From Sphagnum magellanicum (taxonomy: Eukaryota > Streptophyta > Sphagnopsida > Sphagnales > Sphagnaceae), in the NCBI GenBank assembly GCA_021904315.1, contig CM038915.1, forward strand, positions 18,662,001-18,726,000: a DNA stretch of 64,000 nucleotides, given 5' to 3'. Position numbers and translations under genes: made by a program. Below are positions 1 through 64,000 of the stretch, piece after piece (the first letter of the stretch is position 1; every line of letters begins with the position of its first letter). Below the pieces are notes generated by a model that ran no database searches, had not been told where the DNA came from, and was given only the letters and a program-made list of their open reading frames with translations.

Positions 1-351
1 ACACATGAATCTTTGAACAAGTAAAGTATTGAAGTTATCAAAACCTAATTCCTTAGCTTCCCTTCAGTAGATCAGCACCAGATATAATCCATGATTATGT
101 AGCATCATAGTTCCCACTTCCATTTAGAGTGTATACACTTAACATTTTGCTTGCCCAAAGTAGATGTTATAATAATGTGCACTTGTTTTTTCCATGTTTC
201 TTTGAATCTTCCAAGCCCCAACCTCCCATGGCAATTACACGTATACCACCCTTTTGTCTTTGGTGCACTGATGGGGTACTTTGTTCTCTCTGGCCACGTT
301 CTTTGAGCTTTCGAACCTGAGCAGTTCTCCTCAAATTGCCTTCTATCTGGC
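1..351. other. Anonymous flank
   Basis: Nothing recognisable before the MITE that starts at 355. Base composition is less AT-rich than most of the window. Short open frames overlap on both strands and none shows a known motif, so I read no gene here. Confidence 0.5.
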
Positions 352-354
352 TAA

Positions 355-716
355 GAGCAGCTCCAGCAGTGCTCCTCAGTATGTAACTTTGCAAAAAAAG
401 TTTCCTACACCCAAGTTTAGTTATTTACTTTTTTCTAACCCCACGCCTAAAACTAAAGCTGGGAGTGCATATAGGTGGGAGACCACTAATAGCAACCCAC
501 CTGGACCAATCATTATGATTAGCGAATCAGAACCAGGGAGCACCATTGTGATCACATTCATTACACTCTCGTCTCTGTCAGGTGTTAGTATGTGCTCTAC
601 CTCAGCAGAAATGTAAGGCCAAAACCATTTTGCTCAGCCAAAACTGGTCTGTTTTGACTTCTCCACATCCAATTTTAATTTCAAGGGTCACACATTGAGC
701 ACCACTGGAGCTGCTA
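355..716. mobile_element. PIF/Harbinger (Tourist-like) MITE, copy A
   Basis: Terminal inverted repeats are visible. The left end reads GAGCAGCTCCAGCAGTGCTC and the right end is its imperfect reverse complement, GAGCACCACTGGAGCTGCTA. The 362-bp element is flanked by a 3-bp direct repeat, taa at 352-354 and taa at 717-719, the size and sequence expected for Harbinger/Tourist insertions. A diverged inverted copy lies at about 40,590-40,992 and shares the internal stretch around ggaccaatcattatgatt. There is no transposase, so it is non-autonomous. Open frames inside it (such as the one ending at 616) are not genes. Confidence 0.85.
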
Positions 717-2249
717 TAACAATGCAATGAAATATTGTTGGCACCGTTCACCCAAGGCTCAGTAAGAGGTCAGACAGAATGAAGTGTCATCTGAGTCACC
801 CAATACAGAAATCCGTAAAGTCACCCTCTCTTTCACCCCATTTCTCCTCTTTCAGTGGTACCAGCAAAGTAAGGAAATTTTTCAGTATTGTTTTTCTTGG
901 ATTTTTTGCCTCCCAATCTCACTATTTGATACACAAGGTTTAAGAGTAACTATAGTAATTGTACAGGTAGGAGCAGGGAAAATATATGTAGTAGCAGCAG
1001 TGGAAGCGCTCAAGGAAAAGGAAAGAGGGTATGAAACTCAGTTTACCACCAAAATTGGTGGAAAAAACTAGTTTGGGTCCCAGTTATTTCGTTTTGTAAA
1101 ATTTCATTCCCAGTTAAGCAATTGATGCCCTAATATGCCGAAACTGGTCGTTCTCGCCCCCTAATCGCAGGACTTCACCCATAACTTTAATGTCACGTGG
1201 TTTCATTCGGGTGGTCTAATTTGACCAATTAGGGATGGTTTTAGGGAATTTGAATTCTAAGGATAAACAAGTTCAAATCTGTTAGTGGGCGCAATATAAA
1301 AAATATCTCTGCCTAACTAACAAGTGATTTCACAATAGGCTTTACAAAAAATTGTAAACCCCCCTTCCTCTGATTTTTGCATCAATCTTTTACATCACAT
1401 AAAGCTCACGGATGATGGCATTACCAAAATCAATACCCTACACATAATTTGAAAGAGTCAATAATTTTGTTTGTATAGAAGAGATCAATTTCACCAATCC
1501 ATGATACATGGACAGGAACTAAAAAGTTGGTAGGAGAGGGGCAACATGTCAAATAATTTGTTCAATGATTCCCATCCCCCACTCTTCCTTTGCCTCCTCC
1601 TCCTCCTCTTCTTCTTCTTCTTCCTTGTCCTCCTCATCCTCCAATGTTCCTCTTGCATGCTGCCTTAAGATTGACACATGGCTCTCATTATTTTCAATCT
1701 CATCAATTGTGGTCCATCCACCATAGAATACACTTGTGAGTCTTGTGCTAGCATAGTCATGACAACGTCTTTCCCAACCATTCTAACACCACCCCCAACC
1801 TCCCCGTGGAATTACTTACCTATTTATTTATTTATTTAAAAAAATTGTTAAGTCTCTCCCTCATGATCAATTCTCCAAATTAAAGACAAATCTCCAAATT
1901 ACTAGTGTTGTGTGGTCCTTTCTTTGATTTTATTTTTGTCAATATTAACCTTGAATTCCATTTTTATTTAATTTAGGAAATTGAATATCCTGTGCTTCCA
2001 GATTGTCTATTCTCTTGATCTCCCTCTCTCTCTCTCTCTCAAATACACAAAATATGGGTTCAAGTGGTACGGATTTGCACACTTCTGGTCATTGGTTGGT
2101 TGAAACCTCATAACTCACCTTCTTCTTTGTCCCATGACCCCAAAGCCCCGTGCTCTCCTACAAATTGGTTATACCTGGTAACCAGCTCAAGCATATCGAT
2201 TACCATGTATAGTCTCAATGCTTACACACCTCAATTATTCACAATAACA

Positions 2250-2350
2250 ATTTGAGCCTGGTTCTTCCGATTTTAAAACCCTTCAATCTCATTCTAGCAC
2301 ATTTTTCTAAATTCAAGAACCTTGAGGCCTAGTTCAAAAATGAAGTCCAA
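2250..2350 (+). repeat. Dispersed repeat fragment, copy 1 of 3
   Basis: Shares ordered blocks (ttccgattt, aaaccctt, cacatttttc, aaattcaagaacc) with 33,165-33,262 and 62,255-62,360. All three are in the same orientation and moderately diverged. The copy at 33 kb abuts the hAT insertion site, so the family may be a hAT-related MITE or simply a sequence into which hATs insert. Confidence 0.55.
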
Positions 2351-2739
2351 TTCCATTTATGCATTATATTACACACACACCACACCCATATAAATTGTAT
2401 GAGTACAAAATTTTACAATAACTTAAAACGGGGGTTTATATAAGTATGGAGTTCAACTACTCATTAAAATGTGTAGGTACTTAATAATGAAGTTCAACTC
2501 ACTTATCAAGTTTTCAAAACATATAAACTTTCCTACCCAGAAATCCAGACCCTTTATTTAAGAATTGTTTTTTTCATGATTTTGGTTATTATTCTTGATT
2601 TAGCAAAAGATTAGTTTCACAATTTGGTTTTTGTACTAGTTTCAACAAGGAGTCAACTTGAGTTCAAGTCACAAGAACCTAGACCTAAACCCCAAAGAAC
2701 CTAGACCTAACCTTGCAAACTAGTAGAGATCCTTTTAAC

Positions 2740-2900
2740 TAGTGTTGGGCAATTTTTTTAATTTCACCTTTTTTCACTTAAATTTTTTTCCAAGTAAATA
2801 TTATTTACAAAAAATAATCTTACAAAAATTCTAGAATCCTTTTTCTTTTTTTGGAACCCTAACTTTGAATAGGCCCATCAATCTAAGTTTCACATAAAGT
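2740..2900 (+). mobile_element. hAT-like 5' end, truncated
   Basis: Begins TAGTGTTGGGCA, nearly the same terminus as the complete hAT at 33,268, and is preceded by cttttaac, close to that element's GTTTTAAC target duplication. I find no matching right end, so the extent is arbitrary and this is probably a relic. Confidence 0.4.
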
Positions 2901-3267
2901 TGTGAGAATCAAACCAATTTTCATGAACAAACAATTTATGTTTGTGAATACCAATCAAGGTATCAAGGTATCAAGATATCAAGATTTTTGAAAAAACAAT
3001 TAACCAATTCTCAAATGTAAAAAAATTTGTTATCATTATCAATTCTCACATACCAATTTGTCAATTTATTTATTTTCTATTTAAAAAAAACCAACAATGA
3101 TTCAAACCCAAAATCACTTATTCATCTTATAATGATTTAGCCATTAAACCACATACTAACATATAGAAAAATAGATTATAACTTTGTAGTTTAAAGTTTG
3201 CACATGCTAAGATCTATTTTAGCATGTGTAAACTTTAAATTTAAAATGTAGAACAAATCTTTCCATG

Positions 3268-3340
3268 TATGGGCATGTGATCTAATGGTAAAGACCTTCC
3301 TAAATGTTGGAGAGGTCTTGAGGTTCATATTTTAAACTTT
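3268..3340 (+). mobile_element. tRNA-related SINE head, degenerate
   Basis: A box-A-like stretch (tgtgatctaatgg, about 3,276-3,288) is followed about 30 bp later by a weak box-B-like gaggttcatat. Spacing and order fit a tRNA-derived SINE promoter. The match is poorer than for the copy at 9,611, and the 3' end is not visible. Confidence 0.35.
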
Positions 3341-4724
3341 TGAATTGCCTTACTTGGCCACTAGACGCTATCCTTGATAACTCTAGGTAGGCATCTAATA
3401 TTTTACCCAAGTGTTAAGAAACAAAACATGAATATCTTGCCCAATTCTCAAGGTTTGGTGATAACCATTCAACATTAGTCAAGACTCAAAACTAAAATTG
3501 AAACATCATAAAGTTTTATCAAAACTAAGCTAGCTTCTTTAGTTTTGAGCCTTGCTCTAGCACCAACATGCATTGTATCGTTGTCACCAATTGCCCTAAC
3601 ATCATGAGTAAGAACAGTTTTTTTTTTTTTTTAAATTTTTTTTAGCAATTCTATTTCGAGATTTGGAGACTAGTTGATATTCTCAACAATCAACTTGTAC
3701 TTAAGCAACAAATGAACCATAATTATTTTCAAGTAATTTCTAAACCTCTCCACAACTTCTTTGTGGGTTTGTTTTGCTCTTCAAAGTCACAAAAGATTTT
3801 TCTTTAGAATCAAATTGTTGTGCATCTTTCTTGATCTAAAATTTCTTCACAATTTTTGTTATGATGGAAAAAAAAAAACAAAAATTGCAACCAAAATTAA
3901 AATGATGCACACTCTATTGCAACCTCTTGTAGGCCTTTTGCCACCCTTGCCTTTGTTGCATCATATGTTCCATTAAAGCCTCTTCCAAGGGTACAATCTT
4001 TTGTTGTTTCTATTTCTTTCCTTTTAATTCTAGCTCCATAATGGAGCAAGTAGTGTTGTTCTTCACAAAGATATATGCGCATTGGTTTTTGTTGTTGTGT
4101 ATTGTATGCAAAGCTCCAAACAATGAAGCAACAAGGTCATTTGATGGGTTTTGCCCTATGGCATAGTGGAGCACAACAACACTCTCACTATTATTTACAA
4201 CCTACAAACTCCCTAGTAACGTGACATTTACGAGGTTAGTTTGCAAGTTTGGGGGTGAATATGCGTTTACCATTTCTAGGTGTGACAACAAGAACGAAAT
4301 CAATAATTTTCAACTTTTATGGCATAATTAATTCAAAGGAAGATTTTCTCAACATTCAAATGGTAGGTGATGTGTTCACATTTGACAACCCTCCCCCACC
4401 ACCCAAGATTACATGAATTCCCCATGCCATCTTCTATTTTGGAAACATGGTAGATAATATTAGTTAAATGAATGAAACAAAATGGTGGACTCTTATGGCC
4501 ATCTCTTTTGCTACTAAGCATGTTAGTCTTTGAGTCCAATCCCCCAAGAATTTGGAATATTTGTGACAACTTAAATTTGTGTTTAATTTTAAATGGACAT
4601 TGAGTACACCCATGGCATAGATTTCAACATGAGAAACAAGTTTGTCATGTTGAGATCTATCGTCTCTAAAAACCAAAACGCTTAATCTTGCCACACTATT
4701 GATATCGATGGAAAGCCCTCAATG

Positions 4725-4985
4725 AGTATGGGTGCATTGAGTTGGTTTCATAATGTTTCAACCTATTCCAAGTTACTGAATATTAAACAAAATTTTCACT
4801 AAGAAAATTCATTTAAACCAAAACTAAAATTATATTAAGGGAATTTGGGCATGCTCTTTGGTATTCTTGGAAAGCCCTCAATGATGAACAGGATTTAATG
4901 AAGGTGATTCCGAAATTTTGAGACCTAAAATGCAAGAGATATTGAATTTTGAGTTTTTTTTTTTTTGGGTCACTGAAAATTCAAT
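4725..4985 (+). repeat. Diverged dispersed repeat, copy 1
   Basis: Ordered similarity to 7,385-7,615: gtgcat, a T-rich gap, gaaaattcaa, ctttggtat, gaaagccc or gaaaggac, aaggtgatt, agacctaa, agatattgaattttga. Both copies run in the same direction about 2.65 kb apart. I recognise no family; it could be the ends or interior of an old element. Confidence 0.5.
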
Positions 4986-7384
4986 TAAATTAAGGAAAAA
5001 TGCTTTTGGAAGGAAAAATTATAGATGACCATAAACAACAATTTTTTAATAAAAGGAAAATTCCACTCAAATAAGAAAATAAGTACCTACCTACTCATAT
5101 TTGAAATGAATGGGAGGTAGTAGGTGAAACTTCTCTATCTAGCCTGCTTAATATTGAAAGAAATGCTCTTTGCATGGGAAGAGTGAGGAGGGAATGTTAT
5201 GTTGCCTTCTTCCTTCATGCATTGATGGAATGGAACTGCAAGTCAGTGTCACTCACCATTGAGTAATAATCAAAACAAACTTTAGACCTTTAGCATATTA
5301 TCACCATTGGAAAAAAATTCATTATTTAATTTAATTTAATTTAATAAATTAATAAATAAATAAACAAAGCTTCTCAACTGGGAGGAAGTTTACTTTATGT
5401 TTTCTAACTTGTAATCCAAATGGAATCCAAATGGGGGTAGGGGAAATAACTTGCACAATTAATAAGTATTTGGGATGTCCTAGACACTTGTAGTAGAAGA
5501 AGCCCACATTAGTGGGTGTGGGGGGGGGGTTCTTCATATGCTCTGAAAGTGTTTGGGAAGCAATTCAAGCCCATTGTTCCCATTGCTGGATGGCTAACAA
5601 AATAATATAAATAAAATATTTTGGAGTTTTATAAAGAGAATTTTTATTTCTATTATTGTTGGTTTCACAGTTGTTAACACTTTTATTAGCCTTTTGTATA
5701 TTAATTCATCTTGCTCAAAGTTCCAACCCCACCCGCCCCCACATAGAAAAAAATATGCAATTTTCAAGAGCTACAATATTAATAATGCGTGTGTAATATA
5801 TTTTGTGTGAAGAAGCCTTTTTTTTTCTTCTCTCTCTTATTGGTGAAATTTCGCCAAATAGAGAAATTACAAATTCAAAATTCAAAAAGTACTAAATGAT
5901 TTGGAGGTTTTCAATAGCCAGAAATGAAGGGAGGGGAAAATATAAAAATTCAATATGTAGCCAAAACATAAAAAGGATGATTAAAGATTTGTATTTCATA
6001 TTTGGGTTATGACCCAATGAGTTTTTTTTAATTTATCTTCGAAAGGATGATCTCCACTTTTTTCTACATCTTCATATGGATGATACCCATTTTGGCTACA
6101 AACAAAAAAAAAATCCTCAAAAAAATAAAATAAAATAAAAATCCCAAGTGGTGTGAAAGAGGCTTTTGGACAAAAGATTCTCTAATCATTACATCAATTA
6201 AAAAATTTCAAAACACCCATATTGTCATACATCATATTTTGTCCTTTACCTTCTTCATAGGTACCTTAGTAGTAGTAGTAGTAGTGAGGAAGATCTTTCC
6301 CTTGTTGGCCCACAAATTTGTACGTGATAGTGTTATATATTCACATAGAGACAATTGACATTTTGGGAACATGATAAAGAGAGATCCAATTTTATAGTTA
6401 CTTCTTGTGTTTTCTCGTGTTGTTTTTCTCTTTTCAAAGAAGAGAAACATGATTGTTGCAACAAGATAACCCCAAACCCACCCTCCCCCCCCCCCCCCCA
6501 CATACTTGCACCTACTAGATTGTTGGTGTTCTTTCTCTCTCTCATCACCCCCAACAAGAAGGTCATCACCTTTGATATGCAAAAAAAAAATTATACCCAC
6601 ACAATAAATATATCCAAAGAAAAACATGAAAAATTGGTCATATTCTTTAATATGAAAATTCTTATATTAATTTTGTAAAACTGAAAAAATATTGTACTTG
6701 TTTGTATGAGAAAGGAGGTGGTGGTGGTGGTGGTAGTAGTAGTAGTAGTCATACCAACAATTGTAGAATGGGCATCCAATTCTCAATTACAAATGTCAAC
6801 CCATTTGGAGTTGGTTTCAACATAAAATTGAAATTGGTTATCATGTTGACCACTAGCATTGAGCCATGACTAGCCCAAATGGTCAAGATACATGGCCATT
6901 TTGCAAATTGGTTATACAATTTATTCACTACCTCACCATGCTAGATGTCACCAACAATTTAACCACCCAATTATAGTGGGTCATTTGGTCTACCCAATCA
7001 CCAAAGTAAAATGTGCACGCATGCAAGTTAATTTAGAGGATGATTCGACAAACCATATCTCTTTTACTACATGCATAATTGTCCCTAAACAAATATAAAA
7101 TAGTCAATGAATGAAAACACAATCACATTTGTATAAACAATCGTGATATATCATGCTTCTAATGACATCTCATGCTTAAGACTCATGACAAACTTCGAAA
7201 TGCCAATACTTGTGGGGTCATTTATTTACATCAAGGAAGTTTCTTTGTTTTGTATGTTGTGTTTGTTTGTCATGTATGTTTTGTTTGTTTGTTTTGTTTA
7301 TCACGTTGAGATTTCCCAAACCACAATGCACCTCACTATGTTCTTGGTACTGTCGGAAAACTCTAGATGAATGAATTGGGGTGC

Positions 7385-7615
7385 ATCAAAATGGTTTCCA
7401 TCGTTTAGACTTAGATTACAAGAATTATTGAATATTGATTTTTTTTATTGAAAATTCAATAAAATTAAAAGTAAAAATGTTAGAAAAATCGAGGCAAGCT
7501 TTTGGTATCATTAGAAAGGACTAGGTGAAAACAAAATTTAAAGGTGATTTTACAAGTTTTAGACCTAAGGTGGTCAAGATATTGAATTTTGAATAATTTT
7601 TATTACAAGAAATCA
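7385..7615 (+). repeat. Diverged dispersed repeat, copy 2
   Basis: Partner of 4,725-4,985, aligning in the same orientation through gcttttggtatc, aaggtgattt, tagacctaa and agatattgaattttgaa. Divergence is high, so the duplication is old. Confidence 0.5.
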
Positions 7616-9222
7616 ATTTAATTTTCTTAAAATCAAAATTGGGCTCTATCATTAGAACCATGAACCATGATCACACTTGAAACTATTACGTAATCATGTT
7701 TAGACTTGGGCCAATGGGATAGGCCACATTAGTATTAATAATACATCAATTTTGTACTACCAAGATTACCCAACCTAGTTACATTGGGATCAAATTTAAG
7801 CAAAATAACCATCCAAAATTGTGAAAACACATGAAAATTTGACTATTAAAGAAAATTCTACAACTATTTTGTCATCTTGTTATAGTTTAGAACATTGGTT
7901 CAAAATTTCCACTTTTCATAATTATGTTTCAAATGACACCCTTTTAGTCAAGATTGTAACTACAATCAAATGGGCCAATGATACAGAGGACTCAACCACA
8001 AATGGGCCATTTGTGATCATTTTGACTTTTTCATAAAAATGATATTTTGAAAGAATTTTTTGCAACATGTTTTTTTAAATATTTATAATTCACCCAATAA
8101 ATTACATTATTTTTTAAATTTCTTTTTGAATACACATATGAATTATCTGAAAACGTATGGATTTTATCATATTATATGTTTCATCTTGGAAATGACCATA
8201 TTAATTTCAAATCATGCTAAAATATGCTAACTATTTTAAGCTTTAATTTTTGTTTCATAAATCACAACTTTGTTCATATGTCATACACATTATAACCCAT
8301 TTTTATATGGCAAATGACTTTTGAAATTTCAACATTTTGAAATTATATTTTGAATTTAAAAAAAATTTCAAGTACCACAATTTTTAAATTATGAGTGATT
8401 TTCAAATGTGAATGATAGGTTATCATTATTTGAATTTTTTGTTCATCAAATTTTATTTATTAAAAAGGTCCTTAACCTAATGTTTTATAGATTGATTTTA
8501 TAGTGTTAAAGTTCAAAAGTCCTTCACTAAAACCAAAATTCAATTTCTTAAATTAAATATTATTATTTTTAATTCTTCAACACTCATATAAATCATTTAG
8601 CACAAATTTCTTTGATCAATGTGACATTAAAATGTCATTACATAAACATGTGAGACAAAATTGACAATTTTTTGGTTGTCCAACATGGTTTTTAGCTCAT
8701 TTGACTGTGATCACACCCTCGAGTTTCAATCATCAAATTATAAACCATACTTGCATTAGTGATCCCCAAATGTTCACTTTCCAAAAACATTTTTCAATAC
8801 CTAAACTTATGTGAGTCAATTCATTTGTGTTAAGCACAAAAAGATTGCATTAAGCCCTATAAAGCTTTGTGAAAACAAAGAATTTGTCTCATGTTTAAGA
8901 ACGACAAAACATTAAGGTTGTTTGATGTGGATGTCATTTATCAATTTATTGTTTCAGATTTAATGAACTTAATGTCTAAGTGTTGAATTCTCAACTATGT
9001 TATGTTGCAAGAAAAACCAAAAATACAAATGGTGCTCCATTTTACAACAAGAAATAAATTTGTTTGAAAATCAATTCTTTGTTTAATTAGTGGTTGTCAC
9101 AAGTAACAAAACAACTTTATATTTTGCTTGAACCCTAAAAGAACTAGTTTTGAAATGAAAAACCCATTTTGTAAACAAGGGGCGAAACAAGCAGATTGGC
9201 AAAAGACAACAATAAATTAATA

Positions 9223-10029
9223 CACTACAAGAATTTTTGGTTTTTCAAATGGTCAATTGAAACATTTAGTCAAGTTGGACATAAACAAATGACACTTCCT
9301 GTCAAAATGGCCAATGGGGTTTTAATCAAGTAGAACATTCGGTCAAAATGGTCAATGTTATTATAATCAAATGGGGCATCTTATCTACCTATTTACCATA
9401 TTTTACAACCTACCTACCTACCCACCCACCTATTGGTTTACTAACTTGCCCGCCCACCCACATGTATAAATTATTATTACATATTTACCTAGCTACCCAC
9501 CCACCTACCTCCTACAACATACATACTTACCTACGTACTTAATAATTTTGTAATGATGTGTCAAAATAAACATGTGAAATAAAAAACTTGACAAAAGTTG
9601 ATCACCTTTTGATGGTGTGGTCCATTGGTTAAGGATTTGGTTTATCACTTGGGGAGGTCAAGGGTTCAATTCCTAATACTTTGTAATCTATGTATATGTT
9701 TAAGGAGTTAAAGTAGGTAGACTAAACTAGGGTAGGCTACCACTTACTTATTTACATTTTATGACCTACCTACATGCCTACAAATTATTTTTCATAATAA
9801 TATTAAAATAAATCATTTAAATCATTTGACTAGTCAAATTGTTCAATATTCATTAGTCAAAATGATTAATCAAATGGTCCTCATTTTGCCAATCAAAAAA
9901 ACCACCCCAGTCACACCAGACATGTTAAAATCGACTTGTCCAAAATGACAGGGGGTCTTTTTGCCCCCTCCCCAATTTGGGTTTTTTAACCAAAATTCCT
10001 GGTTTGAAAAATTAGGAATTCTAATAGTG
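9223..10029. mobile_element. Non-autonomous CACTA element
   Basis: Starts CACTACAAGAATTTTTGG and ends with the inverted form (CCAAAATTCC, then ATTCTAATAGTG), flanked by the 3-bp duplication ata at 9,220-9,222 and 10,030-10,032. Subterminal regions repeat a motif like TCAAAATGGTCAAT several times at each end, as expected for CACTA transposase binding sites. The 807-bp interior has no coding capacity and holds CCTACC-rich simple sequence (about 9,395-9,540) and a SINE (about 9,611-9,700). The same family appears at 30,391-33,107. Confidence 0.85.
9611..9700 (+). mobile_element. tRNA-derived SINE inside the CACTA element
   Basis: Box A-like tggtccattggtta is followed about 40 bp later by ggttcaattcc, an almost perfect box B (GGTTCRANTCC). 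A related head with the same gttcctcaa / attcaagtcc pattern lies at about 32,050-32,115 inside another CACTA element. The 3' end is unclear. Confidence 0.6.
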
Positions 10030-12058
10030 ATATGTCATAACTTCAACCCAAGTTGAATCTTGAGCATTTTGTTTATAATAAATAGGTTCATCTATATATA
10101 CAATGCAAGCTTGGGCATCTTCAATGGTCTCAACAAGCCCCATGTAGTAAAAGAAGTAGGTGTTTGGCATGTGAGAACATGATTTGAATGTCATAATGTA
10201 AGACAAGGTGACGGGTGCAAGCAAAGAAAATGATTAACCAACAATAGCAAGTACAAAGAACTTGTTAGTTGATTATACAATTGATAAACAATGTCTATAC
10301 TGATAAACCTATAAAATAGGAAGGAGAGCGAAGGTTTGGGTCCAATCATGACTTAAGCTCACTACAACTACTAAATCATGCCTAACAAAATATGGTCAAT
10401 TGAATGACACATGACTATTGAAAGAAGGTCAAATAATCTTATGGAAATAAAGTAATGAAATGGTTGTTCGAGAACAATTTCTAATCCTAAAGTGTTTAAA
10501 GGACACCATAATTTATGTTCATCAAATTTAACATCACCAATTAGCAAGATTTTGTGAATTTCAAGGTAATAACATCAATACATTTGTATTTAAAAAAATA
10601 ACCCCACCAAAATCCATTTTCATATTTTTTTTATCTTGGTTGGTATGAAATTCATTAAGCATTTTAACATAAATGATACTTCCAAACATGCACATGTGAT
10701 TGAAATGTGGAAACTTCCCATACATTTTTTTGCTATGCAAACATGAAATTTCTCAAGTTCACTCGAATGGATGATCTAATTATTACATAGTTGGGTAAAT
10801 ACATGGTATTAAGACCTACAAAAGGTGTAACCAATGTTTTTATTGTTTAATGGACTTTTAAAGGGACCTGAATTTTTTTGGAAATGACATATTCATGGGA
10901 AATTTTTCAAATACACATTTACATAATAATATACTACAACATCTATTTGGGTCATAATAATTTTACGTTAATTTGTAAATCATCATGATTCTCACAATAT
11001 TCTCCTAAAATAGCCAGTCCAATTCTACCACATCATCTTGATTATCTAACCCACTACTTTTAAGGAAAATATTAAATAGTTGGTTATGGATCATTTTATT
11101 GTGAGTTCACCCAATTGACCATTTCAATTACATTGCCAACCCATAGAAAAGGAAGAGTCTTAGTGTCAAACAATACCATAGACCAAACTTCTCTTTGAGA
11201 AAAGTACAATTTTCATTATCGGATACACCATTCTAGTCCAAAGCATATGTTTGTTTATGGATTATAATTGAATGCCAACACTTTTGAATAATATTGGATA
11301 GGCACCAGAGTCATATTTGAAAATGATGATTTTGACATTAAAAACCAACTTTACCTTGGCATTGAAATGTTTGAATACATTTGGAACCTATGACTTTTTG
11401 TGCACTAAATAAAGCCATGTGAACAAAAAATACAAAATAATTTGATCACCCTAGGGGGGAATTTAGACACAAATCCAAGTGAATCAAAGTTAGTTTATTG
11501 GTCTAGTTCAACAACTCATTTTTGATTTTATTTTCCTTTTACAAAATTGGGAGAAAGTTGAATGATTCTTGATTTATAAGTGGTACTCCCTAGTGGCAAA
11601 ATGTTACCAATAAACAACCCTTATATTATTTTAATTCAAAATGGCCCAAATTGTGATGCCAAAAGATCTATTAATGGTTGGAACTTTCACAATGTAAATT
11701 GGAAATGTCAAATCATTTACAACATACTTGTAAAGAACATTGTCAAGTTGCCAAACTCCATGTGCAACAACATGATTAAGACAATCGAACACAAGACATT
11801 ATTTATTGCTAAAAATGATGATCAAACCATTATTAGTCATGGCTACAAAAGTCAAATTATTTACAAACCTATGCATGAAGTAGACATCACAAATAGTGAT
11901 TATATCTTGCTTCAATATATAAAAGTGCAAAATATCAAAATACCATGCACATTTAAATTGTGATTGTTGATAGTTTTAGTATAGAACCATTGTGTTGCAA
12001 CTTCAGAAATCTAAGAAAACATCTTGACTATTTGTGATGTGTATTGCAATTCATAAAC

Positions 12059-12271
12059 CTATAATCCAAGTTCTTCATCTCCCTTCTCTAACTTTAAGGA
12101 ATCAAGTGCGACATCAAACCCATTAAAGTTATGGTTAAAATTGATTATCTCTTCAATAACAATGTCAAATTGAATGACAAAATGAAGTTCATGACATTTT
12201 AAACATAATTTTTTCACACATTTTATCATCTCACAAACAAGACATAACACTACATCAAGATATGGTCCCAT
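12059..12271 (-). pseudogene. Possible RPW8-like fragment of a CCR-type NLR
   Basis: The 70-residue frame has the feel of an RPW8 domain. It opens with a hydrophobic segment (LVCEMIKCVKKLCLKC), followed by a helical stretch with ELHFVIQFDIVIEEI, then LDSLKLEKGDEEL near the end, close to the usual pattern of a long helix, paired acidic residues and a GE-EL motif. RPW8 domains begin a class of plant helper NLR immune receptors. I find no P-loop or other NB-ARC motif in the several hundred bases downstream on the minus strand. It is at best an isolated relic, and chance helical low-complexity sequence is a real alternative. Confidence 0.25.
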
Positions 12272-14574
12272 TTTTTACATAAGTTATAAGGATCAATAAG
12301 TTTCTTTCCCCTTTCTAGGAAAATGGAAAAGGTCAACAAAACGTAGGTTGCAATTAGTTGTAGTTTATCATACAAGAAAACATAAAAATGTAAAAAAATA
12401 AAAATTGGTTATGATTTGAAATTATTATCATTTTTAAAGATGAAACATTGAATTTACAAGGAATCATGACATTTTCAAAAATTCACTTTTATTCAAAAAT
12501 GATGAAGAAAAAAACATGTCATGTACTTGGACAACTATAGGCATTTATTATAACAAGTTGCAAAAAAAATTGTTCCAAAATTCATTCTTATGAAAAAGTT
12601 TCTTTTGGCAAAAAGGACATGCAATCCTTTTTCCCAATAATCCCATTGGCTCATTGTATCTCGTTTGCACCCCCTTTTATATTTTGGTGACCTTATTAGA
12701 ACCTACAATATAAATCTAACAATATTATAGGAAGAAAGTTAAAATTTATCAAAATCTACAAAAAATTAAGCAATTCCAAAGTTTTTTTTCTTAAGAATTT
12801 AATGAAAAATTTAAGCCTTTGACCATGTTGTTGGGCATTTTTTCACAAAATGGTGAAATTTTGCCACAAAAAAATTGTTGGTTTAGAACAATGTCATATA
12901 CCCATTTTTATTAAATTCATCCAACTTCATGAAAATGGACAATACATTCAAAGTAGGATTTCATTGGAAATTCTTAGTAAATACATTGTGCAAATCCATT
13001 AGACTTTGAAGCTCTAATGTAAAATCAATAATATTTGGCTTTTTGATGCTCTTAAACAAATCATTCACAAAACGTTCCAAGACAATAACATTGTCATTCA
13101 TATATTTAGGAACATTTTCCAAACATGTTTTGGTTATTGTGTATATATATATGATTTCTAAAGGGATATATCTCAAATGGTCTTCTCTTTGATTTCTTAT
13201 GTAAATAATTAATGAATATAAATATATAAGTTAAACATAGAATTTCAAACTTTTAAAAAATGCACTTGGGAATGTAATTTTATAGAAATTCCTACTTGTC
13301 CTTATTTTAGTTTACAGTTGGGGCCATACGCTTTTGCAGGTAGTGGATAAATAGGGGCAAAAAAATCTAAAATAAAAAAAATTGTTTTTATAAAAATGGG
13401 CCAAAAATGTGATAAACATGTTAAGAAAACAATGAATCCTATAAAAAAAAATTGTATTTAGGCCAACTTCTATAGCTATGTAGGTGTTTATCAATTTTCA
13501 TAGCTATGTACGTAGGTGGGGAACACAAAGCCCATGTGGTGCTAGTAGGTAATAAAAAAAGAACAATAAAAAAAAACTAAACTATGTTTTGTTAAATTAA
13601 GTTAGGTCTACCTTTCTTTTTATTTTGGCAAGGTGGTTCCTAGTGTACTAACTAATGATGCTTATGCCCAATATGTCAATACATATTCATATTGTATTTC
13701 AATTGTTAAAGCAAAAAAGCTAATGGAATCATGGAATGAAATGAATATGATTATATAAACTTGTATTCAATAAATTAAAGGTAATGGGTGAAACTATTTT
13801 TGTTTATACATGTTGAGTTATTCAAATGGAGGATTTTATAGAAGTTTTCATAAATAATAAGGCCCATCATATGATAAATGTTCTTGAGCATTTCTAGCAT
13901 GGCAAAAAATTTCCATTTTTTTTGCCAAATGATGTATAAAAACTATATGGTGAAAGTTATTGAAAAGAAGTATAATTTGTAATCTATATAAATGTGAATA
14001 GGGTGTTTAGAATTGAATTATGAAAATATACCAAAAATATACCTATTTTAATAAAGTATGTACTTTCAATATCCTATTATTTTGTAGCGTAACAAAAACA
14101 AATCTTTTATCTCACATGTTCCATTAAATATAAAAATAGTAACTCCCCCTAGTAAAAATTTCCTAAATATCTATTGTGAATAAAAAGTGGATGACAATGG
14201 ACAAATTATGATGATGAATGAAATTTTTGCATTATATATGAAATATTCCATTATAAATGAAAAATGGATGTTCATGATGATTATCCTCAAGCAACAAACT
14301 AAATTACATGAAAATCATCTATATTTTACATAATTAATTCGAATTAATGTTCCTAAAATATGTCATAATCTATGTTGAAGATGTTGGATGTCATCCATGA
14401 CAATTAAAATGCATGAACATAAAATTGGGACCCTAAAAGGTAAAAAGGCATCGAGTACAATATTTAGTGTTTGTACATGACCTTAAATAAGGAAAAATTA
14501 CAATTCTTGGAGATCAAGTCATTTCTCTTGAAAAAATAACCAATTCATTCCTTAGTATTAATTCTTTTTAAGGA

Positions 14575-14890
14575 CTAGGTAAAGTAGGTTACATAGGTGA
14601 AAATTTTACCTTTAAAAATTTATTTCATCATGAGATAATTCTTGAAATATTGAAATAATGTTTGTGAAGTTTTATGAAGTTAAATTGTTGAAAATCATTA
14701 TAATTATTGTAGGCTATTTTTTTGAATAATTTCACTATATATATGATAGTATATGATAGTAATCAATTATAGATCATGAAAGAATAATAATTTCATAAAA
14801 ATTTTAAATGAATTATTTTTTTGTAAAATAATAATTATTGATATTGTTGATGTAGAAACTAACCTTAGGCTATAGTAATTAGACAACAAA
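14575..14890 (+). repeat. Diverged direct duplication, copy 1
   Basis: Aligns with 16,610-16,905 through gttgaaa-tcatcataattat, atagatcatg, aataataattt, aaattttaaatgaatta, aataattatt and aaccttaggctatagta (ccctaggctagagta in copy 2). Old and AT-rich; family not recognised. Confidence 0.55.
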
Positions 14891-16609
14891 CATACATAAA
14901 TCATCATGACAACTTGTCACTATATAATATTATAAGTAAGTGGCATAATCTCATCTATTTTGGAATAATGCCTTGAATATAAATCATATTTATGTTTATT
15001 ATACCTATATGAAAGATACATCTAACTTCATTCATTATCCTAAAAAGTTATGAGAGAACCAATTTTCCACAATTTGATTTGAACTTGTGTGATAAAATTT
15101 GTAGTTTAATAAATGAATATTCAAGAGGAAGATTTTGGTAAAACTTGGTAGTAGTTAATGATACTTGGGTGGAGATGAAGTCTTTGGGTGTATTTGATGA
15201 GATCTCCTATGAATGCACTTGGAAAGCCATATGGGGGATCTTAGTGCAAGACCTAAATCTCTAGGGTAGTGAAAGTAAGAAAATTGTTGAAATCAAAAAA
15301 AGGTATTATCAAGATGTTAACCACAACTTGTCTTTTTGTAGCTTTTATGTTGAATTTTAATAGTTATGTTCAGTGACATGTATCCATTATTTTCAATAAT
15401 GGATATAAATTGAAGATATTTTGGTCTAAAATGGAAAAATAAAATAAAATCCCATTAGATAGCAAAGAAACAAGGATGATCATGCAATATGTAGATTAGG
15501 TTAAGAAGGAAACAGAAAAAGGCAATAAGAAAAAAATTGAAAAAAATATTACCAAAAATGAGTGGTAAAGAAATAATGAACTATATCGGCTAATTTATTT
15601 GAAGAAAAGTGATGGAATTATTTCAATATAATTCAAGAGAAAGGATCAATTGGACATATTTTGTGGTGAAAAACAACCAAGTTCAATAAAAATGGAAAAT
15701 GAAGCTTAAGCTCATATGCTTGAAAGAATAATGGAAGATATTTCAAATCCACTTGGACAACTTGATTTTTAAAAATTATATATATACATTTCCCACAAAA
15801 AACAAGTGTTCTTGACATAAAAGGCAATCGTAAGGTTTGCATTGATATTGTATTTATAAAGGATATAAGAACAAAATTTGTGACAAGTTATATGTGTATA
15901 TATAATGAAAGATTTCTATGTGGTGTGAACATAACATATTGCAAGCCAATCGTTTACACATTATTTCTATTGTCACAATGAGAAAGGGATATGTTGTTGT
16001 GAAGGAGTATCAACAATGAAGAATTCCATTAAAGACTCCAATTTTTTTCATTGAGTTAATTTTCTCCACATGTGTATAACACACCTTAAACTTACTAAAA
16101 GAGAAAAGTTGTCAAATATTTAAACCTCCATGTAGCAATGCCATGTAAATATATTTCCAAACATCAAAAAGTGGTGCTTTAACATGGTTGAATCCAAGAG
16201 TTTGAAAAGACATGTGGTAATAAAGTATTAAAGGTTTTTTTTTTTTTTTTTTTTTTTAATAAATTTTTTATGCTTTAAAATCTGATTTAATAAAATCTTA
16301 CAAACCAAGATTTTAAAATTTGAATACCATAGTAACCTAGCAGGCTTGGCACTAAATAAATATGAGCAAAAAAAAATCAAGATTGTTGAGAAATTACCGA
16401 GGTGTACTTAACAAGTAAAAACTAAAATCTTCCATAAAATTTTAATAATTATACTGGAATCTTAGGAGAAAATATATTAAATATTCAGCATCAAACTGAA
16501 TGTTACTAGGCTGTTATGGTATCAAAGGCATTCATCATCATGAAATTAATGCAATAGAACTAATTTAAGGAATGGTTGCATTTTAAAATTTCAATTCCGA
16601 ATTGGTCAA

Positions 16610-16905
16610 ATGGTTAACCTCAATTACTGATTTCTAGAAGTACCTTACACTAAGGTTAGTTTCATCATTAAATAAATCCTCAAAATAGGGAAATGAATTT
16701 TTGTGAAAAATATGAACTTGACATGTTGAAATTCATCATAATTATGAAAGGTAACACTCTAAATAATTTAATTACTCATATGAAAATATCATAGTAGATC
16801 ATGGAAAATATAATAATTTTAAAATTTTAAAAATGAATTAATTTTTTGAAAAAATAATTATTCATTTTGTCAATGTGAAAATTGACCCTAGGCTAGAGTA
16901 TTCGG
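16610..16905 (+). repeat. Diverged direct duplication, copy 2
   Basis: Partner of 14,575-14,890, in the same orientation about 2 kb downstream. The best-conserved part is the 3' half, ending in the taggctagagta block. Confidence 0.55.
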
Positions 16906-16989
16906 GAGGTAACTTGGAGGTCAAGACAAGAAATTGAACTGCAAAAATTGGACAAGAATGTATTAACCAGGAAGAACAAAATAATGGTG

Positions 16990-17830
16990 AATGGGAACCA
17001 TGGATTTCCAAGGGAAGGCAATAATGTCTAGCTCATATGGGTGATGAAGCAAACTACCATTTACAACACCTATTATACCCACGTCCAAACAAAAGGTGAT
17101 TTTGAGATTTGGGTTTATTTCATTCAAGGAAATGGTTGTGATATGTGTGACACACATGAAAGAAGACACTTAGGAATTAAACCCCTAATCCTCCAAGTAG
17201 AGAGACCTAATCACAAATTGGTGTTTGATAAAGGGTTCCTTAAACATCTACATTGTTGGTGGGGTTCTACTTTGCAAGCTAAAAGAAGAACATGGGTGAT
17301 GTGGAAATAGATATAATACATGAAAAAAAGAATCAAAATTCTTAGGGTTAAATGTGACCCACAACAAACTTGTCAAATTATTGTTGTGTAGGCAAACTTG
17401 GCCATAACACAAGTTACAAAATCCACAAATATTCTTTACCAATTGATACAATAAAACACCTCTTGTATGATTGTGTTTTTCCAAAAAAGGAGGAAATACA
17501 TTTCATAGTCTCAAAAGGCACCTCTTGTTCCTGAGTACCTGCTATGTTTAAGGTCATGAGACAAAATAATCTATGGCTTTCATGGAGAGGGTGGGGTTGA
17601 CAATCATGATGGAATCCAACAATCAAAGGTGAGTTGGAGGCATGGGATATACTTAAAAAGCAAAACTACTATGGGAATTGTGAACAAAATCCTGAACTTG
17701 GTATTGGAAAGAAACCATGATGAAGTGTTGATTGGGTGGGTAGATATATTGGTGTTTTGCATCCCCTGCATTTGGACATCCAACAATAATTTTCTTGACA
17801 CTCTTTTTTTCAATTGGATTATTTGTTGAT
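16990..17830 (+). mobile_element. LINE ORF2 3' remnant (RT C-terminus and zf-RVT)
   Basis: Two pieces typical of the end of plant LINE reverse-transcriptase proteins occur in order. At about 17,250-17,310 the frame reads WWGSTLQAKRRTWVMW, like the FLWGGS...KR..W..W segment after the RT domain. At 17,385-17,495, in another frame, a Cys-containing stretch is followed by TIKHLLYDCVFPKK, like the zf-RVT finger (C..C...E.IKHLL..C). The frames differ and stops occur between them, so this is a dead, probably 5'-truncated copy. No poly-A tail or target duplication could be fixed. Confidence 0.6.
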
Positions 17831-19188
17831 TAATTGAATGATAGATGATAATATTGAAAATTTTGGATATGAATCTAGTTGAGTTAACTAAAATATAATT
17901 CTTTTAGGGAAAAGAAGCTTTGAGTGATTTGATATCCTAGTTTCTTCCAATGTCATTAGGTTTGGGGCTATGAGTTAAGATGTGTCGTCTAGCTTCATTA
18001 TCCATAATTATGGATGTTTAACATTCAGTAGATTGTTGGTTTGCTATTTTGTTTTTTGGTTGGACAAGTATATTTGGTTTTGATGGTGTGTAAAGTGGTA
18101 TCCTCTTTCACAATTACATGAGGTTAGATTGAAGTGATCTTTTGTCACCTTGTAGAATTTGAATATGTGTTTGGTTGATTTATTAACCTAAGAATTGATA
18201 TAGGATGGGGGAGAAGGAGCATATATATATATCAACCTTTTATCACATCACAAGGTACAAATACATTTTGCATTGTGTAGCACACATGCACACCAACAAC
18301 ATCCCACCTTCAATAAATTTTCTCATCTACCTTCTATATAGTTTAAACTTATGATCCATTTTCAACTTGACAATCCTTCCAAAATGTAATCACAAAAAAA
18401 AATACTTACATTTTATTTTTGAAACTTGTTGGCAATTCTATGGTGCATAAATCGAAGAACAAAAATGTTACTATTTTAACTTAGGATAGACATGACCATG
18501 GCCTTTATGTAAGATGCTCTTCATTCTATTGATTTGTCATGAATGATATTTGATTAGTAAAGAGAACTAGGTACAAGCAAGATAACAAAAATCAAATCCA
18601 TGAGGAAGGGGGCGAAACGATAACCACTCAATGTAGTGGGTGAATGTGGATCAAAACTATGGCATTAGTCACAATGGGTTGTTGTTGGTCCATAGACCAC
18701 AAGCGTGCCACTCACCATGTCAAGGGCATCTAGTGGTTTATAAGTGGTGAAAATGCACAACTATGTAAACTAACTTGTAGTTTCATTGATTGTGAAGGTA
18801 CACTTTGTACAATACTTTAGCTTGTACCTTGTGAAGAAAGCTTGTATCCAAGGTGGGGGGGGGGTATTCCCCAAAATAAGGGGCCTCTAAGACAAGGTGG
18901 TAGCCAAGTCTAACCCCACATATTGGGAATGGCCCCCACATGGGATGGGGGTTTGATGCTTTACCCATCATAAAACACGAGGCAAATGATATCATGAACC
19001 TAAACATATGTAGAGCATGAGGCAAACGGTTATCATCATGGACTAAATGCATGTAAAGCATGAGGCAAACATTAGCATATGTAGAGAGATCATCACTAGA
19101 AGAAGTATGAGGAGGAAAGTTTTGACATCTACGCCTAAAAAGTGGGAGGGATCTTACACCTACTATAATGACCTCATGGGCAAGCATT
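17831..19188. other. Anonymous DNA with one unassigned minus-strand frame
   Basis: A 134-codon minus-strand frame (18,783-19,187) begins MLAHEVIIVGV and has Pro-rich segments (YPPPTLDT), but no domain I recognise. It overlaps a less AT-rich stretch, which may be enough to keep a frame open. A run of nine G occurs near 18,849. I see no promoter or splice evidence. Confidence 0.35.
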
Positions 19189-19295
19189 CCGCTTTATGAA
19201 ACACCCACGCGCCGGCGGAGGGGAAGGCCAGTATGGCAGGAGGGAGTCAAACTCTCATGCAACTAGTTAGCTGGGAAGAGGTGTGGTGTGGTGTG
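19189..19295 (-). mobile_element. Possible tRNA-derived SINE
   Basis: On the minus strand a T-arm-like GAGAGTTTGACTCCC lies just inside a GC-rich block (the window's CGCCGGCGG), which is out of character with the surroundings. It resembles the body of plant Au-type SINEs. Box A is not convincing, hence low confidence. Confidence 0.3.
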
Positions 19296-19419
19296 GGGGA
19301 GGAGCAAATGGTGCAATGGAATCAATAATTGCAGGTATGGGCTTGAATGGGAATCACATCAAACAGGAGACAAGAGCTGGGGTCAGGTGCCTCATCAATG
19401 ATCTCACTCTCTCATCAAT

Positions 19420-19436
19420 CAGAGAGAGAGAGAGAG

Positions 19437-19468
<32 letters not shown>

Positions 19469-19470
19469 TT
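19420..19470 (+). repeat. (GA)n microsatellite
   Basis: Two AGAGAG runs separated by acac. They encode an artefactual Arg-Glu repeat in one frame. Confidence 0.9.
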
Positions 19471-19784
19471 AGAGATCTTGTACACCTGACTCTTACAACA
19501 CTCCATACAAGCCTTTTTGTTAATTAAAGAAGAAGAAGAAGAAAAAGAGGGATGGCTAGCTTACTTTGCTTTGCTTGCTTGGCTTGCCATCCATGTGACA
19601 AGTCTATGCACCACTACAACACACAAAGAGGACTACTAGCCTACCTTCTTTGTGATCATTCATTCAACAACTTATGTGAGATGCAAACTTGATTATTATG
19701 GGTAGATTCATTATCAAATGCATGTGCATTGTGGGTGGCCTGCTCATGCTCATGCTCATTCATTTGGTTGAAATCATCCAGAAA

Positions 19785-20018
19785 TTCTCTTCTCCTCCTC
19801 CCCCACCCCCCTCCCCCCTCCCCCCTGGCCCCCAACACCACATACAAGCAAGCAAGCAAGCAAAGCAAGCAACCTTCCTTAGGTGAAGTGTATGTTGGTT
19901 TCTTTCATGAGGTAAGTACTTGAGGTAGTAGGAGGTGGGGTCAAAAGGCAAATTTGCCAGTTTGGTGGAGTGGGTGGACCCCTCCTCTCCCCTCCCCTCC
20001 CCTCCCCTCCCCTCCCCA
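19785..20018 (+). repeat. C-rich microsatellites
   Basis: A CCTCC/CCCC tract at about 19,790-19,830, an AAGC run at about 19,848-19,872, and a perfect CCCCT-type run at about 19,982-20,018. Proline- or glycine-rich frames across these tracts are artefacts. Confidence 0.85.
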
Positions 20019-21585
20019 CTATAATTTTGACAATTTTTTATTACTTGTCTAAGTTGTGAAGACAATCTACCTGCAATGATTTGCAGCTTCCGTGCCGCAA
20101 TTTTTGGGCTCTCATTCATTGGATGAGAGGCAAAACAGACCATCCTCTCTCTCTCGTACATTTGAGGGAGGGAGGAAGCTCATGATCACAATAGCACAAC
20201 AACATGGAATCAAGTAAGAGATCAATTGAAACATGAGCACTACTAATTGGGATTTTTTTTAAATTTTTTTTTGGGTAGGTACCTACTTTTGTGGATTAAA
20301 AATTTCATAAAATGGCATTGAAATTCAAGCAGAAGCAATAGAGTTATCCAGAAAGTCACCCTGTCTTTGGGCCCCTAGTTTGACACTCTTAACCATGTGT
20401 TTCATCCCAATTCGGTTGCCTAAAAGATTTGGTGAAAGTGAGGGTGAAATTGGGTACCATTTCATGAAACTTTGTATCAGCTCAGAAGAATGGGTGGAGA
20501 GGTCTTTAGTAATGTGCCAATGTCACATAGCTGGTGGCTACTTTGAAAAACCAACTCTTGGATCCCACATAATGTGTGTACCTAGCATGTGTCATCTTCC
20601 CTAAAATTACATGATTTTTGCACTCATGCAATTGTGAATGTGAACCAAGAGTATATTGGGTAATCTACTTTTTATGTGGAATGCATGTATGGGCAATAAA
20701 TACTCTTGCAAGGAACAAAAATCATTACAAGAAATAGTTGGGCATGATGCTCCATTTTACTTCCATGCACTTACCACACCTTTCTATACAGTATAAGGAA
20801 GGTACTTAGAGCACTTGAGTCTTTGCATGTCCCAACAACTCCCTAGGTGACAAAATCACATAGGAATTCAATTTGCAAGACTTGCCACGAAATTTCACAA
20901 GTTCTTCCACATGTTTCTTGGCCCACATTCACCCAAACATTATTTAAAATAGCTTTTTTTTTCTTTTTTGCTTTTGGGGGGGGGGAGAAACACAAAAGTT
21001 AGGAGTTGGCAAAACCACACCATTCATGAAATAGCAATTTTTTTGTTGGATCTAAAGTTCATTGAAAGTTCTATCCTTTATTCTTATGATTATTATTATT
21101 ATTATTAACATAAAAGGCAATAAATAGCTTGGGAAGGCCATCTTGCAAGTGCTATGAATATGGGCACAAATTCAAGTTATCACAAAAATTTCTTTATTGG
21201 TTTTCATCTATTTGTATCCACCGTGGTTCACTATAACGTAGTTGACCCGAATCTTAACCTAAAAGTTAGAACTTAGAAGGTGTCACACTTCACCACGGGT
21301 TAATCAATCATCTAAAAGAATCTAAGGGATTTCAAAATTCCAGCGGGTAAGTACATACATGTGTGTACCAATGATGCTCCATAATTGGTGGTCTCTTAGG
21401 AAATAAATTGGGTCTCTCTACAATCGGTCCTTTAGAAAGTACGAATGAACCTTGAGGAAGAAAGAATGCTAAAAGGGAAGGGATCACTCACCCCAAGCAA
21501 AAGCATTGGACACTCGGTTTTAATTATGTAAGTCACACTTTTGCTTGTTGGCTTTTTTTTGCATTTGGAATCTGCACATTTATCA
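20019..21585. other. Anonymous DNA
   Basis: No gene, transposon terminus or ordered repeat recognised. A G run (about 20,977-20,987) and an ATT microsatellite (about 21,087-21,106) are present. Confidence 0.45.
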
Positions 21586-21586
21586 A

Positions 21587-21746
21587 ACATTTTGACAATG
21601 CAACGCCATCACAACAAACACATGAGTCATAGGAATCAAAAAGGGGCGAGTGAGTGTGTGTATGTGGTGTGTGTGTGTGTGTGTGTGTCTCGGTCCCAGT
21701 GCAAAATTGCAAACAATTGACTTTCGTAAAGTGAAGTCATTGGGTC

Positions 21747-21777
<31 letters not shown>

Positions 21778-21935
21778 TGTTATGTATGTATGAAACAATT
21801 GGTTATAAAACACATTTTGACAATGAGATGTGATCACAATCATCATACTCATAGAAAGTGAGCTGAAAACGGTGTGAAGTCCAAAGTGCTGAATTGCAAA
21901 CAATTGGGCGTTTTAGTAAAATCATTGGCTCCTCC
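21587..21935 (+). repeat. Direct duplication with expanded GT and ATGT microsatellites
   Basis: The block cattttgacaatg ... catcacaa ... ctcatagaa ... aattgcaaacaattg ... gtaaaatcattgg occurs twice, at about 21,587-21,742 and 21,812-21,935. The first copy has grown a (GT)n run (about 21,656-21,688), and the spacer holds a GTAT tetranucleotide run (about 21,750-21,791). Confidence 0.7.
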
Positions 21936-22705
21936 AATTGACCCAATGGACGGTATTATTATTTTTCATCATCAATTCCCAGGTCATGGACTAGAATGAC
22001 AATCAAAACATACATTTATTTGGACGAGTTGAATCGGATGATGATGTGATGAGACATGGATGTGACACGGATGAGACAATGCTTTGACCCTTTGCCTGTG
22101 TGGTTATGATGAGCGAGTACCCATCATCAGCAATTGAATGGAACTACTAGTAAAAGCCCGGGGGGAGGGGTGGTGTTTTGAGTTGATGTAAATACATTTG
22201 ACAACATGGGTTGGTGCTCAAATTGGATCCACCATCTCTTCTTCTATCCATTTCCATTCGATTCCGAAAGCACAATCAAGAACCCAATCATGGGAAAAGT
22301 AGATGTACTAATTGAAGGGAATCAAATACTATAGTTTTATGAATATGTGACAAGTAGCTAGCTAGCTCGGCAATCATCTCTGATAATAAGGGGCCTTCCA
22401 CTTATTGATACATGTGGGCTTCTTCTTCTTCCTTGTGTACTAGTGTGTTTGGGGGGTAGGGGGGAATCCAGGGAATTGCACGAGCTACATAAAAGTTGTG
22501 ACCTAAAATGCTTGAGTACTACTAATTCACATTCCATTCATTACAACAGAACTACTCTCACAGACCCATTTGGCTCTTCTGATACACATATCTCCCTGCC
22601 CTCTTTTTGGTGTGTATCTTTTCAGTAACCAAAAGCCAAAAAACCAAAAGTATATACAGATCAAAAGTATAAGCAAAACCCTAATTTTCCAAACCCTAAT
22701 TCCAC
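21936..22705. other. Anonymous DNA
   Basis: No gene or element recognised. Aaaccctaatt motifs near 22,677-22,705 resemble telobox elements but are isolated. Confidence 0.45.
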
Positions 22706-22710
22706 TTGGG

Positions 22711-22754
22711 ACAGGGGGAGGGGGAGGGGGAGGGGGGCGGGGGGGGGGGGGGGC
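22711..22754 (+). repeat. G-rich tract with quadruplex potential
   Basis: Several GGGGGA units run into about 20 nearly uninterrupted G. There are far more than four runs of three or more G with short loops, the standard condition for G-quadruplex folding. Confidence 0.85.
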
Positions 22755-23005
22755 CTCATACCTATGTACATATTTCAAAATATAAGTAAAAGTTTGCTGT
22801 TTGCAACCCTTTTCTTGTGGGAAGGGAGCAAATGGGTTGTGGGTTTTCAATTTTGTATGTTCTCGTGGTGGTCGTGGTGGTACCTAGAAACCTAAACCCT
22901 AAACCTATAATCTTACCTAAACATGTAGGACCTTAGTCGAGGGTTTTCATGCCAAAGATGGCTGCCTCAATGGCCATGTCCTTTAGTAGTATGTGTTTAA
23001 CCAAC

Positions 23006-23130
23006 CAGTGTTGTGCGGTTATTTGAATTAACAAAGAACTGTGAGTTTCAGTTTTTTTTGAAATCTAGAGAACCGTTGATGTTTGAAATCCTTTTTGGAA
23101 AAAAAATTGAGAACTGTGGTTATATATATA
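23006..23130 (+). mobile_element. hAT-like 5' end, truncated
   Basis: Begins CAGTGTTGTGCGGTTATTTG, a close relative of the terminus at 37,097 (TAATGTTGTGCAATTATTTG). Similarity continues through the next ~100 bases. No right end found. A (TA)n run follows at about 23,122-23,147. Confidence 0.45.
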
Positions 23131-23479
23131 TATATATATATATATCAGAATTGGGTTTTTGTCTTTTTTTCTGAGAACCATGGTTATGAATCTTACCAAC
23201 CACCTTGATAACCGTCAGGGGTCTGTTCCTGTTTCTAATAACCACCCGACTTTGCAAATAGTGCAGCTAATCAAAATGGCGTATTCCGCCACATAAGTAA
23301 GTTGTCATTGGACAAGCCAAGGAGGGTGGGCTTAATGACAGGGCACTTGGCACAATGTGGCACAAATGGCATGTTCCCTGGTGTTAAAGGTCAGGGAACT
23401 ACCGGGGAACAACTGGGGGAACAAGGCAGAATCTGCACAATCAAAGAGTCTTCTAATGTACTTAAGGAGATGGCCCTTG
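23131..23479. other. Anonymous, less AT-rich DNA
   Basis: A 62-codon plus-strand frame (23,302-23,490) is Gly-rich and has no known motif. It ends inside the inverted repeat at 23,480, so it is probably not a gene. Confidence 0.35.
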
Positions 23480-23563
23480 CTTTAACCTAAGTATTAGGTT
23501 AATATACTTAGGTTAATACTTAGGTTAAAGGAGTTCCCCATGACCCCTGATGGAGTCATGGGG
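23480..23563. repeat. Two adjacent hairpins
   Basis: Perfect 17-bp arms CTTTAACCTAAGTATTA (23,480-23,496) and TAATACTTAGGTTAAAG (23,514-23,530) enclose a 17-bp loop. Five bases later a second stem, ccccatgac (23,536-23,544) and gtcatgggg (23,555-23,563), encloses a 10-bp loop. Function unknown. Confidence 0.8.
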
Positions 23564-25250
23564 AAGCATGCTAGCAAATTCAACAACTAATTAATAATTT
23601 ATTAGAAAAATAAATTTAACACTTTTTTGAGAAATTATGAAGTGCAATTACGTTAAACTGAATTTTAAAAATAAATAAAAATACACGTTCATAATTTCTT
23701 AGTGTATGTGCCGGATTCTAGGCTAACTAATTAGGATTTACACTTAGATAGGGTAAAAACTATTAGCAATGCAATGCACGCACTTAAGACAATAACAATA
23801 TATATATCTTGTGCTTTTTTCTAATCAAATATAATTCGTTCACCAAAAACCACAATGTTTTATTTATTTGATTGATTGCTATTTTCGGTTTCTTTAGTTT
23901 GTTTCTGTGAACTTCACAATCAAACAAAAATGTTATACCCATTTTCATGATTGGAAAGTTCTCATCTTTTTTGGAGATGAATGTGCATATATTACTGACT
24001 ATATGATATGCCAGGGTTGATTGAGCTTTACTAATGTGAGAAAAGTATGCACAATTTTGCATAATTAGTATTCATCGTGGATAATAACATCATGAACACG
24101 AATGGTAACAAATGTGTACATCGATTAACTTAACATATAGATATCAATCGCCGTATCACCATTCACCTTTGCAAAACATGTACTAATCGGTGTCCCAAAA
24201 AGAGTTTGATCGAATTTTTAAAAAAATAGTGGTTGGTTTTACTCCCCATTCAAGCCAAGCAACTCACTCATTCTCAACAATTCATACCCACACATTACAT
24301 TTCATTTCAATCAATTCATTCATCAATGGGAAGAAGACACTTCAAAAAAATCATCGCATTTTGATTGATCTGCCAATTTGGACTTTTGAGTTTCCATAAA
24401 AAAGAACAGGGTTGTTGCACATTCTGCAAAATCTGTAGATTTTTTTCTGTTGTACAACTAACTAGCTAAAAGTCACAACATTGATCCAAGAGCTGAGAGT
24501 TACAATATAATTACTTGAAAGAGCAACAATTGAGCGAGCGAGCGAGCGAGTAAGCAGCCCTAAGTTTGAATATGTAGCTGTTGGGTCCCTCAAATTTATT
24601 AGATAAATTTGTGTTTTTCATTGTGAAGCATTGTAGTGAAGCTTCCATATAGTATTACTTGGTCATCACTCCCTCCCTACAAGAATTTTGCACCCTTCAG
24701 TCTGTTTACAACAATTTGCAGAGATCACAGAAATTGCACAATGTATATCAATATGATTACTACACCTGAGAGTGCACAACAGGAAGTGATAAGAGTTAAG
24801 GATATGGCTCCTCCTGCTCATGGTTTCTGTAAAGTCATGAAGGTTTACAGAAAAAACACCTTTAGGGAAATTGGGTAGCTGTCCAGCCATTGCTCTCTGA
24901 GAATTGGATTCTTCACCAGGACAGTGCAGCAATAGATATCTGCAACAAAACCAAAAACATCATGCATGCCATGTGTGCTACACCACAGATGACATAGCTT
25001 CATCACATTCACAGAGATAATAATACTACGGCATGTAAAGCATTTACAACATATTAGAACTGCCTTGGAAACCCAACATGGGCAAGATCAAGCTTTGCTT
25101 GATTTGAGCATTTTCAAATAGCAAGCTTGAATCTGATTCAATTCTGCAACAGCAACATAGTCTAGAAGACCCTCGCATTGTTCCAGGGCATCATTGCCCA
25201 ATTTTGTAAAAGCTTTGCACTCACATGCACATCAACTACTACCATCACCT
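23564..25250. other. Anonymous DNA, possible transcribed flank
   Basis: From about 24,400 the composition becomes less AT-rich. On the minus strand a strong acceptor-like tract (about 24,939-24,960, T-rich and ending GCAG) precedes an 88-codon frame (24,666-24,932) without recognisable motifs. A GAGC tandem (about 24,533-24,551) is also present. It might be the 3' part of a transcript whose coding fragments are at 25,253-25,605. Confidence 0.3.
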
Positions 25251-25252
25251 TA

Positions 25253-25605
25253 TTATCTATCACACTGCCACCAAATCATCACCCTGATTTGTTGATGATT
25301 CTCACATGTTAGCGCTATGAGTGCACTGGTGTTCACACTTGGAATCAAGGGTAGAGTATCAGAGGCTGATAAGGCAGGAACTTGTCTGCACTCCAGACCT
25401 TCTTCTTTGGTGCAGTTTCTCTGACAACCACAGCCTCTACTTAGATTTGAATCCACAGAGAGTGAGGATGAAGGATTCCTGAACATAATTGTGAAAAAAT
25501 TGACCTAATTTAGTACCTTTTGTTGTCTTTCAAATATGCATCAATTGATGATTTGTTTCCATCAATCAAAATTGCTACCTCTTCAGTAGAAGGCTCATTC
25601 TTCAT
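25253..25605 (-). pseudogene. Candidate coding fragments of an unrecognised protein
   Basis: Two minus-strand frames look more protein-like than their surroundings. The first (25,605-25,510) starts MKNEPSTEEVAILIDGNKS and ends in KDNKRY-stop. The second (25,486-25,253) contains a Cys cluster (GCGCQRNC), a Ser-rich start and a stop after WWQCDR. The 38 bases at 25,516-25,479 begin GT and end AG, and removing them restores one continuous frame (KR then NPSSSLS). Thirty-eight bases is shorter than usual plant introns, so the join may be coincidence or a trace of an unusual intron. I cannot name the protein. Confidence 0.3.
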
Positions 25606-25888
25606 AATTCTGACTCCAAGATGTGCAAAATATTAAGAGTTCTGAACTGCATATGATCATTGCCTAGCTCGGTTTCTTTTCAGTAACATGAAATACTTAC
25701 AAACTTGGCTGATTTGAGCTCAAACATTCAACATAAATGTCCGTAACACCCATCTCATAGATTTGTAGCCCTGCACACAATCTGAATGCACTCTGAGCCA
25801 CAAGACACCAACCCAAACATGTCTAACCCCCATTCTTGCAGGCCATGTGTTGGTGTCAAAAACACATTCAAAAACTTAGAAGAAAGGG

Positions 25889-25975
25889 AAACCCTAAAAC
25901 CTAATTCCTTAAAAAAAAACCCTAAACCCAGGTTTGAAAAACCCTAAACCTTAAAACCCTAGAAACCCTAAGTCC
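25889..25975 (+). repeat. Telomere-like CCCTAAA cluster
   Basis: At least five aaaccctaaa or aaaccctag motifs lie within about 90 bases, separated by short spacers. This is the plant telomere heptamer in degenerate form. It may be an interstitial telomeric relic or a telobox-rich promoter-like segment. Confidence 0.6.
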
Positions 25976-25979
25976 TTAA

Positions 25980-28900
25980 TGGCAATTGTGATATTTCAGT
26001 GGATTTAGAGAACAAAATCAATATTTGATTTTTGGAAAGTTTTTGAAAACCTTCCCATTCATGTTATTTATTGACAAGTTGGGCTTTGATTTGGTGACAT
26101 GAAAGTTTATGTTGTGATTGGAATGTGTGAGGTTTTTATCATGAACAACCACATGAGAATCAAGATTGTTAGTATTGCAAGGATTCAAGGTTTTGTAAAA
26201 CATATGATCTATGTTATAATTAACGTATTAGTTCTCATCTACAAGCAAATTCTTTTCTTTAAATGTGAATATTAAGTAGTTCTAAAACATCAACGTCAAT
26301 TTCAACCAAAAAAAAAGTGTCAATCCAAAAATTTCTTGGAAGTTCAGCAACTTTTGTTATGTGACTTGGAATGGAGTGACTTTTCAACATAGATTTCCCC
26401 ATTCGTACATGATGGTTTCATTCATATCCACAAGTTCAATTCATATCAAACTTTTACGTTTACTAGCTAACATCACATTTCATTTTATAATTACGAACAG
26501 TGTATATAAAAAGTAGCATTGATATATGTGAACTATTACAAAAGGTATGACAATGAAAGGTTCCACATAAGAAATAGTTTAAATCTCAAAGACATTAACT
26601 ACCACTTGTTGTTCATGATGAAAACCTCACATACTTCATTCATAACATGAACTTCACCTAGACATTGTTATCCCAAACCAAGACCTATGTATCATTTAAT
26701 ACTTTTGAATAGAAGACATTAACCACCACTTGTGGTTGTTGATGGTGAAAACCTCGCAAACTCCAATCATAATATGAACTTCACTTGGATATTGTTATCC
26801 CAAATCAAGACTTATGTTTCATTCAATACTTTTGAATGTAAGGTCTTCCAAAAATTGCCTACAATCAAATTTGAAAGGTTATTAAAAAGATGAAATGATT
26901 ATTCATGGCTTCCATAATTAGGATGGCAATTAAGTTCCTAACATTAGAGTTGTCTTTTTTTTCATTATTTCATTATTTGTAAATTATGTTATCAATTAAA
27001 CTTCTTCATTCAAAGTTTAAAATCTTCCCCTTATTTATTTCCCTCATCTCTTTAACCAAGCACAGGTCAATTAAAAAAATGTTTATTAAAAAAATCATAT
27101 GATGGATACACCTCAAGTTATCACACAAATTGAAAGTCTAAGAAGAAAACATAAACAAAAATAACTTGACAATTATTCAACGAGGAAACAAATAAACCAT
27201 AAAAACATTGTAAAAACATGATTTTTGCAAATGAAGTAGTTTCAAAAGCCAACCCATACATTTTAAGAACTTATGAAACAATAGATTTGAAGGTTCCAAA
27301 GGTGAAAACATTGAAGGTGAATTTTTTTTGTGAAACAAATCTCAAGTGGATTTGAACACAACTCTTGGAAAAGAACCTTTGTCGTTTGAAAAAGAATTAA
27401 TTGAACTCTCCATTTTAGTGAGAAAGATAATTTTAACCTTTAAATCTTCAAACGCATAATACCATTTATGGATTACACCAATTTTGTATTGTTTAAAGCA
27501 ATCAAACCCACATACTTATAGCATACAAATTTTATAATACTTGCATATTAGGGATTAGAAAAATTTGCAAGAAATATCATTATAAGTTGAAGCCACCAAT
27601 GCCCATACATGAATGATTTAGAATGCTAGGACTATTGAATTTGTTTAAATAAATAAAGAAAATAAATGTATGATGTTAAAACTTATTAAACAAATTATTT
27701 ACAAGCTTTTTTTACCAAAAACAACAATTTAACATAATTAGACAAGCATTAAACATAATTTGGTGTTTGAAAAAATTGGGCTTTTATGTCAAAAGTGAAA
27801 ATTAGATAAAATGCAATGGGATATATACCAATCCATTACCTAAAATCTAATAATGTAATGTGAATGAAAAATTATTTACTAAGACTTATAATCAAGAAGA
27901 TGTTTCAACTATTCAATCATATGGAAAGACTCCTTTGAAAATATATTGTAATCACATTTTAACTAGACATATATGTATTATGAAAGTAAAAAGAAATTTA
28001 TGAACTAATGAAAAGTTCATAAAAAGAAAGAAATTGATGCAAAATATTATATTTTGTAAAACCTTTTAAATTGGTTTTTGAATCCATTTGGATATTTCTT
28101 TATAACAAGGAGAATTCAAAGGATTGAGAAAAAAGATAGATAGTTTAACACTAAATCTTAAAGGGATTAAAAACTTAATGTCTCAAATGTTGTAGCTCAA
28201 GGATTGTCAAATGTTATCAAATAATATTATAATGTAAGTTGCAACAAAAACCTTGTGAATTTGGGGCACATGCCTTGATTTTGTTGAAAATCTAAAACAT
28301 TACAACAACATTCCATGTGCAATGGTTGATTTGTATTTCATATGTCAAAAACTTTCAATATGGTTTTATTTTGAAATGATTAACTTGAGTATGCATATGA
28401 TGTACTTATTTATTATGCAAAAATACCAAATTAAAATAACTATGGACTTATAAAATGGATCAAATGAATTGTGGAGCCAAATAAAAAAATATTTTATATA
28501 GACTTCAAAATAGTCTGTTATTCCTTTTTTTTTCTTTTTTTTTCCGCAGTGTTAAAAATTTGAGTATTGTCATAAGTCTATATCATTATGGAAAATTCAA
28601 AAGTTATTCATTTTATGTTAGGTTTGTGCACACATTTATAAAATAATTTTAATATAGTTAGGTGCTAGTAGTAGATAAAATAATTACTTAGATTGAATGG
28701 ATTGAATATTGTTCATCTCTTTGGTCATTCCAAGGTTCAAAAAAATACAAAAGAAATGGACTAAATAGGTATGAATGTTTTTTTGCCACATAGTGAGCCA
28801 CCTCAGCTTGCATTCACCTAGTTTGATCAACATTGTCAATCTCATTTATTATGTCATTACCTTTTCTTTTTTTTTGTCATTCAGATTGCAGAAAATGCAT

Positions 28901-30390
28901 GGGGGTGGGGGAGGGGGAGGGTGTGCTATAAATGGGTGTTTTGGATTTGATTTTTTCCCCTTAAACTTTTTATAATTCTTTTCTTTAGGGTAAGGTCTAA
29001 GATGAGGGCATTACTACACAAGATTGATAGTTAAGTGCACACCCAATTTTGATAATGTTTTCCTTGGATGAAAGCTTAGTATTCGTTATAATGAAAAATG
29101 GCCCATAGATAAGATCAAACAATATAGATGTAGAATCAATGGTTGAAAGAAACTTGTATGTCTATATGAACTCACCTCACAAATAGTGGGAGCCATACAA
29201 TGTGTAAGAACCCTTTTTCAAATGCAATATACCCTTCTTATTCTGGAGGTAAATTACACAAGGTAGACATTCTTCCATTTTACATTACAAAATTTTCCAA
29301 GTATGAAATTGAAAGGTTACTTTTCAAACAAAAAGTGGATAGGGTCAAACATAAAATACAAGATATATTGAGAAGCTAGGTTTATTTCTAGGAACAAATA
29401 AATGCTTTGAGCAATTAAAAAGATGATCAAATATATGTGCAAAGGAAAATGCAATATTGAGTGAAATTATACCTAGTTAATGAGGTGATTTGTTGCAAAA
29501 ATGGAATGATTTGAATGAGCTTGGAAAAGAAATTGAATTCAATAGTACACCCAATATTTTTCCATTAGTAAGTTTTGAAGCTTCTCAAGGGACAATTGGG
29601 TACTCAAAAGGGAAACAATGTTCGTAGCATGGGTTGATGGACTATGGGAGGGGAATATATGTGAGATCTTCAAGGACATGATTGAAAACATCATCAAACA
29701 TTTTGGGGATAGTTTTGGTGCTTTGAAAACACAAGTGCACACAAATTGGAAAGATTATGGAAATGTTTTTTATTGAAAACATCAATGTCATGTTTACATA
29801 TAACCATGGTATGAGTATAACCAAATTTATTATTTTAAATAATGGCATGATATAAGTAGGGACAAGATCAACAATTATTGAACATGAATATTGGTATTAA
29901 TATGTGTAAAATCCATTATATTTTTACATGTATTTCATTCTAACTTTCAAGTTGATTATAACAAATAACAATTTCAAGAAAAATAAATAAAAATGATTAG
30001 TAAGGTCCATGGGATCAACCACAAACTTCTTGATTCAAAGGATCATGATTTAAAACACATTGTTGTATATTTTCAAATAATAACATGTTGAATATATGAC
30101 TATCATTATTTTTAAAATGTAAATTCCAACCTTGTTATTATTACACAATATAATATTTGGGATTGTGTGTATTGTGGGTTGAATTGGACTTGGCTTTAAA
30201 TGTAACTAACATTTAATGTTTTTTCAAAAACACCCATTATAAAAGTTTTGTAAATTTGGAAAACTTGTCTAACAATCACATTAGAGGATTTTATCACGAA
30301 AAAAAAATTTGGAACCCAAACCAATATTCATGTCAAAAACTAGGAATTAAACAATTTTGATTTACATTAATGTTGTGTAGCTCTTCTTTT
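25980..30390. other. Anonymous, very AT-rich DNA
   Basis: No gene or complete transposon recognised. Within it, 26,560-26,690 and 26,700-26,850 are a local duplication (gacattaac-accacttgt ... gaaaacctc ... acttcac ... ttatcccaaa-caagac). A G-rich stretch occurs at about 28,900-28,922. Confidence 0.45.
26585..26855 (+). repeat. Tandem duplication, ~120 bp unit
   Basis: Two copies of a segment containing attaactaccacttgt or attaaccaccacttgt, gatgaaaacctc, cataa-atgaacttcac and ttgttatcccaaa lie next to each other. Divergence is modest. Confidence 0.6.
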
Positions 30391-32047
30391 CATTACAAGA
30401 AAACGTGACTTTTTAGAAGGTCCAACTTGATTAAAATGTCCACATTGACCAATGGGGATGGTCATTTTGACTAAAGGTTTAGGGCATGAAAGACACACAT
30501 TACTTTTGACTAAAACATTTGATTAAAGTGACTTTTTTGACCATGTGACAAACCAAACGTGTCAAAAAGGCTAGAAGTTCATCAAAATGACAACATCACA
30601 AATTTAAAAGCTTCATGGGTTCATTCCAAATCCATGCGAAATCTATTATTTAGTACGTTTGTATTGTTTAAACACAAATGTTGTGCATTATTTAAACATG
30701 AAAATTGTGTGCACAATTTTGTGTGTAAACAACATAAATAGACATCAACATTTGTGTTTAAATAATACAAATAAGCATATGACATTCATGTCTAAACAAT
30801 GTGCACAACATTGATGTTCAAATAATATGAATAGATGAATAACATTTGTGTCTATTGCATACAAACCTATGAAAAGTAGATTTTGCATGAATATTATTGC
30901 CAAATCATAACCCATGAAGTTTGTGATGAAAGCTTAGTCAAATTGACCATAGTTAATCACCATTGTGATTTATAATTAGTCAAATTGACCATTTTGATTT
31001 GACACTCAATAAATCAACCATAGTAATTTGGTTATTTAACCTATAAGTTTATTTTGCATATGGTACATACCAATTTAAGTTCATAACTAATAAACCTTAA
31101 ATTAGGCATATTATATCTAATAACTATTTATAAAGTTTAATAGGTTATTTACATGTTACCTTCAAGCACATGTAGGTATTTAAATTTAATACATTAATTA
31201 GTTAATAATTGATAGTTAATATTCAATAATTTATGATTATAATTTTATATAATTAATAAGTCACCAAATAAATGTCATTTAATAACTATAATTAATTTAT
31301 CCATCAATTTGTTAATTGATTGATTATTCTTATTGAATTATCAATTTTATCTAATGTTTTGGCTAATACTTGATAGTAATTTATAATAATGAATAGTAGT
31401 CAATATATAATTATAAATAATTATTAAATCATAATGGATAATCAATAATGATGAATTAATATTAAATTTAAAATAATCATTAATTAATAATTAATAGGAA
31501 AAAATCAATTATCGATTGTTGATATTATTTATTTATTTATAATTCATAATAATTAATCAATCATTTTAAATGATTTTTATTAATTACCTATAGGTAACCT
31601 ATCCTACTAATTAGGTTAGTAGTTTAAGCCACCTAGGCCTACTAGGTTGGTAGCCTAAGCCTAGACCTACTTAATAGGCTAGGCTACCTACCTAGTATGC
31701 ATAGGCTAGGTTATTAATAGGCTATTAGGTACCTACATAGCCTACTAAATAACATAGGCATAAATACCTTACTAGATATGTTTAAACATAGACTTAGTAG
31801 GTACCTATAAGGCTTAGTAAACTATAACCTACATGTAACCTAAATACGTGCATTTATTAATAGGTACCTCCTACCTACCTAGGTTAACCAACCTATAACC
31901 GACCTATTTATGTAAGTAGTGTCAAAAAATTCAAATTCATTTAGTACAATATGCATATTGAAAAACATTCCTAGAAGTTGCTTACAATATGTTGGTCCAA
32001 AATAATGTTCATTGCAAATATGTTGTCCAAGAAAATCACCTTATGGG

Positions 32048-32115
32048 ATAATGGTGCAACGTTTAAAGACTTGGTTCCTCAATGTGGAGGTGAGGAATTC
32101 AAGTCCCCACATTTG
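32048..32115 (+). mobile_element. tRNA-related SINE head
   Basis: Box A-like taatggtgcaacg, then gaattcaagtccc as a degenerate box B. The arrangement parallels the SINE at 9,611, and both sit inside CACTA elements of one family. Confidence 0.45.
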
Positions 32116-32384
32116 CAACCTAGGCTACCTTGGTTATATAAGTGACCTAATTAGGTAGTCTAGGTTACAAAAGCTATTAGACCACCTAGCCTAGGCTATT
32201 TGGTTTAGTAAAAGTGGTTTTGTCTCACCTAAGTGGCCAAGCTAAGTGGCTTAACTTAGGCCTAGGACATAAGGTTGGTAGGTAGACAAATAAATAAAAT
32301 TAGTGTGAACCCTGTGCATAATGCACATGTGTGTTATTTCAACAATGTTTGGTTTTTTTAAAAAAAAATTCTTTTCAAACAACT

Positions 32385-32640
32385 GTCTGTGGCCTGGGTG
32401 CCGTTCTCGGGAGACGGGCTGATTGCCTCCGGGGCCTTGTCTGGTCTGGTCTAGGGTAGGGTGGTAGGTACCTAGGATGATCCCATGGCTTTAACAGGCT
32501 CTATGACCTAGGCTAGTAGGTACCTACTACCTACCCTACAAATAACGGTGCGGTGAAATCACTGTCCGTCCGAAATCACTGTCACAGACAAATAGACTGA
32601 CAGACAAACTTGCTGAATTAATATATTAGATTTTGGCATT
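32385..32640. other. GC-rich insert ending in a LINE/SINE-like tail
   Basis: A block with gtgccgttctcgggagacgg is far more GC-rich than its surroundings. About 200 bp on, it gives way to cagacagacaaacttgctg and aatatattagatt. The latter resembles the 3' tails of some LINE-mobilised sequences, but I cannot assign a family or find target duplications. Confidence 0.3.
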
Positions 32641-32756
32641 AATTATTAGGTTTATTAATTAGGTAGGTAGGTAGGTAAAAAGGGTAAAATAGATAGGGTA
32701 ATCATTTAATTTATTAATATTTTCATATTAATTTTCAATAAAATGATTTAAATTAT

Positions 32757-33010
32757 ATATATATTTGGTCATTGCTCAAATTATATTATTGTCATGGTGG
32801 TTCAATAAAAACCCAATCAAAAAAACCAACCAACCAAAAAGACTTAGTCGAAATAATTGAGTCCAAATTGATTTGTCCAAAATATATATATTTGGTCGTT
32901 GCTCAAATTATATTATTATCATGGTGGTTCAATAAAAACCCAATCAAAAAAACCAACCAACCAAAAAGACTTAGTCGAAATAATTGAGTCCGAATTGATT
33001 TGTCCAAAAT
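32757..33010 (+). repeat. Recent 127-bp tandem duplication
   Basis: The segment from atatttggtc to ttgtccaaaat occurs twice in tandem (copies start near 32,757 and 32,884) with only about three differences. It is one of the youngest changes in the window and produces a self-repeating open frame at 32,772-32,987 that is not a gene. Confidence 0.9.
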
Positions 33011-33764
33011 GGCACCTTGGTTAAATTGGACATGGGTGCAAAAAACCCATATGGGGGGTTTTTTTGACCAAAATTCTCGGTCAAAAAAATCATGATTTTT
33101 TGTGGTGATTTTAAGAAAACCTTGGGTTTTAATTTTGAAATTTTCATTTTTTTTAATGTTCTTTAAGTGTGAGTTTGAGTTTGGTTTTTCCGATTTCGAA
33201 ACCCTTTTAGTCCAATATTGACATTTTTTCAAATTCAAGAACCATTCAAACTATTTTAAGTTTTAACTAGTGTTGGGTGGGTATGAGAAATCTGATGAGA
33301 ATTAGTCAAAATTTTAGGTCAATTCTCACCAGTAAAACCACCAAATATGATGCAAAGCGATATTTGGGCTAATATTTAACTTGCAAGATCTCATTGGGAT
33401 GAGAATTGGCCCCTTGAGACCCTCTTTTTTTATATAAATTTTAAAGCATGTGTTCTTCATTATGTGTTTGAGTTGTGTTAGCTTATGCTCAATGTTTTGT
33501 AGCTTGAACTTTGAGCTTTACTTTTGTTGGGCCTAGACTATTGCATTGGAACCAACTTTTGGAAATTTTACATTAGATGAATTGGTTTCTTTGGTGAAAA
33601 TGTGTAAACTGTTTAGATTGGAACAGATTGTTTTGGTGTTCAAAATGTGGACACAATAAGTAGATGTACAACATCTTATCAATTGGTAAGGCCAACGTGT
33701 TTGTGATCCCTTGTTTTTTTATGTTTCATTGTTCTTCTTTTTTATAGCTTGAAAGCTCTTGTTC

Positions 33765-34100
33765 TTGCTCAGCTCTTCATTTTCTTGGTTGGTTCCTTGC
33801 ATTATTGTTTAGCTCTTCACATCATTGTTCAATTCTTCACATGTTGTTTGATTCCTTGTGTTGCTACTCAACCCCTTGTGTTCTTATTGGGCTCCTCACA
33901 TTGTTGTTTGTTTCTTCATATGTTGTTCGACTATTTGCATTGTTATTTAACCCTTCACATTATAACTCAATTGTTTCAAATTGTTCAACTCTTCCACATT
34001 GGTGCTTGACTCCAACCCATGTTGTTGTTTTAAGGTACCTTTTTCACTTAGTTTCCATGTTGATTGGTTCTTCATGTTGTGACTTAGCTCTTCACATCGA
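33765..34100 (+). repeat. Degenerate ~21-bp minisatellite inside the hAT
   Basis: About a dozen units of the type CTTCACATTGTTGTTCGACTC occur with variable spacing. Leu/His/Cys-rich frames across it (33,749-34,152) are consequences of the repeat, not a gene. Confidence 0.7.
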
Positions 34101-35267
34101 TCTAGTATTACCCCCCACCTTCTTTGTGCAAGCTCAAGAACAAGGATGTTGAAAGCATTGGATTGGAGTTCCATATTTTGGAGAAGCTTCATTTTTCATT
34201 GTTTTAAATAAACATTATAATTATTTCCATTTGCTTTTGGGTTTTTTGTCTTTTTTTAAAAAATTGTGTTTATTTCATTTATTTTCATGTTCAAAGGCAA
34301 TTCAATTTAATTTTAGTTTTTTTTCATTTTTTATTCAACATGGCAACACTTTATCATAGTAAATATGTTTGTTCTTAATATGATTTTTTTTTCATTCGCA
34401 CACATTTTTTTACATTGCATTGCCTTTTCATTTTGCATGCTCATTTTTACATGATGAAAAGAGGAGGGTGAAGTGAATTGTCTTGATTTTGTAAATGTTT
34501 TGAGTTCTATTTGGTAGGCTTTAAATAGTTAAATCAAATTGCAAGTTAAAAATTAAAACCACACTTTGGAGAACAGACTTTTGCTTCATTTTTTCCACTT
34601 TTATTAAACAACAATCTTGCCAAAAATGGAGCAATCATGTGAAATTGAAAATAAAATAACAATTGAAAATGAAACAAATGAATTTTTCCATGAAAAGGTT
34701 TAATTTCATCTTACAAAACACATGGTATAACAACTTTCAACATACATGTGAATGCAAACCATGCCATTATTATAAAAACATTTGAGGAGGAAGTCAATAG
34801 TCCTTTCAAAAAAACTATTCAAAAGCAACTAACAAAAAAAAGGCCTATCTTGTTTGGAGGTCAAACACCAAATTTTTTTGTTGCAAAACATCCTTGAGAA
34901 AAAATTATGATGTGTAGCAAATATAATTTTTGCAAGATTTAAGCCTAAGTTTGATTATCAAAAATCACTTGCCAATACAACTTGTGCACAATATTTGATT
35001 CAAGCGTCTAGCCTTACATTTATGTTTTCAAGAAAACAATTTTTTCAAGTCTAGATGTTACCTATCTTGGTGTAAAAAATGAAACAAGAATTTATGTTCT
35101 ACCCAAATTAGCAAAATAAAATATTACAATAGCAAGTTTTGATTTTTAGATGTCTCAAGGTGCATATGACATTTTTATTTTTGTGATAAAAAGTTTAAAG
35201 GTTAAAACTAGCAACCAAAACATGGCAATATTGGTTTGTTTGAAGTAAAAAGAAATATTAGTCAAGC

Positions 35268-36710
35268 TTCGGTAATAGATTTAATAGAATTTCCAGATGA
35301 ATATGGGTTGAGGAATAAATTTCTTTCTTATGTAAAGGTTGAGGGGTCAAATTTGAATGTTATAACAACTACCTTAAAATTTGTTTTAATTTGTTAGTGT
35401 TTGGGTTTGGAGGAAAACTTTCACAATACTTGTTTTGACCATACATGTTTTAAAGACTATCAATATGTGACAATAGATGGAAGAATGTGCTGAAATTTCA
35501 AGTATGCTTTTATTAAATATGTTCAATTAAATTTGCAAATACGTATAACTTGGCTTAAAAATATGGAAAAAACAACAAGAATGGAGTAAAGCTTGTGATG
35601 ATTATGGTACCCATCGAATAAAATTAAACATTCTAATTAAGACAAGGTAGAATCATTTTTTCTTAAATTCATTTTCATAATCATTTTTACAATCATTTTT
35701 TGAATATAAATTGTAATTGAAAATGTTAACATTGAATGTTAAACTTTGTTTAAAATTTTGTTGACAAAATGATTAATATGTTCCAAGACATTTTGTAATT
35801 CCATAATGTTATTAACCTTTGTTACAACAAATAGACTATTGTCAGAATTAATGGAAGAATGCCTCCTCTTCTTACATGGCACATTTTTCAAATGATTGTG
35901 GATTACCTTTCTCTGGTTACAAATACTTATGATTGTAATTAGTTTTGAGGCCATTGGTTGCTAAATGATGCATTGTATTTGTAATAATAATGTGTTTGAA
36001 ACTAAGAGAAGAAGCTAAAATCCTACTAACCTTAATCAATTTGATAAAAGATGGTTATAGGGTTGTTTTTGAAATTTTGTCTTTGTTGGTTTGTAACATT
36101 AAAAAAAAGGCTTTTGGAGTGTTGATGTCTTTCCTTTCATTCCTAAGGAAATATGAAAGCACAAAACACAATCTTATTTTTCTATGTTACCTTATATTTA
36201 AAAGCCTTTGCTTAATTTTATTTTTTTTGGTTGTAAAAAAGGTGTGACTATTGTTGCAGAATATGATAGGAGATCTTTATATGATCCAATGTTTATGAAA
36301 TGCCATCATCATTTACCTCTTATGTCAAAATTTTAGGTTGATTGTGCAAACAAAGTAGTTGATGAATGTTTTTAATCAACAATTAGCACAATGTCAAACT
36401 AGTGAAAGAGCTTGTGAATATAAATTTTTTTATTTTCAAATGATACCAAGTTAATATTAAGGATACCAAATGTCTTCTCCAATGGTGGGAGAAACATGAA
36501 CCATGTTTCTTACTATTGGTTTTCTGGCCCACCAAATATTAAGCATCACGTAAGATCACAAATTGAAACTAAAAGGATTTCTTTTCAAATTAACATATTA
36601 ACAAATTAAAAAAGATGTCATTTAAAAAAATTATTAATTCATTAAAGTTGATATTTTTCAACATAAATTGGCTTAATGATCTTAAGGTTGGTTGTAAATC
36701 ACCTTTTTAT
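35268..36710 (+). pseudogene. hAT transposase relic
   Basis: Blocks matching plant hAT transposases of the DUF659 / hAT C-terminal dimerisation type occur in the right order but in shifting frames. They are VIDLIEFPDEYGLRNKFLSY followed by VKVEGSNLN (about 35,268-35,370), CFDHTCFKDYQY (about 35,430-35,465), MFQDILQFHNVINLCYNKQ (about 35,775-35,830), GHWLLNDALYL (about 35,950-35,985), SFLSFLRKYES (about 36,130-36,160), VAEYDRRSLYDPMFMKCHHH (about 36,255-36,310), QWWEKHEP (about 36,480-36,505) and INWLNDLKVGCKSP (about 36,660-36,705). It would have cut and pasted the surrounding element. Many stops and frame changes make it non-functional. The N-terminal BED finger is not recognisable. Confidence 0.8.
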
Positions 36711-37096
36711 TTGGTAGAGTTAATCACATTAGAATTTAAGCAATTATAGGAATTAAAAGGTTCCCTTGAATGGGATGAAGTTGTGAACATGTGAAATGTT
36801 GGAAGGAAAAAAAATAAAATGTTATTTTTACCGTCTTGGATAATTATAAATAAATAAAAGCTAAAAATAATTGAACTTTTGATAATTAGCTTGTGAGAAT
36901 TGATTGCCCTTAAATTTGTAAGTACCAACATTTAAAGAAGTTTAATTGATTTATTTTTTTCAAAATTTTGATACCCGAGCTAATTCTCTTTAATCATGAA
37001 AAAAATATAAAACCAACTCAATTTTAAAAACTTGTGTGAAGTCCAAAACCAACAATTTTCACACAAAAATGAAAATTACCCAACATTGGTTTTAAC

Positions 37097-37250
37097 TAAT
37101 GTTGTGCAATTATTTGAATTTATAAAAAGCTATTGATTCTAATATTCAAATTATTTAAGGATTGGAAAAACGTTGGTTCTAACTTTTTGAAAAAATATTA
37201 GTCATTAAAATTTTCAATTATTTCAAAAACCTTACAAATTTGAAAGTTTT
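37097..37250 (+). mobile_element. hAT-like 5' end adjoining the complete hAT
   Basis: Starts TAATGTTGTGCAATTATTTG directly after a GTTTTAAC octamer. Related to the terminus at 23,006. The right end is not identified. Confidence 0.45.
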
Positions 37251-37769
37251 CATGAATGAATTAATAATGAAGAGGTAGTGTCAAAGTTGATTATTTGTTT
37301 TCAAGCAAAATTTTGGATTTTCTTTTTTCTTCTTCTTGAATAAATTAGTCTTGTATGAAATATAAAAGGATGAAAGTTCTTCAATGAATCTTTATTTGCA
37401 TTCAACTTGCTTACTAACTTCAAAGTTTTAATATTGGGTTTGGTTATTGGCATATTATTAGTCTTGGCTTGACCACAACTCCCAAAAATGAAAGAAATTC
37501 AAACAAGAAGCAAAATATACAAGAATGCCCACCTCAATCATTATTGCCATGATTACATTACAAAAAGTGCAAATAATTAGTTTTTTTTAAGTGTAAAAAA
37601 ATGCAAATAATCAATTTCCCTGAAGTGTAAAAAGGGCCATTTTCATTGTTAAAAATGGGATCTTACATTGGTAGCCATAAAATGTCCATATCTAAGTATG
37701 ATTTCTTGTTGGGTAATGGGTGGGACAATAAGGAATAAAATGAACATTTTTTGGGCCTAGAATTTGAGA
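37251..37769. other. Anonymous AT-rich DNA
   Basis: Nothing recognisable beyond a local duplication of a gtgtaaaaa-rich phrase near 37,565-37,640. Confidence 0.4.
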
Positions 37770-37798
37770 GTTTTGACTAATGTTGGGTGGGTCAAGGT

Positions 37799-38728
37799 CA
37801 ATGTTGTGCATGTAAATTCTACAATGATTTACATTTACATGCCAATTTTTTTACACTTACATTTCATGTTGTATATATTTTGGGATTTACATTTACACTT
37901 GCATAATATGAATGTATATATATTTAAAAATACCCTTACACACATGTAAATTCCTTTGGCATGTAAGTGTAAATCACAATGCAATACTCTTATGAGGGTA
38001 TTGCACTACCATTGTCCTTGGAGATTTGATTCGCAAAAAATGAGAATATTGCATTTCATACTTTTCATCAACTTTTGTGGGTTTTTTAAACAAAAATATA
38101 AGACCATCACGAAAGCAAGATGATAAGAGGGAGCTTACTTGAAACAAGTCATTGATGAAGCTTGCAACAATCACTAAGAATTACAAGATGACCATGATGC
38201 CATCACTTAAACCAAACCCACAAAACTTGCAAATGAAAAGGAATAACATGAAACATGTCATTGTTGGAGCTTTCAACAATGCAAAGAATTATAAGATATT
38301 AATAACAACACCAATTACACTTGTAAACAACCTCTAAACAAATGGGAATAATTTTGGGAGAGCTCATAAAATCACAATGAAAAAAGATTTGCAAGATATT
38401 ATTTCTCCATATCTAACCTTTTCTTTTCTCCTACCTATCTCCCTGTTCTTTCCTCATGCCTACCATTTGCCCCTTTGTCCCTTTCTTTTTCTTTTTTCTT
38501 GGTTGAACCAATTCCATTACCACAGTTGTTATTTTTTTTAAATAATAATAATAAATATAATATTGCATATGTTATTGTGTGTAAAATTGTATACACATAT
38601 GTGTTTTTAAAAAATGTACACAACACTTATCTTGTTTTACACAAGGTGAAATAGCCTTACATAACTTTACATGTACACTTACACTTACTTGATGTGTATA
38701 TCAAAAATCATATACATGCACAACATTG
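37799..38728. mobile_element. hAT-like non-autonomous element with TTACA-type subterminal repeats
   Basis: Termini CAATGTTGTGCATGTA and TACATGCACAACATTG are perfect 16-bp inverted repeats. Both subterminal regions repeat a motif like TTTACATTTACA / ACTTACACTTAC. Flanking octamers gtcaaggt and gtcagaac agree in only four positions, so the target duplication is not proven. No transposase. Confidence 0.65.
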
Positions 38729-38818
38729 GTCAGAACCTTTGGTTTGTTTAGTAAAAACCAAACCAAAACAAGGACTAATTTTCAAGATCGGAACTAAAAC
38801 AAAATTTGATTATTTTTA

Positions 38819-39575
38819 GGGTGTAGGCATGGTCAAGTAGACAAAAAATGTTCCTTATCACAAAAAATTACAAGTAGACACAGAAAAAAATTCACGAATT
38901 GAAGGAAGGAATATTATTTTACTCAATGATTAATATGAAGATAAATTTTCACTTTAATATTATAACTTTGAAAAATGAACATTTTCATGTAGATTTAAAT
39001 GGATTTTACAAAATTGCATCTATTTGCAAGTAGTGTCCGATCTTACAGAATGGGTTGCAAGTAGATGAAATATTGAATGTTTTCTACCTTCAAGTTATGA
39101 AAGCCTTAAAAAATACTTGTGTACTATAAAATTATGCATGTTATAATCATAATACATAAAAATTTTAGTGTAAAAGTAGGTTTGAACACCAAATTGACCC
39201 AACATTATAACAAAAGGTGTCCCTGTATGCCAAGTGATTTTATTGGATTTTGAATGAATTCACTAGTTGTAATGAACAGGGACCAATGAAGAAGTAGTGT
39301 TCATTGGTTTAATGAATGGGGACTAGTGAACTGCACCCACATTTTGTAATAGTACAATAAGGTTCAAATTTACTTCTCACCTTATTTATGATACCAAAGT
39401 TTTTCAAATTTTGTATTCAACTTACCATAAACTAAATGAAGGGCCGTGTTTTTCCATATTTCTACTTACACAAGTTTTTAATCTACTTTCATGTGTTTAT
39501 ATCAAAAAAATTGTCACTTTTAAATTGCATTTTGGGCAGACTACTTTTTTTGTCTACTTGACCATGCTTACACCC
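38819..39575. mobile_element. DNA element with ~30-bp terminal inverted repeats
   Basis: The ends GGGTGTAGGCATGGTCAAGT... and ...ACTTGACCATGCTTACACCC match over about 30 bp with one clear mismatch. Superfamily uncertain: the flanks are T-rich and no clean target duplication can be read. A CACTA MITE (39,203-39,354) lies inside it. Confidence 0.7.
39203..39354. mobile_element. CACTA MITE, nested copy
   Basis: Ends CATTATAACAAAAGGTGTCC and ACATTTTGTAATAGTA are inverted and match those of the copy at 42,594-42,801, which runs in the opposite orientation. Flanked by caa at 39,200-39,202 and 39,355-39,357. 152 bp. Confidence 0.85.
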
Positions 39576-39758
39576 TTTATTTATGTGTGGAACCAGAACT
39601 AAAACCAAAACTTGTCTTTGAAAAATAAAGCGACTAGACTTGGAATTAACCATCAATTCATGTTTTTCTATTAAGAACCAAACTAGACCTAATTTTGACC
39701 TAATCCAAAATTGGAACCAAAGGTTCTTCATTAAAGTAAAAAGTCACCCAACAATGGT

Positions 39759-40320
39759 CTCTTTCTTTAGCAAACATAGATGATAGTTAGTTGCCATTTG
39801 CTATGCTTCATGTAGAAAGTAGCTCACTTAAGAGTGAGGATCTTTTACAAGATGAACCATTGATTTATACATGTAACTAATTAGCAACTAGTTATTAGTG
39901 AGTTAATCAAACTTAATCGATGCACACATAACCCTACTAGGATGTGTTCTCATGGATGAAAGTAGGGATGAAAGTAGGTAGCTGTGTAAGGGGTAGCATG
40001 ACTGTTTCCAACACTAAAACCTCTTACAAGTGACAAAATTTTCTGGTCATTACCCTAGTACCTTGGCCAATTCGACACTAACTATATTATTTTCAGAAAT
40101 GTTGAAATTTTCAAAAATTATTTCTTCCAAATCAAAAAATATTGTGAAGGATAATAGTGAATATTTAGGAATATTCCATTTGTTGAAATGAAATGTTCAA
40201 AATTAATTAATTATTCGACGGACAGGTGTTGAAATGGCCAAGGTACTACGGTATTATGGTCAATACTGGCACATCAAATGAGCTACATGGGTGGTCTCTT
40301 CAGATTCTTGGTTAGCTAAT
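39759..40320. other. Anonymous DNA
   Basis: No gene or element recognised. Confidence 0.4.
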
Positions 40321-40424
40321 TGCAAGTTTTTTTTCTTGAAGATAAAAGAGTTTTCTTGAAGCTGCTGGTTCTTTACCAGTTCTTTCATGAAAAGCACTAG
40401 TTCTTCGAGGTTTTTGAAATAACT

Positions 40425-40570
40425 GAAATGGGCAGTTCTTTGATCCTGATTTCTTTTTCCAGAAAACCAGAATTGACAGTTCTCTGATTCTGAAATATTA
40501 AAAAACCAGAATGCCAGTTCTGTGATTCTGAAATATTCAAAAACTGGAACCAGCAGTTCTTTATAAATTC
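40425..40570 (+). repeat. ~38-bp minisatellite
   Basis: Three to four units contain cagttctctgattctgaaat and aaaaaccagaat, with increasing divergence toward the left. Confidence 0.75.
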
Positions 40571-40589
40571 AGACAAACGCACAACACTG

Positions 40590-40992
40590 CTCTAAACTCT
40601 GAATCACCACCAAAAAAGCTCAAATTTGTCCCCAGTCTCAAGCTCTTCTGATGCACTTCCCAAGCTCTTTCTGTGGTCAATACATGCTGGTTTAGCTCAG
40701 TAAAATGGTCTTGGCCCAGAAGTTTTGCAGAGTTTGCTGAGGCTTGTAAAAGGCACAGCAAAGCAACACCTACTAGAGAAGAGAGTGTAATAAATATGAT
40801 TTGGGTGCTGCTCCATGTTTCTGATTGTTGAATCATAATGATTGGTCCAGGTGGTTAGCTATTAGAAGTCTCTCATCTATTTGCAGTCCCAGTTTTAGTT
40901 TTATGGGTGGAGTTGGAAAAAAGTGAATAACTAAACTTGGTTGTGAGAAATATTTTTGCATCGTCACATACTTAGCACCACTGGAGATGCTC
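40590..40992. mobile_element. PIF/Harbinger MITE, copy B
   Basis: An inverted, diverged copy of 355-716. Its right end (agcaccactggagatgctc) matches the terminal repeat and is followed by taa at 40,993-40,995. The shared interior includes aatcataatgattggtccag and the block that reads ITLSSL in one frame. The left boundary is blurred; taaactctgaatcaccacc near 40,593 is the best candidate. Confidence 0.7.
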
Positions 40993-40995
40993 TAA

Positions 40996-42593
40996 GGATG
41001 ACTTAATCTTGCATCCCAGTATGATATATAATCAAAAGCACTACAACTGCAATTAACAAGTGAATTTACCTACTGTCAAAGATGAGGTGCTGTCCAACTA
41101 GTTCTCAAAATGCTTCTCTGTGATGGTCTTTGCAAAGTTAACGAATTTCAGTTGCAAGAAGGCCAATTCACCATCAAGGCACGAATCTAATAGGCAGGCA
41201 TTTTTTATGTTTTTAGCAGGGTTCTTAGCAGAGTTCTTACACTTCATCAGGTTCCTCAGCAGTTCTAAATTTCGTGCATTAAGGCCCTCAGACAGGGCTG
41301 TAACTAGGATTCAGAATCTGCCCACGGCTCTGCCTTGGGCACACTCCTTATTCCAGTAACGCCCCTGTCTTCAGGCCTTACCTACCACATAATTTGCTCT
41401 GGAAGGCCTTTCAAGGAGGTAAATCTCTTGGTAAAGCAAATTGAAGTCATTTGTTTTTGCCACATTGATTGACATTACAAAGACTCGGTGAAAGAGAATC
41501 CAAATGACAGAATGGAATGCACACAAATCTTTGATGTCTTATTATGAGGCTCAGGGGTTTTGTCCTGAGTAAAGACACTTGTGGATTGTAGAGATATGAA
41601 ACAAAGGAAACCTTCTAATTATTCATAAGGCATTTCCCAACTTTCAAAAAGCAACCTACTTTTTGGATTGAAGGGAAAGGATCACATAGGTGAGGGGTCT
41701 ACGGAGGTAGATTGTGTCATTTTCATGATCACATTATGTGACATAATCTTCCAATGATGATCATGCATTCATAATAGGGACCAAAATGTGTGTAATGACC
41801 ATGAAGTTCTTCAAAAAATTGTTGAATCTGCCACCCCAGAGCATAATGTCACATGGAATAGTCTCACCCTTGCCCATTATGTTGCACGCGTTGCCTAGCT
41901 CACCCTAATGGGTGTGTGCCATATGCCTTACCATAGTACATTGAAGCCATAGCCTTTACGAATGCAGCAGCATTTTCATCAAGAAATGGATGCATGATGT
42001 GGAATTTGAAACTCTGGAACCAACATGTGACTGTGCAGCTGGAAGCTCTGTTAAAACTCAAGACTAGACTAGAAATTCACCCTTATATGAAGGATATATA
42101 ACAATGGACAGCTGAAGGGCTGAAGAAGGATGGAACAGTGAGTGACCATGTACTACTGCAGTACTCCAAAGCTGCATCAACTACTTGCAAATGCTGAAAC
42201 TACAGCTCTTCTTCTCTTAGTTGTCCATATCCATACTAGTGCAGTACTCCAAAGCTGCACCAACTACTTGCAGATGCTGAAACTGCACCAACTACTTGCA
42301 GATGCTGAAACTGCAGCTCTAGACTAGATGTCCATATCCAAAACAAGCCCACCTTCAAACCTCCACATCTGGTATTGACAATGTGGTGAATGCTTGGAGA
42401 TCTTTCTTAGCATGCTATAAAAGCCCTATCCAAACAAACAGGCTAAGTTTGTTCCAGTCTTGAAGTCCCTAAATCTGAGATACAAAGAGATGAAGGTATA
42501 GCAGATGGGTAAACTAATACAGTCTGATTTTGTATGGACATGTTGAACCCCACCTCCCCAATGTTCCTGTAGCAAAGCAAGATTGAGTACAAA
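40996..42593. other. Anonymous, less AT-rich DNA
   Basis: No gene is supported. A plus-strand frame at 41,120-41,359 has no recognised motif. A tandem duplication at 42,150-42,330 is listed separately. Confidence 0.4.
42150..42330 (+). repeat. Nested tandem duplication
   Basis: A ~95-bp unit starting gcagtactccaaagctgca occurs twice. Within the second copy the phrase ctgcaccaactacttgcag (28-bp unit) is itself duplicated. Confidence 0.85.
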
Positions 42594-42801
42594 CACTACT
42601 ACAAAATGTGGGTGTAATTTAATAATCCCTACTCACTAGATTAGTGAATTTATTGCTTCTCCACTAGTCCCAGTTCATTACAACTAATGAATTCACTCAA
42701 AATCTAGTGAAATCACTGACATAAAAGGATCACTACGACTAATGAATTCATTCAAAATCTAGTGAAATCACTGACATAAAAGGACACCTTTTGTTATAGT
42801 G
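42594..42801. mobile_element. CACTA MITE with an internal duplication
   Basis: Starts CACTACTACAAAATGTGGGT and ends ACCTTTTGTTATAGTG, flanked by aaa at 42,591-42,593 and 42,802-42,804. An internal ~56-bp unit (ctaatgaattca...aaaagga) is present twice in tandem and accounts for its extra length over the 152-bp copy at 39,203. Confidence 0.85.
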
Positions 42802-42804
42802 AAA

Positions 42805-43900
42805 AACACAAAAAGTATAATTGGGCATTGGCCCATACATGCAAATATCGCTCCATTCAAAACCTGAAAATATAACACTTGTAATACCGTAGTTGAATAT
42901 CATGTTTGTGTAGCTCTCTGCTCAATAATTACTTAACTTTGAGGATTTTCATTTTGACAAAAAATATATATATATTTCAAATATTCCAAAAGATGCTAAA
43001 TCATTTTCCTTCACAAATTCATTTCTTTTTGAAAATGATTTTTTGAAAATTTGAACAAGTTTTAGAAAAATATATTATTATTCTTTGGGTGAACTTGATA
43101 TTCCCTCTTGGGTATGGAAATTTTTGTATGTTTATAGTTTTGAACATACCAAATTTCTCTACTCATAGACTAGGCTGTAATTCCTTTCTTTCAAATCACA
43201 AGTCAGGAAATCATTTCGAGCACAAATCATTTGTGATATAACCCTTCTGATTGCATGCATGCATGTTTCCCAAAAGTCGATTAGTGTTGTTAATATTAAT
43301 GTTGGTAAAAGGAAATGATTGGCCTTATGGGTCGACGATAAGGCTTGGTTTTTAAGGAGAACTGCATTTTTGGGTCAAAACCCAATGTTGTTCTATTTCT
43401 CAATTTCAAAAGGAACTTTCAATCATGGTTTTAATTTCATTTTATTTTTATTTTTAATTTGTGGAATGGTCCTTAGATTCTGTCTTTAGATTGGTTTTGT
43501 GATCTTTAAAATCTTTTATAATTCATGTCATTTTCACAAAGAATTTAGAGTCAGTCTTGTTCAAGATTAGGTCCAGTTTCATCTTCATTACAAATAGTTA
43601 AACAAAAACAATTTGGTATAATATTAGTTTAGGCTAGAGTGAACCAGCCCCCATGATTGCACCAATTGGCCCTTCTGTCCATAGGATGGGTTGGATGATT
43701 CGTCTCTTTTTCATTCACCTCTTTAACTTACGTTAACCAACATTCTACCACAGTCAATCTTTTTTGGTTGCTCACCTTTGACCATTTTTTTTTTCATTGC
43801 CAAATTTTTCCCAACCCTGACCTCCATACTACCCACCCACCTAGCTACTATACTGACCTAAATCTTAGCCCTACCTACTAACTAATAATTAATCCTTTAC
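42805..43900. other. Anonymous AT-rich DNA
   Basis: No gene or element recognised. A palindromic gcatgcatgcatg run occurs near 43,254-43,266. Confidence 0.4.
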
Positions 43901-43904
43901 TTAC

Positions 43905-45060
43905 CTTGGCAAAACTCTTATCTCCTCTTGGCTAAACCAATATTTCTTCTTGGCTAAACTTATAATTTTTCTTGACTAAATTTCTATCTCTTGGCAAAAC
44001 CTATACATTTTATTGGCTAAATTTCTATGTCTTGGTTAAACCTATATATTTTACTGGCTAACTTTTATTTCTTTGCTAAACTTATATTTTTTCTTGACTA
44101 AACTTCTATTTCTTGGTTAAACTTATATATCTTACTACAATAAACTTTCTCTAAACTAATATTGTGTAAACTAATATTCTCTCTAAACTAATATGCGGGC
44201 ACAAGCCCATGGCGGGCCTCATACTTAATCTAATAATTCTCCATAAATTGATATTCAATATTTTTTTCCGGTCCCATAGCATTTTATAAAGTAATACATC
44301 ATACATATGGCACCAAAAAAGCGAAGGTGGGTATTCTGAGAGTACCCAGAGTGCAGCTTTCCACAACCTCACTTTCTGCCAAGATTTCTACCACTCATGT
44401 CATATGATCTTCTACGTGCTTTGATCCTCCACCAAGCTCCACAAGGTTTTGTTACCTTCCCCAATGATCCATGACCTTCTACTAACCTCTATAACCTTCC
44501 ATGTTACTCTGGCAGGTTCCGAAATGATTTTTATTACCCCCCATATAATTTGTGTAAACTAATATCCTCCATAAACTAATATCTTCCAGCCGATCCCAAG
44601 GATATTAGTTTAGAAAGAATTTACTATAGCTAACTTCTATTTTTTGCCTAAACTTATATTTCTTATTGGCTAAACTTATATCTCTTGGTTAAACTTATAT
44701 TTCTTGGCTATATTATTTTTTCTTGGCTAAACTTATATATTTTATTGACTAAACTCCTCTCTTTTGGCAAAACTTATATCTTTTGGCTAAATCTATATTC
44801 TTTTTGGTTAAACTTATATTTCTTCACTAAACTTATATCCCTTGGCAAAACCTATATATCTTCTTAGTCAAAATTATTTCTCTTAGTTAAACCTATATTT
44901 TTTCTTGGTTAAATTTGTATGTTTTGGCTAAACCTATATTTCTTCTTAGCTAAACTTCTATTTCTTGGCAAACTCTATATATCTATTGGTTAAACTTCTA
45001 CCTAATTCCTACTCCAAAAATTAACCAAAAAGTAGATACATCTTTTAGTAATGCCATTTT
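43905..45060 (+). repeat. Long degenerate ~22-bp tandem array
   Basis: Dozens of units of the type TTGGCTAAACTTATATTTCT run across the region with frequent one- to three-base length changes. The array is interrupted by the MITE at 44,134-44,630 and resumes after it in the same register and orientation, so it predates that insertion. Confidence 0.85.
44134..44630. mobile_element. MITE inserted in the 22-bp array
   Basis: Imperfect inverted ends: actacaataaactttctcta on the left, and tagaaagaatttactatagc as the right-hand counterpart. Subterminal taaactaatat motifs recur near both ends. Interior is less AT-rich and unrelated to the array. A clean target duplication is not readable, so the superfamily is open. 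Confidence 0.6.
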
Positions 45061-46089
45061 AATTATTTGCAAAACATCTACTTGTTGGCAAAACCTACCT
45101 ATCTAGATGTCATTATACCTACCAATGCACTTGCAAATTATGGACTTCAATTGAAAAAATTATAACGTAAAATGTGGGTATTGCAATTGCGAATTTGTTT
45201 TTGATGGTAGTTTTTTACATCCACTTTGGACCATTTAATGCAAGATGTACTTAGTTTAATTAAGGAAAAGGCTTGATAAATATAAAGTTAAAAAAACATC
45301 AAACATTTATGAATATTTGCACAATTTTTAATATTAATCAAAATCAATCCTAGGTTGGATTTTGGGGCGGAAAATTGGCCAAATTTTCACATACAAATAC
45401 TTGTAACAAGATGCATTTTATTTCTTTTGAAGGTGAACGGAGAAAGTCTCAAGTTGAAATGACCACACTAAAGGTAAAAAAATAAACTCTTATTTCATTC
45501 ATTTAATTTTTTCTTTTCATTCTGTTTCAATTTTAATTCATCACTTTCTTTTAAAAGATTATTTTGTATGGCATTTGTATATGTTTATATAGTTATTAAT
45601 TTTTATGACATTTACCATTAAAAAGTTTTAGGTTTATATATAATTTTTTGGGTAATTAGTTTTTAACTCTAAGGTTAATGCTTCAATTCATTAAAAAATT
45701 TAATTGATTAACTTTAAAATTCAAAACATAGTTATTATAAATGTTTTTTTGTATTCCATTTGTAGTTTTGTTTGTATAATCATCAGGTTGAAAACATTTA
45801 TCATTAGGATTATTTAGGATTTTAAGTTTAAGGCTTAATGAAATGTGTGTTGATTTATTTAGGTTGTGTTTTCAAATCAAGATACAACTCCTTTGAATGT
45901 GATATCATCCTTTAACATCAACAGTATGATATTTTTTCTTAATCATTTTCTTATTTTTTAAAAATTGTTTTGTTTATAATTTAAGGAAATCAATTTCCCT
46001 AAATGGTTTTAATATGGTCATCAAATTCCACTAAAAATGTTCCATGTTTAATATATGGATTTAACATTTTGGCCTACCATAAATAGTGT

Positions 46090-46550
46090 GGATTTAGGGT
46101 CATGATTCCAATATTACATTTTGTCACCCATATATAGTGTGCATCTTTAAATTATTATGTAAGTATTACATTTCCCTTTCCCATATATAATGTGGATTAT
46201 GGTCATAATTTGGGTATTGCACTTTGCCCCCACATATAGTGTGCATCTTTAAATTATCATGTAGGTATTGCATTTTTCCCCCATATACAGTGTGCATCTT
46301 TAAATTATCATGTAAGTATTGCATTTAAGGCTCCCACATATAGCATGGATTAAGGTCATAATGTGGGTATTGCATTTTTCCCCCATATATAATGTGCATC
46401 TGTAAAAAATCATGTAGGTATTGCATTTAAGGTTTCCACATATAGTGTGGATTAGGGTCATAATGTGGGTATTGCATTTTTCCCCCATATACGATGTGTG
46501 TCTTTAAATTGTCATGTAGGTATTGCATTTATTTTTTCCATAAATAATGT
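46090..46550 (+). repeat. 51/102-bp higher-order array upstream of the transposase
   Basis: Two alternating ~51-bp unit types are visible. One carries gtgcatctttaaattatcat followed by gtaggtattgcattt. The other carries gtggattaaggtcataatg followed by tgggtattgcattt. Pairs repeat at about 102 bp. The same units occur inverted inside the transposase intron at 48,590-48,940. Confidence 0.85.
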
Positions 46551-46833
46551 AGTTAGTTAACTATCATGTGGGTATTACATTTAGATTATCCATAGATAAT
46601 AAGGATTCAAAATTTACAATTATGGCCATAAACCGTATCATATGTTTTCCATATTTAACATTTAGGGTATTATGTGTATGATTATATAGGGTTTAGATGA
46701 GGGATACAAATTAAGTACTTAAAACATGTTGCATTAGTATTGATTATGACAATTAACATGTAATTCAAGATATTACAAATATAAAGTTTTGGACATCAAT
46801 ATCAATTTATTGTTTTTTCTTGTACAATCAGCT

Positions 46834-49800
46834 TAAAACATAGTTTCAAATATGAGTCGTGTTTCAAAATTTCAATATATTGAGATTCAAAACCCAAAGA
46901 AGTCACCCTTTAACAACATGGACTTGGTGTGGAAAAAAAATGTTTGACATGGAGGGGCACATATAATCGAGGTTAAGTGTGTATACATCCCACATGCATG
47001 AATCTTGAAATTTCTAATTGGTTAACAAAGCCATGAAGGCTCCTTGATGGAATGGAACATTTATAAGTGGGTACCTTCACAAGAAAATGTAAAAATGCTA
47101 AGAATCCAAAACCACCTCGACCATATTTGGTGTGATGTTCTTTTATTCACTTTTGTTATATGGAACTTGTTTTTTAACCTCATATTGTACCAAATTTTAG
47201 GTCTTAAATTGATTTCACATTTTGTAGGTATGCATGTGGATATGGGTCGAAAGATAATTGAGGAAACCCAAATCACCATTGATCCATTAAACGGGGTTGT
47301 TTAGCTCAATTTTTGATTAGGCGATTGTAGACATGACTTGAGGTGGCAAAGATAATCTTCTACCATCAACCTCATATGCGAATTAATGGTGAGCTTGCAC
47401 ATGGCAAACATGACCTTGATTCCATTGCGTGACCATCTTTTTTTGCCCCATAAATGTCACAAGCCTTCAAGGATCACATTTGGAACCAATTGGGTTTAGG
47501 TTACACCATCGAACAAATATATGATAAGCATAAAGCAATATGGTGGGCTAAAATCAATGCAAAAGAAGCGATGACAAGGGATGATTTCATTAGACAACAA
47601 GACATTGCTTACTTGGATCGCAAACACACAAAAAAAAATTAACGTTTACATTAAAATTTGGTCATTTCCCTTCGCACATGGGCATTTAGTCATCCAAATG
47701 ATGTGTTTTATTTTCAAGATGCAAGTGAGGATAATGGGATTCATGTCCCATTCACAATAGGGATACAAACCCCATCTCAATTGCAAGCCATGGTTTTGTT
47801 AGGTGATAATGGGGCAATCTCAATGGATGCCACCTTTGGCACTAATGATGTGAAATTTCATTTGTTCACATTGATGGTGTTTGATGCACATCACATTGGA
47901 GTGCTGGTTGCATGGATCATTACAAGCTGCCAAACATGCGATGATTTGGTGGAATGGTTAACTCCTTTGAAAACAAGGCTTTTAAGGAAGAACCTTAAAT
48001 GAAAATCTTCATGTTTCATTGTTGATAATGTTCCACAAGAATTACGAACATTGTAGTGAGTTTTATTTTCATTCTACCTTTTTTTGAGCTTTTATGTACA
48101 TATAGCCATTTCAAAATTTCATCCCACATTTTCCATTTTAAATAATGTTATTAGTTGAAATGATAATAAATTGGTATTTTACGCATGGTTAGGATTGTGT
48201 GGGGCTACAATCAAGTGCTCATTTACCTTTGGGCATGGCATGTTTTAAATGTTTGGTGCTTACATTCGATGGAAAAAATCAAAGACGATGAAGTGCGATG
48301 TGCAATATTGGATGACCTTCACACCATCATGTACATGCCCATTGAACCAAATGAAAGCATTGAAGCCTTCATGACTCATGGGAGAAACAACATCATTGAA
48401 AGTTTCACCCAACATTTACTTAATGATTCATGGATTCGATATTTTTGGACTAATTATTTCCAAGTTGGTACGTGAATTAACTCTCAATCCATTATTGTTG
48501 TTGCACCATGTTGTGCATAACCTAAAATATTCACTCTTTAAATTAAGGTAAAAGCACTAATGGTGGACTTAGCAATCTCATGTGGGTGCTAAATGCAATA
48601 CCCACATTAAACCTTTAATCCACACTATATGTGGGAGCATTAAATGCAATACCTACATGACAATTTAAAAATGCACACTATATGTGGGGGCAAAGTGCAA
48701 TACCTACATGACAATTTAAAAATGCACACTATATGTGGGGGCAAAGTGCAATATCCACATTATGACCTTAATCCACATAATATGTGGGAGCCTTAAATGT
48801 AATATCTACATAACAATTGAAAGATGCACACTGTATATGGGGGAAAAATGCAATACCCACATTATGATCCTAATCCATATTATATATGGTAGAAAGAAAT
48901 GCAATTCCTACATGATAATTTATGGATGCACACTGTATTTTGTTGTAGATTTATGGATGGTGGGGTTTCAATGAGTGCCACATTCAAACTGGGACACACA
49001 AGCATCAATTGAGTCTTACCATGGGGCATTGAAACGTTGGTTCTCTTTGGAAACAAAAGGACTTCAGGGTCGACGAATTGATTGATTAGTGTGGAGATTC
49101 ATGACAACAGTTGCAAAACATTGCATGCACACAACTGAAATGAAGAAACGCAGGTTCATAAGAAATAAGGTTGTGGAACGCATTGTGAAAACAAGTGTTG
49201 AGAAGGCCACATTAATCTCTCACACCAATGTCACCCATGGGATAGATGATTCAAACGAAATTGGCCATGCATGGATGGTACGAAGCCAACAACATCCGAA
49301 TATGACATATAAGGTCCCACTTCCTTTCACTAAGTATGCTTGTTGCACGTGTGAATGGGCCTTACGTGGAAACCTGTGTATACATCAAGTTGCCATTTTT
49401 CTTACATGTACCGATCTCATTAAAGAAAATATCATTCAATATTGTGGGACATGGTATGGATCTAATCGTGGAGGTTTTGCTGCAATGTTTACGGACCCTA
49501 CCTATTTACACATTTATGACAATGAAGAGGCCGATGAAAATCACTCTGAAAAACCATGGGTTGTTGATATGTGTGAGCTTATGAAACTGGATGATACCTC
49601 CCCCAATGTGGAAAAAGAGAAAGATCACAACCAACCTTTAAGTTCATCCACTTCCACGGAAAAAACATTTGTTTAAATGGGTGACATAATGCAAAAAATC
49701 ATCAATGAAGTCAAAGAAGCTGGGGTTCAATTCATAGACCACACCACATCATTGTTACATGTTATTGCAATAGATGTACGAGGTATTTGCCTTTCCAAGG

Positions 49801-49937
49801 TGAATGAAGTCATGCATCTCGACATGGTATTTCATTGTGTCAATGATGGACTTAGTAATTCAGTGCATCGGATGAAGGATTGGCATGAGATGATGTTAGA
49901 ACATGGAAATATTTGTAAGAAGAGGGCTCATGAGTAA
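46834..49937 (+). pseudogene. MULE transposase (DDE plus SWIM finger), inactive
   Basis: N-terminal part: WNIYKWVPSQENV and HLDHIW (about 47,050-47,130). Catalytic domain at 47,658-48,050: SMDATFGTND with the first Asp at 47,826, FHLFTLMVFD, VAWIITS, then FIVDN with the likely second Asp. The third acidic residue is in ASIESYHGALKRW (about 49,005-49,045). A SWIM finger, CTC-x8-CIH, lies at 49,344-49,385. An intron at 48,468-48,948 (GTACGTG...TGTAG) joins FQV to DLWMVGF in frame. Stops interrupt it (for example TGA at 48,001-48,003 and 48,973-48,975, TAA at 49,674-49,676), and the donor near 48,050 looks lost, so it is dead. The protein would have bound element ends and moved them. Confidence 0.85.
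48590..48940 (-). repeat. Inverted GGTATTGCA array inside the transposase intron
   Basis: On the plus strand the units read aaatgcaatacctacatg and cacactatatgtggggg, the reverse complement of the 46,090-46,550 array. The array fills most of the 481-bp intron and stops just before the acceptor. Confidence 0.85.
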
Positions 49938-52261
49938 AAAAAACACAAATTTGTTTATACCTATCTCCCATTTTAATTTTCCATTACTAAAATGTGCATC
50001 ATATTACAATTGTGTCAAAGAATAGATTATTTATGTGTTAATGTGTTGATTTTTGTATCAATGAACATATAGGGTTTGAAAGTTAAAGTTACATTATTAA
50101 GGCTATATAACACATATTTTCTAAAACTCCCAAACAAAAATATTTCTTTCAAACATTATATAGAGGTGGGTATTGCAAGTCAATTGTATAATAATCACTA
50201 GGTCAATATGCGGGTAATGCTTACCCATCTTGTTTCTTGTGGCATTTAATTGATATTGCAAGGTTTAGGGTATATCATAGTTAAAGGTTAACAAGCACTA
50301 ACACAAGTGTTGCATATATTTTCATATCTTTCATGGGTATTGATTATGTTAGATGAAGGTATTGCAAATTCCCTACTCCTTCTAGAGGGGGATTTGACCA
50401 CTTAATGTGGGTATTGTCCTACCTTTTTCATTAGAATGATGATTTGCTTTAGTTATAAATATAATTTGGATATTTCTTATTCCATTCGGTCCATTAAATG
50501 TAAGTATTACATTTGGTGAACAAAATCCCCTTAAGTAAACCTAAATTATGAGAGACTAAGTTTTTGCAATACATGCATAATAAATTTGGTGAGGGTACAC
50601 AATATAAATTTATGTAGGTATAATGATAAGCTTACTATGGTAAATTGGTAATATTACATTATAGTAATAAAGGCAAAATTATGTTAATGATCACCTTAAC
50701 ATTCACTACAAACAATGTAGGTATTGCATTTAGTAAACAAGATGATCTTACATAACCTTAGATGATGAGGGAATAGGTTTTGCATTATGAAATCAAGGGG
50801 GGTTACATAACATAGATTTACCTAGGTATTGCAGTTTGGGATTTAACATAGGGTGATAAGGTATAGTATTACAAATTGAAAACTTTAGCCCTCATCATGT
50901 AGACATTACAACCTAATGCATGCATAGGTTTGAATTTGAAAAATTAAGGAAACCTATATAATGAACCTTAAAATGTTGAGTTAAAACCTTTGTATGTAAC
51001 CAAAAATCCTTACATTGACCTTAAATTAAATAAACACAAAAAAAATTGGTTGCATAACTTTAATGGTGGAATTTAACGATTTTTTTAGAACTAAGTGTTA
51101 GACCTAATTTTGGAATTATTTTTGCATAACCCTAAATTGTGTATAGACTATCAACTTATGTTTTAGACCTAATTTGGGGGGGGACCCCAACTAGTGGGAA
51201 GGTTTTTTTATCATTCATACCTTTGTCATGGAATCACCTTCATTTTCCTCTCTTTTAATGAAAAAATAAAATAAAAATAAGAACCTCGTTAGATATATGT
51301 GTGTATGTGAATACATAAATTCACTTTAAAAATATTCCATGAAAATAATAAAAATGTTAGGAAAAAGGTTACTTTAAAATAATCAATGATAAAAAGTTGG
51401 GCTTAATTTCCCTAAACCTAATGTTCCCCCTATTTATTTGAAACATATATTAGGCAAAATTTTAAATTAGGGTAATGGAACATGAACATGAGTTGGTTGA
51501 TATGTGGGTATTGCAATTTGAAATGCTTTATGGAAAACCCAACCATAAACAAAAGAAGATCAAAAGTTTGCAATACCTGCATAGACAAACCAATTTATGC
51601 ACCAAGGGATCCTTTCATGAAAATGGGCATTGTGATTATATAAAAATATTAAATTAAATTTTTTGTTAAGGTTATTGTGCGAGTATTTCATGATAAGGAT
51701 AATGAAGGTATTGCTTAAATGCTTTAGCATGGCCACAAAATTGATTAACCCTATTAGATGAAGGTATTGTTCAATTGGTTTATAGTAAATGTAATCCATT
51801 CATAATGGATGAGGGTATTGTGTGCAACATGGCATAAGATTAACCCAAAATCTACAAATCCCAAAATTAGAAGTCAAAATTAAAAGAAGTGGATTGATAC
51901 AAAAATGTTCAAATAACCACATTATAAAAAGGATGGTGACAAAAATATATCATGCTAAGTTAATCTATAATGGTTTGATACAAAATGGTGCATATGTGCA
52001 TTAAAGCTAAATCTATAATTATTCATCCAAAGAGGATGAACTAGAAGGAATGCCCATACTGGTGCAATACTTTGTTGTAGCTTCTACAACTTTTGTTGCA
52101 TGATGATGAGTAAATAGTTAGTGATGCTCAAGTGTAAGTCAAATTTCATTTGCAACAAAAGCCTCCTTTATGTGCCCTAAAGTTTAACACAAGAATACAA
52201 AAAAACAAATTACATTCCAATGTTAAGATGCAAATAATGTTTTAAAAAAATATATAAATAT
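49938..52261. other. MULE intergenic region with scattered GGTATTGCA motifs
   Basis: Between the 3' ends of the two convergent genes. No further gene is recognised. Plus-strand copies such as gggtattgcaa, aaggtattgc and gaaggtattg are scattered over about 50,160-51,830 at irregular spacing, unlike the ordered arrays. Confidence 0.6.
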
Positions 52262-53512
52262 GGAAATATACAACCCATGAATGATTTCAGAATCATGATA
52301 CTTGGATATTGCATCCATTTCTTTGATTCGGTTGTGTTTATTGGACTCCAATGTCCAATTCTAAGCGCCCCATGCAACTTTCAAAGGCTTTGCATAAGCT
52401 ACTCTGCTTGCTTGAATTGTTTTAACAAGATTCTCGTCCTTTTCAAGGCACGCCCATGCACTTTGTGGGCTGAATCTTACCCCCATGCTAGAATCCCAAT
52501 GATGCCCAATAAGATCTCGGAGGTTAAAAGTACCAACAAAGGCCATTTAACCTGTTCCATTTATTACACTTGGGTTTGGAGTTCATCCCATTTTAATTCT
52601 GCTTTCTTTTTCATTGTATCGAGAGCCTTCTTTTCATTCTACTTTTGCCTTGCATGTGGGTTGTTCAAAATTTGAACGTTTATAACATGGTGATTTTGTT
52701 GCCTTGGTCCCCCAACATGAGTAGAAGTATGGACATATTTGCCTACCTCATGCAGAGCCCGTGTTTGTTGTCCATCTAAATGTTGATGAAGTAACCATTT
52801 ACCTGCATAAGCATCAATGCATCCATTGATTTTGCACTTCCACCTTGACCCTTCGTGCACCCACCATTGCATGATTTGGTGGTACTTTTACTTGATCACT
52901 TTCATGTGAAGCCACCAAAGCCCCTACAACAACATTCAAAATCAAACCAATAAATAATCCTTAAGAATGATGAAAGTATTGCAAACAAGCTAACAATAAA
53001 AACCTTACAAAATATGAAGGTATTGTAAATAGACCAATAAAAAAACCCTACACAATATGAAGGTATTGCAAATAAACTAGCAAGAGAACTTTAAAAATAT
53101 GAAGGTATTACAAACTAGCAAATAAAGACTAAATACAAGGAGGGCATTGCAAATAGGCTAGCAATTAAAACCTTCAAACAATGAGGATATTGCTTGGAAA
53201 AAATTGGGCAAAAAAATACCCCATCTCCATTTTCAAATAGAGAATGAAAATGGGGTTTAGGGTTTGGATTGGGATTTTTTATTTGTAATGTCTTGCACTC
53301 TTTTAAACCCTATCATGTGAAATGTATCATCCATCACAACAAATTTATTTTTTAAAAAAAGAATGGGATTAAAGTTTACCTTCAAAAGTAGGAATATAGA
53401 TGATAATTCTTTGTTCCACTTCAGTTTCCTCTTCATTTGTTACAACATTCACTTGCCGATTATTGGTAATCACCTTTCCTTGGCATTTAAGTTTATTCCG
53501 AGGATGTGCCAT
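52262..53512 (-). pseudogene. Second MULE gene: C2H2-like finger plus coiled-coil protein, inactive
   Basis: Exon 1 (53,512-53,380) starts MAHPRNKLKCQGKVITNN and ends IIIYIPTFE at a GTAAAC donor. The acceptor TTGTTGTAG at about 52,924 opens exon 2 with ALVASHESDQVKVPPNHAMV, and the splice phase fits exactly. Next comes a C2H2-like finger (CKINGC-x12-H), whose last His position reads Gln. Then come GPRQQNHH and a basic, probably coiled-coil stretch (NEKKALDTMKKKAELKWDEL, about 52,635-52,575). The 3' part (FSPQSAW, LVKTIQASRVAYAKPLKVAW) continues in another frame. Frame breaks and stops show it is dead. Nucleic-acid binding is plausible; I cannot name a family with certainty. Confidence 0.6.
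52960..53185 (+). repeat. ~50-bp array in the intron of the second MULE gene
   Basis: Four to five units carry atgaaggtattgcaaat, then a variable actagcaa-type spacer and aaccttacaa. It fills much of the 456-bp intron (52,924-53,379), the same situation as in the transposase intron. Confidence 0.8.
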
Positions 53513-53660
53513 CCTACAACAAAAGCACTCAAATCCTTAAAAAATTATCAATCCAAAAAAGAAAAACAAAAGTTTGAATCTACCCAACAATAGCAATTAC
53601 CACCACTACCCAAGAACTTCAAACTCCCTTAAATAAACAATTGCAAACAACATATAAAAA

Positions 53661-54077
53661 GGGATAGTAACTTATTTTTTCCAACTTGTTGCAACTTTTT
53701 TATACAAAAACAACAACTTGAAATAATAAGAATTGTAAATTTAAATGTTCCCAATATCAATAATAATAAATATTGTTCATTATATTTAAAGGTTTAAAAG
53801 CCCTATACTTTAAAAGTTTTATTTTTTATCAAAATTAATTAATATAGTCTAATTATAAAATTTAATTATTGTAACTATATTTTCATTAATTGATATAAAA
53901 ATCATAAAGTTATATTATTAAATTTATTTTATTATAATTATTTGGCTATATTGATTAATTATTTGCATGAATTCATTATAAATTTATTTTTATAATTGAA
54001 ATTTTATTAATAATTACATTAAATATTGGGCATGACATGTGGTGCCTTTGTGTACAACAACTAAAAAAAAGAGCAAA
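53661..54077. other. Extremely AT-rich DNA
   Basis: Mostly A and T from about 53,700 to 54,030, with no gene. It may include the unrecognised right end of the MULE. Confidence 0.4.
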
Positions 54078-54140
54078 AGACGGTGATGAACCCAGATCTC
54101 AGTTCATCATCGTCTTTTGCACTTGAGGAAAAAGATCAAG
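54078..54140. repeat. Detached unit of the palindromic array
   Basis: The phrase ggtgatgaacccagatctc, then agttcatcatcgtc, folds as a hairpin and is followed by ttttgcacttgaggaaaaag, matching the units at 54,956-55,310. Confidence 0.65.
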
Positions 54141-54955
54141 AGACAACAATGAGCCAATATGAACCACCACCCTTTTTCAAAATAAAATAAAGGAGTTTCT
54201 CCTATTTGAAAAAATCAAATTCAGAGTAGAACACTACCTAAAGACTCTCTTTGCCCTTTTGGTCCTACATCACCTGGTGAAGTTTATGCTTTTACTGAAA
54301 GCCACCAAAAGATGTGCCACAGATAACACCTATCCTCCTAGGATTCTCAAGAATTTCCATAACAAGTCATATGAAAATAAACAAAAATTTTCAAAGATCA
54401 CCATAACATAACGGGCAAATATATTTTGCAAGTCAGAGTAGAAAAATGAGATAGGAACAGTCCAAGTAGAACATTGTGACCTTGTGTAAGCAATGTAGGA
54501 ACTCAAGGCAATGTGGCCTCACCACAAAGTAGTAATTACAATGAGAACACATGAGGCAACATGGCCTCATCACATGCTAGTATTTTTGAATAAAGCTCAA
54601 GGCCTCCTCAAAAACAAAAGTGAATTGTTTAATGTATTGCATGCACCCATTTACAAAGCCATTAGTTGAAGTATTTTCAAAATCTCTAAAAATTTGAAAA
54701 TTTGTTAATTGTATTGTGCCCATTTACAAATTGAATAAAATGAATTTCCAACACACACAAGAAACTCCAACCAGCATCATTGGTGTGGTTCTTTTGGCCA
54801 TGAGCATGTTCAAATGTTATATACTTCATTGCCCTTTTCTTCCTTACCTTTGCATTTGTCAGGGGGTGGTGACATCCCCACATACAGGAAGGTATAGTAA
54901 TGATGCATCTGTTGGTGATGTAACTAGTGAGCTCACACTTGAGAAAAAACCCAGG
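54141..54955. other. Anonymous DNA between palindromic units
   Basis: No gene is supported. Facing open frames at 54,686-54,964 lack motifs. A phrase about an aca-tgaggcaa-atggcctca hairpin-like repeat (about 54,500-54,570) is duplicated. Confidence 0.4.
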
Positions 54956-55310
54956 AGATGACAATGAGTTGGGAGCCTCCTAGCTCATCGTCATCTTTTG
55001 CATTTGAAGAAAAAAACCAAGAGACAATGATGAGCCTCTAGGCTCATCATCATTTTTTACATTTAAGAAAAAAACTAAAAAATGACGACAAGCCTTTCAG
55101 CTCACCATCATTTGTTACACTTCAGAAAAAAAACAAAGAATTGACAACAAGCCAAGGAGGCTCGCCATCATTTGCTACACATGGAAAAAAAAAACAAATG
55201 ACGACAAGTCAAGGAGGCTCGCTATCATTTGCTACATCTAGAAAAAAAAACAAATAGATGAGGACGAGCCTTGTGGTTCGTCGTCATCTTCTACACCTGA
55301 GAAAAAAAAT
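54956..55310. repeat. Tandem array of palindromic ~58-64 bp units
   Basis: Six units begin near 54,956, 55,022, 55,083, 55,141, 55,199 and 55,257. Each has an inverted pair such as GATGAGCC tcta GGCTCATC (55,029-55,048), followed by a catcatttgctacac-like phrase and an A-rich linker. The stems differ in sequence but keep pairing, for example gacgagcc / ggttcgtc in the last unit. Confidence 0.8.
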
Positions 55311-55379
55311 TTAAAAATGAACAAGACTGAAAAAGAAGCAAAGAAAAAAAAAAGGTTGATGCACTAGTTATCTTTTGGA

Positions 55380-55560
55380 GGAATGTTTTCTGCAACATCA
55401 CTTCAGCAATGTCTTTTGCAACACCATTTCAACACCGCTTTTACAGTATCGTCTTCTGCAACATTACTTCAACATTGCCTTTACAACATTGTTTTTTATA
55501 GCATCACTTCAACATCACTTATATAACATTGTCTTTTGTAGCATCATTTCTATTCTTGAG
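55380..55560 (+). repeat. ~40-bp minisatellite
   Basis: About four units of the type tcttctgcaacattacttca plus acattgcctttacaacattg occur in a row. Confidence 0.75.
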
Positions 55561-55720
55561 TGGCGACAAGGTTTAAGGGTTTTTGGTGGGGTAGAGGTAG
55601 GTAGTTGGGGTTTAAAATGCTTGGGTAATCGAATAGATTTTTTTAATGGGTAGCCTTGAAGTAAGTGAGGGAAAAAAAAAAAAAATTGACCCAACCTCAA
55701 TGCCTACAGCAGATCCAAAA

Positions 55721-55746
55721 TTGGGACGAACTTGAGTTCATCCCAA
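55721..55746. repeat. 26-bp near-perfect palindrome
   Basis: TTGGGACGAACT and AGTTCATCCCAA face each other across two bases, with one mismatch. It is close to the hairpin core of the 54-55 kb array (gatgaac...gttcatc). Confidence 0.75.
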
Positions 55747-55749
55747 ATG

Positions 55750-58700
55750 AAACTGGTGTAATCATGGGGCTAGGTCAATCCGGCCACTAATACACAGTTG
55801 TTCAAAATAGAGGTTGTGTAATATTAGTTATGTGCAATCAATAAATGCAATAACTTGCCTAAAATGTAAGCCCAATCTTATATATATATTTCATAAAGTT
55901 ATATTTATTTATGTAGAAAACTTGAATTTATATAAAATGGGGTAGCACCCCTAGTTTAGGTTATAATTCAATTATGAAAAGAGATCAATTACTTGTTTAG
56001 GTTTCAAGGATAATTCCTAAAAACAAATTCAAAAGAAAATTTTCACCCAAAAAAACATTAAAGTCATGTTAGTTTTTTTTTGTTGCTTAGTTTAATCGCA
56101 AATCAATGTGCAATGATCGAAATATTTAGCAATCAAAATAGGTTTGATTATCGACAAATTGTGGTGATCGAACATCATTTTGGTCATCATAAGGTTTAAG
56201 GCAACTCAAGGGTTGAAGTTTTAATTGCCCTCCAACTTACCTTGGGTAGTTCAATATGGGCTATGACCTAGGTTCACCCTAGGTTGACCCAGGTTTATTT
56301 TATTTTGACATGATGCTAGGCAACATTAGCATTCAAATAAACATTTTTCATCTTAACAAATGTTTGGACGTTGTGACAATCTTGGTTTTTGTTGTAACTA
56401 CTATTGTGTTGTTGTTATGCACAAAGAGGAAAACAACAATGTTGTTCCATTGAGCCTCACTATTGTGTTGTTACAAGAAGATGAAGTGGCATGGGTGTTG
56501 ATGTAATGTGTTTCTACTATAATATGCTTCAAATGTCAAAGTAAAGACCTTCTAACCTAATAAGTATTTCATTTTTTTTCTTTTTTTTATCCCCTCATTA
56601 TCTTCCATTCCAAAAGTTCACCACAATCAAACCAACTTCAAAATCTTGTTTTCTCTTTCACAACCTCTCAAACTCTAGGGTACTAGGACCCAATCAAGGT
56701 TCAAACTCCCCAAGATATTATGAACAAGAAAATCAATAATTATGAAATTTTCAAGAAAATTGGGGACAATTGCTTTTAAGCTTTTTAAGCTTAACAAAAA
56801 CACACAAAGAAAGTAATGCAAGAAAACAAAAAGATCAAGAAAATTGAACAAATTTTCTCCAATCTTTTTCTCCTCCAAACAAAATAAATAAATGTAAAGA
56901 GAAACAAGAAAATTAAGAAACACAAAGAAATCAAAATAAAATCCTTTGTGAACTTTTCAAGCTCAACAAACCAAATAAGAAAATGCCGCATGCATATTTC
57001 GCCATGATGCAACAAACTACACAAATTTACATTTATAATTCTCATGCAATTGACATAACAAAAACTAAAACAAAATTTCATAATGCAAGGGAATTGCACA
57101 AAAACAAAATAAACCATAAGACTTGCCATAAATATTAAACCTATGCAAGCTTCATGTTGTAGCTCTAGTTTCCTTGCTTCATGAAAATCAAGAACACAAG
57201 ACAAAACTAATTTGTAATTAGAATTCACATTAATTGAAAAAAAAAACAAACTAAATTTTCAATTTCATAATTCACACAACTTTCACAAATCAAAAAATTA
57301 AACCAAAACCATGGTATTTGTTACAAATCACAGTTTATGCAAAACATAGACTAATTTTTTGATATATGGCATATTTTTTAAGTCCAAGACTTTACTCACT
57401 CCAAACAAGAAAATCTAAGCCTCACATGTATCAACAAAAACACAAAACGTGAGAACACATACATGAAGATAGGTAACAACAAAATATTCAACTTCATGAA
57501 GATGAATATCCTTACCTTTCCAACCTCCAAGAAGGTAATACCCAAAACAAATTTCTTTTTAACCTATTCACATTGGGGTTCACCATTTGCTTTAACAATT
57601 TTTATTTATTGAAACTATTTTTCATTTTCATTTTTTTATCCCCTTTGCGTTTAATTTCTTTTTTTAGAATTCCATTCATCATTGTTGGAACATACACCAT
57701 CATTTCTTGACACATTTCACTATCCTTTTCCTTTAATTTTTTTCTTCATTCTTTTTTTGATTGCTGGGATGCATGAATTCCCACTTACCCATGTGCTAAA
57801 TCTTTAAATCTTTATTTCATTTGACTTCGTCCTTCTAAAGTTTTGTTTAATACATCCAAACATTAAGTTTTATCACAAAACCAATAACTTTCAAACTTGG
57901 TTGAACTTATAATCTCCCAATTGATTTTACAATGACATTCACATGAACATGTTCAATATCAAAACCCCAAAGGTCATAAACCCAAAAACATTGAACTCTA
58001 AAACAAATTCAATGTCATTAAAGTTTAAGAAGGTTGTACCTTCAAAAAAACTCATGAACTTTAAGCATGTTCACTCTTTTCCATTCACAATAGTTGAAAC
58101 ATAAATGTCCAAATGGATGTTAAATGTTGTGACAGATGTCAAACATTGTGATAACCTTAATCTTGTCACCCCCAACATTCAATAATTGGGAGTTTTAAAA
58201 ACAATTATCACCAATTCATGTTCTCAAATTTCTATTCCTTTTTGGGATGATGATTCAATAAATCATGTTACATTGTAGCATTACAATATTACTAAAAAAG
58301 AGGGAAAAAAATGTAAATGTTTAATATGGGTTATGCTCCTTGAAAATCACACATTTTTAATTTGATTTTTTGATTTTGGAAAGGTGGAATTGTTTTTGTT
58401 GAAAAATATATATGATGAAATATTTGTGTAAAATATTTGAAATATACTTTTTCTACATAAATCGTTAAAATATGATGCCTTCAAAAATTGTTTTAAGAAC
58501 TTTCAAAATGTGAACAATACTATATTCACATTGCTGGAAATTTTTTATAAGGTGTCTTAAAATTAGGGATGCCAACAATGACATGACATGGGATTTTTAC
58601 ATTGAGGTGCATTTCACACTAACATATACCATTAACAATCATAACAATTATTTAATTTTGTGTATTTTGAATTGTCAAAAAAGAAAAAAACTAGAAATGG

Positions 58701-60235
58701 ACTGTTTTTATACAATGTTAGTTTCAATATATTGGAATACACATCCAAAACAATTACAATCAATCTAATGATAAAAAATACACAAAGTTTTTTTTATGCT
58801 ATGTAACAAATGCTTTTAAATGGTGATTAAGTAGTAAAAATACAAAAACCATAATTTTGATTCTTTTGAAATGGCATAGTTTTGGCAAATTCTTATATAA
58901 ACCTTAACATAATAGTATTAAGAAAACTTTGAAAATTTTAAATTCTTAAAAAAATGATGTAGTGAAAATACTTTAAGCATATTTTTGAAGAAAACAATGA
59001 AAAGGCATAGGTTTAAGGGGGTAGATGTGGCTCCTATTAGCATGGTTGGACCCATTGGTTATCATGTCATGATGTCACATCACAACACCATTTTACATCA
59101 TTATTTCAAGAATATATGATTAAAATCCATGCAATAGTTTAAAATATTTAAAAATATGCTTGAATATTTTTTAAATATCTAAAAAAGGATGTGACTTATA
59201 CCTACATCGTGTCATTTGTGTCTTGACATGATAATTATGCATAAAATTAAGGTTTACATTTTTTCAATCTATAATTGAGTGGTGCACAACAATTTATTGA
59301 TTTTGTATTGTTTTTGAAACATACAAACCTAGTCTTGGTATGAGTTTCAAGTTTTAGCTAGTATAGAATGTGATGAAAACCTCTATATTTTTAGTATAAC
59401 ATTGAAAATTTTAGTTTTTGGCCAAATGTTTTTACCAATTGTTATTTTTTTAATACCCAACTAGACCAATTTTTCATCTTTTACGGTTTTATCTTGCAAA
59501 GGCATTGTGGGAATTCATTTTGAACGATGGGTATAAGGAGTGGATAATCAGAAAGGGGGTAGGAGGAGTGTTTAGGGGAGGAAAGAGGGTTGGTGGGGTT
59601 TTCTTTTTAGCTTTCAAAAGAGGTTTTTTCTTGGTGGCATGGGTAAGTGAAAGGCTTGGTTATTTTTAAAGATAAGTGGCATGGCGGGGGTGGGGGACTA
59701 AGGTTAAATTATGCTAAATATGCTAAATTATTAGGGAAATAAACTTAGTTTTTTTAAAGGGCAAAACATCCTTTAAATTGGATGCAATTTGTGTTCAAAG
59801 TCAATTTGATGCAATTTTATAACACATATTTTGTTTTTTTTGCTTGGCCTCTCCTTATAAAACTAACAAACTCTAAATTCATTAATTTGATTTCATGTAA
59901 AACATTATTTTAAAACAAAGCCTTTCATAATAGAACCATTTGTTTTTTAAACTACCACACATGGTACATCAAATACCTAGCTTTTGAAAATGAAATGGAC
60001 CAACATTAATGAACAATGCAATTTTCTTTGCCTTCCCTTGTTTGTGGGATTTTGTCCAAAAACAATTGATGGACAAAGTGATGTTGAATGTTCATATTTT
60101 TCTCATCCAAACATGAGCTCATAACAATTTAATCAATCTATAATTCTCATGTACTAGAAAGACAAAGACCCATTAAAAATATATGTTGGAGATTTTCCTC
60201 AGGTTTTCATGTAAGTCAACAAAAAACCTATAAAA
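55750..60235. other. Anonymous AT-rich DNA
   Basis: No gene is supported. The longest frame (minus, 56,791-57,249, 152 codons) is Phe/Leu/Cys-rich, low-complexity translation of an A-rich strand and shows no domain. No transposon ends were recognised. Confidence 0.45.
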
Positions 60236-60239
60236 AAAT

Positions 60240-61010
60240 GTTGACTTACCAAAGTTGCAAATTTATTGTAGATCTAATGAAAATGGAATGGTGTTATTGC
60301 TACATATTTAATTTAAGTTTCATTGAAGTTTACGAAAACATGTTTATGCAAAGTCATGACAAAATGTATGGTTAAAACCATTTTCAATTCTATTTAGAAA
60401 CCATGGGAGAAAACTGTGTTTGATTTTGTTGCATATTTTGTCACAAAAATTCTTATTGAAGATTTGCAAAAAGGTTAACAAAAACACATGAAACATATAT
60501 GTTGAAGCAAACTTCAATTTTATTGCAGATTTGGTGAAAATACATGGGCATTGTTGTTGCATATCCAATTTAATTTCCATTGGAAATTCCATAAAACTAC
60601 TAACACAAACTCATGAAAAAATGCATGTTAAGCTTTTTCGAATTATAGCACAAATTTGTGTAAAAAATGTGTTCAAGCTATTGGTGCATATCCAAGTCCA
60701 TTTTCATAAAAAACTCTTGAACATGTTAACAAACATCCATGAAAAAGTATAATGATAAATCATGCTTCAATTCCATTGCAGATTTATTGAAAATGCATGG
60801 TTGTTGTTACATGACCAAATTAGTTTACATTGGAGTTTTCCACAAAACACATCACACATTCATGAAAAATTGTTTGGTAAAAAATATTGCCAATCATATT
60901 TTATGTATATAAAAAATACATGGGTGTTACTATTAAAGATTCAATTCAGTTTTTTGTTGAAGATTTTTGTAAAAATTGTAAGAAAAAAATCAGGAAAATG
61001 TGTAGTTAAA
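60240..61010 (+). repeat. Satellite-like array, ~122-130 bp monomer
   Basis: A landmark like gatttggtgaaaatacatgg, then ttgttgttgcat, recurs at about 60,272, 60,396, 60,526, 60,652, 60,781 and 60,903. The linking phrase acatgaaaaaatgcatgtt recurs between them. Six diverged monomers are seen. The frames across it (60,344-61,040) are repeat by-products. Confidence 0.75.
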
Positions 61011-63130
61011 AGTGTTACAAGTTTTCTTAAAAAACCATGACTTGAAAATTATGGGGAAATTCTTTCTTACAAACCAACATTGGAATTTTTTAAAATTAAT
61101 TTCCCAAAATGTATTAGTGTTTTGGAATACACGTGGAAGCAACCTATATGGGAATGTGCAATGTGCAATGGGCTTTAATGGGTGACAAAACCATGGCCAC
61201 AAAGGTTTAGAAATAAAAGCAGGACAAAAAAATTATATTGACTTGTTTGTTTTGCAAAGCACAATTGACAAGCAAAAATTACGGTTGGAAAAGTTATGGG
61301 AAATATAGTAGTTCACAAAGCTTAAAAACTTGAAATTTGTTGATATTATAAGAAGGTTAGTTACAACACCATCTTAGAAAGAATACACAAAGGTTATTGG
61401 GGGATCACAGATGCTCATGATTGACATGGTTCCATGATTGTTCTTGGAGGCAATCACCATTCAGTGAACTTATTATATTATCTTATGTTTGTGAAATTCT
61501 TTGTGTAGTTTGGAGGTGAACATTAAAGACCACTTCAATGATTTGAATTGTTTTTACAACCAAATTAGGATGAATCATCTCACCTAGTAAAAAGGTGGCA
61601 AAATCCCTTGAAGCTAGTATACTCTATAATTATTCTCAACACAATATCCCTGCCTTACAAGGCAGAGCCAACAAAACAGAGAAGTCTCAAAATCGAGCAG
61701 TACTGTGTTTAAGTAGTACTCCATGCTACACTTGCAAAGGACATAAATACTCAAAATTGTCTTTGAGAGAAGATCCAAAGGCTTGAAACCAAGCATAACA
61801 ATAACATCGTAGGCAAAGTTTTTAATCCAACACCAATCCACACCAAGAGCACAAACATCTTGATAAGCCCTGAAGTTTCCTAAATTCTAATGGGTTCTGG
61901 AAAATCAAAGCCATTAGTAGAATCCAGATCCTTAATCATGTGTATCCACAAAAGAATGTCCAATAGCTCCACTTCCAACTTGTTCCAAGATTTATTCTTG
62001 AGACTCTTGAGGATGTTAAATCCCTAGTCACATAATGCCCTTGAAATAACATTTGATCAATACATATTAAATATGAATAAGTGTCAATAAAGTGTTAAAC
62101 TATTCATTGCATATAAATTTTAAAACAGTATACTTTCTAAATAATATTTATTTTTTGGTTCCTTGCCATAAATTTGACCTTAGGGTTTGGGTTATTTCCA
62201 GTGTCGCCAATTTTCCCCTCTTTAGAGAACTTTCAGTCTAGTTGGTAGGTTGTTTGGGTGTGAGTTGGAGCCATTTTTTCAAACTTCTAAACTTTGCAGT
62301 GTCAGTTTTGGCACATTTTTTCAAATTCAAGGATCTCTAGGCTTGGTTCAAAAATCGAGTTCAGTTTTATACACCGCACCTTTCCAAGACTAAGAGATTA
62401 CATAGGTATGAAGTTTTAGAAGGAATCAACACTAAGGATTGTACAGATGCAAAGTTTACAACCAATTAACCGTTTATTTATAAAGTTTAACATACATGTC
62501 AACTAGTTCAATTGGCTTACCTAAGACCCCTTGTGTCGAAGAGTTGCTTTTTCACATTTTTAGTTTCAATCCTAGCAAGACTTGACTACTTCCATATTGG
62601 TTTGCTTCTTGTGCTAGTTCCACCACAAGTGTGGCAATTTGGGTGCGAGTCATAAAATTACAATGTTCATGGTGTGATTAAGACATCTAGGAATTAAATT
62701 TATGGATTCCCATCTACAACCCAAGTTTTTGTGAGAAGACTAGGACCAAGCACCACAGATGTGAGCTCCAAAAACACCTTCTCTGACACCAAAACAATAA
62801 CCTTGAAACCAAGCAAGGGAGGTGAACACTAAGTGGCTTGAAAAACAAATTGATCCGTTGAGCTCTTGAAGACTGAAAGTTTTTTAAGAAATTCATTTTG
62901 GCTCACATGCATGGTATCGTACCTATTTGAGTTGTGTGGACAAGAAAAATGGATAGGTAATGTCATTGCAAGAAGTTTCAAGTAACAATATGGAGTATGC
63001 TTTGGCAAAACACTTTTGCTAGAAAGTGATAATAAAAAGCTCACAAAGTTGCAAAATTATGGCCAAGCCATGCCTCAAGGACCTTTGAGTACACTCCACA
63101 AATTGTGGTGTAACAATGATCTATGACCTT
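61011..63130. other. Anonymous DNA
   Basis: No gene is supported. A dispersed-repeat copy at 62,255-62,360 is listed separately. The stretch 61,590-62,030 is less AT-rich but lacks motifs. Confidence 0.4.
62255..62360 (+). repeat. Dispersed repeat fragment, copy 3 of 3
   Basis: Contains gcacattttttcaaattcaa and aggcttggttcaaaaat, matching the ordered blocks at 2,250-2,350 and, in part, 33,165-33,262. Confidence 0.55.
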
Positions 63131-63134
63131 TCAG

Positions 63135-63440
63135 GATGTTGTAAAAGACAATTGGAAAGTGCAAAAAAACAATTGACAAGATTATACAAAAATGTGCAAA
63201 TGTGGGGGTGACACATGGCCCCTTCCCACTCTGGTAGTGATTGGGATGTATGAAGTTTGAGAGAGAGAGACACACACACACTCATGTGTGGGGTCAATGA
63301 TATGCAATGTTGGAAAGTGTAATGCATGGCCCTTTTAACTCTTGTAGTGAAATGTACGCAGTGGGATGTATGAAGTTTGAGAGAGAGACGCATACACTCA
63401 TGTGTGGGGTCACTGATATGCAATGCCTTGTTGGAAAGGT
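63135..63440 (+). repeat. ~120-bp tandem repeat
   Basis: Two clear copies (about 63,241 and 63,361 onward) of gggatgtatgaagtttgaga, then cactcatgtgtggggtca and gatatgcaatg, plus a diverged partial copy to the left (about 63,150-63,240). Mirrored frames on the minus strand repeat themselves for the same reason. Confidence 0.85.
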
Positions 63441-63630
63441 GTGGCATACTAATTTAGAATGAAGATTTTTATTTAGGAAAAGCATCATTATGAACCCCCC
63501 AAGAGTTCACCTAAAAGGACGGTGAAGCAAACACATGCGACTGTTTCGAACAAATGGTTCACAAGGGCATATATGCCAAAGCGTTTTTGGATTTGGAATC
63601 ATCCAGTGGAATGGCATTGGCACCGAATCA

Positions 63631-63840
63631 ATGATCTTTAGAAGCTGGAAGATGCTTCTTCCATACATTTGACACAAGGATACCATAATTAGCACCAATT
63701 TCAGGCATCTTTGGACTGGGATCACATTGACTCTTTCCATGCCTGGGAAGCTCAACTGGCCAGAATGAACCAGCACCCACCAGAGTGCACCATGCAAGAT
63801 GGATGCCGTGTGGATGCGAAACAATTTTTTCAATGCATTC
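63631..63840 (-). pseudogene. Candidate exon of an unrecognised protein
   Basis: Seventy open codons on the minus strand follow an acceptor-like GGGGGATAG. The reading includes IEKIVSHPHGIHLAWCTL, FWPVELPRHGKSQ and EIGANYGILVSNVWKKH, which looks more protein-like than other frames nearby. I recognise no domain. The same frame continues past its first stop with AIPLDDSKSKNALAYMPL, suggesting an old gene fragment rather than a working exon. Confidence 0.3.
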
Positions 63841-63888
63841 CTATCCCCCGGCTAACCATCCACAAGCACTTACCTATCTAGTCATTAT

Positions 63889-64000
63889 CAGTGTTGGGCA
63901 GATAATAGACTGAAGAACTGGTATATAGAGTGGTGGTGTTGCTGGTATAACCAGAGTGGTATGACCTAACGCAATACCAACCTTGTACCTATACCTGTCT
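63889..64000 (+). mobile_element. hAT-like 5' end running off the window
   Basis: CAGTGTTGGGCA at 63,889 is the hAT-type terminus, preceded by gtcattat, which fits the nTnnnnAn form of hAT target duplications. The rest of the element lies beyond the right edge. Confidence 0.5.

Follow-up and report, generated by a model that had tools for sequence, protein, structure and literature searches.

Maize MuDR carries a Mutator-like element (MULE) transposase gene and a second gene, mudrA and mudrB, in convergent orientation inside its terminal inverted repeats (TIRs). A MuDR-like structure of two open reading frames has been described elsewhere, and in Type II Abermu elements of barley and other plants an opposite-strand frame, ORFR, lies between the transposase and the 3' TIR (PMC9168764). 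Abermu elements have TIRs of 138-145 bp and 9-bp target duplications, and their ORFR, which evolves faster than the transposase, is reported as having no assigned function, the text of that paper containing neither "C2H2" nor "tandem repeat" (PMC9168764). In Arabidopsis, VANDAL21 and VANDAL6 combine an accessory gene with a short non-coding motif, often in tandem repeats (PMC5735166, PMC10398659). VANC21 binds YAGTATTAY in VANDAL21 introns, intergenic and terminal DNA and lowers methylation, and VANC carries DUF1985/DUF287 (PMC5735166). Arthropod Spectre MULEs have a C2H2 frame adjoining the transposase, 74-bp TIRs and an 8-bp duplication, while the mutB product of the yeast element Mutyl has a DNA-binding role; mutB is given as same-sense in the text of that paper and as antisense in its table (PMC6446971).

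A decayed two-gene MULE in Sphagnum magellanicum

The window, a 64,000-nucleotide stretch of S. magellanicum DNA, contains a degenerate Mutator-like element in which a MULE transposase with a SWIM-like stretch faces a two-exon minus-strand gene, hereafter the partner (Table 1). The original prediction, of a plus-strand MULE transposase lying tail to tail with a spliced minus-strand gene, is borne out in the window. The element had been placed at 45170-53660, but TIR-like sequences are found at both ends of a longer stretch and the element is therefore larger. The partner had been described as having a short first exon and a C2H2-like finger; the exons hold, whereas the finger is broken in the window copy and its pattern is intact only in relatives.

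Table 1. Coordinates of features of the two-gene MULE within the window
Feature	Position	Strand	Evidence
Entire two-gene MULE of 12.15 kb, a degenerate copy of lineage A	about 43632-55785	+ (transposase strand)	TIR homology at both ends, gene pair within
Left TIR	43632-43668	+	aligned to TIR of young copy B1
Subterminal array of tandem repeats with a period of about 41	43905-44997	.	repeat pattern
51-nt tandem array upstream of transposase	46112-46531	+	6 exact GGTATTGCA
Transposase N-terminal exon remnant	46852-47130	+	located peptides; homologous to B1 exon 3255-3533
Transposase exon with MULE (DDE) domain, stop-broken	47228-48053	+	PF10551; left boundary approximate
Transposase exon remnant, approximate boundaries	48186-48472	+	located peptides
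51-nt tandem array within transposase intron	48580-48945	-	inverted copy of upstream array; 4 exact GGTATTGCA, minus strand
Transposase C-terminal exon	48948-49934	+	SWIM-like motif CCTCEWALRGNLCIHQ at 49341-49388
Intergenic stretch, dispersed motif copies	50164-51715	.	6 exact GGTATTGCA
Partner exon 2: C2H2-like finger (broken in window), basic helix, C-terminal domain	about 52271-52923	-	tblastn
Partner intron	52924-53379	-	four ATGAAGGTATTGCA-like sites at 52970-53112, one exact
Partner exon 1 (MAHPRNKLKCQ...TFEG)	about 53380-53512	-	located peptides
Right TIR, weaker match	55751-55785	-	alignment score 25

The first 62 bp of the left end are 82% identical to B1, and the score of the right TIR is one that also arises by chance elsewhere in the window. 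The sequences flanking the window element show no recognisable target duplication (ATTAGTTTA versus ACTAATACA, 5/9 alike), and Rfam gave no match within the window at gathering score. The two inverted 51-nt arrays were considered as the element's own TIRs and rejected, because one arm lies inside a transposase intron and the TIR-like ends lie farther out.

The window transposase is broken by stops and frame breaks. Its PF10551 (MULE) match at 47655-48002 reached 23.8 bits, under the cut-off of 27.6, and a young B relative scored 33.3 bits, above it; assignment of a MULE-type DDE domain rests on the B copy. Identity to B is 66.5% over 47454-48053 and 64% over 48948-49508, and the joined exon peptides have a D-65-D-122-E spacing, with residues assigned by eye. 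A C-x-C...C-x-H pattern is present, with Pfam SWIM scores below the cut-off of 19.6 (14.9 bits in the window, stretch 49086-49676, and 9.9 in B). What the window holds is a decayed representative of a lineage of two-gene MULEs.

Young copies and partner-only derivatives

Elements B1, C1 and C2 end in 37-bp TIR arms, which are degenerate in the window element. All three copies with both flanks (B1, C1 and C2) have perfect 9-bp target duplications, and for C2 a paralogous site lacking the insertion was also found. The young copies thus show the marks of MULEs, TIRs and a target duplication within 8-11 bp. Of 97 exact TIRs, 58 face only a listed partner and 27 both genes; 12 face neither, and none faces a listed transposase by itself. 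The two partner-only copies examined, C1 and C2, are transposase-less versions of the element with the same TIRs and 9-bp duplications; the partner also spreads without the transposase.

Pairing of the two genes across the source genome

In the 439-Mb source genome 226 MULE matches were listed, which include other MULE families from the Pfam search; at 81 of them a listed partner lies downstream in convergent orientation, no more than 12 kb away. Shuffling partner positions 200 times, with the size of contig C15 assumed, gave a mean of 0.68 and a maximum of 4 such pairs. The pairing is far beyond chance, and other copies keep the pair, the condition that the original prediction had set. Repeated opposite orientation within 10 kb had been named there as support; the finger and DDE exons are oppositely oriented, in most cases with about 5-6 kb between them (52/53 pairs in the first search, 81/84 in a larger union). 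In the protein searches, 150 of 598-1141 candidates were scored each; one further search scored 150 of 294 candidates, with 147 matches listed and 144 used.

No listed partner accompanied 87 of the 150 transposase matches listed in one of these searches; 12 random draws from these, with a 3-kb stretch each, revealed a decayed convergent partner in 6 and none within that stretch in 6. Among young copies, 10/50 transposases had no listed partner, and 69/91 partners had no listed transposase within 12 kb. The original prediction had named a partner occurring mostly alone as grounds for its refutation, and the last count has that form, but the two such copies examined are transposase-less versions of the same element and not a host gene. 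A reading of the partner as a host gene was rejected: among 77 young copies on contigs C1-C15, an exact TIR lies 1.1-3.2 kb away on the 5' side in 61, in the expected orientation, and in the wrong orientation in 0. The 9-bp duplications around the two partner-only elements also contradict it. The prediction's observation is confirmed, including the shared terminal repeats, and its reading of a distinct two-component MULE lineage is supported in the source genome.

The partner is conserved between divergent lineages

The partner protein combines an acidic repeat with a single putative C2H2-type finger, a basic helix and a C-terminal part that is helical. Homology to relatives was established for exon 2, which in the window aligns over most of its length with A and B relatives (tblastn), the second half of its finger having been lost through a local frame slip. 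In young relatives the finger reads C-x4-C-x12-H-x4-H, and the ligand pattern occurs in B and in 22/30 lineage-A loci, an internal stop being present in 7 of these 22. Pfam returned no family for exon 2 even at E<=5, finger families included, and only a weak, sub-cut-off Vps4_C match for exon 1. The phmmer matches of the partner to an unrelated protein (E 0.59), GLI (E 1.6) and TFIIIA (E 2.9) were not significant. Its structure model is weak (pLDDT 61.5), with E27-30, E33-36 and H43-59 at modest confidence, and Foldseek found no PDB match for it at E<=0.001. We judge the finger helix residues A/V, K, W and L to be unusual for base reading under the C2H2 code.

Between 15 lineage-A copies and B, pN was 0.38-0.44 and pS 0.75-0.82; judged by these values, the partner is under long constraint between lineages A and B. 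Within a recent burst of 27 copies, N/S was 0.80 for shared and 0.60 for singleton changes, values that are uninformative on selection (shared/singleton 1.35/0.84 in 11 full copies and 0.40/0.66 in 16 partner-only copies). Exon 2 had no indels in these 27 copies and no stops in 26, figures that are biased because the copies were taken from the top matches.

The near-neutral ratios within the burst would suit a host gene that the element captured and carries along as a Pack-MULE-like passenger without benefit, partner-only copies prevailing because direct repeats on both sides of the transposase expose it to loss. Arrays at 1216-1761 and 6205-6750 of B1 do flank the transposase and contain the C1 and C2 deletion junctions. 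We nevertheless consider a passenger improbable: the partner has been kept between A and B at saturated pS with pN about 0.4, and at none of the 97 exact TIRs does a listed transposase stand alone.

A repeated motif in the non-coding DNA of the element

The sequence GGTATTGCA occurs 18 times in the window element versus once in the other 51.8 kb of the window (19 in total, versus 0.59 in shuffles), and the top 9-mer common to lineages A and B is this motif. Extended to 14 bp, ATGNRGGTATTGCA has 5,141 sites genome-wide versus 2 for a reversed control. In both lineages, whose non-coding DNA is barely alignable, the sites are found in introns, in intergenic stretches and upstream; by coordinates, coding exons contain none of the exact ones (0/18 in the window, 0/23 in B1). 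The motif is concentrated in the element's non-coding DNA, the control in young-copy flanks covering about 5.8 kb in total.

Many sites sit within tandem arrays, and 10/18 window sites and 10/23 B1 sites form a single flank-cluster each, a pattern compatible with a mere by-product of minisatellite spread, copied by drifting arrays and serving no binding function. Such an origin is very improbable: clustering by flank similarity leaves 20 distinct contexts, 9 of them in A and 11 in B, in which conservation spans the 14-bp core, positions -5 to -1 included, and hardly extends past it. Sites also recur in arrays of differing periods and as single copies.

It is quite unlikely that the motif is recognised by the transposase or by some host factor, perhaps as an enhancer, and that the partner's role is unrelated to it. 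The connection between partner and motif is one that we infer, and of the first 100 sites listed, 46 have no listed MULE or partner closer than 12 kb. Against this, an exact site is present in 25/30 lineage-A partner loci versus 0 of 8 loci from other MULE families (L001-L008), and C1 and C2 retain 19 and 18 sites although they have no transposase.

We also weighed a mudrB-like integration helper, for which the motif would be a landing site during assembly of the transposition complex. Its convergent position is that of mudrB, which is reported to be necessary for MuDR insertion (PMC9168764, PMC6446971), and the gene pair is retained in lineages A and B. However, the motif is scattered over introns and intergenic DNA and is absent from the TIRs, and a helper role would not obviously favour partner-only elements. 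We regard the helper as unlikely.

Proposed role of the partner

By analogy with VANC proteins, the partner most likely binds DNA of the element that encodes it, at ATGNRGGTATTGCA, and so keeps that element unsilenced; we put the probability of this reading at about 0.45. In its favour are the pairing of the two genes, the bounds set by TIRs and duplications, the constraint on the partner, the distribution of the motif and the precedent of VANC21. Weighing against it are the lack of Pfam and Foldseek matches, the weak structure model, the unusual finger helix residues, the motif sites with no listed gene nearby, the near-neutral ratios within the burst and the young transposases that have no listed partner. 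The transposase, presumed active because the copies are near-identical, would cut and paste the element between its 37-bp TIRs, producing 9-bp target duplications. The partner would bind the 14-bp motif repeated in upstream, intergenic and intronic DNA, and once bound would preserve the element's accessibility and prevent its silencing, much like VANC proteins in VANDAL MULEs. The recurrence of one short motif throughout the non-coding DNA hints that the partner may recognise its own element. Taken separately, the motif is probably a protein-binding site, the partner has an even chance of being its binder, and anti-silencing, rather than another helper role, falls somewhat short of even odds as the outcome.

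More tentatively, this VANC-unrelated accessory gene could represent an independently evolved form of sequence-specific self-recognition, in which a C2H2/basic-helix protein targets a 14-bp motif that has been amplified across the non-coding DNA of its element, to escape silencing. As part of the same tentative reading, partner-only derivatives that keep both protein and motif may be the commonest young form in the source genome. Should the partner bind the motif, MULEs would have arrived at motif-targeted anti-silencing a second time, by an unrelated route. One could then test whether mudrB, ORFR and vanC, as convergent second genes in plant MULEs, serve a common function, and a further sequence-guided means of acting on DNA methylation would become available. 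Regardless of binding, there is now a further two-gene lineage, which has recent, nearly identical copies as well as partner-only derivatives, and a very strong motif common to divergent lineages.

Comparison with known systems

The convergent two-gene plan is already known from MuDR and Abermu, whereas the partner and the motif look new; among the top-ranked literature results, which covered few subscription papers, no MULE from a plant or moss was listed whose convergent partner is of C2H2 type. As in MuDR, a convergent second gene lies between TIRs. The partner differs in its C2H2 pattern and in having no Pfam match, and it is on this last ground that we take it to be other than mudrB. The 37-bp TIRs compare with 30-320 bp in the MUDR group (PMC6446971). 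Abermu shares the opposite-strand second gene and the 9-bp duplications and differs in its longer TIRs, a comparison made by description (PMC9168764). Also by description, Spectre and Mutyl are MULEs with a C2H2 finger, but they belong to other hosts, and Spectre differs in its TIR and duplication lengths (PMC6446971). Compared with VANDAL elements, the partner shows no Pfam match to the VANC domains DUF1985 and DUF287, and the likeness of YAGTATTAY to GGTATTGCA is probably chance. Binding and methylation effects have been reported for VANC (PMC5735166). Both systems consist of a MULE that has an accessory gene as well as a short non-coding motif (PMC5735166, PMC10398659).

The element in the window

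The original observation of a plus-strand MULE transposase facing, tail to tail, a spliced minus-strand partner gene was borne out, as both genes are present in the window. The interval given there, 45170..53660, encloses the gene pair but not the ends of the element, which fall outside it at stretches homologous to the TIRs of young copies. The first 62 bp of the element share 82% identity with B1, a young two-gene copy, while the right end is weaker, with a score that a few chance matches in the window equal or exceed; no target duplication is readable at the ends. Pfam scores of the transposase were below cut-off for both MULE (23.8 bits) and SWIM (14.9 bits) because stops and frame shifts disrupt this copy.

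Features of the window outside the repeated motif
Feature	Position	Strand	Remark
Transposase pieces	46852-49934	+	MULE remnants in the window element
Partner gene, two exons	53512 to about 52271	-	window element
Left TIR-like end	43632-43668		homologous to young-copy TIR
Right TIR-like end	55751-55785		homologous to young-copy TIR, weaker match
TIR-like GGCCAGAATGAACCAGCACCCACCAGAGTGCACCA	about 63757-63792	+	close to the right edge of the window; outscores the degenerate ends of the element; neighbouring window sequence has no match resembling the partner or the transposase
127-bp tandem duplication	26589-26837		two copies; unrelated to the next
127-bp tandem duplication	32755-33010		two copies, 97% alike and therefore recent

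Recurrence of the gene pair

Separate queries with the finger exon and with the DDE exon were run against the source genome (439 Mb), and for each the top 150 candidates were kept, out of 598 and 653. A listed partner lay within 10 kb of 53 of the 150 best MULE matches, and in 52 of these 53 it was downstream on the opposite strand, as had been proposed for a two-component lineage. Combining these searches with young-lineage queries and a Pfam search (144 of 147 rows taken in) gave 226 listed MULE matches, which take in other MULE families too. Of these, 81 had a convergent listed partner downstream within 12 kb, compared to a mean of 0.68 and a maximum of 4 when partner positions were shuffled; the rest had an upstream convergent partner (2), a downstream same-strand partner (1), or no listed partner (142). 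Young transposases (at least 90% identity to B2, a second young two-gene copy) had a listed partner in 40 of 50 cases. A 3-kb stretch was read for 12 randomly drawn copies lacking a listed partner: six showed a decayed convergent partner in it and six did not.

Young copies and the partner protein

B1 (contig C12, 11.7 kb) and B2 (contig C2) are 98% identical across 11.3 kb. The TIRs of B1 start GGCCAGAGTG and GGCTGGAGTG, with GTGAATTCA at both flanks. In B2, the exon homologous to the window transposase is open, scoring above cut-off for MULE (33.3 bits) and below it for SWIM (9.9 bits).

Partner exon 1 of the young copies encodes an acidic repeat, and exon 2, at 223 codons in the predicted gene structure, carries the pattern W-x-C-x4-C-x3-Y-x5-L-x2-H-x4-H followed by a basic helix. 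The predicted splice sites have a GT donor in 27/27 and an AG acceptor in 26/27 copies compared. No Pfam family matched exon 2 at E<=5, and a PDB sequence search gave insignificant matches only, two of which (GLI and TFIIIA) fall at the finger. The structure model is weak (pLDDT 61.5); it has two strands followed by a helix at the finger and another helix at 94-126, and gave no Foldseek match at E<=0.001.

An older lineage, A, includes the window element, whose transposase shares 67% identity with that of the young lineage, B; lineage-A partners are 34-54% identical to the B partner. Across 15 lineage-A partner copies, non-synonymous difference from B was 0.38-0.44 against near-saturated synonymous sites (0.75-0.82), indicating a long-constrained protein. 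Among copies of the recent burst, the N/S ratio was nearer neutral (0.6-0.8).

Partner-only derivatives

Among 91 partner copies (at least 90% identity), a listed transposase occupied the expected position in 20 and was missing in 69; the other 2 were differently arranged. Two of the 69, elements C1 and C2, were fetched. Each is a B element minus 4.5-4.7 kb containing the transposase gene, with deletion junctions inside minisatellite arrays, an open partner exon 2, and bounding perfect 9-bp duplications (GCATCTGTA and CCAAACTAG, respectively). An empty paralogous site of element C2 (contig C19), with a single CCAAACTAG, happens to fall in the window at about 1068-1076; the window repeat at 811-1168 resembles both C2 flanks and is uninterrupted at the insertion point.

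The TIR 32-mer (up to three mismatches) occurs 271+268 times in the source genome, and its reversed control 0 times. On the inward side of 97 listed exact TIRs (contigs C1-C15) we found both genes in 27 cases, the partner alone in 58, neither in 12, and the transposase alone in none; on the outward side, 2 had a transposase and the remaining 95 nothing. Some partner-only cases may carry an unlisted, decayed transposase. Retention of the partner suggests selection for it, although it is suggestive rather than proof, since the direct repeats flanking the transposase could bias deletions towards its loss.

A motif amplified within the element

Of the 9-mers that are frequent in the window element and also in B1, GGTATTGCA showed the strongest enrichment. 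It occurs 19 times in the window (0.59 in shuffles), 18 within the 12.2-kb element and 1 in the remaining 51.8 kb, and 23, 23, 19, and 18 times in B1, B2, and elements C1 and C2, and is absent from about 5.8 kb of young-copy flanks. Within the window element, the sites are spread over the array upstream of the transposase, one of its introns, the intergenic DNA, and the intron of the partner gene. Judged by position, coding exons contain no exact site; sites with one mismatch at 49761, 49826, and 52305 do sit in coding remnants. Merging flank-similar sites left 9 contexts in lineage A and 11 in B, in which columns -5 to -1 (ATGNR) are conserved and others little or not. Beyond the exons, TIR, and 51-nt array, the two lineages align in just two short matches (25 and 52 bp). 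Of 30 lineage-A partner loci, 25 have one exact site or more; eight loci belonging to other MULE families have none. In lineage B, the sequence AAATGCA-GGTAT-TGCATTT recurs at many sites (B1 439, 519, 1577, 1736, and similar ones; loci L043 and L044). It is an almost perfect inverted repeat, which would fit binding by a dimer.

The extended motif ATGNRGGTATTGCA occurs 2565+2576 times in the whole source genome (reversed control, 1+1). A listed MULE or partner gene is no further than 12 kb away from 54 of the first 100 sites listed. Among the remaining 46, one fetched place borders B-related DNA (77%, 451 columns). That place, L076, matches the B intergenic region and is one of four within 170 kb (G000:C1:1561940, 1610852, 1667002, and 1729681) where a +/- motif pair lies ~216 bp apart. 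Eleven exact extended sites cluster with B-like spacing at G000:C1:7720775-7723158, and neither a transposase nor a partner is listed less than 12 kb away. The cluster may be what is left of an element after loss of both genes. The sole exact window site outside the element, ATGAGGGTATTGCA at 37992-38005 (+), adjoins an inverted GCAATAC, and its surroundings resemble neither lineage A nor B elements.

Comparison with known systems

According to PMC5735166 and PMC10398659, VANC21, an anti-silencing protein of Arabidopsis VANDAL MULEs, binds a nine-base motif in VANDAL21 introns, intergenic, and terminal DNA and lifts methylation, and related VANCs rely on different motifs located in tandem repeats. 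The Sphagnum element has a similar motif layout, although its protein and motif appear unrelated to those of VANC. We therefore read the partner as most likely a motif-directed DNA-binding protein, which would bind the motif in its own element's DNA and thereby keep the element unsilenced. Against this reading, the finger helix residues are atypical for base reading, and the motif is also present away from listed elements.

MuDR is a MULE with a convergent second gene, a plan common to the Sphagnum lineage. The same plan is described for Abermu type II in PMC9168764, and PMC6446971 describes a C2H2 ORF beside the MULE transposase of Spectre, whose hosts are arthropods. A convergent second gene in MULEs and a C2H2 ORF adjoining a MULE transposase are each already known; what looks new here is the combination of a convergent partner and a C2H2-like pattern in one plant MULE lineage, which is also set apart by a partner without a Pfam match and by a motif amplified inside the element.
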